Source: an uncultured Desulfovibrio sp.
GTDB taxonomy: Bacteria > Desulfobacterota > Desulfovibrionia > Desulfovibrionales > Desulfovibrionaceae
DNA: 50,958 bases
Direction: 5' to 3'
Assembly: GCA_944324555.1 (NCBI GenBank)
Contig: CALUWU010000022.1
Location: forward strand, 1-50,958
Part shown: in pieces, positions 1-50,958 of the stretch
Numbering within the stretch: position 1 is the first letter of the stretch
Layout: each line of letters opens with the position of its first letter
Notes under the pieces: model-generated
The model's database searches: none
What the model was told of the DNA's origin: nothing
The model's input: only the letters and a program-made list of their open reading frames with translations
Made by a program: the position numbers and the translations under genes

Positions 1-1
1 G

Positions 2-394
2 GATGATGCAGCAGCCCAGAGCGTCCGTCCCGCCTTGCCTGCCGAGACCGCCGCGGCGGAGGAGCCCGAGGCTGAACCTAAGCGCCCCGCAAACAAGGTC
101 AAAGGGCTACTGCTTGTGAAATGCCCCGAGTGCCACGGCCGGTTCACGACTGTGGCTCGCGATTGGGTGTCTGAAATGGGGTGCAGCTGCGGAAACAAGA
201 TTCAGCTGGGCAAGGACAACACGGCACGTTTCGAGTTTACTTGCAAAGCCTGCAACAGTTTGAACTATGGACGCACCAACATCGATGAATCCTACATTCC
301 GGCCGGGTCCATTTCCTGTTTCTGCGGAGCGCCGGGCCCTGAGCTGGTCTGGCGCCCGGATATCCGCGAATACCGGGAAAAGGAGGGAACCTGA
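2..394 (+). CDS. Double zinc-ribbon protein, phage-type (5' partial)
   Basis: The reading frame is open to the left edge, so the gene begins outside the window; a TTG at 35 is possible but unnecessary as a start. The visible part has an Ala/Glu/Pro-rich linker, then two similar cysteine modules: CPEC followed about 17 residues later by CSC, and CKAC followed about 20 residues later by CFC. Each has the C-x2-C...C-x-C spacing of a small zinc ribbon. Such proteins are common among the uncharacterised genes of prophages in this bacterial group, and the next two short frames also look phage-derived. Zinc binding is inferred from the cysteines; the biological role is unknown. It ends in TGA at 392-394, which overlaps the ATG of the next tiny ORF. 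Confidence 0.7.
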   Translation, partial: DDAAAQSVRPALPAETAAAEEPEAEPKRPANKVKGLLLVKCPECHGRFTTVARDWVSEMGCSCGNKIQLGKDNTARFEFTCKACNSLNYGRTNIDESYIPAGSISCFCGAPGPELVWRPDIREYREKEGT

Positions 395-444
395 TGGGGT
401 CTGACCGGATCGGAAGCCGGATGGTAACAAATAATCGGAGGTGA
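394..444 (+). CDS. Possible 16-residue ORF coupled to the preceding gene
   Basis: An ATG at 394 overlaps the TGA of the preceding gene (TGATG) and opens a frame of 16 codons ending in TGA at 442-444. The last codons contain CGGAGG, a ribosome site for the ATG at 451. It may be a real leader-like peptide or only the spacer that carries this ribosome site. No family is recognised. Confidence 0.25.
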   Translation: MGSDRIGSRMVTNNRR

Positions 445-450
445 CGCCCA

Positions 451-497
451 TGGAATACACAGAAAAGGTGGCCTGGCTGCGGCGGTATCGGGAGCTA
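451..497 (+). pseudogene. Truncated phage gene start (DUF1492-like N-terminus)
   Basis: A good ribosome site (CGGAGGTGA) precedes an ATG at 451. The first residues, MEYTEKVAWLRRYREL, resemble the start of small phage regulatory proteins of the DUF1492 type, which typically open with a Trp-Leu-Arg-Arg-Tyr-Arg segment before a coiled coil. The resemblance stops at about position 495, where the sequence becomes the antisense of the ABC permease gene, whose stop codon is at 495-497. The frame stays open for a long way only because it runs antisense to a GC-rich gene. I read this as a phage gene cut off by a recombination or deletion junction. The family assignment rests on 16 residues and is tentative. 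Confidence 0.45.
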
Positions 498-1631
498 GAC
501 CCTGCGCCGGAACATGGACACCGCCACAAGGATGCAGACAAGGGCGATCAGGGCGATTTTTCCCAGACTGAGCAGGGCGGCGGAGAGGGAGATGTCCTTG
601 AGAAAGACGCCCTGCGCCAGCGTCGTGAAGTGGCGGACAGGATTCAGTTCGCTGGCGCGTTGCAGAAAGAGGGGCATGTTCATGACGGGAGTGACGGCGC
701 CGGAAATGAGGATGCAGGGCACGCCAACGGTGAAGGCGCCGAGAAAAGCCTGCTGCTGCGTGGCCGCAATGGACGATATCATGAGACCGACGCCGCCGGA
801 GGCCAGGGCAAAAATGAAGACGGCGGCGTACAGCAGAAGGACAGAACCGCTGAAGGGAACGCCGAAGCCGAAAACGGTAATCAGCAGAAAGATGGTTCCG
901 TGGACAAGACCGATGATGCAGCCGGGCAGGAGCTTGGCGAGGGCGATCTCCGTAGGCGTTGCCGGAGAGGCCAGAAGCTGGTCGAACGTGCCGACCTCGC
1001 GCTCGCGCGCAACGGAAAGCCCCGTAACGACAAGACCGAGCATGAAACTCAGCATACCGATCAGGTTGGGCAGAAAGAACCATTGAAATTCAAGATTCGG
1101 ATTGAACCAGCAACGGATGTGAAGATTGACGGCGGGAATGTCCGTCGGGCCTTGCGCGGCCATGAGGCTGCGCGGCAGGCTTGCCGCCACGTCCGCCAGA
1201 ATGGTTTGCAGATAGTAGGCGGCAATCTGGGAGGCGTTGGCGCGCCGCCCGTCCAGTATGACCTGCACCGCGGCTTCTTCGCCCGCTGCGGCCCTGCGGG
1301 AGAGTTCCTGCCCCAGAACAAGCGCGAGAAGCGCGCGTTCGCCGTCGATGACCGGCGCGATGTCGGCCTCGGAGGTCAGAAAGAAGACGTGGCGGAAGGT
1401 GGGGGAACCGCGCAGGCGGTGCAGGATTTCTTCCGCCAGCGCGCCGCCGTCCCGATTCAGCACGGCGACGTCCACGTTTCGCACTTCCAGCGTTGCCGCC
1501 CAGCCGAAAAGGACGATCTGCATCAGCGGCGGCACGACCAGCATGATGCGGGAGACGCGATTGCTGAAAAGGACAAGCAGCTCCTTGCGGACGATGGTCG
1601 TCAGGCGCCGCCATTGCGGCAGGATGGTCAT
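495..1631 (-). CDS. ABC-2 type permease, efflux operon (YbhR-like)
   Basis: A 378-residue inner-membrane permease of the ABC-2 superfamily. It has an N-terminal amphipathic and transmembrane segment (residues about 15-40), a large periplasmic loop with beta/alpha character, and a cluster of C-terminal membrane helices including the stretch around FLPNLIGMLSF, as in YbhS/YbhR and YhhJ proteins. The start is the ATG at 1631, overlapping the upstream permease stop by 4 bp (ATGA). Any longer frame only runs antisense-free through the upstream gene. It is the last gene of a four-gene operon and would pair with the neighbouring permease to form the channel for the tandem ATPase. It ends exactly where prophage-like DNA begins, so any original 3' flank or terminator has been lost. 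Confidence 0.93.
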   Translation of the reverse strand: MTILPQWRRLTTIVRKELLVLFSNRVSRIMLVVPPLMQIVLFGWAATLEVRNVDVAVLNRDGGALAEEILHRLRGSPTFRHVFFLTSEADIAPVIDGERALLALVLGQELSRRAAAGEEAAVQVILDGRRANASQIAAYYLQTILADVAASLPRSLMAAQGPTDIPAVNLHIRCWFNPNLEFQWFFLPNLIGMLSFMLGLVVTGLSVAREREVGTFDQLLASPATPTEIALAKLLPGCIIGLVHGTIFLLITVFGFGVPFSGSVLLLYAAVFIFALASGGVGLMISSIAATQQQAFLGAFTVGVPCILISGAVTPVMNMPLFLQRASELNPVRHFTTLAQGVFLKDISLSAALLSLGKIALIALVCILVAVSMFRRRV

Positions 1632-2755
1632 TTGTCCAGCCTCTTTTGCAGATTGTGGTAGGTCAGGCCGAGAAAGACCGCGGCCAGCAGGCTCATGAAG
1701 AAGATGCCGTGCAGGAAGACCGGCCAGACGTCGCCCGCCAGAAAGATGGTGCGCATGCAGGTATTGAAGTAGGCGGCGGGAATGAGGCGCGTGATCGCCT
1801 GCAAAATCGGGGGCATGCTGTTGATGTCGAAGACAAAGCCCGACAGCAGCAGGGCGGGGAGGAAGCCGGAAAAGAGTCCGGCCTCCGCCGCCACAAGCTG
1901 CGTGCGGAAGGCCGTGGAAATCAGCAGCCCCTGTCCCAGCGCGCAGCACATGAAGACGGAAGAAATAAGCAGCAGCGCCCCGACGGAACCGCGAAAGGGA
2001 ACGTCGAACAGAAGCACAGCGGCGACGCCGCAAAGCCCCATGCTGAAGATGCCCATGCAGAAATAGGGAATCAGCTTGCCCAGCAGAAGCTGGCCGCGAC
2101 TTACCGGCGTGGCGAACATGGCCTCCATGGTGCCGCGCTCCCATTCGCGGGCAAAGACCAGCGACGTGAGCAGGGTGCCTATCAGGGTCATGATGACCGT
2201 GATTGCTCCCGGAATCAGAAAGAAAACGCTGCGCGCCGTCGGATTGTACCAGATGCGCGGCTCCAGACGCAGGGCGCTTTCGACGGAGCGGCCGCCGGGC
2301 GGGAAGGTCTCCTGCCAGCGCAGCACAACGCCCTGGGCATAGCTTTGCATGAAGGTGGCCACGTTGGGTTCCGTACCGTCCACGACAAGAAGCGCCTCCG
2401 CCGGAGCGCCGCGTTGCAGGGCGGCGTCCATATCCTGATGCAGCACAAGCACGCCCTGCACGACGGAATCGCGCATGAGGCGTTCCGCTTCCTTCATATG
2501 ACGTACCGGGTGCGTCCTGAACCACGGCGAATGGGCAAAGGCGGTTTCCAGCCCCCGGGAGTGGACGCCTCCGCTCTGATTGAGAACCGCCAGTTGCAGG
2601 ACGCCGGGGTCAAGGCTGATACCGAAGCCGAAGAGAAGCAGGAAGAGCAGCGGCAGAACGCCCGCCACAAGGTAGGACGAGGGGTCCCGGACGATCTGGC
2701 GAAATTCCTTGAGAATGAGCGCGCCCAGCTGTCGGGTCCAGAGTCGTCCGCTCAT
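1628..2755 (-). CDS. ABC-2 type permease, efflux operon (YbhS-like)
   Basis: A 375-residue ABC-2 permease starting MSGRLWTRQLGALILKEF at the ATG at 2755, which overlaps the ATPase stop by 4 bp. The N-terminal motif KEFRQIVRDPSS and a first membrane helix (about residues 22-42) are typical of this family. A periplasmic domain follows, then five or so hydrophobic segments from about residue 175, including FVFAREWERGTMEAMFATPV, the conserved cytoplasmic coupling segment of ABC-2 exporters. Its sister permease follows directly. Together with the tandem ATPase and membrane fusion protein it should form an envelope-spanning exporter for drugs or other amphipathic compounds; the substrate cannot be read from the sequence. 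Confidence 0.94.
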   Translation of the reverse strand: MSGRLWTRQLGALILKEFRQIVRDPSSYLVAGVLPLLFLLLFGFGISLDPGVLQLAVLNQSGGVHSRGLETAFAHSPWFRTHPVRHMKEAERLMRDSVVQGVLVLHQDMDAALQRGAPAEALLVVDGTEPNVATFMQSYAQGVVLRWQETFPPGGRSVESALRLEPRIWYNPTARSVFFLIPGAITVIMTLIGTLLTSLVFAREWERGTMEAMFATPVSRGQLLLGKLIPYFCMGIFSMGLCGVAAVLLFDVPFRGSVGALLLISSVFMCCALGQGLLISTAFRTQLVAAEAGLFSGFLPALLLSGFVFDINSMPPILQAITRLIPAAYFNTCMRTIFLAGDVWPVFLHGIFFMSLLAAVFLGLTYHNLQKRLDK

Positions 2756-4494
2756 GACGCGTCTCCGCAGTTTCTCTGTTCTTCGATGCAGGCGATGAAA
2801 GCCTCTTCCAGCGTGGGGTTGGGATGTCCGGTCGCGCGGGCGCATTCCTCCTTGAGCGCGTCCGGCGTTCCCATGCGAATGACGACGCCGTTGTTGATCA
2901 GGGCAAGGCGGTCGCAGTATTCGGCTTCTTCCATGAAATGCGTGGTGACAAGGACGGCCGTGCCCGCGGCGGTCAGGGCGAGGATATGTTTCCAGAAATC
3001 GCGACGGGTGCGGGCGTCCACGCCGGAAGTGGGCTCGTCAAGAAAGAGCACCGGCGGCTCGTGCAGGGTGGCGCACAGCAGGGCCAGCCGCTGCTTTTGC
3101 CCGAGCGGAAGCTCTTCCGTCCGCTGGCGCATGGCGTCGCGCAGGCCGAGCGCCGCGCACAGTTCGGGAATGCGTTCGGCCTGCCGTCGTCTGTCCACGC
3201 CGTAGAGATCGGCCGCGACATGGATATTTTGCAGAACTGTCAGTTCGGGATAGAGAGAAAACTTTTGCGCCATGTAGCCCAGCCGGGCGCGCGCCGCGCT
3301 GCTCGCGCGCAGAAGATCCACCCCGGCGACGGAACACTGCCCGGAAGTGGGGCGGGACAGGCCGCAGAGCATGCGGAAGGTGGTCGACTTGCCCGCGCCG
3401 TTGGGCCCGAGCAGCCCGAAGATTTCTCCCGCGCGCACCTGAAAGCTGATGTTCGCCGCGGCCGTGAAGGTTCCGAAACGCTTTGTCAGACCGCTGGCGA
3501 CAATGCGCTCTTCCGTGTCGATCTCGTGCGTTCTGTCCATGCCGCCGAAAGGGGAGGGCGTTTGCAGCATGCCGCCAAGGGCGCTCATGTAGGCGTCTTC
3601 AAGCCGGGGCTGCGCGGCGACGCCGCCGTCGGCCTCAAGAAGACGGTACAGGGATGGGGGCGCCTGTTCCCGCAGCACAAGACGCAGGGCGCTCCCCTGT
3701 ACGACAGCGTCGTCCACGCCTTCGCGCTCGGTCCATTCCTGAAGGACGCGCCGCCGTTCCTCCGGCTTTGGAGAAAGAAAGAAGACCCGGCCCCGCGCCC
3801 TGTCGGCCATGACCTGCGGCGAACCGGCGAAGAGCAGGCCGCCTTCGTCCAGCATGAGAATTTCCGGGCAGCGGGCGGCTTCGTCCAGATAGGCCGTTGA
3901 CCAGACGATGGTCATGCCGTTGCGGCTCAGTTCCCCGACCATTTCCCAGAGTTCGCGCCGGGAAAGCGGATCGACGCCCACGCCGGGTTCGTCCAGAAGG
4001 AGCAGGCGCGGCGCACCCAGCAGGGCGCAGGCAATGCCCAGTTTCTGTTTCATGCCGCCGGAAAGGCGCCCGGCAAGGCGTTCCGTGAAGGGGCCGAGGG
4101 ATGTGAAGGCCAGCAGGCGAGCGAAGATGGCCGCGCGCTCCTCGCCTTCCACGCCGCGCAGACGGGCGTGCAGCTCCAGATTTGCCCGGACCGAAAGATC
4201 CTCATACAGGCCGAAACGCTGCGGCATGTAGCCGATGCTGTTGGGAGAGGCGGCGAGCAGCGCCGCGGCGTCCATGCCGAAGATGCGGACGCTCCCGCTC
4301 GTCGGGCGCATCAATCCGGCCATGAGGCGGAGGAGGGTCGTCTTGCCCGCCGCGTCGGGGCCGACAAGACCGGTAATGCGTCCCGGAGTTATCCGGGCGT
4401 CGATGCCGCGCAGGGCTTCCCGGGCGCCGAAACGCATGCCCAGGTTCCGCAGGACGACGGCGGCGTCGGGTTGTCCGGCAACGGGCGCGTTCAT
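2752..4494 (-). CDS. Tandem ABC transporter ATPase (YbhF-like)
   Basis: A 580-residue protein with two ABC nucleotide-binding domains in one chain. Domain 1 (about residues 12-240) has Walker A GPDAAGKTT, signature LSGGMKQK and Walker B LLLLDEP. Its Walker A has Asp-Ala in place of the usual Asn-Gly, but the Gly-Lys-Thr core is intact. Domain 2 (about 332-560) has Walker A GPNGAGKST, a signature reading LPLGQKQRL instead of LSGGQ, and Walker B VLFLDEPTSGVD. The altered second signature is familiar in YbhF-type proteins and does not imply inactivation. The gene overlaps both neighbours by 4 bp, so translation is probably coupled. It would power the two ABC-2 permeases encoded downstream. Confidence 0.96.
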   Translation of the reverse strand: MNAPVAGQPDAAVVLRNLGMRFGAREALRGIDARITPGRITGLVGPDAAGKTTLLRLMAGLMRPTSGSVRIFGMDAAALLAASPNSIGYMPQRFGLYEDLSVRANLELHARLRGVEGEERAAIFARLLAFTSLGPFTERLAGRLSGGMKQKLGIACALLGAPRLLLLDEPGVGVDPLSRRELWEMVGELSRNGMTIVWSTAYLDEAARCPEILMLDEGGLLFAGSPQVMADRARGRVFFLSPKPEERRRVLQEWTEREGVDDAVVQGSALRLVLREQAPPSLYRLLEADGGVAAQPRLEDAYMSALGGMLQTPSPFGGMDRTHEIDTEERIVASGLTKRFGTFTAAANISFQVRAGEIFGLLGPNGAGKSTTFRMLCGLSRPTSGQCSVAGVDLLRASSAARARLGYMAQKFSLYPELTVLQNIHVAADLYGVDRRRQAERIPELCAALGLRDAMRQRTEELPLGQKQRLALLCATLHEPPVLFLDEPTSGVDARTRRDFWKHILALTAAGTAVLVTTHFMEEAEYCDRLALINNGVVIRMGTPDALKEECARATGHPNPTLEEAFIACIEEQRNCGDAS

Positions 4495-5498
4495 GAAGGG
4501 CGGTCCTTCTCGTTCGGCAGAAAGACGCGCACGGGCATGCCCTGACGCATGATGTTTTCAGGATCTTCCACCTGAACGCGAATACGGTAGACCAGCGAGG
4601 TCCGCACTTCGTAGGTTTCCACGTTCTTGGGCGTAAATTCCGCCGAGGGCGCGATAAAGCCAACATGCCCGATAAAGCGGCGGCCCGGGGCGGCGTCGAC
4701 CTCCGCCTCCACGCGCATGCCCGGCCGGATGCGACCCAGACGGGCCTCGTCGACGTAGACGCGGAGCCAGACGGGATTGACGAGGCTCAGGGTGTAGACC
4801 GTGCGTCCGGCGTCCACGATGGCCCCTGCCTCGCGGGCGCGCGTCAGGACAACGCCGTCCTGCGGGGCGACGAGTTCGGCGTCGCGCAGGCGGATGCCCG
4901 CCTGCCGCAGGTTGGCTTCCATGGCCGCGACGGCGGCGCGCTGCCCGGCAATGTCTTCTTCCCGGTATCCCGCGCTGACAAGCGCCAGCTGTTCCTCGGC
5001 GGCGGCCAGCTTGGCCGCGGCATTGCGATAGGTGCCCCGGGCGTTGTCCAGTTCCTTCTGGGAAACGGCGTTGCCCGACCGCATGGCTTCCACGCGCCGC
5101 AGATTGATGCGCGCATTCTCCGCGAGGGCCGCCGCGGCGGCGGCGTCCGCCCGCGCTCCGGCTATTTCCTCGCTGCGGTAGCCGTGCTCCAGACGTTGCA
5201 GGGCCGCCTGCTGCTGTTCCAGCTGGGCGCGGGTCAGCGCCTCTTCAACCTCCAGCAGATCCGTATCCAGACGGGCGAGCGGCTGCCCCTGCCGCACATA
5301 TTCACCTTCTTCCGCCAGAACGGCGGCAATACGGCCGCCGACGCGAAAGGCGACGTCAACCTGACGTATTTCCACATTGCCTTGCAGGATCGCGCCGTTG
5401 CCGTCGTCGTCGCGTCCGAGCCAGAAGAAGACGGCCAGCGCCGCGACAAGGATCGCGCACCCTGCGGCCGTTCGTTTGCCTGCGGCGGGGATTCCCAT
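4491..5498 (-). CDS. HlyD-family membrane fusion protein (YbhG-like)
   Basis: A 335-residue periplasmic adaptor starting MGIPAAGKRTAAGCAIL at the ATG at 5498, preceded by GGAGG with good spacing; a longer upstream frame has no comparable ribosome site. One N-terminal membrane anchor (about residues 9-28) is followed by a half-barrel/biotinyl-like segment (GNVEIRQVDVAFRVGG), a long Ala/Glu/Arg-rich coiled-coil hairpin (about 85-200) and the second half of the lipoyl and beta-barrel domains (APQDGVVL, VRVFLPNE). This architecture links an inner-membrane ABC exporter to an outer-membrane channel. It is the first gene of the operon. It is not accompanied by a type I secretion ATPase, so I do not link it to export of the RTX-like protein at 34900-36045. 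Confidence 0.94.
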   Translation of the reverse strand: MGIPAAGKRTAAGCAILVAALAVFFWLGRDDDGNGAILQGNVEIRQVDVAFRVGGRIAAVLAEEGEYVRQGQPLARLDTDLLEVEEALTRAQLEQQQAALQRLEHGYRSEEIAGARADAAAAAALAENARINLRRVEAMRSGNAVSQKELDNARGTYRNAAAKLAAAEEQLALVSAGYREEDIAGQRAAVAAMEANLRQAGIRLRDAELVAPQDGVVLTRAREAGAIVDAGRTVYTLSLVNPVWLRVYVDEARLGRIRPGMRVEAEVDAAPGRRFIGHVGFIAPSAEFTPKNVETYEVRTSLVYRIRVQVEDPENIMRQGMPVRVFLPNEKDRPS

Positions 5499-5571
5499 AG
5501 CGCCCTCCGGGGCCTGAGTCGCGGATTCCGTCGGCCCCCGCGCGTTTCCGGGAGCGGAGCGGCCTGAAATT

Positions 5572-5593
5572 CTTGGCGGCGCGCGCCGCCAAG
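5572..5593. repeat. Perfect 22-bp palindrome in the 5499-5800 spacer
   Basis: Arms CTTGGCGGC and GCCGCCAAG flank GCGC, giving a perfect palindrome followed by TTCGAA. It lies about 75 bp upstream of the HlyD start (minus strand) and about 210 bp upstream of the EamA start (plus strand), in the 302-bp divergent spacer 5499-5800. It could be a dyad operator for either gene or a structural hairpin; it lacks a directly adjacent T-run, so a terminator is less likely. I see no convincing sigma70 promoter or other gene in this spacer. Confidence 0.5.
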
Positions 5594-5800
5594 TTCGAAA
5601 AAAGAGTTTTGCGCCGGCCGGTTTGCCGTTTTCGACGGCTTCGGACAGGGCGCGCGGATTCCGGGAAAAATGAAGCTGTTTCAGGATAGCCCTTCGCGCG
5701 GCATGAGGCAATGGGGCCGCCGCACGACGCGGCGCGGGGGCGGTTCCTTTCCGGGGGGCATGAGCGTAAGCTGGTGAAAAAAGAGCGAGGAGGATGGAAA

Positions 5801-6214
5801 ATGTGGAAATGGTATGCGCTGCTGTCGGCCCTGTTTGCCGCGCTGACGGCGATTTTTGCCAAGGTGGGCGTGCGGAATGTGCATCCTGATCTTGCGACGG
5901 CGCTGCGCGTCAGCGTCATCCTTGTGATGACGTGGGGCATTGCGCTGTGCGGCGGCGGGCTGCGTCAGCTCAAGGACGTCGACGGGCGATCCCTGCTGTT
6001 TCTGGTCTTGTCGGCGCTGGCGACGGGAGCGTCGTGGCTGTTTTACTTCCGGGCGCTGCAATGCGGCGACGCCTCGAAGGTGGCGCCCATAGACAAGTTG
6101 AGCGTCGCCATAACTATCTTTCTTTCCATTGTGCTGCTGGGGGAACCCGCGGAACTCAAGACCATTATCGGCGGTCTGCTGATCACCTGCGGTTCGCTGG
6201 TGCTGTTGCTCTAG
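5801..6214 (+). CDS. EamA/DMT-family membrane protein, single-domain (half size)
   Basis: A 137-residue hydrophobic protein starting MWKWYALLSALFAALTAIF at 5801 behind GAGGAGG (5787-5793). An ATG further upstream in frame has no ribosome site. Four to five membrane helices can be drawn (about residues 3-22, 30-50, 62-82, 92-108 and 115-135). The segments KVGVRNVHPDLATALR and LGEPAELKTIIGGLLI are typical of one EamA repeat of the drug/metabolite transporter superfamily. Full-size family members carry two repeats (about 300 residues), so this one must work as a dimer, as small multidrug-resistance-like proteins do. The substrate is unknown. It is a single-gene unit convergent with the glycan locus. 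Confidence 0.9.
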   Translation: MWKWYALLSALFAALTAIFAKVGVRNVHPDLATALRVSVILVMTWGIALCGGGLRQLKDVDGRSLLFLVLSALATGASWLFYFRALQCGDASKVAPIDKLSVAITIFLSIVLLGEPAELKTIIGGLLITCGSLVLLL

Positions 6215-6236
6215 GCGCGGGACTCCGTTCTGAACG

Positions 6237-6275
6237 CGCGCGGCCGTCCCTTACGAGGGGACGCTCCGCCGCGCG
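6237..6275. terminator. Hairpin between convergent genes
   Basis: CGCGCGG (6237-6243) pairs with CCGCGCG (6269-6275), and GTCCC (6246-6250) with GGGAC (6258-6262). The hairpin covers the end of the glycosyltransferase gene on the minus strand and lies 22 bp after the EamA stop. There is no T-run, so it may be a weak bidirectional terminator or an RNA-stabilising stem. Confidence 0.4.
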
Positions 6276-7408
6276 GCGTCGGCCAGCGCTTCATGAACGG
6301 CGGCGATCATGGCCTCGCGGAAATGCCGGCGGGAAAAGGTCGCGGCGTGGGCGCGCAGACTTTCGGCGGACCAGTGTTCGCCTTCCGCTTCAAAGGCCTC
6401 CAGGGCTTCGATCAGCGACTCGGGCGTCTGGCGCGTGAAAAAGCGTCCGGTCTCGCCGTCCTTGACGGTGTCCAGAGCGCCGCCCGCCTTGTAGGCGATG
6501 ACGGGACGCCCGGCGGCCATGGCCTCAACGGGCGTGATGCCGAAATCTTCCTGCCCCGGCAGGAGAAATGCCTTGCAGCCGGCATACAACGCCGGCAGCA
6601 CGGCGTCGTCGACCCGGCCGAGAAAGCGGACGGTCGGCCCGGCCATGGATTCCAGACGGGCCCGCTCCGGGCCGTCGCCCGCGACGACGAGCGTCTTGCC
6701 CGCCCGGGTGCATGCCGCGACGGCCAGATCGACCCTTTTGTAACAGACAAGCTCGCCAAGACAGAGATAATAGCTTCCGGCCGGCGCCTGCGGCGGCGCG
6801 AGGCTCATGTCCGGCGTCAGAAAGCGTTCAACGTCGACGGGCGGATGTATTACAGAAGCCTCTCTGCCCCACCAGCGCCGCACCCGCTGCCGCACGGTAT
6901 GCGAATTGGCGATGATGCTGTCGATATGCTGGGCCGACAGGTAGTCCCATTGCCGGAGGCGGTGAAAGGCAAGGCGCATGCAGAAGCGCGTGACGGGATC
7001 GACGGCGGCCAGATAGTCCGGATAGGCGTCCCAGAGATAGCGCATGGGGGAATGGCAGTAGCAGATGTGGGGCGTTTCCGTGCGGGTGACGACGCCCTTG
7101 GCCGGGCCGGATTCGCTGGAGATCACCAGGTCGTAGGCGCGCAGGTCAAGCTGTTCCAGCGCCAGCGGCATCAGGGGCAGATAACGCTGATAATGGCGGA
7201 CGCTGCCGGGAAGTTTCTGAATGAACGTCGTGCGGATGGCGTGGGCGCGGATGGTCGGCGAAAGGGCGTCTGGGGATACCACATGCGTAAAGATGTCGGC
7301 CTGCGGGAAGATTTCGCAAAGCGCTTCGATGACTTTTTCGCCGCCGCGCATGGTGGTGAGCCAGTAATGAACGATGGCGACACGAAGGTCGGACAATGAG
7401 GGCTGCAT
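6251..7408 (-). CDS. GT4 glycosyltransferase, mannosyltransferase-like (WbaZ type)
   Basis: A 385-residue GT-B fold enzyme. The N-terminal acceptor half starts [19 protein letters not shown] and includes [19 protein letters not shown], a segment characteristic of WbaZ-like mannosyltransferases. The C-terminal donor half has the GT4 E-x7-E region in [14 protein letters not shown]. It would act at the cytoplasmic face, adding a nucleotide-activated sugar to the growing glycan. GDP-mannose is a plausible donor because phosphomannomutase and mannose-1-phosphate guanylyltransferase genes lie at the other end of the locus. It is the last gene of the minus-strand locus and starts 84 bp after the small DUF4214-like gene. 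Donor and linkage are inferred from family likeness only. Confidence 0.92.
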
Positions 7409-7444
7409 GGGCGTCTGGGGGCTAAAGGATGAAAGACAATGCGC

Positions 7445-7483
7445 CCGGAAGCGGCGAAACCGAAAGTTCGACGCCGTTTCCGG
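7445..7483. other. Imperfect inverted repeat upstream of the last GT4 gene
   Basis: CCGGAAGCGGCG (7445-7456) faces CGCCGTTTCCGG (7472-7483), pairing at 11 of 12 positions around a 15-base loop. It occupies the 84-bp gap between the DUF4214-like gene and the last glycosyltransferase gene. No strong T-run follows on the minus strand, so it is more likely an mRNA stem or weak attenuator than a full terminator. Confidence 0.4.
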
Positions 7484-7492
7484 GGGAAATGC

Positions 7493-7801
7493 CTAGCGTC
7501 GTCCGCGCAGCCGCGCCAGCAGGCGCTGCAACGGGAGCGGCGCGTTCAGCCGTTCCGGGCTGAGCAGGAGCGAGAGCAGAATACGCAGCCGTCCCGGCAG
7601 GCTGCGCGCGCGGGCCTCGTAGGCGCGCAGGCCGCTCGGGTCCGCTTCCCGGCGCAGGAGCGTCCGGTAGGCGGCGAGCAGAAAGTCGACCCCGTCAAGG
7701 CGCAGCAGCTCAAGAAGGGCGCGCGGGCTGACAGGAACGACGCGCTCCCCGGCTTCCCGGCGCACGCTCGCCATGAAGGCGCGGCAGTCAAACTTTTCCA
7801 T
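7493..7801 (-). CDS. Small DUF4214-like protein
   Basis: A 102-residue protein starting MEKFDCRAFMASVRREAG at 7801. The ribosome site GGAG lies inside the end of the wzt-like gene, with which it overlaps by 14 bp, so the two are probably coupled in translation. Residues about 40-75 read DGVDFLLAAYRTLLRREADPSG in two halves, the Tyr...Leu-Arg...Asp...Gly pattern of DUF4214 modules. These occur in secreted RTX-like proteins and in or next to glycosyltransferases. The C-terminus is very Leu/Arg-rich. There is no signal peptide or membrane helix. It may bind the glycan machinery or exporter; no function is established. A second DUF4214 domain occurs in the surface protein at 34900-36045. Confidence 0.75.
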   Translation of the reverse strand: MEKFDCRAFMASVRREAGERVVPVSPRALLELLRLDGVDFLLAAYRTLLRREADPSGLRAYEARARSLPGRLRILLSLLLSPERLNAPLPLQRLLARLRGRR

Positions 7802-8999
7802 GTTCCGCTCCATAAAGTTCAAGACTGGCCGACAGGCGGGTATGCCCGCTGAAAAAGTAGTCCCTGTCCTGAACGACCTCGAACGCTGCGGCATTATCCC
7901 ACCAATGGAAACAATTTTCCAGATGGGTCGTGCCCGTATGGGCGGCAAGATTGATGCTGTAGACGCCCGGCCCGATGTTCATGGCCGGAAAATGGAAGCA
8001 GCCGCGCCCGTCGCGGCGAACGTCGGCCAGCGTCCGCAGCAGCGCCCCGTTGGTGCCGAAAACGTCCTGACCGAAGCGGTCGCGCAGCATGACGCCGAAG
8101 GTGACGCCGTCCACGGCTTCGCGACAGGCGTAGGTAAAATGGATATCCGCCGGCGCGCCGGATGTCAGGACGGAAAGCGGACTGCCGTCCGGCGCCCGCA
8201 ACTGCACGGAGGTAAAGCGCACGGCGGCGTTGCCGTAGCCTGTGGGCGTGTCGTCGCCGCTGTTGCCGCGCGCGGCCATGACCTTGTTGTAGAGGTTGAT
8301 GGCCTCGTCCGGTTCGCCGAGGTGGCGCACAACGCCGTGATGCAGCAGCATGGCCTTGTCGCAGAGCAGCTTTACCGCGTTCATGTCGTGCGACACAAAA
8401 AGAATCGCGCCGCCCTGCGCGCGAAATTCCCGCAGCCGGGAGAAACATTTCTGCTGAAAACGGACGTCGCCCACGGAGAGCGCTTCGTCGATGATGAAGC
8501 AGTCCGGATCGGCATGAAAGGCGATGGCAAAGGCCAGACGCATGGTCATGCCCGAGGAATAGCTTTTCAGCGGCGCGTCGATGAAGTCGCCCAGCTCGGA
8601 AAAGTCGATGATGGCCTGTTCCCGTTCGGCAAGCTGCTTGCGGCTCATTCGCAGATACGCGCCGTTGAGGTAGATATTGCGACGGCCGGAAAGCTCGCCG
8701 TTGAAGCCCGTGCCCAGTTCCAGCAGGCCGGTGATCTTGCCGAGGCGGTCGACGCGGCCGTCGTCGGGCAGCAGCAGGCCGGCCACGAGCTTGAGCAGCG
8801 TGGACTTGCCGGAGCCGTTTTCGCCCACGATGCCCATGGTGGTTCCCCGCTCCAGGGTAAAGGAAACATTGTCCAGCGCGGTGAAGTCCTTGTGCAGGCA
8901 GCGGCGGGAAACAAGTTCGACAATGCGGTCGCGCGGGCGCTGAAAGAGCTTGAAGGTCTTGCGGACGCCCTCGACGCGAATGACGGGATCAGAGGACAT
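7788..8999 (-). CDS. wzt: Polysaccharide ABC exporter ATPase with C-terminal cargo domain (Wzt-like)
   Basis: A 403-residue ATPase of the Wzt/KpsT/TagH group. Residues about 5-245 form the nucleotide-binding domain: Walker A GENGSGKST, signature YSSGM, Walker B CFIIDEAL and switch VSHDM. Residues about 255-400 form an extra beta-rich domain (from NAAVRFTSVQLRAPDG onward) like the Wzt C-terminal domain, which in O8/O9a-type O-antigen systems binds the modified non-reducing end of the glycan before export. It overlaps the permease gene by 11 bp. The extra domain argues for export of a completed, end-marked chain, and methyltransferases in the same locus could supply such a mark (inference). Confidence 0.95.
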   Translation of the reverse strand: MSSDPVIRVEGVRKTFKLFQRPRDRIVELVSRRCLHKDFTALDNVSFTLERGTTMGIVGENGSGKSTLLKLVAGLLLPDDGRVDRLGKITGLLELGTGFNGELSGRRNIYLNGAYLRMSRKQLAEREQAIIDFSELGDFIDAPLKSYSSGMTMRLAFAIAFHADPDCFIIDEALSVGDVRFQQKCFSRLREFRAQGGAILFVSHDMNAVKLLCDKAMLLHHGVVRHLGEPDEAINLYNKVMAARGNSGDDTPTGYGNAAVRFTSVQLRAPDGSPLSVLTSGAPADIHFTYACREAVDGVTFGVMLRDRFGQDVFGTNGALLRTLADVRRDGRGCFHFPAMNIGPGVYSINLAAHTGTTHLENCFHWWDNAAAFEVVQDRDYFFSGHTRLSASLELYGAEHGKV

Positions 9000-9768
9000 C
9001 GCGGATATCCTTGTTCAGGCGGTGAAGGGTGTACAGGCCCAGAGCGGCGGCGGCGTGGGAGGTCAGCAGCATATAGGCGACGGACGCCCAGGAAACCCCC
9101 TGCCCGAAGACAAAACACTGCTGAAAGATGCCGACCACGTGCGTCATGGGGTTCACGGCCAGCGCGTATCCGGCCCATTCCGGCAGGATGGAGGGCAGGT
9201 AGACAATGGGAGTAAACCAGAAGGCCATTTGCAGGGCTATGGCCACGGCTTCCGTGGTATCGCGCACAAAGACGGCGCAGCAGGCCAGAAACAGGCCGAA
9301 ACCCACGGCCAGCAGCTGCTGACAGTACAGGGCAAGAAGCGTCCAGCCCAGCAGCGCGGGCGCGGGCGACCAGCCGGACAGCAGGTTTGCCAGCACCAGC
9401 AGAACGGCGCCGAGCGCGAAGGGCAGCAGTTCCGCCAGACAGACGGCCAGCGGAAAGACGCGCAGATCCACCGCCACCTTGTTGATAATCTGGCGCTTGT
9501 CCACAAAGGCTCGGGCCGCGCGTTGCAGCGTGTTGGCAAAGCAGCTCCAGGAAAGCAGCCCCGAGGCGACATAAATGCCGTAGGAGTATATCTGTCCGTC
9601 GCCGCCGCCGAAGCGGCCGCCCATGAGCTTGCCGAAGATGACAAGATAGATGAACAGCTGCACCAGCGGCCAGATGAAGACCCAAAGCGAGCCGAGCATG
9701 GCGCCGGCAAAGCGCTCCTGCAGATCCTGCTTGCAGAGTGAGGCGGCCAGCAGCCAGAGATCGATCAT
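8989..9768 (-). CDS. wzm: Polysaccharide ABC exporter permease (Wzm-like)
   Basis: A 259-residue ABC-2 permease starting MIDLWLLAASLCKQDLQERF at the ATG at 9768, which overlaps the preceding GT4 stop by 4 bp. An in-frame ATG three codons upstream (9777) is an alternative. The cytoplasmic N-terminal helix, the segment GSLWVFIWPLVQLFIYLVIF and six hydrophobic spans are typical of Wzm/KpsM/TagG permeases. NPMTHVVGIFQ near the C-terminus is a family hallmark. With the Wzt-like ATPase it would flip a lipid-linked glycan from cytoplasm to periplasm. No Wzx flippase or Wzy polymerase is visible, so this ABC-dependent route is the only export system in the locus. Confidence 0.95.
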   Translation of the reverse strand: MIDLWLLAASLCKQDLQERFAGAMLGSLWVFIWPLVQLFIYLVIFGKLMGGRFGGGDGQIYSYGIYVASGLLSWSCFANTLQRAARAFVDKRQIINKVAVDLRVFPLAVCLAELLPFALGAVLLVLANLLSGWSPAPALLGWTLLALYCQQLLAVGFGLFLACCAVFVRDTTEAVAIALQMAFWFTPIVYLPSILPEWAGYALAVNPMTHVVGIFQQCFVFGQGVSWASVAYMLLTSHAAAALGLYTLHRLNKDIRDVL

Positions 9769-10919
9769 TGCGCGCATATCGAGGTGAAAAGCTCCAGATG
9801 GCGCTGCACGGACGTTTCCCAGCGGAAGCGGGCGGCCTGTTCCGGCCCGCGCCGGCGCAGATCGGCGCGCAGCGTTTCGTTTTCCAGCAGTTCCCGCAAG
9901 CGGGCGCTCATGGCGTCCGTATCGTCGGGCGGCGTGCTCAGGGCCGCGTCGCCGCAGACTTCCAGCAGGGCCGCGTCGGTGGATATCAGCGTCGGACAGC
10001 CGCAGGCCAGAGCCTCCAGCGCGGGCAGGCCGAAGCCTTCGTACCATGAAGGATAGACCAGCGCGTCGGCCGCGTCGTACAGTCCCGCAAGGTCGGCGTC
10101 CGCGACGTACCCCAGAAGATGCACATGCGCGGAGCGCGCCGCGATATCTTCGAGAATGCCCGCATTTTTCCAGCCGGACGCGCCCGCAAGCAGGAGGGGA
10201 AAGCGGCGTTGCAGCTTTTCCGGCAGGGCGGCGTGCGCGGCAAGCAGCCCCTGCAGGTTTTTGCGCGGTTCCATCGTGCCCACATGCAGGATGAATCTTT
10301 CCGGCAGCCCGAGGCGGCGGCGCAGCTCCTGCCGGCCGCGTTCCGTGCCCGGGTGGAAACGGGCGAGGTCCACGCCGTTGGGAATGGCGTGAACGCGTTC
10401 CGGCTCAAGGCCGAAAAGCTCCAGCGCTTCCCGGCGGATGGCTTCGGAGACCGTTATAACGGCGTCGGCGCGTTGCAGGCTGTCGCGAAAATGGCGTTCC
10501 ATGAAGCGGACGCGTTCCGCCGGATGCCATTGCGGATAGAGAAAGCAGGAAAAGTCATGGGCCGTCAGCACGGCATGCCGGGCGCGTATGCTCGGCAGCA
10601 GTACAAAGTTGGGCTCAAAATAGCAGTCGTAGCAGATGCCGCGCAGGGTGTGCCAGGCGGCTCCGGCAACGGAAAGCGTTTTCTTGCAGATACGCCGCAG
10701 CAGCGGCTGACGGGTGATCAGCGTCCTGAGAGTCCCGATCCACGAGGAAGCGCCGCCGTTTTCGCCGCCGCCTATGAGGCGCCTGCTATAATAGCCGTAA
10801 AAGTAGACGGGCGAGAACAAGTCCGGGCGAGCCGCCACGCCCTGCGCGATCTGGCGCGCATAGTGGCCTACGCCGGTCTGCTTGCCCAGCAGGGGCACGG
10901 CATTGAAAACCAGTTCCAT
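9765..10919 (-). CDS. GT4 family glycosyltransferase
   Basis: A 384-residue GT-B enzyme starting MELVFNAVPLLGKQTGVGHY at 10919, preceded by AGGA; a TTG five codons upstream is less well placed. The acceptor half carries the N-terminal glycine loop. The donor half carries FILHVGTMEPRKNLQGLL and PSWYEGFGLPALEALACG, the E-x7-E signature of GT4 retaining glycosyltransferases, often mannosyl-, glucosyl- or rhamnosyltransferases. It overlaps the permease gene by 4 bp, tying glycan synthesis to export. A 100-bp spacer separates it from the upstream bifunctional glycosyltransferase. The exact sugar cannot be read from the sequence. Confidence 0.93.
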   Translation of the reverse strand: MELVFNAVPLLGKQTGVGHYARQIAQGVAARPDLFSPVYFYGYYSRRLIGGGENGGASSWIGTLRTLITRQPLLRRICKKTLSVAGAAWHTLRGICYDCYFEPNFVLLPSIRARHAVLTAHDFSCFLYPQWHPAERVRFMERHFRDSLQRADAVITVSEAIRREALELFGLEPERVHAIPNGVDLARFHPGTERGRQELRRRLGLPERFILHVGTMEPRKNLQGLLAAHAALPEKLQRRFPLLLAGASGWKNAGILEDIAARSAHVHLLGYVADADLAGLYDAADALVYPSWYEGFGLPALEALACGCPTLISTDAALLEVCGDAALSTPPDDTDAMSARLRELLENETLRADLRRRGPEQAARFRWETSVQRHLELFTSICAQ

Positions 10920-11019
10920 GTGCTTTCCTGACAACGTCGCGCGGGGGAAAGGACCCTTCCCTCCGGCGCGCTCTTGATGACGAAAACAGAAAGGCGACGT
11001 TTACGTCCGCGAAAAATGC

Positions 11020-13419
11020 TCACGCTCTCCCGGCCGTCTGTTCAAGGGCGCCGATCAGCTCTTCCAGAGGACGCATCACGGCGCGCCAGTCGTAACGGGC
11101 GGCAACGCGTTGCGCCGTGTCGGCCAGCGCCTGAGAAGAAGCCGGTTGCGTCAGCACCCGACGTATTGTCCGGGGAAATTCCTCCGGCGCGCAGACATGG
11201 ACGCAGGGGTCCAGCGGCTCCTCAATACCGCGCAATCCAAAGGGGGTGGAAACCGTTTCCAGCCCGACGGCGGCGTATTCGATAAGCTTGAGGTTGGTGC
11301 CCGATCCTGAAACGACGGGATTCAGCCCGACGTCGGCCGCGCGCAGCAGCAGATTCTTTACCGCATCGCTGACGATACCCAGAAGATGCACATTGTCCGG
11401 GCGGGGCGCTTCCCGGACGGCCGGCTGCGTGCCGACGCTGCCGGCCGCCAGGAACTGCACGTCGGGCAGTTCTCCGGCCATGCGGCATATGAGCGACATC
11501 GCCTCGATGTTTGGCTGATGCCCGCTGCCGATGAACAGGGCGAGCGGCACGTCGGGGTACAGCAGGCGACGCCGCAGGGCGCGCCGTTCCTGCGCCGATG
11601 CGAAACGCGCGGACGCGCCGTCGCATCCGTTGGGCACAAGAAGGCAGCGTTCCGGCGGCAGATCGAAACATTCGCCGAAACGACGTATATCCTCCCGGGA
11701 ACAGGCGCTCACCGCCCTAGCCGTCAGGGCGCATTCACGTTCCACTTCCGCTATTTCCTCTACCAGTTCCGGACAGCTTTCGCCCAGAACGGCGGCCTTC
11801 ATGTCCTTTTCCACGTTGTGCGCGTCGTAGATCAGCGGCGTTCGCGGCAGGCTGCGACGCACTGCGGGAAAAAGATAGGGGGGCGCGATAACGCAGACGG
11901 CCTCTTCCCCTTGCCGCCGCAACGCGGCGTCCAGTTCTTCATGATACAGGCAGGTACGCATCAGGGCAAGATCATCCACGCTCGCGCCGCAGCGCGCCCG
12001 CAGCCTTTCGGCCTCTTCCAGCCCCCGCCGGTTCCACGGGAGGCGCAGTTCCCGGAAATGCGGCAGAATGTCAGCCGTCTGCATTCCCTGTTGCACGGGG
12101 GCCCCGAAGCAGAGCAGCAGGACGTCGTAATTGCGCGCCAGCGCCTTGCAGAGATGATACAGGCGCTGACTGCCCCCCGAGGCTTCGGATGCGGGGAAGG
12201 TGCTGCAGACGAGCACGCGCCGCCGTCCTTCCCGCGCGCCGTGCTGCGCCGCCGCCTGCGCCGCATGAAAGAGCAGCTTCCGGCTGACTTCCTTCCAGTT
12301 GATGTCGCGCACCCGTTCCCGGGCGGCCTGCCCCATGCGTTCGGCCAGAAGCGGATCTTCTGCAAGGCGCTGCATGGCGGCGCCGAGGGCCGCAGGGTCT
12401 GGTTCCGTACAGAAGCCGGTCGCGCCGTCTTCCACAAGTTCACAGACGCCGCCGGCATCGGCGACAGTGACGACGGGCTTTGCCGTGTGCATGGCCTCTA
12501 CCGTGATAAGCCCGTAATCTTCATCATAGGGGACAAAGGGAACAAAGAGCGCTTCGGCATAGTAGTCGGGCAGCTCGGCATCCGGCACGTAACCGAGAAA
12601 CTCCACGCGCGGATCGTCGCCGGCCAGCGCCTTCAGATGTTCCAGTTCCGGCCCCAGCCCCGCGATTTTGAGCGGAATTTGCGCCGAGACATGACGCATG
12701 GCCTCGACAATCAGGCCCACGCGCTTCATGGAGGTGAGGCGGCTGGCCGTGAAGATGAAGCGCCCGGGCGCGGGAGACCGGGCGGGGATGTCCGAGGGGT
12801 GCGGCAGCGTCAGCACGTCGACGTTCGGCGGCAGATAATCGCGGCGGCGTACCGTATCGGAAATGGCGGCGTAGGCTGAGATTTGCGAGGGCGCCAGGGC
12901 CGCGCGGTCGAAGAAATGCACGATTTCCCGGATCAGCGGTCCGGGAAAGGCCAGATAATGGGACGGCAGGCTTTTGAGATCGCGCAGACGATCGAGCATG
13001 TCAAAAGCCCGTGCAAGGTCGTCGCGCGAAGGAGAAGGCGTGCGCGCCAGCGTCGTCAGATCGCGCAGGGCTTCCGGAACGGGATCGAGCCGCTCGGGCA
13101 GGCCTGTGAAATGATAGGTATCATAGAGGCCGCGCAGCGTGTGCTGCATGTAGACCACATGATGCGGGTGCCGGACCATCCATGCGGGATACTTGGTGCT
13201 GATAACCATGTCGAAATGGGAGAGATCCAGCTCGCTGAACCGCCGGTAGGCATCGATCAGATCAAAGAAGGATTCTTCCCGGCAGGGGATTTTCAGCAGC
13301 TCCACATGGGCGTCGCTGTAGGCGGAGAGGGCGCGATGCAGCCCCCACCAGAACTTTTCCGCGCCGCCAATCTGAAAGGGGACGGACGACGGCGCAATGA
13401 TGGCAATGGTTTGCGGCAT
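11020..13419 (-). CDS. Bifunctional tandem GT4 glycosyltransferase
   Basis: A 799-residue protein starting MPQTIAIIAPSSVPFQIGGAE at 13419. It contains two complete GT-B units. Unit 1 (about residues 1-385) has FIFTASRLTSMKRV and EDYGLITVEAMHTAKP. Unit 2 (about 395-795) opens RRVLVCSTFPASEASGGSQR and has LFIGSGHQPNIEAM and LIEYAAVGLETV. Fused glycosyltransferases of this kind usually add two different residues, or set two linkages, in a repeat unit. It is GC-rich like the flanking core genes and sits directly downstream of the A+T-rich cassette. About 87 bp separate it from the methyltransferase gene, with no obvious terminator, so readthrough from the cassette is likely. Confidence 0.92.
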   Translation of the reverse strand: MPQTIAIIAPSSVPFQIGGAEKFWWGLHRALSAYSDAHVELLKIPCREESFFDLIDAYRRFSELDLSHFDMVISTKYPAWMVRHPHHVVYMQHTLRGLYDTYHFTGLPERLDPVPEALRDLTTLARTPSPSRDDLARAFDMLDRLRDLKSLPSHYLAFPGPLIREIVHFFDRAALAPSQISAYAAISDTVRRRDYLPPNVDVLTLPHPSDIPARSPAPGRFIFTASRLTSMKRVGLIVEAMRHVSAQIPLKIAGLGPELEHLKALAGDDPRVEFLGYVPDAELPDYYAEALFVPFVPYDEDYGLITVEAMHTAKPVVTVADAGGVCELVEDGATGFCTEPDPAALGAAMQRLAEDPLLAERMGQAARERVRDINWKEVSRKLLFHAAQAAAQHGAREGRRRVLVCSTFPASEASGGSQRLYHLCKALARNYDVLLLCFGAPVQQGMQTADILPHFRELRLPWNRRGLEEAERLRARCGASVDDLALMRTCLYHEELDAALRRQGEEAVCVIAPPYLFPAVRRSLPRTPLIYDAHNVEKDMKAAVLGESCPELVEEIAEVERECALTARAVSACSREDIRRFGECFDLPPERCLLVPNGCDGASARFASAQERRALRRRLLYPDVPLALFIGSGHQPNIEAMSLICRMAGELPDVQFLAAGSVGTQPAVREAPRPDNVHLLGIVSDAVKNLLLRAADVGLNPVVSGSGTNLKLIEYAAVGLETVSTPFGLRGIEEPLDPCVHVCAPEEFPRTIRRVLTQPASSQALADTAQRVAARYDWRAVMRPLEELIGALEQTAGRA

Positions 13420-13506
13420 GAGATGCCTATAGCCTGTCAACAGGTTGTTTGTCTATGGACCTTTGATTTTCTTTTTTTCAGACATCCAATTGAAGAGGTA
13501 GTAAGT

Positions 13507-14445
13507 TTAGAATTTAACTAGGAAAAGAAATGGCCAGCTCCCCGGAATTTTTAATCTTTGTACGGCAGTGGCTCCATGCCGTTTCCAAAGATGGCAAAAA
13601 CCAACTTGAGTATAATGGCAAGTATGTCCTGGAGCATATTTAAAAAGTGATTTTGAATCATTGATATGCAGAAGCGATGCCATGATGTCATTAAGATCAT
13701 CGGTAATCGGAACGCTGATAAGAGCAGGGGTTCTATATTTTTGGCAGTAGTAAGCGATAGCTTGGCAGAGATCATCCGGATTTTGTATATGTTCAATAAC
13801 CATAATGCATATTATGACATGATGCTTGATATTGTTTTCAATAAGGAAAGGGTTTAAATCTTCTGCTGTTTGTATGGAAAAAATTTTATTATGCAAATCA
13901 AGTTTTAAATTTTTGATCCCATATTCGACAGAATCTGTCGCCAGATCATATCCGATAGTGCGAATTCCTTTTTTTTGTGCCTCATGGAGGAGCCAGCCTG
14001 GGCCGCACCCGATCTCGACAATAAATTCAATTGGATTTTCAAACAGTGTAGTAAATTTTGAAAGTAAATGCTGACTGAGCTTCCGATTACGCAATTCAAA
14101 ATTTAAATGAGAAACAAGAGAATTGTTTACAGAAGAGAATTCTTTGGTATCGTGACTTATTTCTTGTATAGTAATATGCTGAGGAGTTCTGATTGTTCCG
14201 CAATCAGGACAGAAATAGATGGGGGTCAAAGGGTGAAAGCGATCTCGAGGCAGAAAACTGCCTACGTATTTTACATCCGATAAACATGCTGGACATTTAA
14301 AAAATATTTTTTGAAGAAGATGATCATTATTAAAATGGATAAAATTCATATTAATATCAGTATCATCAAGAGAAAAGAAGTCTGATAGCAATTCTTCTGA
14401 TAAGGAAGATAGTATTTCGGATTGCAGAAAATTCTTTTTCATCAT
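13507..14445 (-). CDS. SAM-dependent methyltransferase with N-terminal zinc ribbon
   Basis: A 312-residue protein starting MMKKNFLQSEIL at 14445 behind GGGG (the second Met is equally possible); a start at 14475 would overlap the upstream gene. Cys51-x2-Cys54 and Cys79-x2-Cys82 form a zinc ribbon like that of sugar C- and O-methyltransferases. The Rossmann motif I EIGCGPG lies at 144-150, with the acidic end of beta-2 in GYDL. Its place in a glycan cassette suggests methylation of a sugar or of the glycan end. It is the last gene of the A+T-rich cassette and differs sharply in base composition from the GC-rich genes that follow. Confidence 0.85.
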   Translation of the reverse strand: MMKKNFLQSEILSSLSEELLSDFFSLDDTDINMNFIHFNNDHLLQKIFFKCPACLSDVKYVGSFLPRDRFHPLTPIYFCPDCGTIRTPQHITIQEISHDTKEFSSVNNSLVSHLNFELRNRKLSQHLLSKFTTLFENPIEFIVEIGCGPGWLLHEAQKKGIRTIGYDLATDSVEYGIKNLKLDLHNKIFSIQTAEDLNPFLIENNIKHHVIICIMVIEHIQNPDDLCQAIAYYCQKYRTPALISVPITDDLNDIMASLLHINDSKSLFKYAPGHTCHYTQVGFCHLWKRHGATAVQRLKIPGSWPFLFLVKF

Positions 14446-14459
14446 TTTCCCCTTTATTT

Positions 14460-15521
14460 CTATATTTTCTGGCAAAGAGCGGCGCTACGTTTCATTTCTT
14501 CAGGACGCGTACAGATACAATTGGGAATACCATAGCTTGTAAACTTGGGGGTAGATGATTTAAAATCAATATTTATCCATTTCTTTATTTCGTGTACGAG
14601 CTTTTCGCGTCCTGATGCTTTCAGATGTTCCGCATCCGTAAATTCTGTGCTTGCAGCGAGCTCTGAGAAATCCTTGACCAAGGCTCCAGCTGACAAACAA
14701 TAATTTTTAACTTTTTCAATATTATTTTTCATAAGGGGAATTTCATTTTTATGAATGAGGAGTTGATAGTTTATCGGCGTTATAAATATGTATGGAATAA
14801 AATTTTTATGTTGTAAAATTTTAATTACAGAAATAAGATTTTGTATCCTTACTTTTATAAATTCGATAGGAAAACAGTAGTGAAAAGATGTTCTGAAAGC
14901 TAATTCACGCCGATATCCTGTAGTCGAATTTTTTAAGATCGTTTCAGTATAAAATTTTGTTTTTTTCAGCATGGCGTCAGAATGCGTAATATAAAAATAA
15001 TAAGGTAAATAAATTTTTTCGATGATTGGCGACAGGAGAATTTTTTGTAATCGCAACGAGTTACAAGCAGAGCGCAGGCTTTCAAATTGATAGGCTGGAC
15101 GCAGATACCATTCATCAGATAATGAGCGTAAGTTAAATTCAAGCAAGAATATTTTAGGTAGCGTAGTTTTTGGGATAAGCGTAAAAACATCTTTATATAA
15201 AATAGGTGAAAATGCACCACAGTTAAATGATAATATTTTTGCATTCAACTGACGAGAAATTTTTTGTCCCAATGTTTCTTTATCTTGTTCTTTGGAGTCA
15301 ACAGCAAGGATAACAGAATCTCCGCAGAGGTACATATCATAATTTTTATTAAAAGATTCAATATAATTTGATATATACAGCTGTTTATTATAAAATTCTG
15401 AACGAATCTGGAAAAAAAAATCTTTTTCTTCGTAAGGTAGCTGGTGAAAAGTTAATATTTTTTTTGAATCAGGGAATAAATATTTATATCGAATAGATTT
15501 TATTATTTCAGGGATGTTCAT
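14460..15521 (-). CDS. SGNH/GDSL-hydrolase-like protein
   Basis: A 353-residue protein starting MNIPEIIKSIRYKYLF at 15521 with AGGAG seven bases upstream. It has a GDS motif at 67-69 (YLCGDSV), the nucleophile block of SGNH hydrolases. A later Asp296-Ala-Glu-His299 segment (TDAEHLKASGREKLV) matches the D-x2-H block V, where the His and Asp complete the triad. The region LLEFNLRSLSDEW resembles DltD- and AlgX-like O-acyltransferase relatives. I see no clear signal peptide, so a periplasmic site is uncertain. A likely role is adding or removing acyl groups on the glycan. It is A+T-rich, in the middle of the cassette, and lies 14 bp before the methyltransferase gene. Confidence 0.7.
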   Translation of the reverse strand: MNIPEIIKSIRYKYLFPDSKKILTFHQLPYEEKDFFFQIRSEFYNKQLYISNYIESFNKNYDMYLCGDSVILAVDSKEQDKETLGQKISRQLNAKILSFNCGAFSPILYKDVFTLIPKTTLPKIFLLEFNLRSLSDEWYLRPAYQFESLRSACNSLRLQKILLSPIIEKIYLPYYFYITHSDAMLKKTKFYTETILKNSTTGYRRELAFRTSFHYCFPIEFIKVRIQNLISVIKILQHKNFIPYIFITPINYQLLIHKNEIPLMKNNIEKVKNYCLSAGALVKDFSELAASTEFTDAEHLKASGREKLVHEIKKWINIDFKSSTPKFTSYGIPNCICTRPEEMKRSAALCQKI

Positions 15522-15548
15522 ATACTTCTCCTATTCAAAGAAAAAATT

Positions 15549-17252
15549 TTATGTCCATAAAATAGACTGCTGACAAACGGCTGCTATATCTTCAGCTTTA
15601 ATATTGGCGCTCTTGTTTTTTTTGCATATAATATAAGTGTCATTTGTAAATTCAATACCATTGGGATAAAAACGATGCTCAATAGAAAATCCAGAAGCAA
15701 CGAGCATGAGTTCAAAAAGACTACGAGATGGCTCATAACCCATAAGAGAATCTCGTTTATATTTAAGACAACGATTTTGCATGACAGGATTGGGATTATT
15801 TGTAGTTTGGGTACTGAATACAAATGTAGAAGCTGAAAGTAGGGAACAGTAATCAAGAAAGAGTTGTGGATACCGAAAATGATAAATAAGTCCTAACATG
15901 AATATAATATCAAATTCTCCATAAGTATGAGCATTAAAAAGAGTGTCTTTGCATATTTTTACATTATTTATAAAAGATTCTCCTTTATGTTTCATATAGC
16001 TGATATAAAGATTTTGCTGTGCGATATACTTTGCTCCAATCTCAAGCGTTGTCACTTTTGCACCACGTTTAGCGCATTCAAATGCTATTCCTCCGCCATT
16101 GCTGCCACAATCAAGAATGCGGGTTCCTTCTTCAATCTTGAGATACGGTGCAAGCATGTCAAATTGCGCTTTGACATCCCAGCGCCCTGGTGAAAAAATA
16201 TTATCGCCAAAGTCAATCTTTTGATTCCAAGGTTGCAGTATTTTTATTTCTTGTCTAATATTTTGCATCTGTGTAATCCTGTTTGAATTTATTTCAATAG
16301 GTGCTTGCTCTACTATATGCTGCGGAGGATAAGGAGCTACTTTTGTACATGTTTCTAAAATATTACAATCATATTTTTTTATATTTATATGAACTACATT
16401 TTGATTTTTATCATAAAAATCAAAGTATTTTTTTATAATTTCTTCAGGGTTGTATACTGTATTCCGAACTTTAAATATTTGCTGATTTTGAAAGGTACAT
16501 TTTAAAGAATTGTATATTGCTGGATGAATAGGAAAGAAACTATTTGCAAGATATTCATTTTTGGTTTTTATATTAATGGTTTCTCCAGAAATCATATTAC
16601 AGATTTTATTTGTAATATAGTTCAAGAGGTAGTTCGTGGGATGATTGAATGTCCAAAATAAACGATGGGCAGTATAATTTTCAAGAATAAAATCAGAAAA
16701 TATTATTGGCGTGATTGCAGATGACACTTGTGAGAATTGGATAAGCGATGCTTCTCGCTTTGCAAGCGATAAATGAGCATTTTGTACCAGGTTTGGGTTA
16801 AATGTTATGCTTTCAGGTGAAGTAAGAAGTTCTGCTGCCTGCTTGATCGTATATCCTTTTGTATATGAATAAAAAATAATTTTATTGTGATAGTCGAAAA
16901 GTTCAGTATTTTTTGTTCCATCGTCATTTTTAAAATAAAAGAGCTCAGGTGTCAGACCTTCCCAGTGGATTGAGGGGACAACAATGATTTTTGCCTGTGA
17001 TGGGAGAAGTGAAATAAGAGTTCGCGTATCTATACCAAGATTATTACGATATCCTGCATGAACATAGGAGCAAAGTAAAATGTCACAAGAGACTACGTGA
17101 TGATAGAAATCTTTTACTTGATCTGCTGTAATTACATGAACTGGATGGCCAAGAGTAATGGAAAAATTTTCCTTGAAATTGTGATTAGTATAGAGAGCAT
17201 TGGTAATTGCCGTCATTTGGCAATTACCAATTGCAGCGATTTTTTTCATCAT
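15549..17252 (-). CDS. WcbI-like domain fused to a methyltransferase
   Basis: A 567-residue two-domain protein starting at 17252 behind AAGGA. Residues 1 to about 300 match the WcbI family of polysaccharide biosynthesis proteins: GNCQ at 9-12, CSYVHAGYRNNLG, IHWEGL, and HRLFWTFNHPTNYL near 197-210. WcbI proteins belong to capsule loci, are thought to be acyl- or acetyltransferase-related, and bind coenzyme A. Residues about 345-555 are a class I SAM methyltransferase with motif I DCGSNGGG (381-388) and FMLGLIYHFRYPQLFLD. The fusion suggests two successive decorations of one sugar. It lies 10 bp after the GT2/GT-B gene. The domain calls are firm; the substrate is unknown. Confidence 0.85.
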   Translation of the reverse strand: MMKKIAAIGNCQMTAITNALYTNHNFKENFSITLGHPVHVITADQVKDFYHHVVSCDILLCSYVHAGYRNNLGIDTRTLISLLPSQAKIIVVPSIHWEGLTPELFYFKNDDGTKNTELFDYHNKIIFYSYTKGYTIKQAAELLTSPESITFNPNLVQNAHLSLAKREASLIQFSQVSSAITPIIFSDFILENYTAHRLFWTFNHPTNYLLNYITNKICNMISGETINIKTKNEYLANSFFPIHPAIYNSLKCTFQNQQIFKVRNTVYNPEEIIKKYFDFYDKNQNVVHINIKKYDCNILETCTKVAPYPPQHIVEQAPIEINSNRITQMQNIRQEIKILQPWNQKIDFGDNIFSPGRWDVKAQFDMLAPYLKIEEGTRILDCGSNGGGIAFECAKRGAKVTTLEIGAKYIAQQNLYISYMKHKGESFINNVKICKDTLFNAHTYGEFDIIFMLGLIYHFRYPQLFLDYCSLLSASTFVFSTQTTNNPNPVMQNRCLKYKRDSLMGYEPSRSLFELMLVASGFSIEHRFYPNGIEFTNDTYIICKKNKSANIKAEDIAAVCQQSILWT

Positions 17253-17261
17253 TGATCCTTA

Positions 17262-19451
17262 TTATAATTGTTTTATATTTTTAAATATAACAGTATCGCT
17301 TCTTTGGAAAGATGCTGCGAGATATTCGCCGAATTTTCTGCGCTCTTTTTGAGAAGGTAGAGGATGTGTTGTCAAGGAATCTTCAAGCGCATCCGCGACG
17401 CGCTGAATGGCCTGATCTGGGACATGCGCACTGTAACCAGCATGAAGAGCCAGGAAGGACGGCCAGTGTTTACGTAAAGTCTCTATATTTTCCTTCGTTT
17501 GCAAAATCTTTTTCTTCAATTCCTCTTTGCTGTTCGCAATATAATAAGCTCCCATAGGATTTTTAAATTTATCGACTTTCTCTCCATGAGGATTAAAATA
17601 GATAACAGGGCGATTCATGGCAATTGCCTCAATGATGCCAGAGCCAAAACGCGAAATAAAGATCGATCCATGCCATATCGCATCGTACATTGTTTCAGAT
17701 GTGACATTATAGGCAGAAAAATCTCCTTTATCTGCAGGATGTTGTGAAATTGTATATTTAATATTTAATTCATTACATGCGTCAACAGCGGCTTTTACCC
17801 AATCATCGCGCTTGTCTGTTAAGACGTTGTAAGAAAAATTGGAATTGATAACGATAGGATCATCGAAAGAAAAAGGATAACACTTTGCTTCTGTTGCTAA
17901 TTTGGAAATACGAGGAATGCCGCCTTCATAAATTTTTTGTTTAGTTCCTTGGAAATATTTCATGTCAAAGGCGCAAGGCGTTATGACATGATCGCAAGTT
18001 CTGTAGGTATTACGTACACGACCTGTATCGGCATCGTTATAGTCTTGGACCCCTTCTACAATCCCCATAGCCACAATGCCGGCCTTTTTTGCCGCTAGCA
18101 TCGCTGGATATGTAATAGCCTTATCCCAGTCGTTAAAAACGACGACAGCTTTTGGAGAAAAATCACCAAAGCAAAGTTGCGCTAGGCTGACATGAGGTAT
18201 ATCAGCTTTGGCCAACACAGACCGTACGCCTTCATCTCGATATATAGCTGAACAGTCTGCAACGACAAAGCTGAGCCCTTTTTCTTCAAGATACGGTTGG
18301 AGAAGTTGTACGGTTGCTGTATGATAATCTTTATGCGGGATAAAGGCGATATCTATGTTGCGCTGCCATTCTGCAGAATATATGTTTGAACTTTCTTCTT
18401 CTACATTTAAACTATTATTTAATCTTGTTTCTGTGATGAGTTGTGATAAAAAATTTGTAATTGCCAGATCATATGTTTTTAGCTCTTTTTGATCCTTTTT
18501 CAAGGAAACATTACTACGTTGAAGTCCGTAGCGTACGAGTTCAAAAGCATCAAGAGTAGTAGGAAAGCCTTGATAAAAGTGAGGAAGATATTGAGAAATT
18601 TCTTTGATATCTATTTCTATATTGTTAACAAGCTGCATCCCGACAAAACGCAAAATTCTATTTGCATACTTTTCTTCTTTTACATATTGATATGCAGGCT
18701 CATTCAATCTAATCGCAGCAATAGAAAAAAAAGTATTTTTTTTAACTTTTATATTATTATTACTATATATTTTCAAAGCATATTTTAAATGAGGACGTGC
18801 ATCTCGTCGAATCATTGAGTTTGCTTTTTCTCTATAAAAGGCATTTTGTGTATTTGTCGGAATATAAATAAAACCATGCCGAAGGATACGAGTCCAAAAA
18901 TCAAAATCTTCAGCGCCTAGAGTCAGTCTTTCATCAAACCCGCCTACGCCGCAAGCAATACTGCGACGTGTCAGAGGGGAGTGTACGACAAACGGATTAT
19001 CACCTCCTGTATATTGAAAAGAGATAACAGGACTACTTACTTTTGTACTTTCAGGACAATCTTTTTGATGTTCAGGAATGCCTCTATGCGTACTGTAACA
19101 ACCTGCGATATGCGCGCCTTTGTATTTTTGTGCTGTTGCATATCGTTCTTCCAGACAGGTTTTACTTAAAAGATCGTCGGCATCCAGAAATATAACAAAT
19201 TCGCCTGAAGCATAAAGCAATCCAATATTTCTTGCGGCTGGTAACTTTGAATTAATTTTACAACTGACAATATGGAAGCGGCTATCTCCATCTATAGCTT
19301 TTTGAGCGCATTCAATACTCTTATCGCTGGAACAATCATCAACAATAATACATTCAAATTCCTTGAATTTTTGAGCTCTGAGACATTTGATTGTATAGCC
19401 AATAAATTTTTCTTCATTCCAGAGAGGAACAATAACAGATATTTTAGGCAT
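17262..19451 (-). CDS. Two-domain glycosyltransferase: GT2 plus CDP-glycerol-transferase-like GT-B
   Basis: A 729-residue protein starting MPKISVIVPLWNEEKFIGYT at 19451; its ribosome site AAGGATC lies inside the end of the cytidylyltransferase gene, with an 8-bp overlap. Residues 1 to about 260 are a GT2 (GT-A) domain with VDDCSSDKS and the metal-binding DAD at 90-92. From about residue 365 a second unit begins (NIDIAFIPHKDYHTA) with a GT-B-like tail: SRFGSGIIEAIAMNRPVIYF. It resembles CDP-glycerol glycerophosphotransferases and related capsule polymerases. It may join a sugar and a second unit such as a phosphopolyol or the CMP-activated sugar made by its neighbour (inference). It is strongly A+T-rich. 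Confidence 0.82.
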   Translation of the reverse strand: MPKISVIVPLWNEEKFIGYTIKCLRAQKFKEFECIIVDDCSSDKSIECAQKAIDGDSRFHIVSCKINSKLPAARNIGLLYASGEFVIFLDADDLLSKTCLEERYATAQKYKGAHIAGCYSTHRGIPEHQKDCPESTKVSSPVISFQYTGGDNPFVVHSPLTRRSIACGVGGFDERLTLGAEDFDFWTRILRHGFIYIPTNTQNAFYREKANSMIRRDARPHLKYALKIYSNNNIKVKKNTFFSIAAIRLNEPAYQYVKEEKYANRILRFVGMQLVNNIEIDIKEISQYLPHFYQGFPTTLDAFELVRYGLQRSNVSLKKDQKELKTYDLAITNFLSQLITETRLNNSLNVEEESSNIYSAEWQRNIDIAFIPHKDYHTATVQLLQPYLEEKGLSFVVADCSAIYRDEGVRSVLAKADIPHVSLAQLCFGDFSPKAVVVFNDWDKAITYPAMLAAKKAGIVAMGIVEGVQDYNDADTGRVRNTYRTCDHVITPCAFDMKYFQGTKQKIYEGGIPRISKLATEAKCYPFSFDDPIVINSNFSYNVLTDKRDDWVKAAVDACNELNIKYTISQHPADKGDFSAYNVTSETMYDAIWHGSIFISRFGSGIIEAIAMNRPVIYFNPHGEKVDKFKNPMGAYYIANSKEELKKKILQTKENIETLRKHWPSFLALHAGYSAHVPDQAIQRVADALEDSLTTHPLPSQKERRKFGEYLAASFQRSDTVIFKNIKQL

Positions 19452-20139
19452 GAGATCCTTCTTTGTCATGTTGTATAAGAAACATTTTTTCTGCTATCGA
19501 GAAATCATCCTCAGTATCGATATCGTAGGATTCCTGCTGACTCATGATAAAAATATATGGCTTTTTCCCGATGCGATTTCTTTTATTATCAATAAAAGAT
19601 TGTCGAGAAAAAATATATATACAACTATTTTCTTCATAGATAGGATCGAGATCCTGCGTATTTTGCAGTATCTGAGGATTATGATTCAAAGGTAAAAAAT
19701 CTTTATCATATAGGCGTTGTTGAAGCTTCTTTGCTGAAAAGAGAGAATCATATTGTTCTATATTTTCGCAATATTTTAATATAGCCTTTTCAATTGTTTT
19801 TCTTGATAGTAGCGGATTTGTGCTATGCGTTTGAAGGAATATTTCTCCTTCACTGTGTGCAATATCATAATCAAGTATAGTATTCATTGGAATATGCCCG
19901 CCGCATATTTCAGCAGGACGATCATGAAAGCGAACTTTTGGATACTGACATGTCAATTTCTTTATTGTATCGCTATCGGTATTGATAATTATTTTTGTGA
20001 TAACGGAGATTTCAGACAATGTGTCCAGAATGTGGCAACACAGCGGCTTCCCGGCAAAGCTGCGAATATTTTTGAGGGGAACACGCTCAGAATGTCCCTT
20101 CATAGGAACCAGAGCAGTAATCTCAGGATTCTTAATCAT
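19444..20139 (-). CDS. CMP-sugar cytidylyltransferase (NeuA-like)
   Basis: A 231-residue protein starting MIKNPEITALVPMKGHSERV at 20139 behind GGGAG; the longer frame upstream lies inside the epimerase gene. The N-terminal VPMKGHSERVPLKN is the nucleotide-binding loop of CMP-acylneuraminate and CMP-Kdo synthetases. INTDSD, FLQTHSTNPLLS and the late DIDTEDDFSIAE are also diagnostic. It would activate an acidic sugar as its CMP derivative. No condensing synthase (NeuB, PseI or LegI type) or sugar-specific dehydratase and aminotransferase set is present, so the sugar is not identified and may be made elsewhere. It overlaps the epimerase gene and the glycosyltransferase gene by 8 bp each. Confidence 0.88.
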   Translation of the reverse strand: MIKNPEITALVPMKGHSERVPLKNIRSFAGKPLCCHILDTLSEISVITKIIINTDSDTIKKLTCQYPKVRFHDRPAEICGGHIPMNTILDYDIAHSEGEIFLQTHSTNPLLSRKTIEKAILKYCENIEQYDSLFSAKKLQQRLYDKDFLPLNHNPQILQNTQDLDPIYEENSCIYIFSRQSFIDNKRNRIGKKPYIFIMSQQESYDIDTEDDFSIAEKMFLIQHDKEGSHA

Positions 20140-21019
20140 TTTTTCTCCCTTCATGCTGCTGCATAGATATTTCTTCAAGACAGTCCAGTAATCCCTGACC
20201 AAAGTCTATAAATTCATTCCGGGTAATTTTTGTACCCACATGAGGATTAAAACTATAGGGGGTTAACGTATAATGACAGGAATCTTCACGCTCCTTTATC
20301 GTAATTGTTATTTTTTTATCTATTATTTCACATATCATTTTTAGGATATCTGCATATTCAAATTTTTCATTCCCTGTTATGATGATATCTTTATTTTCAT
20401 ACTTTGGATCAAGTATTGATACTGATATTTCAGCAGCATCTTGAACATGTATATATTCTCGAAGTTCCTTGCCTGTTCCTTTGTATATAATCTCTCCATT
20501 AATAAGAGCACTCTTTAATAGATTGTAAATTGAATTTCTTTCATCAGCTCTTCGGCCATACAATGAACCATATCGGATGTTAGTATATTTAAGGCCATAA
20601 ATTTCACTGAAGTCATGTATGAGGTTTTCACAAGCTATTTTTGTCGTTTTATATATATATCCATATTTACTAAATACATAAGCTGAACTTGCGAATATGA
20701 GACGCTTTATAGAGTGTTTGACGCATGACTCAAGTATGTTAAGAGTTCCAAGCGCATTAATTTCAAAAGCCTGGCGGGGATTTTTTTTACAGTCTTCAAT
20801 ACCGGATATCCCGGAAAAATGGTAGACGATATCCTTGCCTTGGATAGCTTTGTCTACGATATCCTTATCAGTAATATCGCCTATAATCGTTTTTATTTGA
20901 GGAGAAGCATACTTTGAAGCATGAATATCAAAGATTGTAACGTCATGCCCTTCTTTTTCCAGGGCATCGACAATATGGCTGCCAAGAAAACCAGAACCGC
21001 CAGTAACCAGTATCTTCAT
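20132..21019 (-). CDS. NAD-dependent sugar epimerase/dehydratase
   Basis: A 295-residue extended short-chain dehydrogenase/reductase starting MKILVTGGSGFLGSHIVDAL at 21019; residues upstream in the same frame overlap the GT25 gene and lack family likeness. It has the glycine-rich GGSGFLG NAD site, the beta-4 segment VYHFSGIS, the SSAYVF serine region and the catalytic Tyr-x3-Lys in YKTTK. NIRYGSLYGRR is the conserved loop after the catalytic helix. It would interconvert or oxidise/dehydrate a nucleotide sugar. Coupling to the cytidylyltransferase suggests both act on the same precursor. The exact reaction cannot be assigned. Confidence 0.88.
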   Translation of the reverse strand: MKILVTGGSGFLGSHIVDALEKEGHDVTIFDIHASKYASPQIKTIIGDITDKDIVDKAIQGKDIVYHFSGISGIEDCKKNPRQAFEINALGTLNILESCVKHSIKRLIFASSAYVFSKYGYIYKTTKIACENLIHDFSEIYGLKYTNIRYGSLYGRRADERNSIYNLLKSALINGEIIYKGTGKELREYIHVQDAAEISVSILDPKYENKDIIITGNEKFEYADILKMICEIIDKKITITIKEREDSCHYTLTPYSFNPHVGTKITRNEFIDFGQGLLDCLEEISMQQHEGRKND

Positions 21020-21047
21020 TTTGTTCTCGTATTTTACGGAGGAATTT

Positions 21048-22391
21048 TTAGCGCAACACATAGGCAATTTCATCGATTGTTCCCATAGAACGCGCCTGTT
21101 GATTCCCAGCATACATCGCCTTGGTTGTTATTGCAAGTATCTCATTTTGCGTAATTTTTTTCCCTCGCGGCCATGCAAGGATAATGTCTGATGCAACTTT
21201 GTTTATCAGAAGATTTTTTTGGGCTTGCAACGCAGGGACTGTCAGCGGGGGAAATACATGATAATCATGCTGAGGTGCGTCTTCAGTAATTTCTTGAAAC
21301 CCTGTTGCTGTTTCGCGCAAAAAATGAAAATGAATCTCTAACGCTGCTGTTTTTAGTTTATCTTTCATAGCTTCTGCTATTTTCATATCCTCTTGCAGCA
21401 CAATTGAAATGGTAAAAACTGCCTTGTATTCATCATATCTTGATATATTCCAATTCATCTTGAGGCTATGTTCACGTTGCTCTCTTTTTTCTCTAATATT
21501 GCTATCCTGAACGTCTGGAATACAGACAGCCTCACTAAACACAAAGCATTTATTTTTATGTTTAAGATAACTTGACCCTAATACGGCATTGTCAAATGGT
21601 CCTATGTTTTCTTTAATATTGAAGTGTACTTCATTGTAGATGTGTTTATCGTAGATGACAGCAAAGCTGCCGCACGTATATCCGGGTATTGGGTTGTATA
21701 TTGAATTGTTAAGTGTATAGTCAAGAAAATACTTTGATTTTTTGTTGCTGTATTCTGAAGCACCCAAAAGAATTATTTTAAAATCATCTGGTATGGTATT
21801 TGCTATTTTGTAAATGAGATTTTCTGCATTCTGATGGAAGAAGACGTCATCGTCAAAAACAAGAATTTTTTCATATTTTTTTTGCATCGCATCTTCTAGA
21901 ATATACTTTTGCGATAGAAGATATCCAAATACATTTGGCGTTAAATCTTTTTTCCAAAACTGTTTGATCTCTTTTGGAATATGCATATCCGAAAATGAAT
22001 AGATGTCGGGGGTGCGGGTTTGAAAGCTATTGAAGGCCTTTTGCGCTTCATTGTTTGAACCATCAACAGCCTCTACCATAGTTACTTGAAGGCCATGATT
22101 ATTCATTTCGCGCAACATGCGAATTCGTCTATCAAGGCGTGATGCTAAACTTATAACATATATTTTATCAATACCAAAAGCATTTTGCAATGCTGTTGCT
22201 AATGAACTTGAGCCGATAGACTCTTCTTTCCGGGCCCACCGCAATCTATTTTTACAATATTCTATATTTGCTCTTGCAAGAGGGGCATGTTCATGATATC
22301 GTTTAGAAAATTGTTCATAACACAGGAGTGCTTTTTCATAGCGACCTTGTTTTATAAAGTTAAACGCTTCTGCAATAAAGTTTGTTGCCAT
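21048..22391 (-). CDS. GT25-family glycosyltransferase with N-terminal repeat-like segment
   Basis: A 447-residue protein. Residues about 1-50 form helix-turn-helix TPR-like repeats (FNFIKQGRYEKALLCYEQF). From about residue 72 a GT25 domain begins with IDKIYVISLASRLDRRIRML, the hallmark of the LPS/collagen-type galactosyltransferase family. It continues with the acidic metal site LVFDDDVFF and GSFAVIYDKHIYNEV. About 150 C-terminal residues have no assigned family. It would add a sugar, often galactose in this family, to the glycan. The start is the ATG at 22391 with GGAT seven bases upstream. It is A+T-rich and lies 9 bp after the small coiled-coil gene. Confidence 0.85.
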   Translation of the reverse strand: MATNFIAEAFNFIKQGRYEKALLCYEQFSKRYHEHAPLARANIEYCKNRLRWARKEESIGSSSLATALQNAFGIDKIYVISLASRLDRRIRMLREMNNHGLQVTMVEAVDGSNNEAQKAFNSFQTRTPDIYSFSDMHIPKEIKQFWKKDLTPNVFGYLLSQKYILEDAMQKKYEKILVFDDDVFFHQNAENLIYKIANTIPDDFKIILLGASEYSNKKSKYFLDYTLNNSIYNPIPGYTCGSFAVIYDKHIYNEVHFNIKENIGPFDNAVLGSSYLKHKNKCFVFSEAVCIPDVQDSNIREKREQREHSLKMNWNISRYDEYKAVFTISIVLQEDMKIAEAMKDKLKTAALEIHFHFLRETATGFQEITEDAPQHDYHVFPPLTVPALQAQKNLLINKVASDIILAWPRGKKITQNEILAITTKAMYAGNQQARSMGTIDEIAYVLR

Positions 22392-22400
22392 AGAAGTATC

Positions 22401-22856
22401 CTAACTGTTCTTTTCTAGTTGAGAATATTTTTCAACTTCTTGCTGTAGAATCGTGAGCTGCTCGAGAAGATAACCGTTTTCTTCTTGAAGTTCCTTAATC
22501 TGTTTGCGTACCTTATATGGGATATAATCATCATATTTAGAAGGGACTTCTTTGGATTGGGAGAGGAACGAAGCGTTTTCTTCGTGGAATTCTTGTTGTT
22601 GCTCTGTAGTCTTTTGGGGAAAGTTACGTTTTTCGCTGATTCCATATTTTACATAATGTTCAATTGCTCCTATTCCATTAGTAGATACATCTGGATTGGC
22701 AGCCATATAAGCTTTTTCGTCGAATAAGCCGCTCCGCCGTAAAGCCTGTATGGTTGCCCTTTGGGGATCCGTTTGCCACAGGTCTCTGGGGGCAAGGGCA
22801 TAAAAATCTTCAATTGAAAATTCTTTTGGAAGAGCGAAAGGCAAGGTCTCTGTCAT
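22401..22856 (-). CDS. Small protein with NPDV-type glycosyltransferase-associated motif and coiled coil
   Basis: A 151-residue protein starting MTETLPFALPKEFSIEDFYA at 22856 behind AGGAG. Residues 42-80 carry SGLFDEKAYMAANPDV, then EHYVKYGISEKRNFP. This short repeat type (FD...Y...NPDV...HY...G..E.R) usually sits at the ends of large glycosyltransferases and capsule proteins. Residues about 113-150 are a Glu/Gln/Leu-rich coiled coil. There is no signal peptide. It is the first gene of the A+T-rich cassette, about 40 bp beyond the terminator at 22898-22940. It may be a scaffold linking cassette enzymes, or a remnant of a larger glycosyltransferase; no function is known. Confidence 0.7.
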   Translation of the reverse strand: MTETLPFALPKEFSIEDFYALAPRDLWQTDPQRATIQALRRSGLFDEKAYMAANPDVSTNGIGAIEHYVKYGISEKRNFPQKTTEQQQEFHEENASFLSQSKEVPSKYDDYIPYKVRKQIKELQEENGYLLEQLTILQQEVEKYSQLEKNS

Positions 22857-22897
22857 TATTTGGCAACTCCTTGAATATAAAGGAAAAATTTTATAAA

Positions 22898-22940
22898 ATA
22901 TAACAGTGACGCTTACTTTTGGCAAGCGTCACTGTTATAT
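22898..22940 (-). terminator. Intrinsic terminator at the cassette boundary
   Basis: A perfect 17-bp inverted repeat (22898-22914 and 22924-22940) with a 9-base loop lies just after the stop of the radical-SAM/glycosyltransferase gene. On the minus strand it is followed by TTTATAAAATTTTTCC. It should end or reduce transcription from the upstream block, so the A+T-rich cassette needs its own promoter or depends on readthrough. Confidence 0.85.
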
Positions 22941-22943
22941 GCG

Positions 22944-25900
22944 TTAGTTTGTATGTGTTGTCGCTACAGCATGCAGCAGCGCCCGGATCAAACATGGCTG
23001 TAGAGGTTCTATTGAGTGTTTTTGTAATTTGTGCACCGGCAGCCAATAATCTGTTGCAACAGAATCGAGCAGTGCAAAAAGAGCTGCGTCCGCCATGGCG
23101 TTCCAAGCCTTTTTGTCTTGTAACAAGAGCTGCCAGCTGGCGAAGTATTTTTCGACTTCGGCAGCCGATATGGAAACATCCTTGGAAGATGGCACTGTCT
23201 CTGCTTGGCGATAAAGGGCTATCGTCGAGCTCATTTGAATGCGCGCATGAGGAAGCAGAGACAATACAAAGTGTTCTTGCCAGCGAGGAGCTTCTGCGGA
23301 AAAGGTTGATTCCGCCAGCAGAGAACGACGAAATACCATCCCTGCTCCATCAATGGGAATCCCTTTTTCCAAGAAACAGACTGCCAGCTCGGAGCCTTTT
23401 TTTATCGTATCGTCTGACAATGTGAAAGTTAGAGTATTCGCTCTTTCAGTACGGCTTGAGGAAAAGACGTATATATCTGATGTTGAGGCGTGCAGTTGCT
23501 GTACTGCTTCCGATAGAAAATCAGATGAAAGTTCGTCATTTTCATCAAGGAAGACAACCCCCTGCCCACGTGCATGCTGTAAGCCGATATTGCGACAATG
23601 CGCAGGATGCGCTGTTTTCTGCATGCGGAAGAGGTGGAGCTGCGGATACATGTCCGTCAGATCTTCCAATGCTATTCGCGTTGAGGCATCGCAGCCGTTG
23701 TCGATAAGCAGACATTCTGTCTGTGATGGATCCATACGTTGCAGGAGTTCCATCATCGCTGGCGCGAGCATATTTTCCACTGTGATGATCAGTGAGAGAA
23801 CTGGCTGCAAACCTAGGTCCTGGGATATGGCGCCGTAGGAAATAGATTCGGGAGGCGCGGCGGGAGTTGAAGCTAGTTGTACCGGGACAGTCGATAATGG
23901 CAGCGCTGCCGCAATGTCGTCCAGTAATTCTGGAAGCTGAGCCATTATTTTCATAAATTTTTCCGGCAACAGTTCTTCGAAATCCGTAATGTTGTCGATT
24001 TCCCGCAGGCATTGGCTCAGCGGATGTTGAATATCCGCGAAGCGACGACGTATCCAGGCTGCCCACAAGGAATCATCCCCGGGCAGATTATGCGCCGCGC
24101 GAAAACGAAGCGCGAGGTCCAGCTCTTCAAAGAAAGCGCGAATGCTTTCCCGTGGTTTGACTGGAGAAGCAGCCTCGTCGTCGCAATGTTCGGTCAGCTG
24201 GCCGGGGAGCGAAAGAATCTTGTCTGCCAGATAGAGGAACTGGAAAGTAAAAATATCGCTCTCTTGTCCGCTTTGGGCGTTGACTGTCAGCAAGTGCTTT
24301 CGCAACAGGGGCGTCGCAAAGATCTTATCACGCAAGCCTGGCGCGCCAAATTGTCCCGTAAGGAAGCGCGTCAGTGCCAGCGCGCCTTTCATGACCTGCC
24401 GTGTCAGCCCTTCGGACGAAAGCACGGCCATATCGGCATGTTCCTCTTCAAGAGCGGTAACTGTCGTGGACAGGGCCTGATCCGCAAACGTATCGCCACA
24501 GACGAGCAAACAGGCATAGTCGCCCTGCGCCATGTCCAGACCGGCATTCCATGCGGCCTGCAGAGAAAACGTCTCGTCAAAGCGGAAGGGGCGCACCTGC
24601 CAGGGAGCGCGGCGGGCAAAGGCGTCCGCCGTTGTGCTTGCGGCGCCGCTCGCGTCGTCCAGCACGACGATAATTTCCAGCCGGGGCAAGGGTTGGGCCA
24701 GCGCGCTTTCCAGAGAACGCGCCAGAGCTTCTCCGTCCTGCGTTGCGGGCAGAATGACGGAGAGCAGCGGAGGGCTATCCTTGTAACGGGGAGGAAGCGG
24801 CATCCGGCGAGCGCTAAGGGTACGCGGCATGGCATGCAGGCAAAGACCGTCTTCTTCGGTAAGATGCAGCGCATATTCCGGCAAGGCCTCGTGCAGCAAA
24901 AGTATCAAATCGAGCCAGTCCGTTTCTGGAAGCTCCATCATGATACCTGGATGATACCACTGGATACGAGGTAGCAGCGCGCGAAGTTGTTGCGCCGTCA
25001 TGTTCGGCGCAAGATGCAGGATACCGTTTTCCTCGTGGAGTACGGGCGTCGATTGAGACTGCGCAGCGATTTCGCCGGCGGAGGATTTTTCGTCGTGCTT
25101 TTGGCTTGTTTCCTTGTCTGGCGCCAAGCCGTTGTCTGCCTTGGCTGGAACCTTGACGGCTGCATTTACGGTGGTGTTGTCTTCATCTTCCAGAACAAGA
25201 AGATCCGAGGCCATGGCCTGCACGGCTGCGGGAACGGCGGAGGGCATGTCCTCGCCGGAGGTCAGCAGCGTTTTTTTGAGACGACGCTCAAAGCATGCGC
25301 GATCCTCTTCGTTTTCAAGGATATTCCAGACGTGCAGAATATCCGCGCGTCGTTCTTGCCAGAGCTGAGGCGCGCCTCCCCTTTCGCCCTGACAAGCGAC
25401 ATGGTATCGCTTCAGGCGTTGACGCAGACGCTGTTCATCCGTCATGCCCGTGTGCAGAGGATGACGAATCGCGCCGCCGTCCAGCTCCTGCCGCAGAGCA
25501 GTTCTGCCAAAGGCTTTCAGCCAGGCCTCGGCGTCCGCATGGCTGGGAAAGGAGGGTATCTGAGGGAATCCGGGGCGCATGAGAGGCAACTTCATGACGC
25601 GGGGATGAAAGTCATCATCCTCTGCCGCCAGCCCGAGCGTAAGTTTCCCTTCCGGCGTAACATGGACGCTGGTTGCGCCGAGGCAGCAATAGGGAGCGGA
25701 CCCGGACCCGGCATGCTGCGGCGTTGCCAGCGGCATGCGCGCCGTTATGGCCCAGGCGGGGAGTCTGACAGGAGCGGCGACGGACGTAAAGGCATTCATT
25801 GCCGCTTGCGCCGACGCGGGATCTCCACCAAGCGGGAGACGGATTTCAAGGGCGAAGGGAAGCTGACGGCTGAAAATCGCAAGCTTCTGATAAAGAGTTT

Positions 25901-26390
25901 CGGCCTTGCGCGCGTATTCCGATACGTGATTGATAACGACTCGGCAATGCTGCTTGTTCTCAATAATGAGCGCCATTAGAGGGAGCAATTGCTCAAGCGT
26001 CAGATATTTCAGGTGAACGTCAATATTGCAGCACAGAATTCCATGCGGTATTCCTTGCAGCAATTTCTTGTAATAATCGGGAGAGCGCAGTCCGTTGGTA
26101 TCCAGTACGATGTTCAGCTGTTTTCCCGAGGTGGCAATATAGCGAAAAAGTTCCGGGAAATGCGGATGGATGGTCGGCTCGCCCCCGTAAAAATGAACAA
26201 CGGGGTTGGGGCGTTGCAGACTTAGCAGCGTATAAGCCGCTTCCAGCAGCGGTTCCCTATAATATTTCTCCTGCAGGGCGCTTGCCGGCTCATGATTATA
26301 GCTGCATTCATGATTGCAACCGTCCAGCAGATGCCAGTCGATGTAAAAGCTCGAAATCTGATCCGGAAAATTTGCACGGGGGGATTGCAT
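22944..26390 (-). CDS. Radical-SAM-like domain fused to two GT2 domains; third cluster cysteine replaced
   Basis: A 1148-residue fusion. Residues about 14-260 look like a radical SAM enzyme: DGCNHECSYNHE (23-34), GGEP at 69-72, DTNG at 97-100 and a SPASM-like tail (YCCLGATSVHVTPEGK). The cluster motif is Cys25-x3-Cys29-x2-Asn32 instead of C-x3-C-x2-C, so normal binding of a [4Fe-4S] cluster is doubtful. A low-complexity linker (about 380-450) leads to GT2 unit a (about 541-770), which lacks a clear DxD motif (LLVCGDTFAD), and GT2 unit b (about 861-1080), which has VVFLDENDEL. The last GT2 unit may be the only active transferase. The start is the ATG at 26390, 11 bp after the upstream gene. 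Its base composition lies between the GC-rich genes and the cassette. Confidence 0.85.
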   Translation of the reverse strand: MQSPRANFPDQISSFYIDWHLLDGCNHECSYNHEPASALQEKYYREPLLEAAYTLLSLQRPNPVVHFYGGEPTIHPHFPELFRYIATSGKQLNIVLDTNGLRSPDYYKKLLQGIPHGILCCNIDVHLKYLTLEQLLPLMALIIENKQHCRVVINHVSEYARKAETLYQKLAIFSRQLPFALEIRLPLGGDPASAQAAMNAFTSVAAPVRLPAWAITARMPLATPQHAGSGSAPYCCLGATSVHVTPEGKLTLGLAAEDDDFHPRVMKLPLMRPGFPQIPSFPSHADAEAWLKAFGRTALRQELDGGAIRHPLHTGMTDEQRLRQRLKRYHVACQGERGGAPQLWQERRADILHVWNILENEEDRACFERRLKKTLLTSGEDMPSAVPAAVQAMASDLLVLEDEDNTTVNAAVKVPAKADNGLAPDKETSQKHDEKSSAGEIAAQSQSTPVLHEENGILHLAPNMTAQQLRALLPRIQWYHPGIMMELPETDWLDLILLLHEALPEYALHLTEEDGLCLHAMPRTLSARRMPLPPRYKDSPPLLSVILPATQDGEALARSLESALAQPLPRLEIIVVLDDASGAASTTADAFARRAPWQVRPFRFDETFSLQAAWNAGLDMAQGDYACLLVCGDTFADQALSTTVTALEEEHADMAVLSSEGLTRQVMKGALALTRFLTGQFGAPGLRDKIFATPLLRKHLLTVNAQSGQESDIFTFQFLYLADKILSLPGQLTEHCDDEAASPVKPRESIRAFFEELDLALRFRAAHNLPGDDSLWAAWIRRRFADIQHPLSQCLREIDNITDFEELLPEKFMKIMAQLPELLDDIAAALPLSTVPVQLASTPAAPPESISYGAISQDLGLQPVLSLIITVENMLAPAMMELLQRMDPSQTECLLIDNGCDASTRIALEDLTDMYPQLHLFRMQKTAHPAHCRNIGLQHARGQGVVFLDENDELSSDFLSEAVQQLHASTSDIYVFSSSRTERANTLTFTLSDDTIKKGSELAVCFLEKGIPIDGAGMVFRRSLLAESTFSAEAPRWQEHFVLSLLPHARIQMSSTIALYRQAETVPSSKDVSISAAEVEKYFASWQLLLQDKKAWNAMADAALFALLDSVATDYWLPVHKLQKHSIEPLQPCLIRALLHAVATTHTN

Positions 26391-26401
26391 GCAGTGACCC
26401 T

Positions 26402-29101
26402 TTATCCAGCTGGTTGAAATGAGCGTTGAGCGGCAAGAGCGGGATGACAGTGTTCCAGCAGGCGCAGATAGGCATTTTCAGAAGCATCCGCGTCTTGTTG
26501 CGGAATGCCCGCCGAACGTTTGGGAAGCGTACTTATTATTTTTAAGCAGCTATATTTATTAGAATATTCTAAGATGTTCCCTCTGTCAATCTTTAAGGCG
26601 GCCGGGCAGACGACAGGGATTCCCACGGCACTGTACATGCCGATTTTGATAGGATTCATATACATTGAAATTCTGTCCAGAATATGGGGGACAATGGCCG
26701 CATCCATGAGCGACAGCAACGTCAGCGTTTCCCGTTCCGGGGTGACGCCGTGATAAACGACGCCCTGGGCAATCAGCTGGTTCAGCTTTTCGCGCGCGCG
26801 TTGCGCCGTTCCTGCCAGATGCAGACAGACGTCGGGCTGCGCGGCGATGGCGTGCAAAAGGGACCAGTCCAGGCGATCGTTCATGTTTCCAGAGTAGAAG
26901 ATATGCCGCGTAGTCCCGGGGATGGGGTGCGGTTCTGGACAGATGCCATCCGGCAGCGTATACCAGTTTGGAATAACTTCAGCTGCGGCGCCATTCAGAA
27001 AATGACGATCCGCAAAAAAGGCGCGCGTCTGCTCCGTATTGAAAACAACCCGGGAAGCCGGAGCCAGAAGGCGGAAGTATTGATCAAGCAGACGACAGCG
27101 GCGGATATTGTTATCCGCCCAGCTTAACTGATTGTCCACAACGTCAATCAGGCGCGTGTAGGGACGCAGAATTTCTTCGACGTCTTCCAGGGCGTCAATA
27201 ATCGGAAAAAGAATAAAAAGCGTTGAATCAGGCGAGAGGCGCTCGCGCTCCAGGAATGAGGACAGGGTTTCCCGCAGATTCTGCGGCGAGGAGTGACGCA
27301 ATGTCTGCAAGAGAATCCCATCGCGCTTCAGACCGCGACATTTAAGCGCAAGAAGCATCTCCTTGACAGCCTTTTCATCACCGAAATCTTCTTCGAGAGG
27401 GGGCGGGGGAACCGGCGGGAGTAGTTGAAAAGCGCCGTCTATCTGCTGCGAAGTTTGCAGGGAAGATTCCGTCTGCGCCGCCAAAAATTCCAGAATAATG
27501 ACGCGATGATTGGGATAGCGGCGTTTGTAGCTGCGCGCTATCTGATCGACGCGGCGGCCGTATAGTCCCGCGTCATGCTGCTTCCAGAGCAGGACGAGGG
27601 TCGGAGTGTCGGGTTCCATATCAACAGCAGAGAAGGTTGCTGTCAGAGCGCACAGGGCCGAAGCGGTTCGCGCTTTTTTTTCAACCCTGGAAAACGTTTC
27701 GTATGCGCCCTCAGGCGTGAACTCTGAAGGCAGGGAAAACGTGCGTTTTTCGCTGAGAGCGGCGACAAGTTGTTCTGTAAAGTTATCCTTGGTAAAGAGG
27801 TAGACGCCGGGAATATCCCGCAGGTCGTCAACTGCGGGCGTGTCGGGCACAAGAATGGGGCGCGCTGCCGCCAGAGCGTCGGAGATCTTCGCCGGGACCT
27901 GGCATTGAACGATTGCCTGCGTGCGCTCGTCGGTATCCGGGGCAGGGAAGCCGCTGATCAGAACATGCATTGCCGCCAGCGCCTCCGGCAATTCGCCAAG
28001 GGGCACTGTGTCGCGAAGGACAACGCCGGTATCTTTCAGCGCTTCGCGATATTCGGGAGGCTGAATGTCTCCATAGACATGCAGCTCCAGCGGCAGATGC
28101 GTTGTCGCCGAAATTATCCTCAATGCTCGCGCAAGCGGCAGTACCTGCTTGTGAGGGCGGACCGTGCCGACAAATCCAATTCGGTACGCTGTGTTGTCGT
28201 CAGGCCGCGGACGCGGATCCGGACGGCGGACATGACGGATGATACGTCCGCCAAAGCGGCGTTGAAGCGGCGGACTGACAACGGTGCGCGAGGATATTTG
28301 CTCCAGCAGAAAATGCGCCAGTTGCGAACCCGGCGCGTCATATTCCGCTCGCGAGTCTTTTTGAAAGGCGCTGAAGGCTTCCTCGTTGTCGTCGATATCA
28401 AGAATGAAGCGTGTGGAAGGGTGGGATACCGCGGCCGCCAGGCGAAAGGAAGGCAGACGCGGCTTGCATATCCAGACGGTATTGAAGCTGACGCCATGAC
28501 GACGCAGCAGCGCGTGTCCTTCATGACGACGATTCCAAGGGATGGCGATCAGGGGCAAATCGCACTGCTGCAAGGGCGGCCAGACAGATCCGCCAAATTC
28601 TTCGTGTAGATAGCAGAGCAGTACGGCCGGACGTTTGCCTGCCGTGACAATATCATACAGAACTTTTGCCCGGCCTATGGGGTTATGGGCGCCGTCCCAG
28701 CATACGATGCCGACGGCGTCCTGAGCAGCCGCAGCCGCGGCTGCGCGACGAATCTGTATTCCGAGCGCGCGTTCGTAGATGGCATGGTTCAGAGGGCGAC
28801 GCGTAATATGAAAGACGCCGTCCGGCGTGACGCCGTATAATGAGAGTACGGCGTCGCCGGAGGAAGCGGGAAGGCGGCAGGCAAAACCGGCGGCATGGGC
28901 GTTGGCAATGCCAAGATCGCGGCAGACGTCCGGCCGGGGGATGGCATCATCCAGGAGAACGGCGGGAGTATCGTTTACAAAGACCAGTGGGCGCACCTCG
29001 GGCGTTGCGCCGACAATCCAGCCGTGGAGAATATCGCCGCGAATGACGTCAAAAGAACCCAGTATCAACGGATTGTTTTGCGTAAACGCATCCAGTCGCA
29101 T
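26402..29101 (-). CDS. Tandem GT-B glycosyltransferase with N-terminal beta module
   Basis: An 899-residue protein starting MRLDAFTQNNPLILGSFDVI at 29101 behind GGAAGG. Residues about 14-78 form a beta-rich module (GDILHGWIVGATPEV... to GFACRLP) that recurs in the 1460-residue glycosyltransferase upstream. A GT4-like unit follows (about 120-470: IGFVGTVRPHKQVLPLARAL, VPAKISDALAAARPILV). A second GT-B unit (about 525-880) has RLIDVVDNQLSWADN, VIPNWY, FYSGNMNDRLDWSLL and PIKIGMYSAVGIPVV. Two different transfers by one chain are likely. The module may bind glycan or hold the enzymes together. Donors are unknown. A run of eight alanines after residue 110 marks a flexible linker. Confidence 0.87.
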   Translation of the reverse strand: MRLDAFTQNNPLILGSFDVIRGDILHGWIVGATPEVRPLVFVNDTPAVLLDDAIPRPDVCRDLGIANAHAAGFACRLPASSGDAVLSLYGVTPDGVFHITRRPLNHAIYERALGIQIRRAAAAAAAQDAVGIVCWDGAHNPIGRAKVLYDIVTAGKRPAVLLCYLHEEFGGSVWPPLQQCDLPLIAIPWNRRHEGHALLRRHGVSFNTVWICKPRLPSFRLAAAVSHPSTRFILDIDDNEEAFSAFQKDSRAEYDAPGSQLAHFLLEQISSRTVVSPPLQRRFGGRIIRHVRRPDPRPRPDDNTAYRIGFVGTVRPHKQVLPLARALRIISATTHLPLELHVYGDIQPPEYREALKDTGVVLRDTVPLGELPEALAAMHVLISGFPAPDTDERTQAIVQCQVPAKISDALAAARPILVPDTPAVDDLRDIPGVYLFTKDNFTEQLVAALSEKRTFSLPSEFTPEGAYETFSRVEKKARTASALCALTATFSAVDMEPDTPTLVLLWKQHDAGLYGRRVDQIARSYKRRYPNHRVIILEFLAAQTESSLQTSQQIDGAFQLLPPVPPPPLEEDFGDEKAVKEMLLALKCRGLKRDGILLQTLRHSSPQNLRETLSSFLERERLSPDSTLFILFPIIDALEDVEEILRPYTRLIDVVDNQLSWADNNIRRCRLLDQYFRLLAPASRVVFNTEQTRAFFADRHFLNGAAAEVIPNWYTLPDGICPEPHPIPGTTRHIFYSGNMNDRLDWSLLHAIAAQPDVCLHLAGTAQRAREKLNQLIAQGVVYHGVTPERETLTLLSLMDAAIVPHILDRISMYMNPIKIGMYSAVGIPVVCPAALKIDRGNILEYSNKYSCLKIISTLPKRSAGIPQQDADASENAYLRLLEHCHPALAAQRSFQPAG

Positions 29102-29134
29102 GCCGCCTTCCTTTTTCCAGCAGGTGTTTCGCGG

Positions 29135-30418
29135 CTAGTCTTCTTCCAGCAGAATGATATTTTCCAGCGAACCGCCGCCCATGTCCGTGGCGGAGCTTTC
29201 ATTCAGCAGAATCTGCTTGAGAGCCGGGAGGGTTCTGGAAAGATCCAGCGCCTCGATACCGCGAAGATTACCATCGAAGAAGCCTTCCGGCTGATGGGAA
29301 AGACGATGCAGCACCTGACGCGCAAGGCCGTCGACGTCGTCGAAACGCACGAAGTCCAGGCCGCTCAGGTGGCTGAATTCCTTTACCGGCGGGGTGTCTG
29401 AAGCCACAATGGGCAAGCCTAGCCCCGCAGCTTCGAGGAAAGACCACGACAGAATGAACGGCGTCGTCAGATAGACGTGGCAGGCGCTCAGCTTCAGCAT
29501 GGCAAGATAAAGCTTGCGATCGAGCATTCCCAGAAAATGCACCCGCTTCCAGTCTACGCTGTCGCCAAGTTCGCTTTCCATGCTCTTGCGCCAGCTGACG
29601 CCTTCAGGGTTGCCCTTGCCGTAGCCGACGTTCTGAATGCCCGCGTCCTGTCCCATGACGATCACATGCGCTTCGGGATTTCCGTTCAGAATGGCGGGCA
29701 GGGCTCGCATGAAGTAATGGAAGCCGCGCACGGGCTCCAGATGGCGCGCGCAGAACGTGACGATGGGCATGCCCTTCCGCAGCTTGAGACCCTGCGAGGG
29801 GATGCCAAGACCGCGGGGTTTGACGGCGGCAAGTTCGTCCAGGGCCAGCCCTTCATGAATAACATGAATTTTTTCCTGAGCCCAGGCGGGGAAGCGGCTC
29901 CGCTGCCATTGCGTGGGGGCGACGGCGGCGTCGCATTCGCTGAGCGCATGGAGGAAAGGCGTATTCTTGAAGGTGAGGCGAAGCTCGTCCTCTTCCGACA
30001 GAGGAGGGAAGGCCGGATCGAAATTCACTTCCTGACCATGCAGATTATAGAACCATTCCGCATAGATGACAAGTCGCGCCTCTGGCCAGACGTTCTTGAT
30101 GAACAGGCATTCGCCCCAGCCGGGATGGGCGTAGATGACGTCGGGATTCAGGCCCTTGCCTTTCAGCAGCTTCATGGCCTTGTAGGCGCTTTCCGCGCGG
30201 ATCAGCTTGGCGTCCATGTCGCGCAGCAGGTAGGGCGTGTTGTCGTCGTCCTGGCCGCGCAGGGGCATATACTTATACTGGGTGACGCCGGGCAGGGCCG
30301 CCTGAGGATTCATGGCCAGAGCAAAGACCTTGTGCCCGTCGACGGCAAGGGAGCGGGCCAGCGAGTCGAACTGTCCGGGAAAGGACTGGTGAAGAAAGAG
30401 AATGGTACGGGGATTCAT
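29135..30418 (-). CDS. GT4-type glycosyltransferase
   Basis: A 427-residue GT-B enzyme starting MNPRTILFLHQSFPGQFDSL at 30418 behind AGGA; the upstream extension in frame runs into the preceding gene end. The N-terminal segment and DVIYAHPGWGECLFIKNVWP match a glycosyltransferase subgroup (N-terminal domain 'Glyco_trans_4_3' type) common in capsule loci. The donor half carries FCARHLEPVRGFHYFM, VIVMGQDAG and SWSFLEAAGLGLPIVASD. It should transfer one sugar from a nucleotide donor to a cytoplasmic acceptor. It is spaced 34 bp from the upstream and 33 bp from the downstream gene, within the block of large GC-rich glycosyltransferases. Confidence 0.92.
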   Translation of the reverse strand: MNPRTILFLHQSFPGQFDSLARSLAVDGHKVFALAMNPQAALPGVTQYKYMPLRGQDDDNTPYLLRDMDAKLIRAESAYKAMKLLKGKGLNPDVIYAHPGWGECLFIKNVWPEARLVIYAEWFYNLHGQEVNFDPAFPPLSEEDELRLTFKNTPFLHALSECDAAVAPTQWQRSRFPAWAQEKIHVIHEGLALDELAAVKPRGLGIPSQGLKLRKGMPIVTFCARHLEPVRGFHYFMRALPAILNGNPEAHVIVMGQDAGIQNVGYGKGNPEGVSWRKSMESELGDSVDWKRVHFLGMLDRKLYLAMLKLSACHVYLTTPFILSWSFLEAAGLGLPIVASDTPPVKEFSHLSGLDFVRFDDVDGLARQVLHRLSHQPEGFFDGNLRGIEALDLSRTLPALKQILLNESSATDMGGGSLENIILLEED

Positions 30419-30452
30419 ATATCTTTTCCTTGTGAAGTAGGGTTGTCGCCTG

Positions 30453-33400
30453 TCAGCGGAGACGCCGGGGAAGCGGCGGCAGGGCGAGACCTTCAAAGGC
30501 TTCGACAACAGTGCTCAGCGGCAGATTTGGGTTGTAGAAGGGGTCCTGATAGAATGGCCAGCGCTGCCGGAAACCGCGCATTTCGCGTTCCGCGCGCGCC
30601 TTGTTCATGGGCGCGACGTCCTTGCCGCGACTGGCGGACTCATGATGCACTATCCGGGCAAAGGGCGTCCAGAGAATTTTTTTCCCGGCGGCGCGCACGC
30701 GCAGGCAGTAGTCCACATCGTTGAAATTAACGGGGAAACGACGGGCGTCCAGCCCGCCCAGCTCCTGGAAGAGCGCGCGCGGCGTCAGCAGGCAGGCCGC
30801 CGTCACGGCGCTGTACTGTTGTACGATCAGGTTGCGATCCATGTACCCGGGTTCGTCGGCCGTCCAGTGATTGCCCGCATGGGCGGCCAGCAGATGCGTC
30901 CCCACCACGACGCCGCCATGCTGTACCAGTCCGTTGGGCCAGAGCAGCTTTGCCCCCACGCAACCGGCCTCATCTCCGGCGGCCGCCAGCAGACTGACCA
31001 TTTCCTTCAGCCAGTCGGGAGACGGCATTTCCGTATCATTGTTGCACAGGCAGAGCAGTTCGCCCGAAGCTTCCTGCACGGCGTCGTTGTTCAGGGCGGC
31101 GTAGTTGAAGATACCCGGACGCCGCAGTACGCGGGCGTTCGGTCGGGCGTCTATGTCTTCCAGCAGGGCCAGAGCCTCCTTGTCGGCGGTATTGTTGTCC
31201 ACCACAAGGATTTCCATATTGTCATAGTCGGTGGTCGCCAGTCCCTCCATGCAGCGACGCAGCAGATCCGCCCGATCCCGGGTGGGGATGATGACGGAAA
31301 CGCGCGGGAGATGCGGCAGAGGGTAGCGGACGCGCGACAGGGACGGATTCTCCTGCGCTTCGATGCGCGCGCCGGGATGGCGTTCGTCCAGCCATTGCTG
31401 CCAGACGGCGCGCCGGCCGTCGCCGTCGTCCAGAGGCAGTTCCTCGCTCAGCAGGTAGGGAAGGTGACGAATGCCGCCCAGTTGCTCCGCGGCCAGCGCC
31501 AGACGCACTCGCAGGGCGGCGTACCCTTCGCCTTCCCTGAGCGGCGTCGCGTCCATGACGGCGCGGGAAACAAGAATGGGTCCCAGATAATCCTTGCCCA
31601 TGAAGGCGTCGCGATCCCATGCCGGCTTGCACAGGGCGCGCGCCTGTCCGTCGTCCGCGCGAGTTTCGCCGTCGGCATAGACCAGACCCGCGCCGCTTTG
31701 CTTCAGGGCGGCCGCAAGGTGAGCGACGGCATGAGGATGCAGTCGTTCGCCGTGTTGCAGGAACAGCGTCATGTCAGCCTTTTCGGCGACGAGACGGCAT
31801 GACGGGGCTTTTTGCTGACGCCAGACTGTTGCGGCCGCATTGGAGGGCCCCCCGGCTACATGCAGGGATAGCGCGTACTTGCCGCCGGAGGGTGGGGGAG
31901 GAACGGGAAAGGCTTCTTTCCAGAAGGAAAGATCCGCTTCTCCCAGCGCCTGGGGGGCGCGTCTTTCCAGATGGCGGAGCAGATCGAGCAGCAGCGCGCG
32001 CCCGGCGGCGTCCAGCGTTTTCTGCTGTTCCAGCCAGCCGGCCGGCCCTTGCGGCATGACGCGCAGCTGGAGCGGACTGCCGGGCAGGGGGCGTCCGTTC
32101 TCGTCCTCCACGGCGATAAGGCGTTCCTTGCCGTCGGCCAGTTCCGGGGGCAGATGCAGGCGGAAGCCATGCCTGTCGCCCTGATCCGGCGAGGGGCGGC
32201 GACCGTCCGCAACCGCGGAAGCGACGACGGCGCCTTCATGCCGCGCGAAAATACGCAGGTACTGCTCGGGACGGCTGACGTCCTGCGCCCAGCCGGAGAG
32301 CGTCAGTCCCCCGTCGCTGTCAAGCTCGCCTTGGAGGACGCCGTCCGAATCCTTTTTGCCCGGCAGGCTTCTGGGATCGCCGATAAACTGCGACGTATTG
32401 GCGACGCGTACGCGAAGCGTGCAGGGGTGTTCCAGCACAAAGGATGGCAGAGGCATCCAGAAGCCGCACCCTTCGGGTTCGGGCAAATCCGCGCGACCGG
32501 CGGCGACAACGACGTCGTCGGCCAGAAGCTCCAGCCAGAGGGGGCCGACAGCGTCCGAACCGCGGGCCCAGCCGCGTACGCCGGCTCCGGCCAGTTCCAT
32601 TTCTCCCGTAATAGCGGTTGGTTGCATGGGCTGCTCTCCTTCTGTCGTATCTTCGGGAAGAACGCGCAACAGAGTATGCGGGCAGCGACGGCGCGTCAAC
32701 CAGTCCCGCCAGACGCCGACGTCGGCCTCGCTGCTGTCGGCCGGGATAAACAGGGCATGCGGCGACAGGGGGCTGAGATCGTCGACTGACGGCAGTGAGC
32801 GTACATTTGCCGGATGCGGCAGCTCCTCCGTTAATTCCTGCATACCGAGAATGAAGAACGTCGTATGCGGACGCTGCGCGGCCAGACGGCAGAAGCGCAG
32901 CCAGTCGGCGGGAGCGCGCGGGGGCGTCGCCAGACAAACGCCGGTTTCGGGCGGGCTGGACGGCGGGACGGATGTTTGCCGGTCCGCGTTGGGCTGAAGC
33001 TCCAGCGGCAGCGCCTGAAGGATCTCGCCAATCAGGGACGAATCTGTATGCGGGACGCCGTGTTCAATCCCGCGGCGCTGGAGCGCCGTCGCCAGCGCGT
33101 CCGTTTCTTCCGGCAGCTGAAAGAGCATGTCCATTGTCGGCGGGGTCTGACGCAGACGAAGCAGCGCATGCGCGCCCCCGGCGAGGAGTCGCACGAAGAG
33201 CACGGCCTCCGGGGCGGCGGGATTATCCGCGGCCGTTGTCGGCAGAAACTGATCCGCCCATGCGCGGATATGCAGGACGGCGTCTTTCTGCGCGGGGGCG
33301 TCCAGCGCGCGGGAGACGCGTTCCCGCAGGGGCGCGAGCGGATCGGCACGCATGAAGGACATGTAGTCGTCGTCGTAATCGGGGTAGCGCGCGAATATGG

Positions 33401-34835
33401 CCGCGTTGTTCTGGGCGACAAGGGCCCGCTTGGCGGCGCCGAAGGAGCGACCGCCAAGGTGCGCGACAAAGACGTTCATGGCGGCATAGTTCTTCAGTCC
33501 GGCCTCGGCGACGCGCAGGCAAAGATCCACTTCTTCGCCATAACCGCTGAAGACGCGCAGGCCGTCAAAGCCGCCGACAGCGTCCAGCGCGCGACGTGCG
33601 ACAGCCATGCAGAAGCCGACGCCTACGGGGATTTCCCGCAGCGCCTCGGCAAAGGGCAGGAGACGGCAGGCGTCGTCAATCCGGCGAACATCCCTCAGGC
33701 GGCGTACGTCGCCCCGGTGCTCGGGAGAAGGATAGGAGACAAGCTCCGCATCTGAGCCCATCGCGGTCACGGTACCGGCGTCGGGCGTACGGACGGCCTG
33801 CGCCATCCGATCGACCCAGTCGCCGTGCACAAGCGTATCGGCATTGAGCAGGACGACGTCTCCGCGCGGGACAAGCGAGAGCGCATGGTTGACGCCGGCA
33901 AGAAATCCCATGTTGTGGGGCGTCTCCCGCAGAATGATTTTTTGTCTGGAGGCAAGCCGCCGGAGTGCGGCAAGCAGCGAGGCGTCCGGGCCGTGATCCC
34001 AGAGAACAAGCAGGGTGAAGGCCGTCTTGTTGCGCTTGCGGCTGGCCAGAATCGAGGCGAGGCAGGAAAGCGTCGCCTGCCGGTCGTCATAGACGGGAAC
34101 AATGATCGTCATGCCCGCCGCGCCGGAGCGGGGAGCGCGTTGCGCGCGGCGCGGCGCTGCGCTGCGCGCGGGGGAGCAGATCAGGGGGCTGCCCTGAACA
34201 TGGCGGCCGGTCGCGTCCGTCAGATTGAGCGTGTAGGGCGTTTCCGTGACGGGAAGGGGAGCGTGCAGCACATGCAGGGTATGCGGCCCCAGCGTGGCGC
34301 GGCGTACCGGCCCCAGAGAAAAGGCGGGGCCGCCGGAAATCTGGATATGAAAATTCTGGGAAGCCGGCAGCCAGAGCCATGCGCGCAGGCAGCCTTGATG
34401 CGTGCCGGCGGAACCGATTCCCTGCCAGCCTCTGGCCGTCAGCTCCGCCAGAAATTCGGGATGCGGCGCGTCAATGAACAGGCGCTCGAGCAGGTGCTGC
34501 CAGCGTTCGGCGTAGCGCGCGGCAGTTTTTGACGAGGCCTCCGCCGCCCATGCGGCGCGCAGACCCTGCGCCAGCCATGCGGCGTTGAACCCGCTGCGGT
34601 GAAAGGCCTTGTCCCACTGGGCAAGGGATGCTTCCAGATGTCCTGCCCGGGCCAGAACGGCAGCGCAAAGGGCGTGCGCTTCGGGCATGAAATGACCAAA
34701 GCGTGTCGCAAAGACGAGGGAGAGTTCTATGGCCTCCGGCGTTTTCCCTGTTTGCAGGGCGGTCAGGGTAAGTTGCGCCAGGGTGTCCGAGTTCAGCTGA
34801 TGCGCGAAGGCCGGGGCAAGGGGATCGAAGTCCAT
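30453..34835 (-). CDS. 1460-residue multidomain GT2 glycosyltransferase
   Basis: Starts MDFDPLAPAFAHQLNSDTLA at 34835, just after the terminator of the surface-protein gene, with no clear ribosome site. Order of parts: N-terminal helical repeats (about 1-135); GT2 unit 1 (about 241-480; TIIVPVYDD, LLNADT); a Rossmann-like segment (about 540-735); two beta modules of the type in the 899-residue protein (about 743-795 and 834-900; GWARGSD, GWAQDVSR); a degenerate GT2-like region (about 985-1135; LFLQHGERLHP, VYADGE); and a complete GT2 unit (about 1177-1440; VSVIIPTRDRADLL, NND at 1265-1267, NFNDVDYCLR). The arrangement resembles large rhamnan/O-antigen-type multifunctional transferases. It is probably cytoplasmic and membrane-associated. 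Specificities are unknown. Confidence 0.9.
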   Translation of the reverse strand: MDFDPLAPAFAHQLNSDTLAQLTLTALQTGKTPEAIELSLVFATRFGHFMPEAHALCAAVLARAGHLEASLAQWDKAFHRSGFNAAWLAQGLRAAWAAEASSKTAARYAERWQHLLERLFIDAPHPEFLAELTARGWQGIGSAGTHQGCLRAWLWLPASQNFHIQISGGPAFSLGPVRRATLGPHTLHVLHAPLPVTETPYTLNLTDATGRHVQGSPLICSPARSAAPRRAQRAPRSGAAGMTIIVPVYDDRQATLSCLASILASRKRNKTAFTLLVLWDHGPDASLLAALRRLASRQKIILRETPHNMGFLAGVNHALSLVPRGDVVLLNADTLVHGDWVDRMAQAVRTPDAGTVTAMGSDAELVSYPSPEHRGDVRRLRDVRRIDDACRLLPFAEALREIPVGVGFCMAVARRALDAVGGFDGLRVFSGYGEEVDLCLRVAEAGLKNYAAMNVFVAHLGGRSFGAAKRALVAQNNAAIFARYPDYDDDYMSFMRADPLAPLRERVSRALDAPAQKDAVLHIRAWADQFLPTTAADNPAAPEAVLFVRLLAGGAHALLRLRQTPPTMDMLFQLPEETDALATALQRRGIEHGVPHTDSSLIGEILQALPLELQPNADRQTSVPPSSPPETGVCLATPPRAPADWLRFCRLAAQRPHTTFFILGMQELTEELPHPANVRSLPSVDDLSPLSPHALFIPADSSEADVGVWRDWLTRRRCPHTLLRVLPEDTTEGEQPMQPTAITGEMELAGAGVRGWARGSDAVGPLWLELLADDVVVAAGRADLPEPEGCGFWMPLPSFVLEHPCTLRVRVANTSQFIGDPRSLPGKKDSDGVLQGELDSDGGLTLSGWAQDVSRPEQYLRIFARHEGAVVASAVADGRRPSPDQGDRHGFRLHLPPELADGKERLIAVEDENGRPLPGSPLQLRVMPQGPAGWLEQQKTLDAAGRALLLDLLRHLERRAPQALGEADLSFWKEAFPVPPPPSGGKYALSLHVAGGPSNAAATVWRQQKAPSCRLVAEKADMTLFLQHGERLHPHAVAHLAAALKQSGAGLVYADGETRADDGQARALCKPAWDRDAFMGKDYLGPILVSRAVMDATPLREGEGYAALRVRLALAAEQLGGIRHLPYLLSEELPLDDGDGRRAVWQQWLDERHPGARIEAQENPSLSRVRYPLPHLPRVSVIIPTRDRADLLRRCMEGLATTDYDNMEILVVDNNTADKEALALLEDIDARPNARVLRRPGIFNYAALNNDAVQEASGELLCLCNNDTEMPSPDWLKEMVSLLAAAGDEAGCVGAKLLWPNGLVQHGGVVVGTHLLAAHAGNHWTADEPGYMDRNLIVQQYSAVTAACLLTPRALFQELGGLDARRFPVNFNDVDYCLRVRAAGKKILWTPFARIVHHESASRGKDVAPMNKARAEREMRGFRQRWPFYQDPFYNPNLPLSTVVEAFEGLALPPLPRRLR

Positions 34836-34839
34836 AGGT

Positions 34840-34877
34840 AAAAGAAACGGCGGCCTCGCCCGAGAGTGAGGCCGCCG
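34840..34877 (-). terminator. Intrinsic terminator after the surface-protein gene
   Basis: A 10-bp perfect stem (34848-34857 with 34868-34877) with a 10-base loop is followed on the minus strand by TTTCTTTT. It lies 22 bp after the surface-protein stop and immediately before the ATG of the 1460-residue glycosyltransferase. It should make the surface-protein transcript far more abundant than the downstream genes, which would be reached by readthrough. Confidence 0.88.
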
Positions 34878-34899
34878 CAAGGGGTTAAAGGATTAGCGC

Positions 34900-36045
34900 T
34901 TACGCGCCGGCGTAGGCGTCAATAACGTAGTTTTCGCCGTCAACGCCGAGCACCTTCACGGTTTCGGCGTCGGTGGCCACAGCGTAGGCCACATCAACGC
35001 GATCCATGGTGCCGTTGTTGAGGGCATCCAGCCACGCCGCCTGGTTGGCGTTGCTGATACCGGCGTTGCTGATCAGCGTGTTGACGTAATCAGCGTTGCT
35101 CATGCTGTCGTACTTGGCGTGGAATTCGTCGCAGTTCAGGAACGAACGCACCAGATGGTCGGTGGTACCGTCGGTCGCGCCCTTTTCGAACTCGTTCATC
35201 CACCAGTTGATGCCGCCCAGGGTGCTGCCGCCCCAGCCGTCGGCGCCGTCGATGGCTTCGCGGCCCAGGGCCACCTTGTACAGCGTGGCAACCAGAGCGT
35301 CGTTGGAGTTTTCGGCAAGAACGGTGATGTTGTCGGCGCTGGTGATCTGGCCGTCCTTGTTGGTGTCGAAGGTCACGACCTGCACGCCGTCCATGGTCAC
35401 GCCATAGTTGCTGTGCATGATCACGTTGCCGTTGGCGTCAACAGCGAAGGTGTGGTTGGCGCGGTTGTCCTGCAGGGACAGGCGGTCGAAGCCGTCGCCC
35501 GCGTTCACCGTGGCGTTGCCGGTGGCGTTGGCGTCAAGCCAGATGGTCATGTCGCCGGTGCCGCCGGTAACGTTGGCGGTGGCGTTGGCGCCGGTCAGCA
35601 CCACGCTGTCGTTGCCTTCGCCCGTGTTGACGGTGGCGTTGCCGCCGTTGAGCACGAGGTTGTCGTTGCCGCCGGCGGTCGTGATGTTGTCCTGGCCGCC
35701 AGTGGTTTCAACGCTGATGGCCTTGTCGGCCTGGAAGGTCACGTTGTTGTTGCCGCTGCCCAGCACCATGGCGTCGATCTTCGAGCTGGCGCTGAAGGTC
35801 ACGTCGGCGGAGGAGTTGCCGCTCATGATCACGACGGGCGCGCCCAGATCCTGGGTGAGGTGAGCGCCGGCGTTCACCGTGACGAGCTGCGTGCCGGCGT
35901 CGACGGGGGTGGTGCCGTCGGACTGGGCAATCAGGGCGTTGCTGTCAAGACCGCCAAGCAGAGAAGCAATGGCGTCTTTGGTGGACTGGCTGAGGCCGGA
36001 AATATTGTCGATAACATTACCGACCGACTGTTCGTAAGAAGCCAT
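34900..36045 (-). CDS. RTX-like surface protein with DUF4214 domain and many N-X-S/T sequons
   Basis: A 381-residue acidic protein starting MASYEQSVGNVIDNISG at 36045, with GGAGG six bases upstream; in-frame codons further up lack this. Residues about 50-190 are short Gly/Asn/Asp/Thr repeats (GGNDNLVLNGG, GEGNDSVVL) like RTX or parallel beta-helix proteins. An EF-hand-type calcium loop spans 227-238 (Asp227, Asn229, Asp231, Asp238). DUF4214 covers about 245-345 (YKVALGREAIDGADGW). There is no signal peptide, so type I secretion with a C-terminal signal is likely. It has 13 N-X-S/T sequons (Asn 14, 77, 101, 120, 136, 145, 154, 158, 173, 177, 197, 239, 344). Strong promoter, ribosome site and terminator suggest high expression, as for a surface-layer protein. 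Confidence 0.85.
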   Translation of the reverse strand: MASYEQSVGNVIDNISGLSQSTKDAIASLLGGLDSNALIAQSDGTTPVDAGTQLVTVNAGAHLTQDLGAPVVIMSGNSSADVTFSASSKIDAMVLGSGNNNVTFQADKAISVETTGGQDNITTAGGNDNLVLNGGNATVNTGEGNDSVVLTGANATANVTGGTGDMTIWLDANATGNATVNAGDGFDRLSLQDNRANHTFAVDANGNVIMHSNYGVTMDGVQVVTFDTNKDGQITSADNITVLAENSNDALVATLYKVALGREAIDGADGWGGSTLGGINWWMNEFEKGATDGTTDHLVRSFLNCDEFHAKYDSMSNADYVNTLISNAGISNANQAAWLDALNNGTMDRVDVAYAVATDAETVKVLGVDGENYVIDAYAGA

Positions 36046-36202
36046 GATTCCTCCCAATTGGATTGGCTAGAAGGGTGTCGGAATGGCGAGGCGGGGCGAC
36101 GCGATGTCGCGGCCTTTTCCCTGAAAGGGCTTTCCCGCTTCGCACGGGAAAATATGACGTAAAGAACTCTCTTTCAAATCCCTGTCACTGTCAAGCGAAA
36201 GT
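36046..36202 (-). other. Long structured 5' leader of the surface-protein mRNA
   Basis: If transcription starts near 36203, the message has a leader of about 158 bases. It contains a stem TTTCCCG/CGGGAAA (36131-36137 with 36145-36151) and a neighbouring small hairpin based on CCCTTT/AAAGGG, ending in a strong ribosome site (GGAGGAATC before the ATG). Structured leaders of this sort often stabilise mRNAs of abundant surface proteins. The spacer 36046-36351 holds no gene; its plus-strand side must also carry the start of the manB transcript, but I find no clear promoter for it. Confidence 0.5.
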
Positions 36203-36209
36203 ATAAAAT

Positions 36210-36238
36210 TTTATATTTGAAATTCATGAAAACGTCAA
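36210..36238 (-). promoter_or_regulatory. Strong sigma70-like promoter of the surface-protein gene
   Basis: On the minus strand TTGACG (36233-36238) and TATAAA (36210-36215) are separated by exactly 17 bases, in an A+T-rich patch. This is close to the consensus and points towards the RTX-like gene. It is the best promoter candidate for the whole minus-strand glycan locus. Confidence 0.75.
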
Positions 36239-36351
36239 CTTCCTTTGCTTGTTTCACGCCGGCCGCGCTCGCGTACGGGGATTGTTCCCGCAGGCGCTTC
36301 GGGATATGAAGAGGGCGTCTCATCCTTAAATTAATGTTGCGAGGTTTGCCC

Positions 36352-37752
36352 ATGCGCGCCGAACTTCTCTGTTTCAAGGCTTATGATATCCGGGGACGTT
36401 TCCCCTTTCCCTTGACCGCCGAAATGGCGAGAGCTCTGGGAAGGGCCGTCGTCGAGGAACTGGGCGTTCGCAAGGCTGTCGTCGGGCGCGACGCGCGTCT
36501 TTCCGGCCCCGAGCTGGAATCCGCTCTGCTTGCGGGCCTGAACGAGGCCGGGGCGGAGACGTCGACGATAGGGCAATGCGGCACCGAAGAAATATATTAC
36601 GCCGCCGCCCGGGGAACCTTTGACGTCGGCGTCATGATTACCGGCAGTCACAATCCGGCCGATGAAAACGGTTTCAAGCTGGTGCGCGGCGGCGCGCTGC
36701 CGATCAGCGGCGATTCCGGCCTGTACGCGCTGCGGGAGCGCGTCGGCCGTCTGCTGGAAGAAGGGCGTGCGCCGGCGCCGGTCAAGCCGGCGCGCCATTC
36801 GCTTGAAACGCGGCCCGACTATATACGCTGGCTTCTGGAATTTTCCGGAGCAGGGGAGCTGAAGCCCCGGGCCGGGCGCCGTCCCCTGCGGATTGTGGCG
36901 GACCCCGGCAACGGTTGCGCGGGGCCGGTGGTCGCCGCCCTGGCCGAAAGGCTGCCCTTTGAGTTTGTGTTTCTCCATATGGAACCCGACGGTTCCTTTC
37001 CCAACGGCGTGCCAAACCCTCTGCTGCCGGAGCGGCGCGCCGCTACGGCGGCGGCGGTGCGCGAGGCCGGGGCCGATCTTGGCGTCGCCTGGGACGGCGA
37101 TTTTGATCGCTGTTTCTTTTATGACGGCGACGGCGAGTTCGTCGAAGGCTATTACTGCGTCGGTCTGCTGGCGCGGGAAGTGCTGCGCCGGGCGCCCGCC
37201 GGCAAGATTGTGCATGACACGCGAGTATATTGGAATACGCGCGACGTCGTGCAGGCCGCGGGCGGGACGCCGATCATGGGCAAGACGGGGCATGCCTTCA
37301 TGAAGGAGCGCATGCGGGCTGAAGACGCCGTATACGGCGGAGAAATGAGCGCGCATCACTACTTCCGCGAATTTGCCTACTGCGACTCGGGCATGATCCC
37401 CTGGCTGCTGACGGCGGGTCTGCTGCATCGTTCCGGCGCGTCGCTGGCCGAGCTGGTGCGCGAGCGCATGGCGGCCTATCCGTGCAGCGGAGAAATCAAC
37501 CGGCGGGTGGAAGACGCCGCGGCGCTGATGGAGCAGGTCCGGCAGCGGTATGCCGGCGGCGCCGTGTACGAGGATCGGCTGGACGGCGTCAATCTGGAAT
37601 TCCCCGACTGGCGTTTCAATCTGCGAATGTCCAATACGGAACCGCTGCTGCGGCTTAATGTGGAAACGCGGGGCGACAGGGCGCTTCTGGAAGACAGGAC
37701 GGGAGAAATCCTGCGCTTTCTTGAGGAGCGGGGCGGCGCTGTGCCCGCCTAG
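36352..37752 (+). CDS. manB: Phosphomannomutase/phosphoglucomutase
   Basis: A 466-residue cytosolic enzyme converting mannose-6-phosphate to mannose-1-phosphate (and possibly the glucose pair), the second step to GDP-mannose. Start at the ATG at 36352 with GAGG upstream; an ATG six codons earlier (36334) is possible. Family marks appear in order: KAYDIRGRFP near the N-terminus, the phosphoserine loop TGSHNPADENG, the metal loop DGDFDRCFF, the sugar-binding loop GGEMSAHH and the phosphate-binding RMSNTEPLLR. The usual TASHNP has Gly instead of Ala, a mild change. It heads a two-gene operon with the guanylyltransferase gene 35 bp downstream. It is divergent from the surface-protein gene. Confidence 0.95.
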   Translation: MRAELLCFKAYDIRGRFPFPLTAEMARALGRAVVEELGVRKAVVGRDARLSGPELESALLAGLNEAGAETSTIGQCGTEEIYYAAARGTFDVGVMITGSHNPADENGFKLVRGGALPISGDSGLYALRERVGRLLEEGRAPAPVKPARHSLETRPDYIRWLLEFSGAGELKPRAGRRPLRIVADPGNGCAGPVVAALAERLPFEFVFLHMEPDGSFPNGVPNPLLPERRAATAAAVREAGADLGVAWDGDFDRCFFYDGDGEFVEGYYCVGLLAREVLRRAPAGKIVHDTRVYWNTRDVVQAAGGTPIMGKTGHAFMKERMRAEDAVYGGEMSAHHYFREFAYCDSGMIPWLLTAGLLHRSGASLAELVRERMAAYPCSGEINRRVEDAAALMEQVRQRYAGGAVYEDRLDGVNLEFPDWRFNLRMSNTEPLLRLNVETRGDRALLEDRTGEILRFLEERGGAVPA

Positions 37753-37787
37753 CATAGGAAACCATCTTCAAATTCAGGATACGGCAA

Positions 37788-39197
37788 ATGCGAGAAATCG
37801 TTCCGGTTATCTTGTGCGGCGGCAGCGGCACGCGCTTGTGGCCCCTGTCCCGGGAAACCTATCCCAAGCAGTTCGTCGATCTTGGCGAGGGCGAAACCCT
37901 GTTTGGACGCACCCTGCAGCGCACGCGCTCCCTGTCGGAGCGCGGCGCTCCGGTTATCGTCTGCAATGAGGAACATCGTTTCTATGTTCTGGACGCGCTG
38001 CGGCAATGCGGCGAGACTGGCGACGTGCTGCTGGAGCCGGCGCCGCGCAACACGGCTCCCGCGACGGCGCTGGCGGCGCTGGCGCTGCGGGAAAGGGGCG
38101 GCGATCCGCTGATGCTTGTCCTGCCTTCGGATCATGCCATTGAGGATACGGAGACCTTTTGCAAGGGCGTGCGGCAGGCGGCGGCCGCCGCGGAAGAAGG
38201 GCGTATCGTGACCTTCGGCGTGACGCCGACGGGGCCGGAGACGGGGTTCGGCTACATAGAGATGGGCGCCCCCTTGCCGTTCGGCGGTTTTCAGGTCGCG
38301 CGCTTTGTGGAAAAGCCGGAGCGGCGGCTGGCGGAGGCCATGCTGGCCGAGGGGAATTTTGCATGGAACAGCGGCATGTTCCTTATGCGGGCTTCCGTGC
38401 TGCTGGAAGAGCTGGAACGCTACGCCCCCGGCATCAGCGCCGGTTGTCTTGAAGCCTGGGAGGGACGTCGACGGGATCGCGGTTTTTGCCGCCCCGACAA
38501 GGCGGCCTTTCTGGCGACGCCCTCGCTGTCGCTGGATTACGCCGTCATGGAAAAGACGGACAGGGCGGCGGTATTGCCGCTGGCGCTGGGCTGGAATGAT
38601 CTTGGTTCCTGGGAAGCCATGTACGTCGTCGGGCGGAAGGACGAGCAGGGGAACGTCTGCGTCGGCGACGTTCTCGCGGAAGATACGGAAGGATGCTATT
38701 TCAATGCCCGCCATCGCCTGCTTGCCGCGCTGGGCGTGCGCGATCTTGTCGTGGTGGAAACGCAGGACGCCGTTCTGGTGGCGCCGCGCCGTCGCGCGCA
38801 GGACGTCAAGCGTATCGCGGCCAGATTGCAGAACGAGCGGCGGGAAGAATGCCGCCGGCATCCGCTGGTGCCCCGTCCCTGGGGCAGTTACGAGACCCTG
38901 GCGCTGGGCGATCGTTTTCAGGTCAAGCGGATTATCGTCAATCCGGGCGCGGAGCTTTCCCTGCAGATGCACCATCACCGGGCGGAACACTGGGTTGTGG
39001 TCAGCGGCACGGCGGAAGTTTCCAACGGCGACGATATCCGGCTGTTTACGGAAAATCAGTCTACGTATATCCCCGTGGGAATGAAGCATCGCTTGAAGAA
39101 TCCCGGCGTTATTCCGCTGGTCCTGATAGAAATTCAGTCCGGCGCCTATCTGGGCGAGGATGATATCGTGCGCCTTGCCGATGCGTACGGCCGCTGA
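37788..39197 (+). CDS. manC: Mannose-1-phosphate guanylyltransferase / mannose-6-phosphate isomerase
   Basis: A 469-residue type II bifunctional enzyme (AlgA/ManC/XanB group). Residues 1 to about 345 are the nucleotidyltransferase: GGSGTRLWPLSRETYPKQF at 11-29, the guanine/sugar loop LPSDHAIED and FVEKPERR. Residues about 355-469 are the cupin-type isomerase with QMHHHRAEHWVVVSG, holding the metal ligands. Together with phosphomannomutase it gives the full path from fructose-6-phosphate to GDP-mannose, the likely donor for GT4 enzymes of the adjacent glycan locus. The start is the ATG at 37788 with AGGA upstream. It ends just before a strong hairpin terminator. Confidence 0.96.
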   Translation: MREIVPVILCGGSGTRLWPLSRETYPKQFVDLGEGETLFGRTLQRTRSLSERGAPVIVCNEEHRFYVLDALRQCGETGDVLLEPAPRNTAPATALAALALRERGGDPLMLVLPSDHAIEDTETFCKGVRQAAAAAEEGRIVTFGVTPTGPETGFGYIEMGAPLPFGGFQVARFVEKPERRLAEAMLAEGNFAWNSGMFLMRASVLLEELERYAPGISAGCLEAWEGRRRDRGFCRPDKAAFLATPSLSLDYAVMEKTDRAAVLPLALGWNDLGSWEAMYVVGRKDEQGNVCVGDVLAEDTEGCYFNARHRLLAALGVRDLVVVETQDAVLVAPRRRAQDVKRIAARLQNERREECRRHPLVPRPWGSYETLALGDRFQVKRIIVNPGAELSLQMHHHRAEHWVVVSGTAEVSNGDDIRLFTENQSTYIPVGMKHRLKNPGVIPLVLIEIQSGAYLGEDDIVRLADAYGR

Positions 39198-39206
39198 TGT
39201 TGAAAC

Positions 39207-39254
39207 GGGCGGCGCCCCTATGGAGGGGCGCCGCCCGAGGGATGAGATTTTTTT
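39207..39254 (+). terminator. Intrinsic terminator after manC
   Basis: A perfect 12-bp stem GGGCGGCGCCCC / GGGGCGCCGCCC (39207-39218 and 39225-39236) with a 6-base loop is followed 11 bases later by seven T (39248-39254). It lies 9 bp after the manC stop. Confidence 0.8.
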
Positions 39255-39290
39255 GATAGCCGCCCCCGCCGGAGAGGGGGCAAAAACAGA

Positions 39291-39325
39291 AAAAGTCCGC
39301 GTCGCTCAAGGCTTCGCGGACTTTT
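39291..39325. terminator. Bidirectional terminator between manC and tRNA-Ser
   Basis: AAAAGTCCGCG (39291-39301) pairs with CGCGGACTTTT (39315-39325). On the plus strand TTTTCGCACTTTTTT follows. On the minus strand the A-run gives TTTT followed by CTGTTTTTG. It can therefore end both the manB-manC transcript and the tRNA transcript coming the other way. Confidence 0.8.
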
Positions 39326-39346
39326 CGCACTTTTTTGAAAAAAGTA

Positions 39347-39441
39347 TGGCGGAGAGAGTGGGATTCGAACCCACGTACCGGGGATTAGCCGGTAACTCGA
39401 TTTCGAGTCGAGCGCGTTACGGCCAGCTTCGCTACCTCTCC
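39347..39441 (-). tRNA. tRNA-Ser(CGA), CCA encoded
   Basis: On the minus strand the 5' GGAGAGG pairs with TCTCTCC before discriminator G and an encoded CCA. The anticodon arm is CTCGA, loop CTCGAAA, TCGAG, giving anticodon CGA (plus-strand 39403-39405). The T arm reads GTGGGTTCGAATCCCAC, and a long variable arm (TACCGGCTAATCCCCGGTA) is typical of serine tRNAs. The length of 95 bases with CCA fits a class II tRNA. It reads UCG codons. Confidence 0.97.
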
Positions 39442-39461
39442 GCAAGAAGTAACCGAGAACT

Positions 39462-39490
39462 TGTTTAGTTGAATTCGCGATCAAATGCAA
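39462..39490 (-). promoter_or_regulatory. Candidate promoter of tRNA-Ser
   Basis: On the minus strand TTGCAT (39485-39490) and TAAACA (39462-39467) are 17 bases apart. The expected start lies about 14 bases upstream of the mature tRNA 5' end, a common distance for tRNA genes. Confidence 0.55.
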
Positions 39491-39559
39491 GCTATTTTAT
39501 TGCCAGAGCGGCATTTTGCGACGCGACACGGGGAATCGCCGCTTCCTGGAGCATTTTCA

Positions 39560-39690
39560 GTTTGAAACGCGTTGCGTTTCAAACCATACGGCCTGTCGTT
39601 TCGCGGAAAAAACGCGGTTTTTCCGCTCACTTCTGGCCGGGCGGCGCTGTGCTGCCGCCTCGCGTTTCACCTTTTTCAAAGATGAAACGC
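39560..39690. repeat. Cluster of inverted repeats built on GAAACGC
   Basis: Three hairpins lie in a row in the 250-bp spacer between tRNA-Ser and the TPR gene: an 11-bp stem (39560-39570/39574-39584) around GTTTGAAACGC; a 9-bp stem GCGGAAAAA/TTTTTCCGC (39603-39611/39618-39626); and an 8-bp stem GCGTTTCA/TGAAACGC (39662-39669/39683-39690) directly after the TPR gene stop. The core GAAACGC or its complement occurs four times. The last hairpin may act as a terminator for the minus-strand TPR gene. The set looks like a REP-type intergenic element, which only a genome-wide count could prove. Confidence 0.6.
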
Positions 39691-39691
39691 T

Positions 39692-40528
39692 CTAGGTGGC
39701 TACGGCGTCGCCCCTGTTGTTGATGTGTTCCATGATTTCAAGGGCTTCCGGCTGATTCGGATTCCCTTGCAGGGCGCGGATGGCGAGCTCCTCGGCCTGC
39801 TGGCGCTTGTGCCATCTCCAGTACATCTTCGCCATGCGCCCGAAGGTGTTGGGATGCCCGCCGAAGGTCCGCAGAACGCTCTTGTAGACGCGCTCCATCT
39901 TTTCAAATTCGTTGATTTCTTCGTAGGCGTTGATGGCCCCGACGTAAGCGGCGGACTCGCGCGGATAGCGCGCCATGGATTCTTCATACATTTCGCCGGC
40001 GTCGGCGTACTGCTTGGCGGCGAAGAGAATCTTGGCGATCTGGATGTGCAGGCCCTTTTCGCTGCCGAATTCGTCGGCGGCCCGCTTGAGGAAGGCGCGC
40101 CCCTTGCCGAACTGCCCCTGCTGCAGCAGCTGAATGCCGGTTTGAATGAGGGTGCGCTTGCGTTCGGCCTTGGCTTCCTGGGCGGAACGCTGCGCGTTTT
40201 CCGCTTCCTGCTGCAAGATGCGCGCAAGACCGTCAAGGACAGCCGCGATGGCCTGCGCCTTGGCGTGCTCAAACTTGATTTGTCTGGGGCGGCCCGTGTT
40301 TTGCGGATCAAGCAGATGCTGCAAGGATTGATGACGTACCAGCGCGTGCAGGAAGTCATCCATTTGAATTTCCACTTCCGCACGCGCCGAGCGCATCAGT
40401 CTGACGCTGGCGTACTGGCGCATGGCCGTGGCCATGGCGTGTAGGGCGCGTTGGACTTCTTCCCGGCGCAAGTAGCCGTTGGCGCGGGCGATATTTTCAC
40501 GCAGTTCTTTAGGTGGCGTTGTCAGCAT
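39692..40528 (-). CDS. Tetratricopeptide-repeat protein
   Basis: A 278-residue soluble protein starting MLTTPPKELRENIARANGYL at 40528; the longer frame upstream lies within nadD. Residues about 1-120 are charged helices. A Glu/Ala/Lys-rich helix (about 120-145) leads to three or four TPR units (about 145-270), for example LIQTGIQLLQQGQFGKGRAFL, IAKILFAAKQYADAGEMYEESMARYP and ELAIRALQGNPNQPEALEIM. TPR stacks bind partner proteins; no enzyme motif is seen. It overlaps the end of nadD by 20 bp, so it is in the proA-nadD operon. It is of a type I associate with Desulfovibrio genomes, but its role is unknown. Confidence 0.88.
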   Translation of the reverse strand: MLTTPPKELRENIARANGYLRREEVQRALHAMATAMRQYASVRLMRSARAEVEIQMDDFLHALVRHQSLQHLLDPQNTGRPRQIKFEHAKAQAIAAVLDGLARILQQEAENAQRSAQEAKAERKRTLIQTGIQLLQQGQFGKGRAFLKRAADEFGSEKGLHIQIAKILFAAKQYADAGEMYEESMARYPRESAAYVGAINAYEEINEFEKMERVYKSVLRTFGGHPNTFGRMAKMYWRWHKRQQAEELAIRALQGNPNQPEALEIMEHINNRGDAVAT

Positions 40529-41267
40529 GCTTGTGTTCCGTTGTCTGCCAGTGTTTGAGCACTTCGGATTCCTGCTCGCGCAGAATGTCCGCAACAGTCT
40601 TGGGCAGTAAAAAATCCGTATTGAGTCCAGCCAGCCAGCGCCGACGAATATCCGAGGCACTGATAGGTAACCAAGGTATATGCAAAAAATGAACCAGTCC
40701 GAAAGTTTGACGCCCTTCACCGGCGGCGGGCGCGCAAATGCGAAAACTTTTTCCCCCGGGCAGGAGCGCGTCCGTTTCCCGTGCGTCAGGCCAGAGCCGC
40801 CGCGTTGCCGCCGCTACTTCGGCGTCGGCGGCGCTGGCTCGCGGAACGACGAGCAGATGGCAGAGTTCCGGCAGACGCACGCCGCGATGCCAGGAATCCA
40901 GCATTTCATAATCCTTGCTGCCCAGTATGAAAAAAACGGGTTCGTCCGGGCGCGTCTCCCTGATCGCGCGCAGGGTGTCCCATGTGTAGGAGGGGCCCCG
41001 GCGCAGCGCTTCGCGGCGGTCGCAGACTATGCCCGGCAAATGCCGCGCGACGCTTTCCACCATTCTGGCGCGCAACTCGAAGGGGAGCAGACCCTCGGCC
41101 GCCTTGTGCGGCGGCATGGCGCAGGGCAGCAGGGCAAGATCCCGGATTCGGTCGCCAAGCGCCTCCCTGATTTCAATGGCCAGACGAAAGTGCCCTATGT
41201 GGGGAGGATTGAAGCTGCCCCCGAGAATGGCGCGTCCTCCGGCGTCGCGCCCGTACGCGGAAGTCAT
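40509..41267 (-). CDS. nadD: Nicotinate-nucleotide adenylyltransferase
   Basis: A 252-residue cytosolic enzyme that joins nicotinate mononucleotide and ATP to give deamido-NAD in NAD synthesis. It has the nucleotidyltransferase motif GGSFNPPHIGHFRLA (residues 16-30), the ALLPCAMPPHK substrate loop, FILGSKDYEMLDSWHR and the late PISASDIRRR corresponding to the ISSTxIR motif, with Ala for the second Ser. It is somewhat longer than many family members (about 200-220), with an extra C-terminal tail after residue 235. Its ATG at 41267 directly adjoins the proA stop codon, so the two are cotranscribed. Confidence 0.95.
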   Translation of the reverse strand: MTSAYGRDAGGRAILGGSFNPPHIGHFRLAIEIREALGDRIRDLALLPCAMPPHKAAEGLLPFELRARMVESVARHLPGIVCDRREALRRGPSYTWDTLRAIRETRPDEPVFFILGSKDYEMLDSWHRGVRLPELCHLLVVPRASAADAEVAAATRRLWPDARETDALLPGGKSFRICAPAAGEGRQTFGLVHFLHIPWLPISASDIRRRWLAGLNTDFLLPKTVADILREQESEVLKHWQTTEHKHADNAT

Positions 41268-42527
41268 TTATTCGCGCACCTGCCCTTGTCCCATGACGAC
41301 AAATTTGGTGGATGTCAATTCGCGCACGCCCATGGGGCCGTAGGCGTGCAGCTTTGAGGTGGAAATGCCGATTTCCGCCCCGAGCCCCAGCTGCCCGCCG
41401 TCGTTGAAACGGGTGGACGCGTTGACGGCTACCATGGAGGCGTCCGCTTCACGGACAAAACGCATGGCAAGGGGATGGTTCGTCGTGCAGATAATTTCCG
41501 TATGGTTGGAGCCGTAGCGGGCGATGTGCTCCAGCGCCGCGTCCATGTCGTCCACGACCCGCACGGCCAGGATCAGGGCGTGATATTCGGCGCCCCAGTC
41601 GTCTTCCCGCGCGGGAACCGCGGCCGCGCCCAGCAGGGGCAGGGCGCGCGGACAAGCATGAAAGGCGACGCCGGCGCTTCCAAGGCGTTCCGCGACCTTC
41701 GGCAGAAAGCTGTCGGCGATGGACGCCTGCACAAGCAGGCACTCCAGCGCGTTGCAGACGCCGGGGCGCTGCGTCTTGGCGTTATGCACGATGGCGAGCG
41801 CCTGCTCCTGATCGGCGCTTTCCTCAATAAAGGCGTGGCAGACGCCCTTGTAGTGCTTGAGCACCGGCATGGTCGCGGCTTCCTGCACGGCGCGCACCAG
41901 AGCTTCGCCGCCGCGGGGGATCATGACGTCGATAAAGTTGTCCAGCTTGCAAAGTTCCGTTACGGCGGCGTGATCCGTGCTGGTCACGAGCTGGGCGGCG
42001 TCGGCCGGGAGGCTGGATTCTTCCAGAGCGCGCGAAAGCAGGGCCGCCAGGGCCGTGTTGGACTGCAGGGCTTCGCTGCCGCCGCGCAAGATGACGGCGT
42101 TCCCCGCCTTGAGGCAGAGAATGGCCGCGTCGATGGTCACATTGGGACGCGCCTCGTAAACCATGGCGACCACGCCCAGGGGAACGCGCATCCGGCCCAC
42201 AAGCAGGCCGTTGGGGCGCTGCCACTGGCTTTCCGTCGCGCCTATGGGGTCGTCCATATCGGCCACATGCCGGCAGGCGCGGGCCATTTCCGCGATGACG
42301 GCGGGCGTCAGACGAAGGCGATCCCTGCGGGGAGCGTCAATGCCGCGCGCGTCCGCCGCATCCAGATCACGGGCATTGGCGGCGAGCAGGGCCCGCTCTT
42401 CCTCTTCCAGCAGCGAGGCAAGACGGAACAGGAACTGCGTCTTTGTTCTGGGGGTCGCTCTGGCCATGCGGCGGGAGGCCTCCCGGGCTCTCGCTCCGAT
42501 AAGGGACATTTCGTGCGCCAGCGTCAT
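41268..42527 (-). CDS. proA: Gamma-glutamyl phosphate reductase
   Basis: A 419-residue NADPH-dependent enzyme of proline synthesis, converting glutamyl-5-phosphate to glutamate-5-semialdehyde. It matches the family along its full length: PLGVVAMVYEARPNVTIDAA, ILRGGSEALQSN, IPRGGEALVRAV, and the catalytic cysteine in TQRPGVCNALECLLV. NASTRFNDGGQLGLGAEIGIST and the C-terminal GPMGVRELTSTKFVV are diagnostic. The start is the ATG at 42527 with GGAG five bases upstream. It heads the proA-nadD-TPR operon. The partner glutamate kinase gene (proB) is not in the window. Confidence 0.97.
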   Translation of the reverse strand: MTLAHEMSLIGARAREASRRMARATPRTKTQFLFRLASLLEEEERALLAANARDLDAADARGIDAPRRDRLRLTPAVIAEMARACRHVADMDDPIGATESQWQRPNGLLVGRMRVPLGVVAMVYEARPNVTIDAAILCLKAGNAVILRGGSEALQSNTALAALLSRALEESSLPADAAQLVTSTDHAAVTELCKLDNFIDVMIPRGGEALVRAVQEAATMPVLKHYKGVCHAFIEESADQEQALAIVHNAKTQRPGVCNALECLLVQASIADSFLPKVAERLGSAGVAFHACPRALPLLGAAAVPAREDDWGAEYHALILAVRVVDDMDAALEHIARYGSNHTEIICTTNHPLAMRFVREADASMVAVNASTRFNDGGQLGLGAEIGISTSKLHAYGPMGVRELTSTKFVVMGQGQVRE

Positions 42528-42648
42528 GACTGCTCCTCGAAAAATGTGGAATACGCGCGATATGCTACAGCATAAGGCGCGCAGTTGACAAGAGCCAGTT
42601 TGTCCCCGCGGCGAAGAACCGGGCGCGAGGGGATTTCAGGCTTTTTCT

Positions 42649-42678
42649 TTGACAGGGTATGGCGTCTTGACCTAAAAA
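42649..42678 (+). promoter_or_regulatory. Candidate promoter for the anchored TPR gene
   Basis: TTGACA (42649-42654) and TAAAAA (42673-42678) are 18 bases apart, about 66 bp before the ATG at 42745. It lies in the 217-bp divergent spacer between proA and the plus-strand genes. Confidence 0.5.
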
Positions 42679-42744
42679 AAGATCCTTTCCTTCGCCTCAT
42701 TGCGGACGGTCGGAGAACGAAAGTCTTTTGTCAAGGAGAGCCTC

Positions 42745-43416
42745 ATGATGCAACGACCTGCGTCGTCCGAGCAAGCAAACCCCACCCTTCTGGGAGATCT
42801 CAGGGCCGAGGTCAGCGCCGAAAGCGCCCCTCTGCTTCAATTTATCGTTACAAACAGCAAGGCTATCGCCGCCGTTGTCGTGATTCTGCTGCTGGCGCTC
42901 GCCGGTACGGGCGCATGGCGCTGGCATGCGGCGTCCAAGGCGGACCAGGCTCTTGACGAACTTGCCAGGGCGACGCTGACGACCAGCGGCGCGGAGCGCC
43001 TCAAGGCCTTGAGCGCGCTGGCGGAAAAGTGCCCCGAGGAATACCGCTACGGCGTTCTGAGCGCGCTGGCCCGCAGCGCCGTGGAAGCCGGAGATTTCGA
43101 GCGCGCGGCCGCGGCCTACGACGAAGCCGCGCAGCTGGAGAAGGGGCGTCCCATGGGGCTCGCCGCGGAGCTGGCCCGGGCCGGCGTCCTGCTGCGCGCC
43201 GGAAAGGGCGAACAGGCCCTGACCATATTGCAGACGCTGGAAAGCGGCATGACCGAGGAATCGCGCCTCGATATTCTGCCCCTTGTGGCCGACGCCGCCG
43301 AACTTGCGGGAAAGAAGGACGCGGCGGCCGCGGCCTACGCCCGCCTCGGCGAAGCGCTGCCCGGCGAGGACGGCGGCTTTTACCGCGCCCGCGCGGCGGA
43401 ACTCGGCAAGAAATAG
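42745..43416 (+). CDS. Membrane-anchored TPR protein (YfgM-like)
   Basis: A 223-residue protein starting MMQRPASSEQANPTLLGDL at 42745 with AAGGAG six bases upstream. A cytoplasmic N-terminus (about 1-38) is followed by one membrane helix (about 39-58, AIAAVVVILLLALAGTGAW) and a periplasmic domain with TPR-like helices (AVEAGDFERAAAAYDEAAQL, GVLLRAGKGEQALTILQTL). This matches the tetratricopeptide-like domain family that includes YfgM, an ancillary subunit of the Sec translocon with PpiD, although likeness is general. It has its own promoter and terminator, so it is a single-gene unit in front of iorA. Confidence 0.8.
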   Translation: MMQRPASSEQANPTLLGDLRAEVSAESAPLLQFIVTNSKAIAAVVVILLLALAGTGAWRWHAASKADQALDELARATLTTSGAERLKALSALAEKCPEEYRYGVLSALARSAVEAGDFERAAAAYDEAAQLEKGRPMGLAAELARAGVLLRAGKGEQALTILQTLESGMTEESRLDILPLVADAAELAGKKDAAAAAYARLGEALPGEDGGFYRARAAELGKK

Positions 43417-43429
43417 GCTTTTTGACGAC

Positions 43430-43463
43430 GACGCGCCCGGCTCCGGCCGCGCGCGTCTTTTTT
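43430..43463 (+). terminator. Intrinsic terminator after the anchored TPR gene
   Basis: GACGCGC (43430-43436) pairs with GCGCGTC (43451-43457), with an inner CCGG/CCGG pairing, followed by six T (43458-43463). It lies 13 bp after the stop codon and ahead of iorA. Confidence 0.8.
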
Positions 43464-43505
43464 ATTTGGACAGGGCGCCGAGCGTGAGCGCCTTGCGGAG
43501 GAAAC

Positions 43506-45356
43506 ATGAGCAAGCATCCCTTGTTGACGGGCGGGCGCGGCGAGCGCCATCTTTTGCTGGGCAATGAAGCCATTGTGCGCGGCGCGCTGGAAGCTGGCGT
43601 CTCGCTGATTTCCTGCTATCCCGGAACGCCCTCGTCCGAAGTGCCGGACACGTTTCGTAAGCTGGGAAGCGACCGGTACGCGCTGGAATATTCCGTCAAC
43701 GAGAAGGTCGCCATGGAGGTGGCCGCCGGGGCCGCGCTTGCCGGAGCCATGGCGCTGGCGACCATGAAGCACGTGGGGGTGAACGTGGCCGCCGATCCGC
43801 TGTTCACGGCGGCCTATATCGGCCTGCCCGGCGGCCTTGTCCTGCTGAGCGCCGACGATCCCGGCTGCCACGCCAGCCAGAACGAGCAGGACAACCGTCA
43901 CTATGCGCGCGCGGCCTCGCTGCCCTGTTTTGAGCCCGCCTCGCCCGCCGAGGCCAAGGAAATGACGCGCGAGGCCTTTCGCATGGCGCGGGAGCTGCAA
44001 CAGCCCGTCATGCTGCGCACCACCACGCGCGTGAACCATATGCGCGGCCCCGTGGAGTTCGGCGAGCTGGCGACGGATCGTTCGCTGGTTCCCTTCGAGC
44101 GCAATCCGGGCCGCTTTGTCGCCGTTCCGGCCACGGCGCGATCGCGCCATCGCGCCCTGACGGCGGCCATGAGGAAGGCGCGCGAGTTTGCCGATTCCAG
44201 CCGCTTCAATACCGAACACGGCGACCCCTCCGTGCGGACGGGCGTCATCGTCAGCGGCGTCTCGCGCAACTATCTGGCCGACGCCCTGGCGACAGGCGGA
44301 TGGGCCGGGCGCGTGCGCGTGCTGGAACTGGGCATGACCTGGCCGCTCCCGGAAAGGACCCTGAAGGACTTCCTGTCCTCCTGCGACCGCGTGCTGGTGC
44401 TGGAAGAGGGCGATCCTCTTCTGGAAAGCGGCGTGCGCGAGCTGGCGCAGCGGTACCAGTGCGCCGTAAGGGTGGAAGGCAAGGACGAGCTTCTGACGGA
44501 GCAGGGCGAATATTCGACGACGCTTCTGCTGCGCCGCCTTGCCCAGTATCTTGACTGCCCCTGCCCGACCCTGTCGTCCGCGGCGCCCGCCGCGGAAGGG
44601 CTGCCCAACCGCCCGCCGAACCTGTGCGCCGGCTGCTCGCATCGCGCCGTCTACTATGCCGTGCGGCAGGTCTTTGGCGACGACGCCTATTATTCCAATG
44701 ATATAGGCTGTTATACGCTGGGCGTGCTGCCGCCGCTGCGCGCCGCGGACTTTCTTGTCTGCATGGGGGCTTCCCTGTCGGCCGGCAGCGGCTTCGCCCG
44801 CGTTTCGGGCAAGCCCGTGGTGGCCTTTATCGGCGACTCCACCTTCTTCCATTCCGGCATGACCGGTCTGGCCAACGCGCTTTTCAACCGTCACGATCTG
44901 ATGGTCGTCATTCTGGACAACGGCACGACGGCCATGACGGGGCATCAGCCCAATCCCGGCATGGCTCAGGAAGCGCTGGGCGATACGGCGCTGCATCTTG
45001 ATATCGAGGCCATTGTCCGCGGCATGGGCGTGACCCGCTTCGCCCGGGTCAAGGCGTTCAATCTCAAGGGCGTCATGGCGGCGCTGGAAGAGATGAAGAA
45101 CGAAAAGGGCGTGCGCGTGCTGCTGGCGGAAGAGCCCTGCGCCCTGTACGCGCGGCGGCAGTTCAAAAAGGGCGCGACGCAGGTCGCCGAGGTCAAGGAG
45201 CAGGGCGAAGAGGCCCTTCGCTGCCTGGATACGCTGGCCTGTCCGGCCTTTTACCGTGATGGCGACAACCTCGCCGTGGACGAAAGCCTCTGTTCCGGCT
45301 GCATGGTCTGCCTGCAGGTGGCTCCCCGGGCCTTCAAGGCCCGCAAGCGCGGCTAG
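43506..45356 (+). CDS. iorA: Indolepyruvate ferredoxin oxidoreductase, alpha subunit
   Basis: A 616-residue cytosolic enzyme subunit that, with IorB, oxidatively decarboxylates aryl pyruvates from aromatic amino acids to aryl-acetyl-CoA and reduces ferredoxin. Start at the ATG at 43506, four bases after GGAGG. The N-terminal pyrimidine-binding domain has SCYPGTPSSEVPD. The thiamine-diphosphate domain has CAGCSHRAVYYAV, GDS followed by ILDNGTTAMTGHQPNPG. The C-terminal ferredoxin region has Cys579 and Cys596-x2-Cys599-x2-Cys602, but the position where the fourth Cys of CxxCxxCxxxC is expected is Ala606 (QVAPRAF), and the chain ends soon after. Cluster content may therefore differ from classical IorA. 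Confidence 0.95.
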   Translation: MSKHPLLTGGRGERHLLLGNEAIVRGALEAGVSLISCYPGTPSSEVPDTFRKLGSDRYALEYSVNEKVAMEVAAGAALAGAMALATMKHVGVNVAADPLFTAAYIGLPGGLVLLSADDPGCHASQNEQDNRHYARAASLPCFEPASPAEAKEMTREAFRMARELQQPVMLRTTTRVNHMRGPVEFGELATDRSLVPFERNPGRFVAVPATARSRHRALTAAMRKAREFADSSRFNTEHGDPSVRTGVIVSGVSRNYLADALATGGWAGRVRVLELGMTWPLPERTLKDFLSSCDRVLVLEEGDPLLESGVRELAQRYQCAVRVEGKDELLTEQGEYSTTLLLRRLAQYLDCPCPTLSSAAPAAEGLPNRPPNLCAGCSHRAVYYAVRQVFGDDAYYSNDIGCYTLGVLPPLRAADFLVCMGASLSAGSGFARVSGKPVVAFIGDSTFFHSGMTGLANALFNRHDLMVVILDNGTTAMTGHQPNPGMAQEALGDTALHLDIEAIVRGMGVTRFARVKAFNLKGVMAALEEMKNEKGVRVLLAEEPCALYARRQFKKGATQVAEVKEQGEEALRCLDTLACPAFYRDGDNLAVDESLCSGCMVCLQVAPRAFKARKRG

Positions 45357-45376
45357 ACCTTTGAGAGGTGAAATCT

Positions 45377-45982
45377 ATGAGCGAATCGACGCAAAAACGG
45401 ATGCGGATTTATTTTACCGGCGTGGGCGGTCAGGGTACGCTGACCGCGACGACGCTTCTGTCGCGCGCGGCAATGGACGCCGGGCTCGACGTGGTGGCCG
45501 GGGAGGTGCACGGCATGGCGCAGCGCGGCGGCGTTGTCGAATCCGTGCTGCTGCTGGGCGGCTGGTGTGCGCCCAGGCTCGATCCGGGAGAAGCCGACGT
45601 CATTCTCGGCTTTGAACCTCTGGAAACCCTGCGCGGCCTTTCCTACCTGCGGCCGGGGGGCGCCGTCTTTTCCAGCAGCGATCCCCTGCCCCCGGTCAGC
45701 GCCGCGCTGGGACAGGCGATGTACCCTGATGTGCGGGAAATAGAGGAGAAGGTTCGCGCCTCCGCCGGTCTCTGCCGTTTCCTGCCCTGCCGGGAGCTGG
45801 GGCTCCGGGCAGGCTCCGTGCAGAGCGGCAACACCGTTCTGGTAGCCGCCGCGTGCGCTTCGGGCGCGCTGCCCATCGGGGCGGACGCGCTGGAGGCCGC
45901 CATTCGGAAGCACCTGCCCGCCAAATTGCAGGAAGTTAACCTGAAGGCCCTGGCGCTCGGCGTCGAGGCCGCGGGAGCATAG
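45377..45982 (+). CDS. iorB: Indolepyruvate ferredoxin oxidoreductase, beta subunit
   Basis: A 201-residue subunit starting MSESTQKRMRIYFTGVGGQG at 45377, with AGGTG upstream; a GTG three codons earlier is less likely. The GVGGQGTLTATTLL motif and the segment GEVHGMAQRGGVVES are hallmarks of the gamma-type pyruvate/ketoisovalerate oxidoreductase domain. It pairs with IorA, encoded 20 bp upstream. The link with the following liv operon suggests a catabolic role for imported branched-chain or aromatic amino acids (inference). A double hairpin terminator follows. Confidence 0.95.
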   Translation: MSESTQKRMRIYFTGVGGQGTLTATTLLSRAAMDAGLDVVAGEVHGMAQRGGVVESVLLLGGWCAPRLDPGEADVILGFEPLETLRGLSYLRPGGAVFSSSDPLPPVSAALGQAMYPDVREIEEKVRASAGLCRFLPCRELGLRAGSVQSGNTVLVAAACASGALPIGADALEAAIRKHLPAKLQEVNLKALALGVEAAGA

Positions 45983-46037
45983 CGGATTTTTCATTCGCGG
46001 GAAAACCGTTCCGGCGTTCGCGCCGGGAGCGGAAAAG

Positions 46038-46108
46038 GGCGCGCGGCGAGCCGCGCGCCGACGCCCTCCGGGTCGGGAAAAGCCGACCCCGGGGGGCTTT
46101 TTCTTTTT
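46038..46108 (+). terminator. Double hairpin and intrinsic terminator after iorB
   Basis: A 9-bp stem GGCGCGCGG/CCGCGCGCC (46038-46046/46051-46059) is followed by a second stem GGGTCGG/CCGACCC (46070-46076/46083-46089), extended at its base, and then by TTTTTCTTTTT (46098-46108). This is a strong end to the iorAB transcript. The following A+T-rich stretch contains TATATA (46121-46126) as a possible -10 for the liv operon, but no matching -35. Confidence 0.9.
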
Positions 46109-46167
46109 CAAGAAATCGTCTATATAAGGGGTTTCTGTCCCCTTCACATTCAGCATGGGAGATGTGC

Positions 46168-47289
46168 ATGAACAAATGGGCTCGCAGCCTTGCCGTCGCG
46201 GCGATGGCGCTGCTCCTTCCCGCGTACGCTCAGAGCGCCGACATCAGGCTCGGCCTTATGTGCCCGCTGACGGGCAAGTGGGCGTCGGAAGGACAGGATA
46301 TGAAAAATATCGTGGAACTTCTGGTGGAAAAGGTCAACGCCTCCGGCGGCGTGAACGGCGACAAGATAGAACTGATTGTTGAAGACGACGCGGGCGATCC
46401 GCGCACGGCCGCCCTGGCGGCCCAGAAGCTGGCTTCCGCCGAAGTCGCGGCCGTCATCGGCACGTACGGCTCGGCCGTGACCGAAGCCAGCCAGAATATC
46501 CTGGACGAAGCCGGCATCGTCCAGATCGGCACGGGGTCCACGAGCGTGCGGCTGACGGAAAAGGGCCTGCCCCTCTTCTTCCGTACCTGCCCGAGCGACG
46601 ACGCGCAGGGCAAGGCCGCGGCCGGCGTCATCGTAAAGGGCGGTTTCAAGCGCGTGGCGCTGCTGCACGACAATTCCTCCTACTCCAAGGGGCTTGCCGA
46701 AGAATCCCGCGCCCTGCTGGAGAAGGCGGGCGTGAAAATCGTCTACTACGACGCTCTTACCCCGGGCGAACAGGACTACACGGCTATTCTGACCAAGCTG
46801 AAGTCCGCTTCGCCCGATTTGCTTTTCTTCACCGGTTACTATCCTGAAACCGGCATGCTGCTCCGGCAGAAAAAGGAAATGGGCTGGACCGTGCCCATGA
46901 TGGGCGGCGACGCCGCCAACCATCAGGACCTGGTGAAGATCGCCGGCAAGGACGCCGCCGCCGGCTATTTCTTCATCAGCCCGCCCCTGCCTCAGGATAT
47001 CGATACGCCGGAGGCGCAGCAGTTCCTGAAGGACTTCAAGGCGAAGTATCAGGCGCTGCCCGTGTCCGTGTGGGCCGTGGTGGCCGGCGACGCCTGCAAG
47101 GCGCTGGAAGCCGCCTTCGCTGCGGGCAAGGTTGAGTCCGAAGATATCGCCGAATGGCTCAAGCAGCAGAAAAACCTTCCGGGCCTGACGGGATCTCTCG
47201 GCTTTGACGCCAAGGGCGACCGGGTGGGCGAGTTCTACCGCACCTACAAGGTGGACGCCAACGGCGCGTTCGTCCTTCAGCCCCGCTAG
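46168..47289 (+). CDS. livJ: Periplasmic substrate-binding protein, branched-chain amino acid ABC transporter
   Basis: A 373-residue type 1 periplasmic binding protein starting MNKWARSLAVAAMALLLPAY at 46168 with GGGAGA upstream (an ATG two codons earlier is possible). A signal peptide ends near AQSA before DIRLG. The mature protein has family segments IRLGLMCPLTGKWASEGQD, VNASGGVNGDKIELIVEDD, VIGTYGSAVT, ALLHDNSSYSKGLAE and YDALTPGEQDYTAIL. It should capture leucine, isoleucine, valine or related compounds and deliver them to the permease. It heads the five-gene operon; the hairpin after it favours extra copies of this message. The ligand range is inferred from family and operon. Confidence 0.94.
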   Translation: MNKWARSLAVAAMALLLPAYAQSADIRLGLMCPLTGKWASEGQDMKNIVELLVEKVNASGGVNGDKIELIVEDDAGDPRTAALAAQKLASAEVAAVIGTYGSAVTEASQNILDEAGIVQIGTGSTSVRLTEKGLPLFFRTCPSDDAQGKAAAGVIVKGGFKRVALLHDNSSYSKGLAEESRALLEKAGVKIVYYDALTPGEQDYTAILTKLKSASPDLLFFTGYYPETGMLLRQKKEMGWTVPMMGGDAANHQDLVKIAGKDAAAGYFFISPPLPQDIDTPEAQQFLKDFKAKYQALPVSVWAVVAGDACKALEAAFAAGKVESEDIAEWLKQQKNLPGLTGSLGFDAKGDRVGEFYRTYKVDANGAFVLQPR

Positions 47290-47304
47290 TCGTTCTTCGT
47301 TTCC

Positions 47305-47338
47305 GCAAGGCCGGGCGGCGCAAGCCGTCCGGCCTTGC
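47305..47338 (+). other. Hairpin with GCAA tetraloop between livJ and livH
   Basis: A 15-bp stem (47305-47319/47324-47338; one G-T pair) is closed by GCAA, a GNRA-type loop. It lies 15 bp after the livJ stop in the 183-bp gap. The following stretch is C/T-rich, not a clean T-run. It probably acts as an mRNA-protecting stem or partial terminator, giving more binding protein than permease. Confidence 0.75.
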
Positions 47339-47472
47339 CGCGCCTTTCTTCCCTTTGCGCTCATCTTTCAGAAGGGCATGGCGCCGGTTTTCCGGCGCGC
47401 GTGCCGCAACGCGCGGTCTGCCTCCGCCCGCAGCCGCGACAGCGACCCAACGGGCGCTCCATCGGATGCTCT

Positions 47473-48378
47473 ATGGAACAGTTTTTTCAGCAACTGCTTA
47501 ACGGTCTGGCCGTCGGCGGCATTTATGCGCTGGTGGCATTGGGCTACACCATGGTTTATGGCGTGCTCAAGCTCATCAACTTCGCGCACGGCGATCTCTT
47601 TACCATTGGCGCCTATCTGGGCCTGACCCTGCTGGTCAGCGGCGGGCTGGCCGGAAGCCTGCCGCCGGTCCTTGCCGTTCTGCTTGTCTTTTTCATGGTC
47701 GGGCTGCTGGTGGCGCTCATCGGCTGCGCGCTGGAGCGCGTGGCCTACCGCCCCCTGCAAAAGGCCGGTCGTCTTTCGGCCGTGGTTTCCGCCCTGGGCG
47801 CGTCCATCTTTTTCCAGAACGCCGTGATGCTGGCCTACGGCGCGCGTCCCTACGTGTATCCCAACAGCCTGCGCCCCGACTTCACCATCGAGCTTTTCGG
47901 CTATGCCCTGCCGGGCATGCGCGTCATGGTCATCGTGGCGACCGTGGCCCTCATGCTTGCTCTCTGGGCCTTTATCCAGAAGACGCGCATGGGCGCGGCC
48001 GTGCGCGCCGTGGCCATTGATCAGAGCGCCGCCCGTCTGATGGGCATCAACGTCAACCGCATCATTTCCCTGGTCTTTCTCATCGGGCCGGGCCTCGGCG
48101 GCATGGCCGGGCTGCTGGTTGGCATGTATTACGGCAAGATTGACTTTACCATGGGCTGGACCTACGGCCTGAAGGCCTTCACGGCCGCCATCCTCGGCGG
48201 CATAGGCAATATTCCCGGCGCCATGCTGGGCGGGCTTCTGCTCGGCGTCGTCGAGGCGCTGGCCGCCAGCTACGTGGCCTTTGCCTGGAAAGACGCGGTG
48301 GCATTCTGCGTGCTGATTCTCATTCTGATTATCCGGCCTACGGGCATCCTCGGCGAAAGGACGGCCGACAAGCTATGA
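47473..48378 (+). CDS. livH: Branched-chain amino acid ABC transporter permease
   Basis: A 301-residue inner-membrane permease starting MEQFFQQLLNGLAVGGIYAL at 47473; the frame extends upstream without family likeness. The opening hydrophobic helix GLAVGGIYALVALGYTMVYG, the segment LINFAHGDLFTIGAY and the late EAA-like loop GLKAFTAAILGGIGNIPGAM are diagnostic of LivH. Eight or so membrane spans are visible. It would pair with LivM to form the channel. The gene overlaps livM by 4 bp. Confidence 0.96.
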   Translation: MEQFFQQLLNGLAVGGIYALVALGYTMVYGVLKLINFAHGDLFTIGAYLGLTLLVSGGLAGSLPPVLAVLLVFFMVGLLVALIGCALERVAYRPLQKAGRLSAVVSALGASIFFQNAVMLAYGARPYVYPNSLRPDFTIELFGYALPGMRVMVIVATVALMLALWAFIQKTRMGAAVRAVAIDQSAARLMGINVNRIISLVFLIGPGLGGMAGLLVGMYYGKIDFTMGWTYGLKAFTAAILGGIGNIPGAMLGGLLLGVVEALAASYVAFAWKDAVAFCVLILILIIRPTGILGERTADKL

Positions 48379-49379
48379 TCGTTCCCTCTTTCTCCGCGCG
48401 CGGCCGTCGCGGCCGCCGTCTCGTTTCCTGTCTGCTGCTGGGGGCCGTCATCTGCCTGTTGCCCTTCTTTTGCAACGCCTACTGGCTGGACGTCTGCGTC
48501 AGCATTGGCCTTTACGCGCTTCTGGCCCTGTCGCTGAATCTCATTCTGGGGCAGGCCGGCATCTTTCACATGGGGCACGCGGCCTTTTTCGGCGTGGGCG
48601 CCTACGCCACGGCCATACTCAATACCATGTTCCACATCCCCGTTCTCTGGCTGATGCCGGTGTCCGGGGCGGCGGCGGCCCTGTTCGCGCTTGTCGTGGC
48701 GCGCCCCATCATTCACCTTCGCGGCGATTATCTTCTGATTGTCACCATCGGCATTGTGGAAATCGTGCGTATCGCCCTGCTCAACGACGTGGGCGGCATT
48801 ACCGGCGGTTCAAACGGCATTTTCGGCATCAGCCGTCCGCAGCTCTTCGGTTTTCGCATTTATAAGAGCCTGCATTTCTACTGGCTTGTCTGGGGCATGG
48901 TCGGCGTCACGCTCCTGCTGTTCTACGGCCTGTGGCACTCCCGCGTGGGGCGCGCGCTCAACTATATCAAGGCCGACGACGTTGCCGCCGAAGGCTGCGG
49001 CGTCAACGTCTCTCTCTACAAGCTCACGGCCTTTGTGCTGGGCGCCTTCTGGGCGGGAATGGCCGGGACGATCTACGCGGCGAAGATGTCCACCATCGCG
49101 CCGGAGTCCTTCAACTTCATGGAATCCGTCATCATCTTTGCCGTGGTCATCCTGTCCGGCGGCAGCCAGCTGGGCGTTTTGATCAGCGCCTTCCTGTTTA
49201 TCGGCCTGCCGGAACTGCTGCGCGAATTTTCCGATGCGCGCATGCTGATTTTCGGTCTTGCCATGATGCTGATGATGATCTGGCGGCCGCAGGGCCTGTT
49301 GCCCTGCCTGCCGCGCGTTTATGCCCGTCTGCGCGGCGCGGTCGCGCCCGGGGCGAACGTTGAGGAGCGTCGCGCATGA
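48375..49379 (+). CDS. livM: Branched-chain amino acid ABC transporter permease
   Basis: A 334-residue permease starting MIVPSFSARGRRGRRLVSCL at 48375. A basic N-terminus leads into membrane helices with SIGLYALLALSLNLILGQAG, FHMGHAAFFGVGAYA and RGDYLLIVTIGIVEIVRI, which are LivM marks. The late FMESVIIFAVVILSGGSQLG is the coupling loop. It is the second half of the membrane channel and overlaps livH and livG by 4 bp each, so translation of the three is coupled. Confidence 0.96.
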   Translation: MIVPSFSARGRRGRRLVSCLLLGAVICLLPFFCNAYWLDVCVSIGLYALLALSLNLILGQAGIFHMGHAAFFGVGAYATAILNTMFHIPVLWLMPVSGAAAALFALVVARPIIHLRGDYLLIVTIGIVEIVRIALLNDVGGITGGSNGIFGISRPQLFGFRIYKSLHFYWLVWGMVGVTLLLFYGLWHSRVGRALNYIKADDVAAEGCGVNVSLYKLTAFVLGAFWAGMAGTIYAAKMSTIAPESFNFMESVIIFAVVILSGGSQLGVLISAFLFIGLPELLREFSDARMLIFGLAMMLMMIWRPQGLLPCLPRVYARLRGAVAPGANVEERRA

Positions 49380-50146
49380 GTCTGCTTGAACTGAGGGACG
49401 TCACCAAGATTTTCGGCGGCCTGATTGCGGTCAATGAAGTTTCCTTCACTGTCGAGCCGCAAAGCGTGGTCGGCCTCATCGGCCCCAACGGCGCGGGCAA
49501 GACGACGGTTTTCAATTGCATTACGGGCAACTACAGGCCGGAACGCGGTTCCGTGATCTTTGACGGCAGAAATGTGACCGGCGTCGCGCCTCACCGGCTG
49601 GTGGAACGGGGCATTGCCCGGACCTTTCAGAGCATTCGTCTTTTCTCCACGCTCTCGGCGCTGGAAAATACCCTTGCCGGGCGCCATTGCCGCCTCCGCT
49701 CCGGCTGGCTGGCCTCCATGCTGCACCTGCCGTCGCAGCGGCGGGAGGAACGCGAGGCCGTCCGGCGCTGCATGCAGGAGCTGGAGTTTGTCGGTCTTGC
49801 CGATCATGCCGAAGAGGCGGCCGGGAGTCTTTCTTACGGCAATCAGCGTCTGCTCGAAATCGCGCGGGCGCTGGCCTCCGATCCGCGTCTGCTGATTCTG
49901 GACGAGCCCGCGGGCGGCATGAACGATCAGGAAACCGTGGCGCTGGTGGATACCATCAACGCCATTCGCGAACGCGGCGTCACCGTTCTGCTTATCGAGC
50001 ATGACATGCGGCTGGTGATGCGGATTTGCGAAAAGCTGGTGGTGCTGGAAAACGGCTGCCTTATCGCCCAGGGCGCGCCGGAGGTTGTACGCAGCCATCC
50101 CGCCGTTATTGAAGCCTATCTGGGCGCGGAAGACGAGGCCTGGTAA
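49376..50146 (+). CDS. livG: Branched-chain amino acid ABC transporter ATPase
   Basis: A 256-residue ATPase: Walker A GPNGAGKTT (residues about 38-46), Q-loop region ARTFQSIRLF, signature LSYGNQRLLEIARAL and Walker B LLILDEPAGGMN. The signature reads LSYGNQ rather than LSGGQ, which is usual for LivG proteins. It binds LivH/LivM from the cytoplasm together with LivF. It ends TAATG, sharing one base with the livF start codon. Confidence 0.97.
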   Translation: MSLLELRDVTKIFGGLIAVNEVSFTVEPQSVVGLIGPNGAGKTTVFNCITGNYRPERGSVIFDGRNVTGVAPHRLVERGIARTFQSIRLFSTLSALENTLAGRHCRLRSGWLASMLHLPSQRREEREAVRRCMQELEFVGLADHAEEAAGSLSYGNQRLLEIARALASDPRLLILDEPAGGMNDQETVALVDTINAIRERGVTVLLIEHDMRLVMRICEKLVVLENGCLIAQGAPEVVRSHPAVIEAYLGAEDEAW

Positions 50147-50856
50147 TGTCCCTGTTGACCCTTTCCGACATTCGCGTGCGCTACGGTAACGTGGAGGTTC
50201 TGCACGGCGTCAATCTGCGTGTTGAAGAAGGCGAAATTGTCACCATTCTGGGGGCCAACGGCGCGGGAAAAAGCACGACGCTCCTCACCATCAGCGGGCT
50301 TGTGCGTCCCTGCGCCGGAGAGATTCTCTTTGACGGCAAGGATCTGCTCAAGGTGCCCAGTCATGAAATCGTCAATCTGGGGGTGGCTCAGTCGCCCGAA
50401 GGGCGGCGGGTGTTCGGTCCCATGACCGTGCTGGAAAATTTGCGTCTCGGAGCGTTCAGCGTTCGCGACGAGCAGGCCGCGTCCCGGACGCTGGAGTGGA
50501 TTTTCGAGCTGTTTCCGCGCCTTTATGAACGCCGTCAGCAACTGGCCGGAACGCTTTCCGGCGGCGAGCAGCAGATGCTTGCCATCGGCAGGGCGCTCAT
50601 GGCCCAGCCGCGTCTGCTTCTTCTGGACGAGCCCTCGCTCGGCCTTGCGCCGCTGCTGGTTCGCTCCATTTTTGAAACCGTGCGCACCATCAATGAACGC
50701 GGCGTGACCGTGCTTATCGTGGAGCAGAACGCCCGCGCCGCGCTCAAGCTCGCCACGCGCGGTTATGTGCTGGAAGTCGGGAACATGGTCAAGGAAGGCA
50801 GGGCGGCGGATCTCCTTGCCGATCCTTCCGTGCGCGAGGCCTATCTGGGCGGTTAG
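50146..50856 (+). CDS. livF: Branched-chain amino acid ABC transporter ATPase
   Basis: A 236-residue ATPase: Walker A GANGAGKST (residues about 35-43), signature LSGGEQQMLAIGRAL, Walker B LLLLDEPSLGLAP and switch VEQNARAAL, all typical of LivF. The mid-region VAQSPEGRRVFGPMTVLENL is also characteristic. It is the last gene of the operon in the window. The remaining 102 bp after it (50857-50958) show no gene and no clear terminator. Confidence 0.97.
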   Translation: MSLLTLSDIRVRYGNVEVLHGVNLRVEEGEIVTILGANGAGKSTTLLTISGLVRPCAGEILFDGKDLLKVPSHEIVNLGVAQSPEGRRVFGPMTVLENLRLGAFSVRDEQAASRTLEWIFELFPRLYERRQQLAGTLSGGEQQMLAIGRALMAQPRLLLLDEPSLGLAPLLVRSIFETVRTINERGVTVLIVEQNARAALKLATRGYVLEVGNMVKEGRAADLLADPSVREAYLGG

Positions 50857-50958
50857 ATCCTGTTAACACTCTTTGCATTCTTTTCCCCCCAAAGGGCACC
50901 CCGTTACACGCCGATGCACTCCCGCCCGCTCCCGTCCCGACATCCGCCTCGCTCCACC

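Follow-up and report, generated by a model that had tools for sequence, protein, structure and literature searches.

A degraded radical-SAM domain fused to two glycosyltransferase-like units as a possible recognition or scaffold subunit of surface-glycan assembly

The window, i.e., the whole stretch of 50,958 nucleotides analyzed here, contains a gene that fuses glycosyltransferase units to a radical-SAM domain with an incomplete cluster motif. This raises the question of whether the domain is an enzyme with an unusual cluster, an enzyme broken only recently, or a module kept for something other than catalysis. The fusion gene (P0001, 22944..26390, minus strand) begins with ATG, shows no internal stop upon translation of the minus strand and encodes 1148 aa, namely, a pseudo-radical-SAM domain, a linker and two GT2-like units. 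The N-terminal domain, delimited by Pfam, alignments and an AF2 model, covers residues 1 to 330 (25401..26390, minus strand) and includes a vestigial SPASM-like hairpin. Its Pfam Radical_SAM match (residues 22 to 112, 5.1e-9) scored 37.0 bits for the whole protein and 39.6 bits for the domain, above the PF04055 cut-off of 29.5 bits. The fusion to two GT2 units described by the initial annotation was confirmed by Pfam matches C-terminal of this domain: the Glycos_transf_2 profile (PF00535) matched in two stretches (4.3e-29, best at residues 544 to 658), and Glyco_tranf_2_2 matched residues 889 to 964.

The C25-x3-C29-x2-N32-H33 arrangement that had first drawn attention to the protein is indeed present. 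The degenerate cluster loop CNHECSYNHEP (residues 25 to 35; 26286..26318, minus strand), defined by translation, codons and family comparison, translates as C25, NHE, C29, SY, N32 and H33. Its codons (TGC AAT CAT GAA TGC AGC TAT AAT CAT GAG CCG) occur once, at 26318-26286 on the minus strand, and read as described, which disposes of a translation slip as the source of Asn32. The other radical-SAM landmarks also lie where they had been placed, GGEP at residues 69 to 72 and DTNG at 97 to 100, and translation and alignment show the whole GGEPTIHP loop to be retained (residues 69 to 76; 26163..26186, minus strand). As a control, we read the 32 Radical_SAM matches of the same genome: 27 harbor CX3CX2C, three have three cysteines otherwise spaced, one is cut by a contig end, and one, the window protein, misses the third cysteine.

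We then compared the loop across relatives. A class-wide profile search gave 32 matches, all of which were read for the triad: 22 have it and 10 do not. The alignment table holds 21 of these matches, the other 11 having been read for the triad only, together with L004 and L199, which joined from separate searches. The core family, present in 5 of 348 genomes of the class, comprises six loci from five genomes and two genera, namely, the window, L002, L003, L112, L138 and L185; L002 and L003 were taken as contigs C246 and C114 of one genome (G080) on the basis of agreeing match positions. L138 is limited by a contig end to about 156 residues and was therefore included in the six-locus loop tallies and excluded from the five-row and GT2 counts. 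The triad is missing from all six core loci and from four more diverged ones. In the five close relatives, which come from four further genomes, the loops read LNHDCPYS, LNHETEYS, LNHDTPYS (twice) and LNHNCPYS. The window protein keeps two of the three triad cysteines, L002 and L185 keep one each, and L003, L112 and L138 keep none. GGEP, the GGE motif of the SAM pocket, is kept in 6/6 loci.

These loops bear directly on the idea, put forward initially, of a cluster held by C25, C29 and Asn32/His33 or by an external ligand. The window protein, with its two cysteines, Asn and His and with GGEP and TNG in place, would by itself be compatible with such an enzyme, but three relatives have no triad cysteine and two have a single one, all five carry Ser as residue 32, the position of His33 is Ser in L003, and the auxiliary cysteines have gone too. 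An unusual cluster could thus apply to the window protein only, and we consider it very improbable; a lone Asn ligand swap was discarded on the same grounds, the relatives having Ser at 32 along with losses of other cysteines. Cysteine occupies position 32 in none of the six core loci, the opposite of the outcome (Cys in all close homologues) that the initial annotation had named as refuting its reading. This cannot be extended to the wider set, since the single loop cysteine of the diverged member L140 falls in that column. Asn32 is therefore a real residue, but the initial focus on it was too narrow, since other ligands are lost in the relatives. A sequencing or assembly artefact, conceivable in a draft genome of 192 contigs that is 88% complete, is the least credible explanation of all, given that the triad is also missing from relatives in other assemblies.

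At the level of the phylum, a search of 395 genomes sampled from a larger set (E<=1e-12) returned the window and, besides it, a single intact fusion (G525); among these sampled genomes, no degraded member turned up beyond the family of the window. In a tree, a branch (92/93) has nine degraded rows, with L138 left out, to one side. Several of these rows are very long-branched, however, so the tree does not establish a single origin.

We next turned to the auxiliary cluster. Since rows had been sorted into intact and not intact by the triad itself, the independent point is that other marks follow the same split. Among the 12 intact rows, four auxiliary cysteine columns are invariant (12/12) and the fifth is filled in 10. 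The window protein retains one of the five (C235), and L002, L003, L112 and L185 retain none; L138 ends before this region. Residue 128 behaves likewise, being Glu in 12/12 intact rows and Lys in 5/5 core rows. The SPASM-like tail of the initial annotation is thus recognizable as a hairpin in the alignment (residues 235 to 254, CCLGATSVHVTPEGKLTLGL; 25629..25688, minus strand) from C235, G238 and G248, but it is vestigial, four of the five auxiliary columns lacking Cys in the window. C236, although invariant in four rows, was dismissed as a retained auxiliary ligand, because the intact cysteine aligns with residue 235 and L185 has no Cys there. Core and intact rows have 13 residues in common: W19, N26, Y31, GGEPT, P76, N99, H126, G238 and G248.

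Overall, the loss of Fe-S ligands is plain at the level of sequence, and it very probably means that the domain performs no radical-SAM cluster chemistry, although the window protein, with C25, C29 and C235, may still bind some metal. The pseudoenzyme option, one of those raised initially, is supported by this loss of triad and auxiliary cysteines across the core family.

The same data bear on a recent loss of function in a decaying gene. In its favor, the window protein departs from the intact pattern at only one of three triad positions, and its GT2 units are degraded as well. However, the loss is common to six loci in five genomes and two genera, and the frames are open from ATG over 1148 aa in the window, 1151 aa in L003 and 1149 aa in L112; that of L002 is open over 1133 aa up to the contig end. 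Five pairs among L002, L112, L138 and L185, the window not being included, gave dN/dS values of 0.046 to 0.171 with dS near saturation, indicating, as far as sequence comparison goes, that the closer pairs are under purifying selection. For pairs with the window, dS was mostly saturated, and the two computable values were 0.25 to 0.27 at dS 2.0 to 3.6. In addition, the radical-SAM part is more conserved than the glycosyltransferase part (70% against 57% identity between L112 and L002). Ongoing decay is thus no more plausible than an unusual cluster is. Because the ligand loss spans a two-genus family, we favor a kept non-catalytic module over an enzyme that was broken lately or that relies on an exotic cluster.

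The degraded state of the GT2 units was absent from the initial annotation. Unit 1 (residues 537 to 657; 24420..24782, minus strand), located by Pfam, a small GT2 profile and motif reading, has LLVCGD at its DxD site, and the DxD is absent in 5/5 core members examined. Unit 2 (residues 861 to 985; 23436..23810, minus strand), located by Pfam and the same profile, keeps CRNIGL and has DENDE at the DxD site. It is near canonical and may be a working transferase. This leads to another explanation, that unit 2 of the window protein catalyzes transfer and that the role of the radical-SAM remnant and unit 1 is confined to substrate recruitment or to keeping the protein together. Besides these two motifs, unit 2 scores above unit 1 on the small GT2 profile (51.8 against 35.2 bits), and L140 keeps both units with FVDSDD/FLDSDD and RN. 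In the core family, however, the unit 2 DxD is absent from three of four members (FLKGSD in L002, FIERVE in L003, FVNATD in L112), all three of which have also lost the RN motif; the L185 contig ends ahead of unit 2 and was not counted. Catalysis by unit 2 is thus no family trait, and we regard this explanation as unlikely, though far less so than decay or an unusual cluster.

The surroundings would fit a role in glycan assembly. Upstream, 11 bp from the fusion gene, lies a double group-1 (GT4-type) glycosyltransferase gene (P0005, 26402..29101, minus strand, 899 aa). It adjoins the core member in three of six loci (window, L003 and L185) and is nonadjacent in L002, L112 and L138; the L185 neighbor, at a contig end, is the second half only and had no Pfam match at E<=1e-5. 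Among 348 genomes, five have a core member, seven the double gene and four both (hypergeometric 2.9e-7, rising to 1.2e-5 once the window genome is set aside; relatedness was ignored). The double gene was not found in G012, which has a core member, and it is present in G035, G083 and G275, where no core member was detected. Farther upstream in the same-strand run, a DUF4214 protein of 385 aa (34900..36057, minus strand) is a conceivable glycan acceptor. In the Rfam scan, a tRNA was the sole match.

Structure prediction was of limited help. AF2 gave a mean pLDDT of 50.8 for the full protein and, for residues 1 to 330 with 30 rows, a weak model with a mean of 63.0 and loop 24 to 33 under 50, in which strands alternate with helices and residues 81 to 180 are well predicted; this pattern was examined with regard to the partial (beta/alpha) barrel of the radical-SAM superfamily. 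The alignment (A6) held 27 of 69 usable related-locus rows, near-duplicates having been removed, plus the window, L002 and L003. With Foldseek, nothing in the PDB matched at E<=0.001; the 50 rows listed were chiefly barrel proteins, with a single radical-SAM entry, Cfr, at rank 8 (E 0.02). When PDB sequences were searched with a profile, a single weak match emerged (7tol, E 0.043).

Taken together, the sequence data favor, with a probability of roughly 0.5, a pseudo-radical-SAM protein that would take part in the assembly of a surface glycan as its recognition or scaffold subunit; the recognition or scaffold role of the fusion protein, taken on its own, falls a little short of an even chance. 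That the protein carries no cluster is an inference, as are the bound ligand, the formation of a complex and the acceptor. The domain would descend from a working enzyme of the radical-SAM/SPASM type belonging to glycan loci; the [4Fe-4S] site that cleaves SAM and the auxiliary Fe-S site would both have been lost, and the fold would have been retained as a module without catalysis. The pocket inherited from this ancestor (GGEPTIHP, TNG, His126 and Lys128) would bind what the ancestor once modified, be it a sugar, a nucleotide sugar or the acceptor, and would present it for transfer by the neighboring double glycosyltransferase and/or, in the window protein, by GT2 unit 2, which is less degraded. 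More speculatively, three dead or dying enzyme domains in series (pseudo-radical-SAM, pseudo-GT2 and a pseudo- or near-pseudo-GT2) might be kept by selection as the recognition scaffold of the double glycosyltransferase for a surface glycan. Its pocket would then have been retuned (Glu128 to Lys, and a new Y-[SN]-x-x-P loop where the cluster loop had been) so that a sugar or nucleotide sugar is bound with neither iron nor radicals involved; we hold this to be doubtful. Because the group unites intact members with others that are degraded in part or in full, it would allow a test of what the radical-SAM barrel can do without its cluster. It also carries a warning for annotation: scoring above the Radical_SAM cut-off, the window gene would be annotated as encoding an iron-sulfur enzyme, whereas three close relatives score below it (L002, 27.8; L003, 21.9; L112, 21.0 bits).

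Finally, we compared the window protein with known systems. Prokaryotic viperin (NF038283) is the top radical-SAM model for it and for the intact L004 of Selenomonas ruminantium, but membership was rejected (26.3 bits, the cut-off being 180), the triad being incomplete and the setting that of a glycan locus; MoaA membership was likewise rejected (17 bits against 284). With GT2 (PF00535) it shares matches in two stretches but not the DxD of unit 1. Among the papers listed by searches of an open-license library, none concerned a non-catalytic radical-SAM protein fused to glycosyltransferases. Non-catalytic derivatives of kinases and proteases are well known. Judged by its curated name, the NCBIfam family TIGR04347, "pseudo-SAM/SPASM protein" (pseudo_SAM_Halo), is a radical-SAM/SPASM relative regarded as pseudo and would be a precedent; it is among the matches listed for L113 and, with its cut-off of 525 bits, is absent from the 25 families listed, out of 26, for the window protein (E<=0.01; best 60.9 bits). 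The closest counterparts are the intact radical-SAM/SPASM-type proteins of glycan loci (for example, L004, L113, L139 and L187), which by sequence have the same domain. Their loops are CNYxCSYC-like, and they carry the triad, by which the rows were selected, as well as the auxiliary cysteines, while the core family has neither set. L187 lies beside DegT, epimerase and NeuB genes and L004 between GT2 genes. No curated family reached its cut-off for these intact proteins. The group as a whole suggests that glycan loci include a radical-SAM step with a chemistry that the curated families used here do not name. The GT2 fusion, too, occurs in intact relatives, namely, L114 and, as judged from a reading alone, also L116 and L199.

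The fusion gene of the window (22944-26390, minus strand) encodes 1148 amino acids without internal stops, and its product matches Radical_SAM (residues 22-112) and GT2 (544-658) in Pfam, followed by a second GT2-type stretch (889-964). The protein retains GGEP at 69-72 and DTNG at 97-100, and its cluster loop reads C25-NHE-C29-SY-N32-H33. The initial annotation had placed an asparagine at the third ligand position, and this proved correct, since the loop DNA, which occurs only once in the window (26318-26286), codes for N32 and then H33. Among 32 Radical_SAM matches in the window's own genome, a draft of 192 contigs that is 88% complete, 27 carry the CX3CX2C triad of the SAM-binding [4Fe-4S] cluster, three have three cysteines in another spacing, one is truncated where its contig stops, and the remaining one, the window protein, lacks the third cysteine.

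A scan of genome contigs identified two close relatives (L002 and L003) in one goat-rumen Desulfovibrionaceae assembly, taken as G080, from the genus of the window. Genome searches added further members in G012 (L112), G084 (L138, truncated by its contig to roughly the first 156 residues) and G314 (L185), which belongs to a different genus of the same family. Their loops read CNHECSYN in the window, LNHDCPYS in L002, LNHETEYS in L003, LNHDTPYS in both L112 and L138 and LNHNCPYS in L185. None of these six core loci has cysteine at position 32, and the triad is reduced to two cysteines in the window, one in L002 and L185 and none in L003, L112 and L138. The triad is also missing in four more diverged relatives, L137 (G080), L140 and L186 (G077) and L115 (G024), the one loop cysteine of L140 falling in column 32 of the alignment. 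In L186 (L186:1-2247), the triad and GGEP are gone and four of the five auxiliary, SPASM-like cysteine columns are present; this GT2-like fusion shows a loss pattern that is the reverse of that of the window family. The 1585-aa L115 protein (L115:5774-10531) is matched at its N-terminus by the degraded radical-SAM profile (4.7e-14) but lacks triad, GGEP and auxiliary cysteines.

The alignment also contained 13 related domains with CNYxCSYC-like loops, from Selenomonas (L004) and from the window's genus (L113, L139, L141, L188), family (L150, L187), order (L114, L116, L149, L152) and phylum (L199). As these intact rows were chosen by the triad itself, their triad count proves nothing; the meaningful point is that other marks track the intact/degraded split. 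Each of the 32 class-search matches was inspected, and the triad was present in 22 and absent from 10. L187 adjoins genes for a DegT aminotransferase, an epimerase and NeuB; L004 is flanked by GT2 genes, with a DegT gene farther upstream. L114 is fused to GT2-like stretches, as L116 and L199 apparently are (by reading only). The single 1325-aa protein encoded at L139:5093-9070 (G066) has two tandem radical-SAM/SPASM-like domains, both intact and preceded, by eye, by several copies of a GW...REDV...GF module.

Eight cysteine columns (three triad, five auxiliary) were defined from 12 intact rows, seven being conserved in 12/12 and one in 10/12. The window has C25, C29 and C235, L002 and L185 have C29, and L003 and L112 have none. 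Of the positions conserved in 80% or more of the intact rows, these five core rows also lack S30, S101, S124, N263 and K280, and all carry K in place of E128; many residues common to them are rare among intact rows. They retain W19, N26, Y31, GGEPT (69-73), P76, N99, H126, G238 and G248; GGE, DxD, RN and SPASM motifs are read here in their usual sense. Loss of both iron-sulfur sites with retention of fold and pocket motifs is the pattern expected of a domain freed from radical chemistry and still used. A cluster with an asparagine or histidine ligand, as entertained in the initial annotation, leaves this combination unexplained, and we infer that the protein carries no cluster.

Five pairs among L002, L112, L138 and L185 gave dN/dS of 0.046-0.171, figures that are rough because dS is 1.6-2.9. 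For pairs with the window, dS was mostly saturated, and the two computable values were 0.265 (L003, radical-SAM part) and 0.252 (L002, glycosyltransferase part). Identity was higher in the radical-SAM part than in the glycosyltransferase part, both between L112 and L002 (70% versus 57%) and between the window and L002/L003 (43-47% versus 27-29%).

At the DxD site, unit 1, the first GT2-like stretch, reads LLVCGD in the window, FVRPGE in L002, FLRPGC in L003, FLKSGE in L112 and FLRCGD in L185, and unit 2 reads FLDEND, FLKGSD, FIERVE and FVNATD in the first four. By these readings, unit 1 is degraded in 5/5 and unit 2 in 3/4, and unit 2 of the window may still be functional. In L140, two of four units look canonical.

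Eleven bases upstream of the fusion gene lies a gene for an 899-aa double group-1 glycosyltransferase (26402-29101, minus strand), opening (residues ~14-75) with a stretch similar to the L139 module. L003 is preceded by a relative of it (48% identity) and L185 by the second half of another (45%), which is truncated at a contig end and has no Pfam match at E<=1e-5; in both cases order and strand are as in the window. The gene does not adjoin L002, L112 or L138, and in G084 it sits on a separate contig. Across 348 class genomes, a core member was found in five, the neighbour gene in seven and both in four; G035, G083 and G275 carry the neighbour gene with no core member detected. Genes on the same strand also encode GT2, GT4 and GT25-type proteins, an epimerase, a cytidylyltransferase, a WcbI-like protein, a methyltransferase and, upstream of the glycosyltransferase run, a DUF4214 protein (34900-36057), which is a possible glycan acceptor; its repeats read as Gly-, Asn- and Asp-rich. 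A tRNA-Ser (CGA) gene lies at 39347-39441 (minus strand). The stretch 13501-22500, which ends beside the fusion gene, is 32-37% GC (left flank, 62-64%; right flank, 46% rising to 55-67%); methyltransferase, WcbI-like, GT2, cytidylyltransferase, epimerase and GT25-type genes lie within it, and it resembles a sugar-pathway island that was acquired. A 174-aa protein (22401-22925), without a Pfam match at E<=0.01, contains a 74-residue stretch 47% identical to the N-terminus of a GT2-like protein adjoining the L115 gene.

The most economical reading is that a pseudo-radical-SAM domain has been retained as a recognition or scaffold module in a surface-glycan transferase set. The domain would bind a ligand, and the fusion protein would partner the neighbouring double glycosyltransferase. 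Structural modelling was of no help. A search of open-licence papers found nothing on a pseudo-radical-SAM/glycosyltransferase fusion. Judged by its family name alone, the curated "pseudo-SAM/SPASM protein" family TIGR04347 is a precedent of kind.
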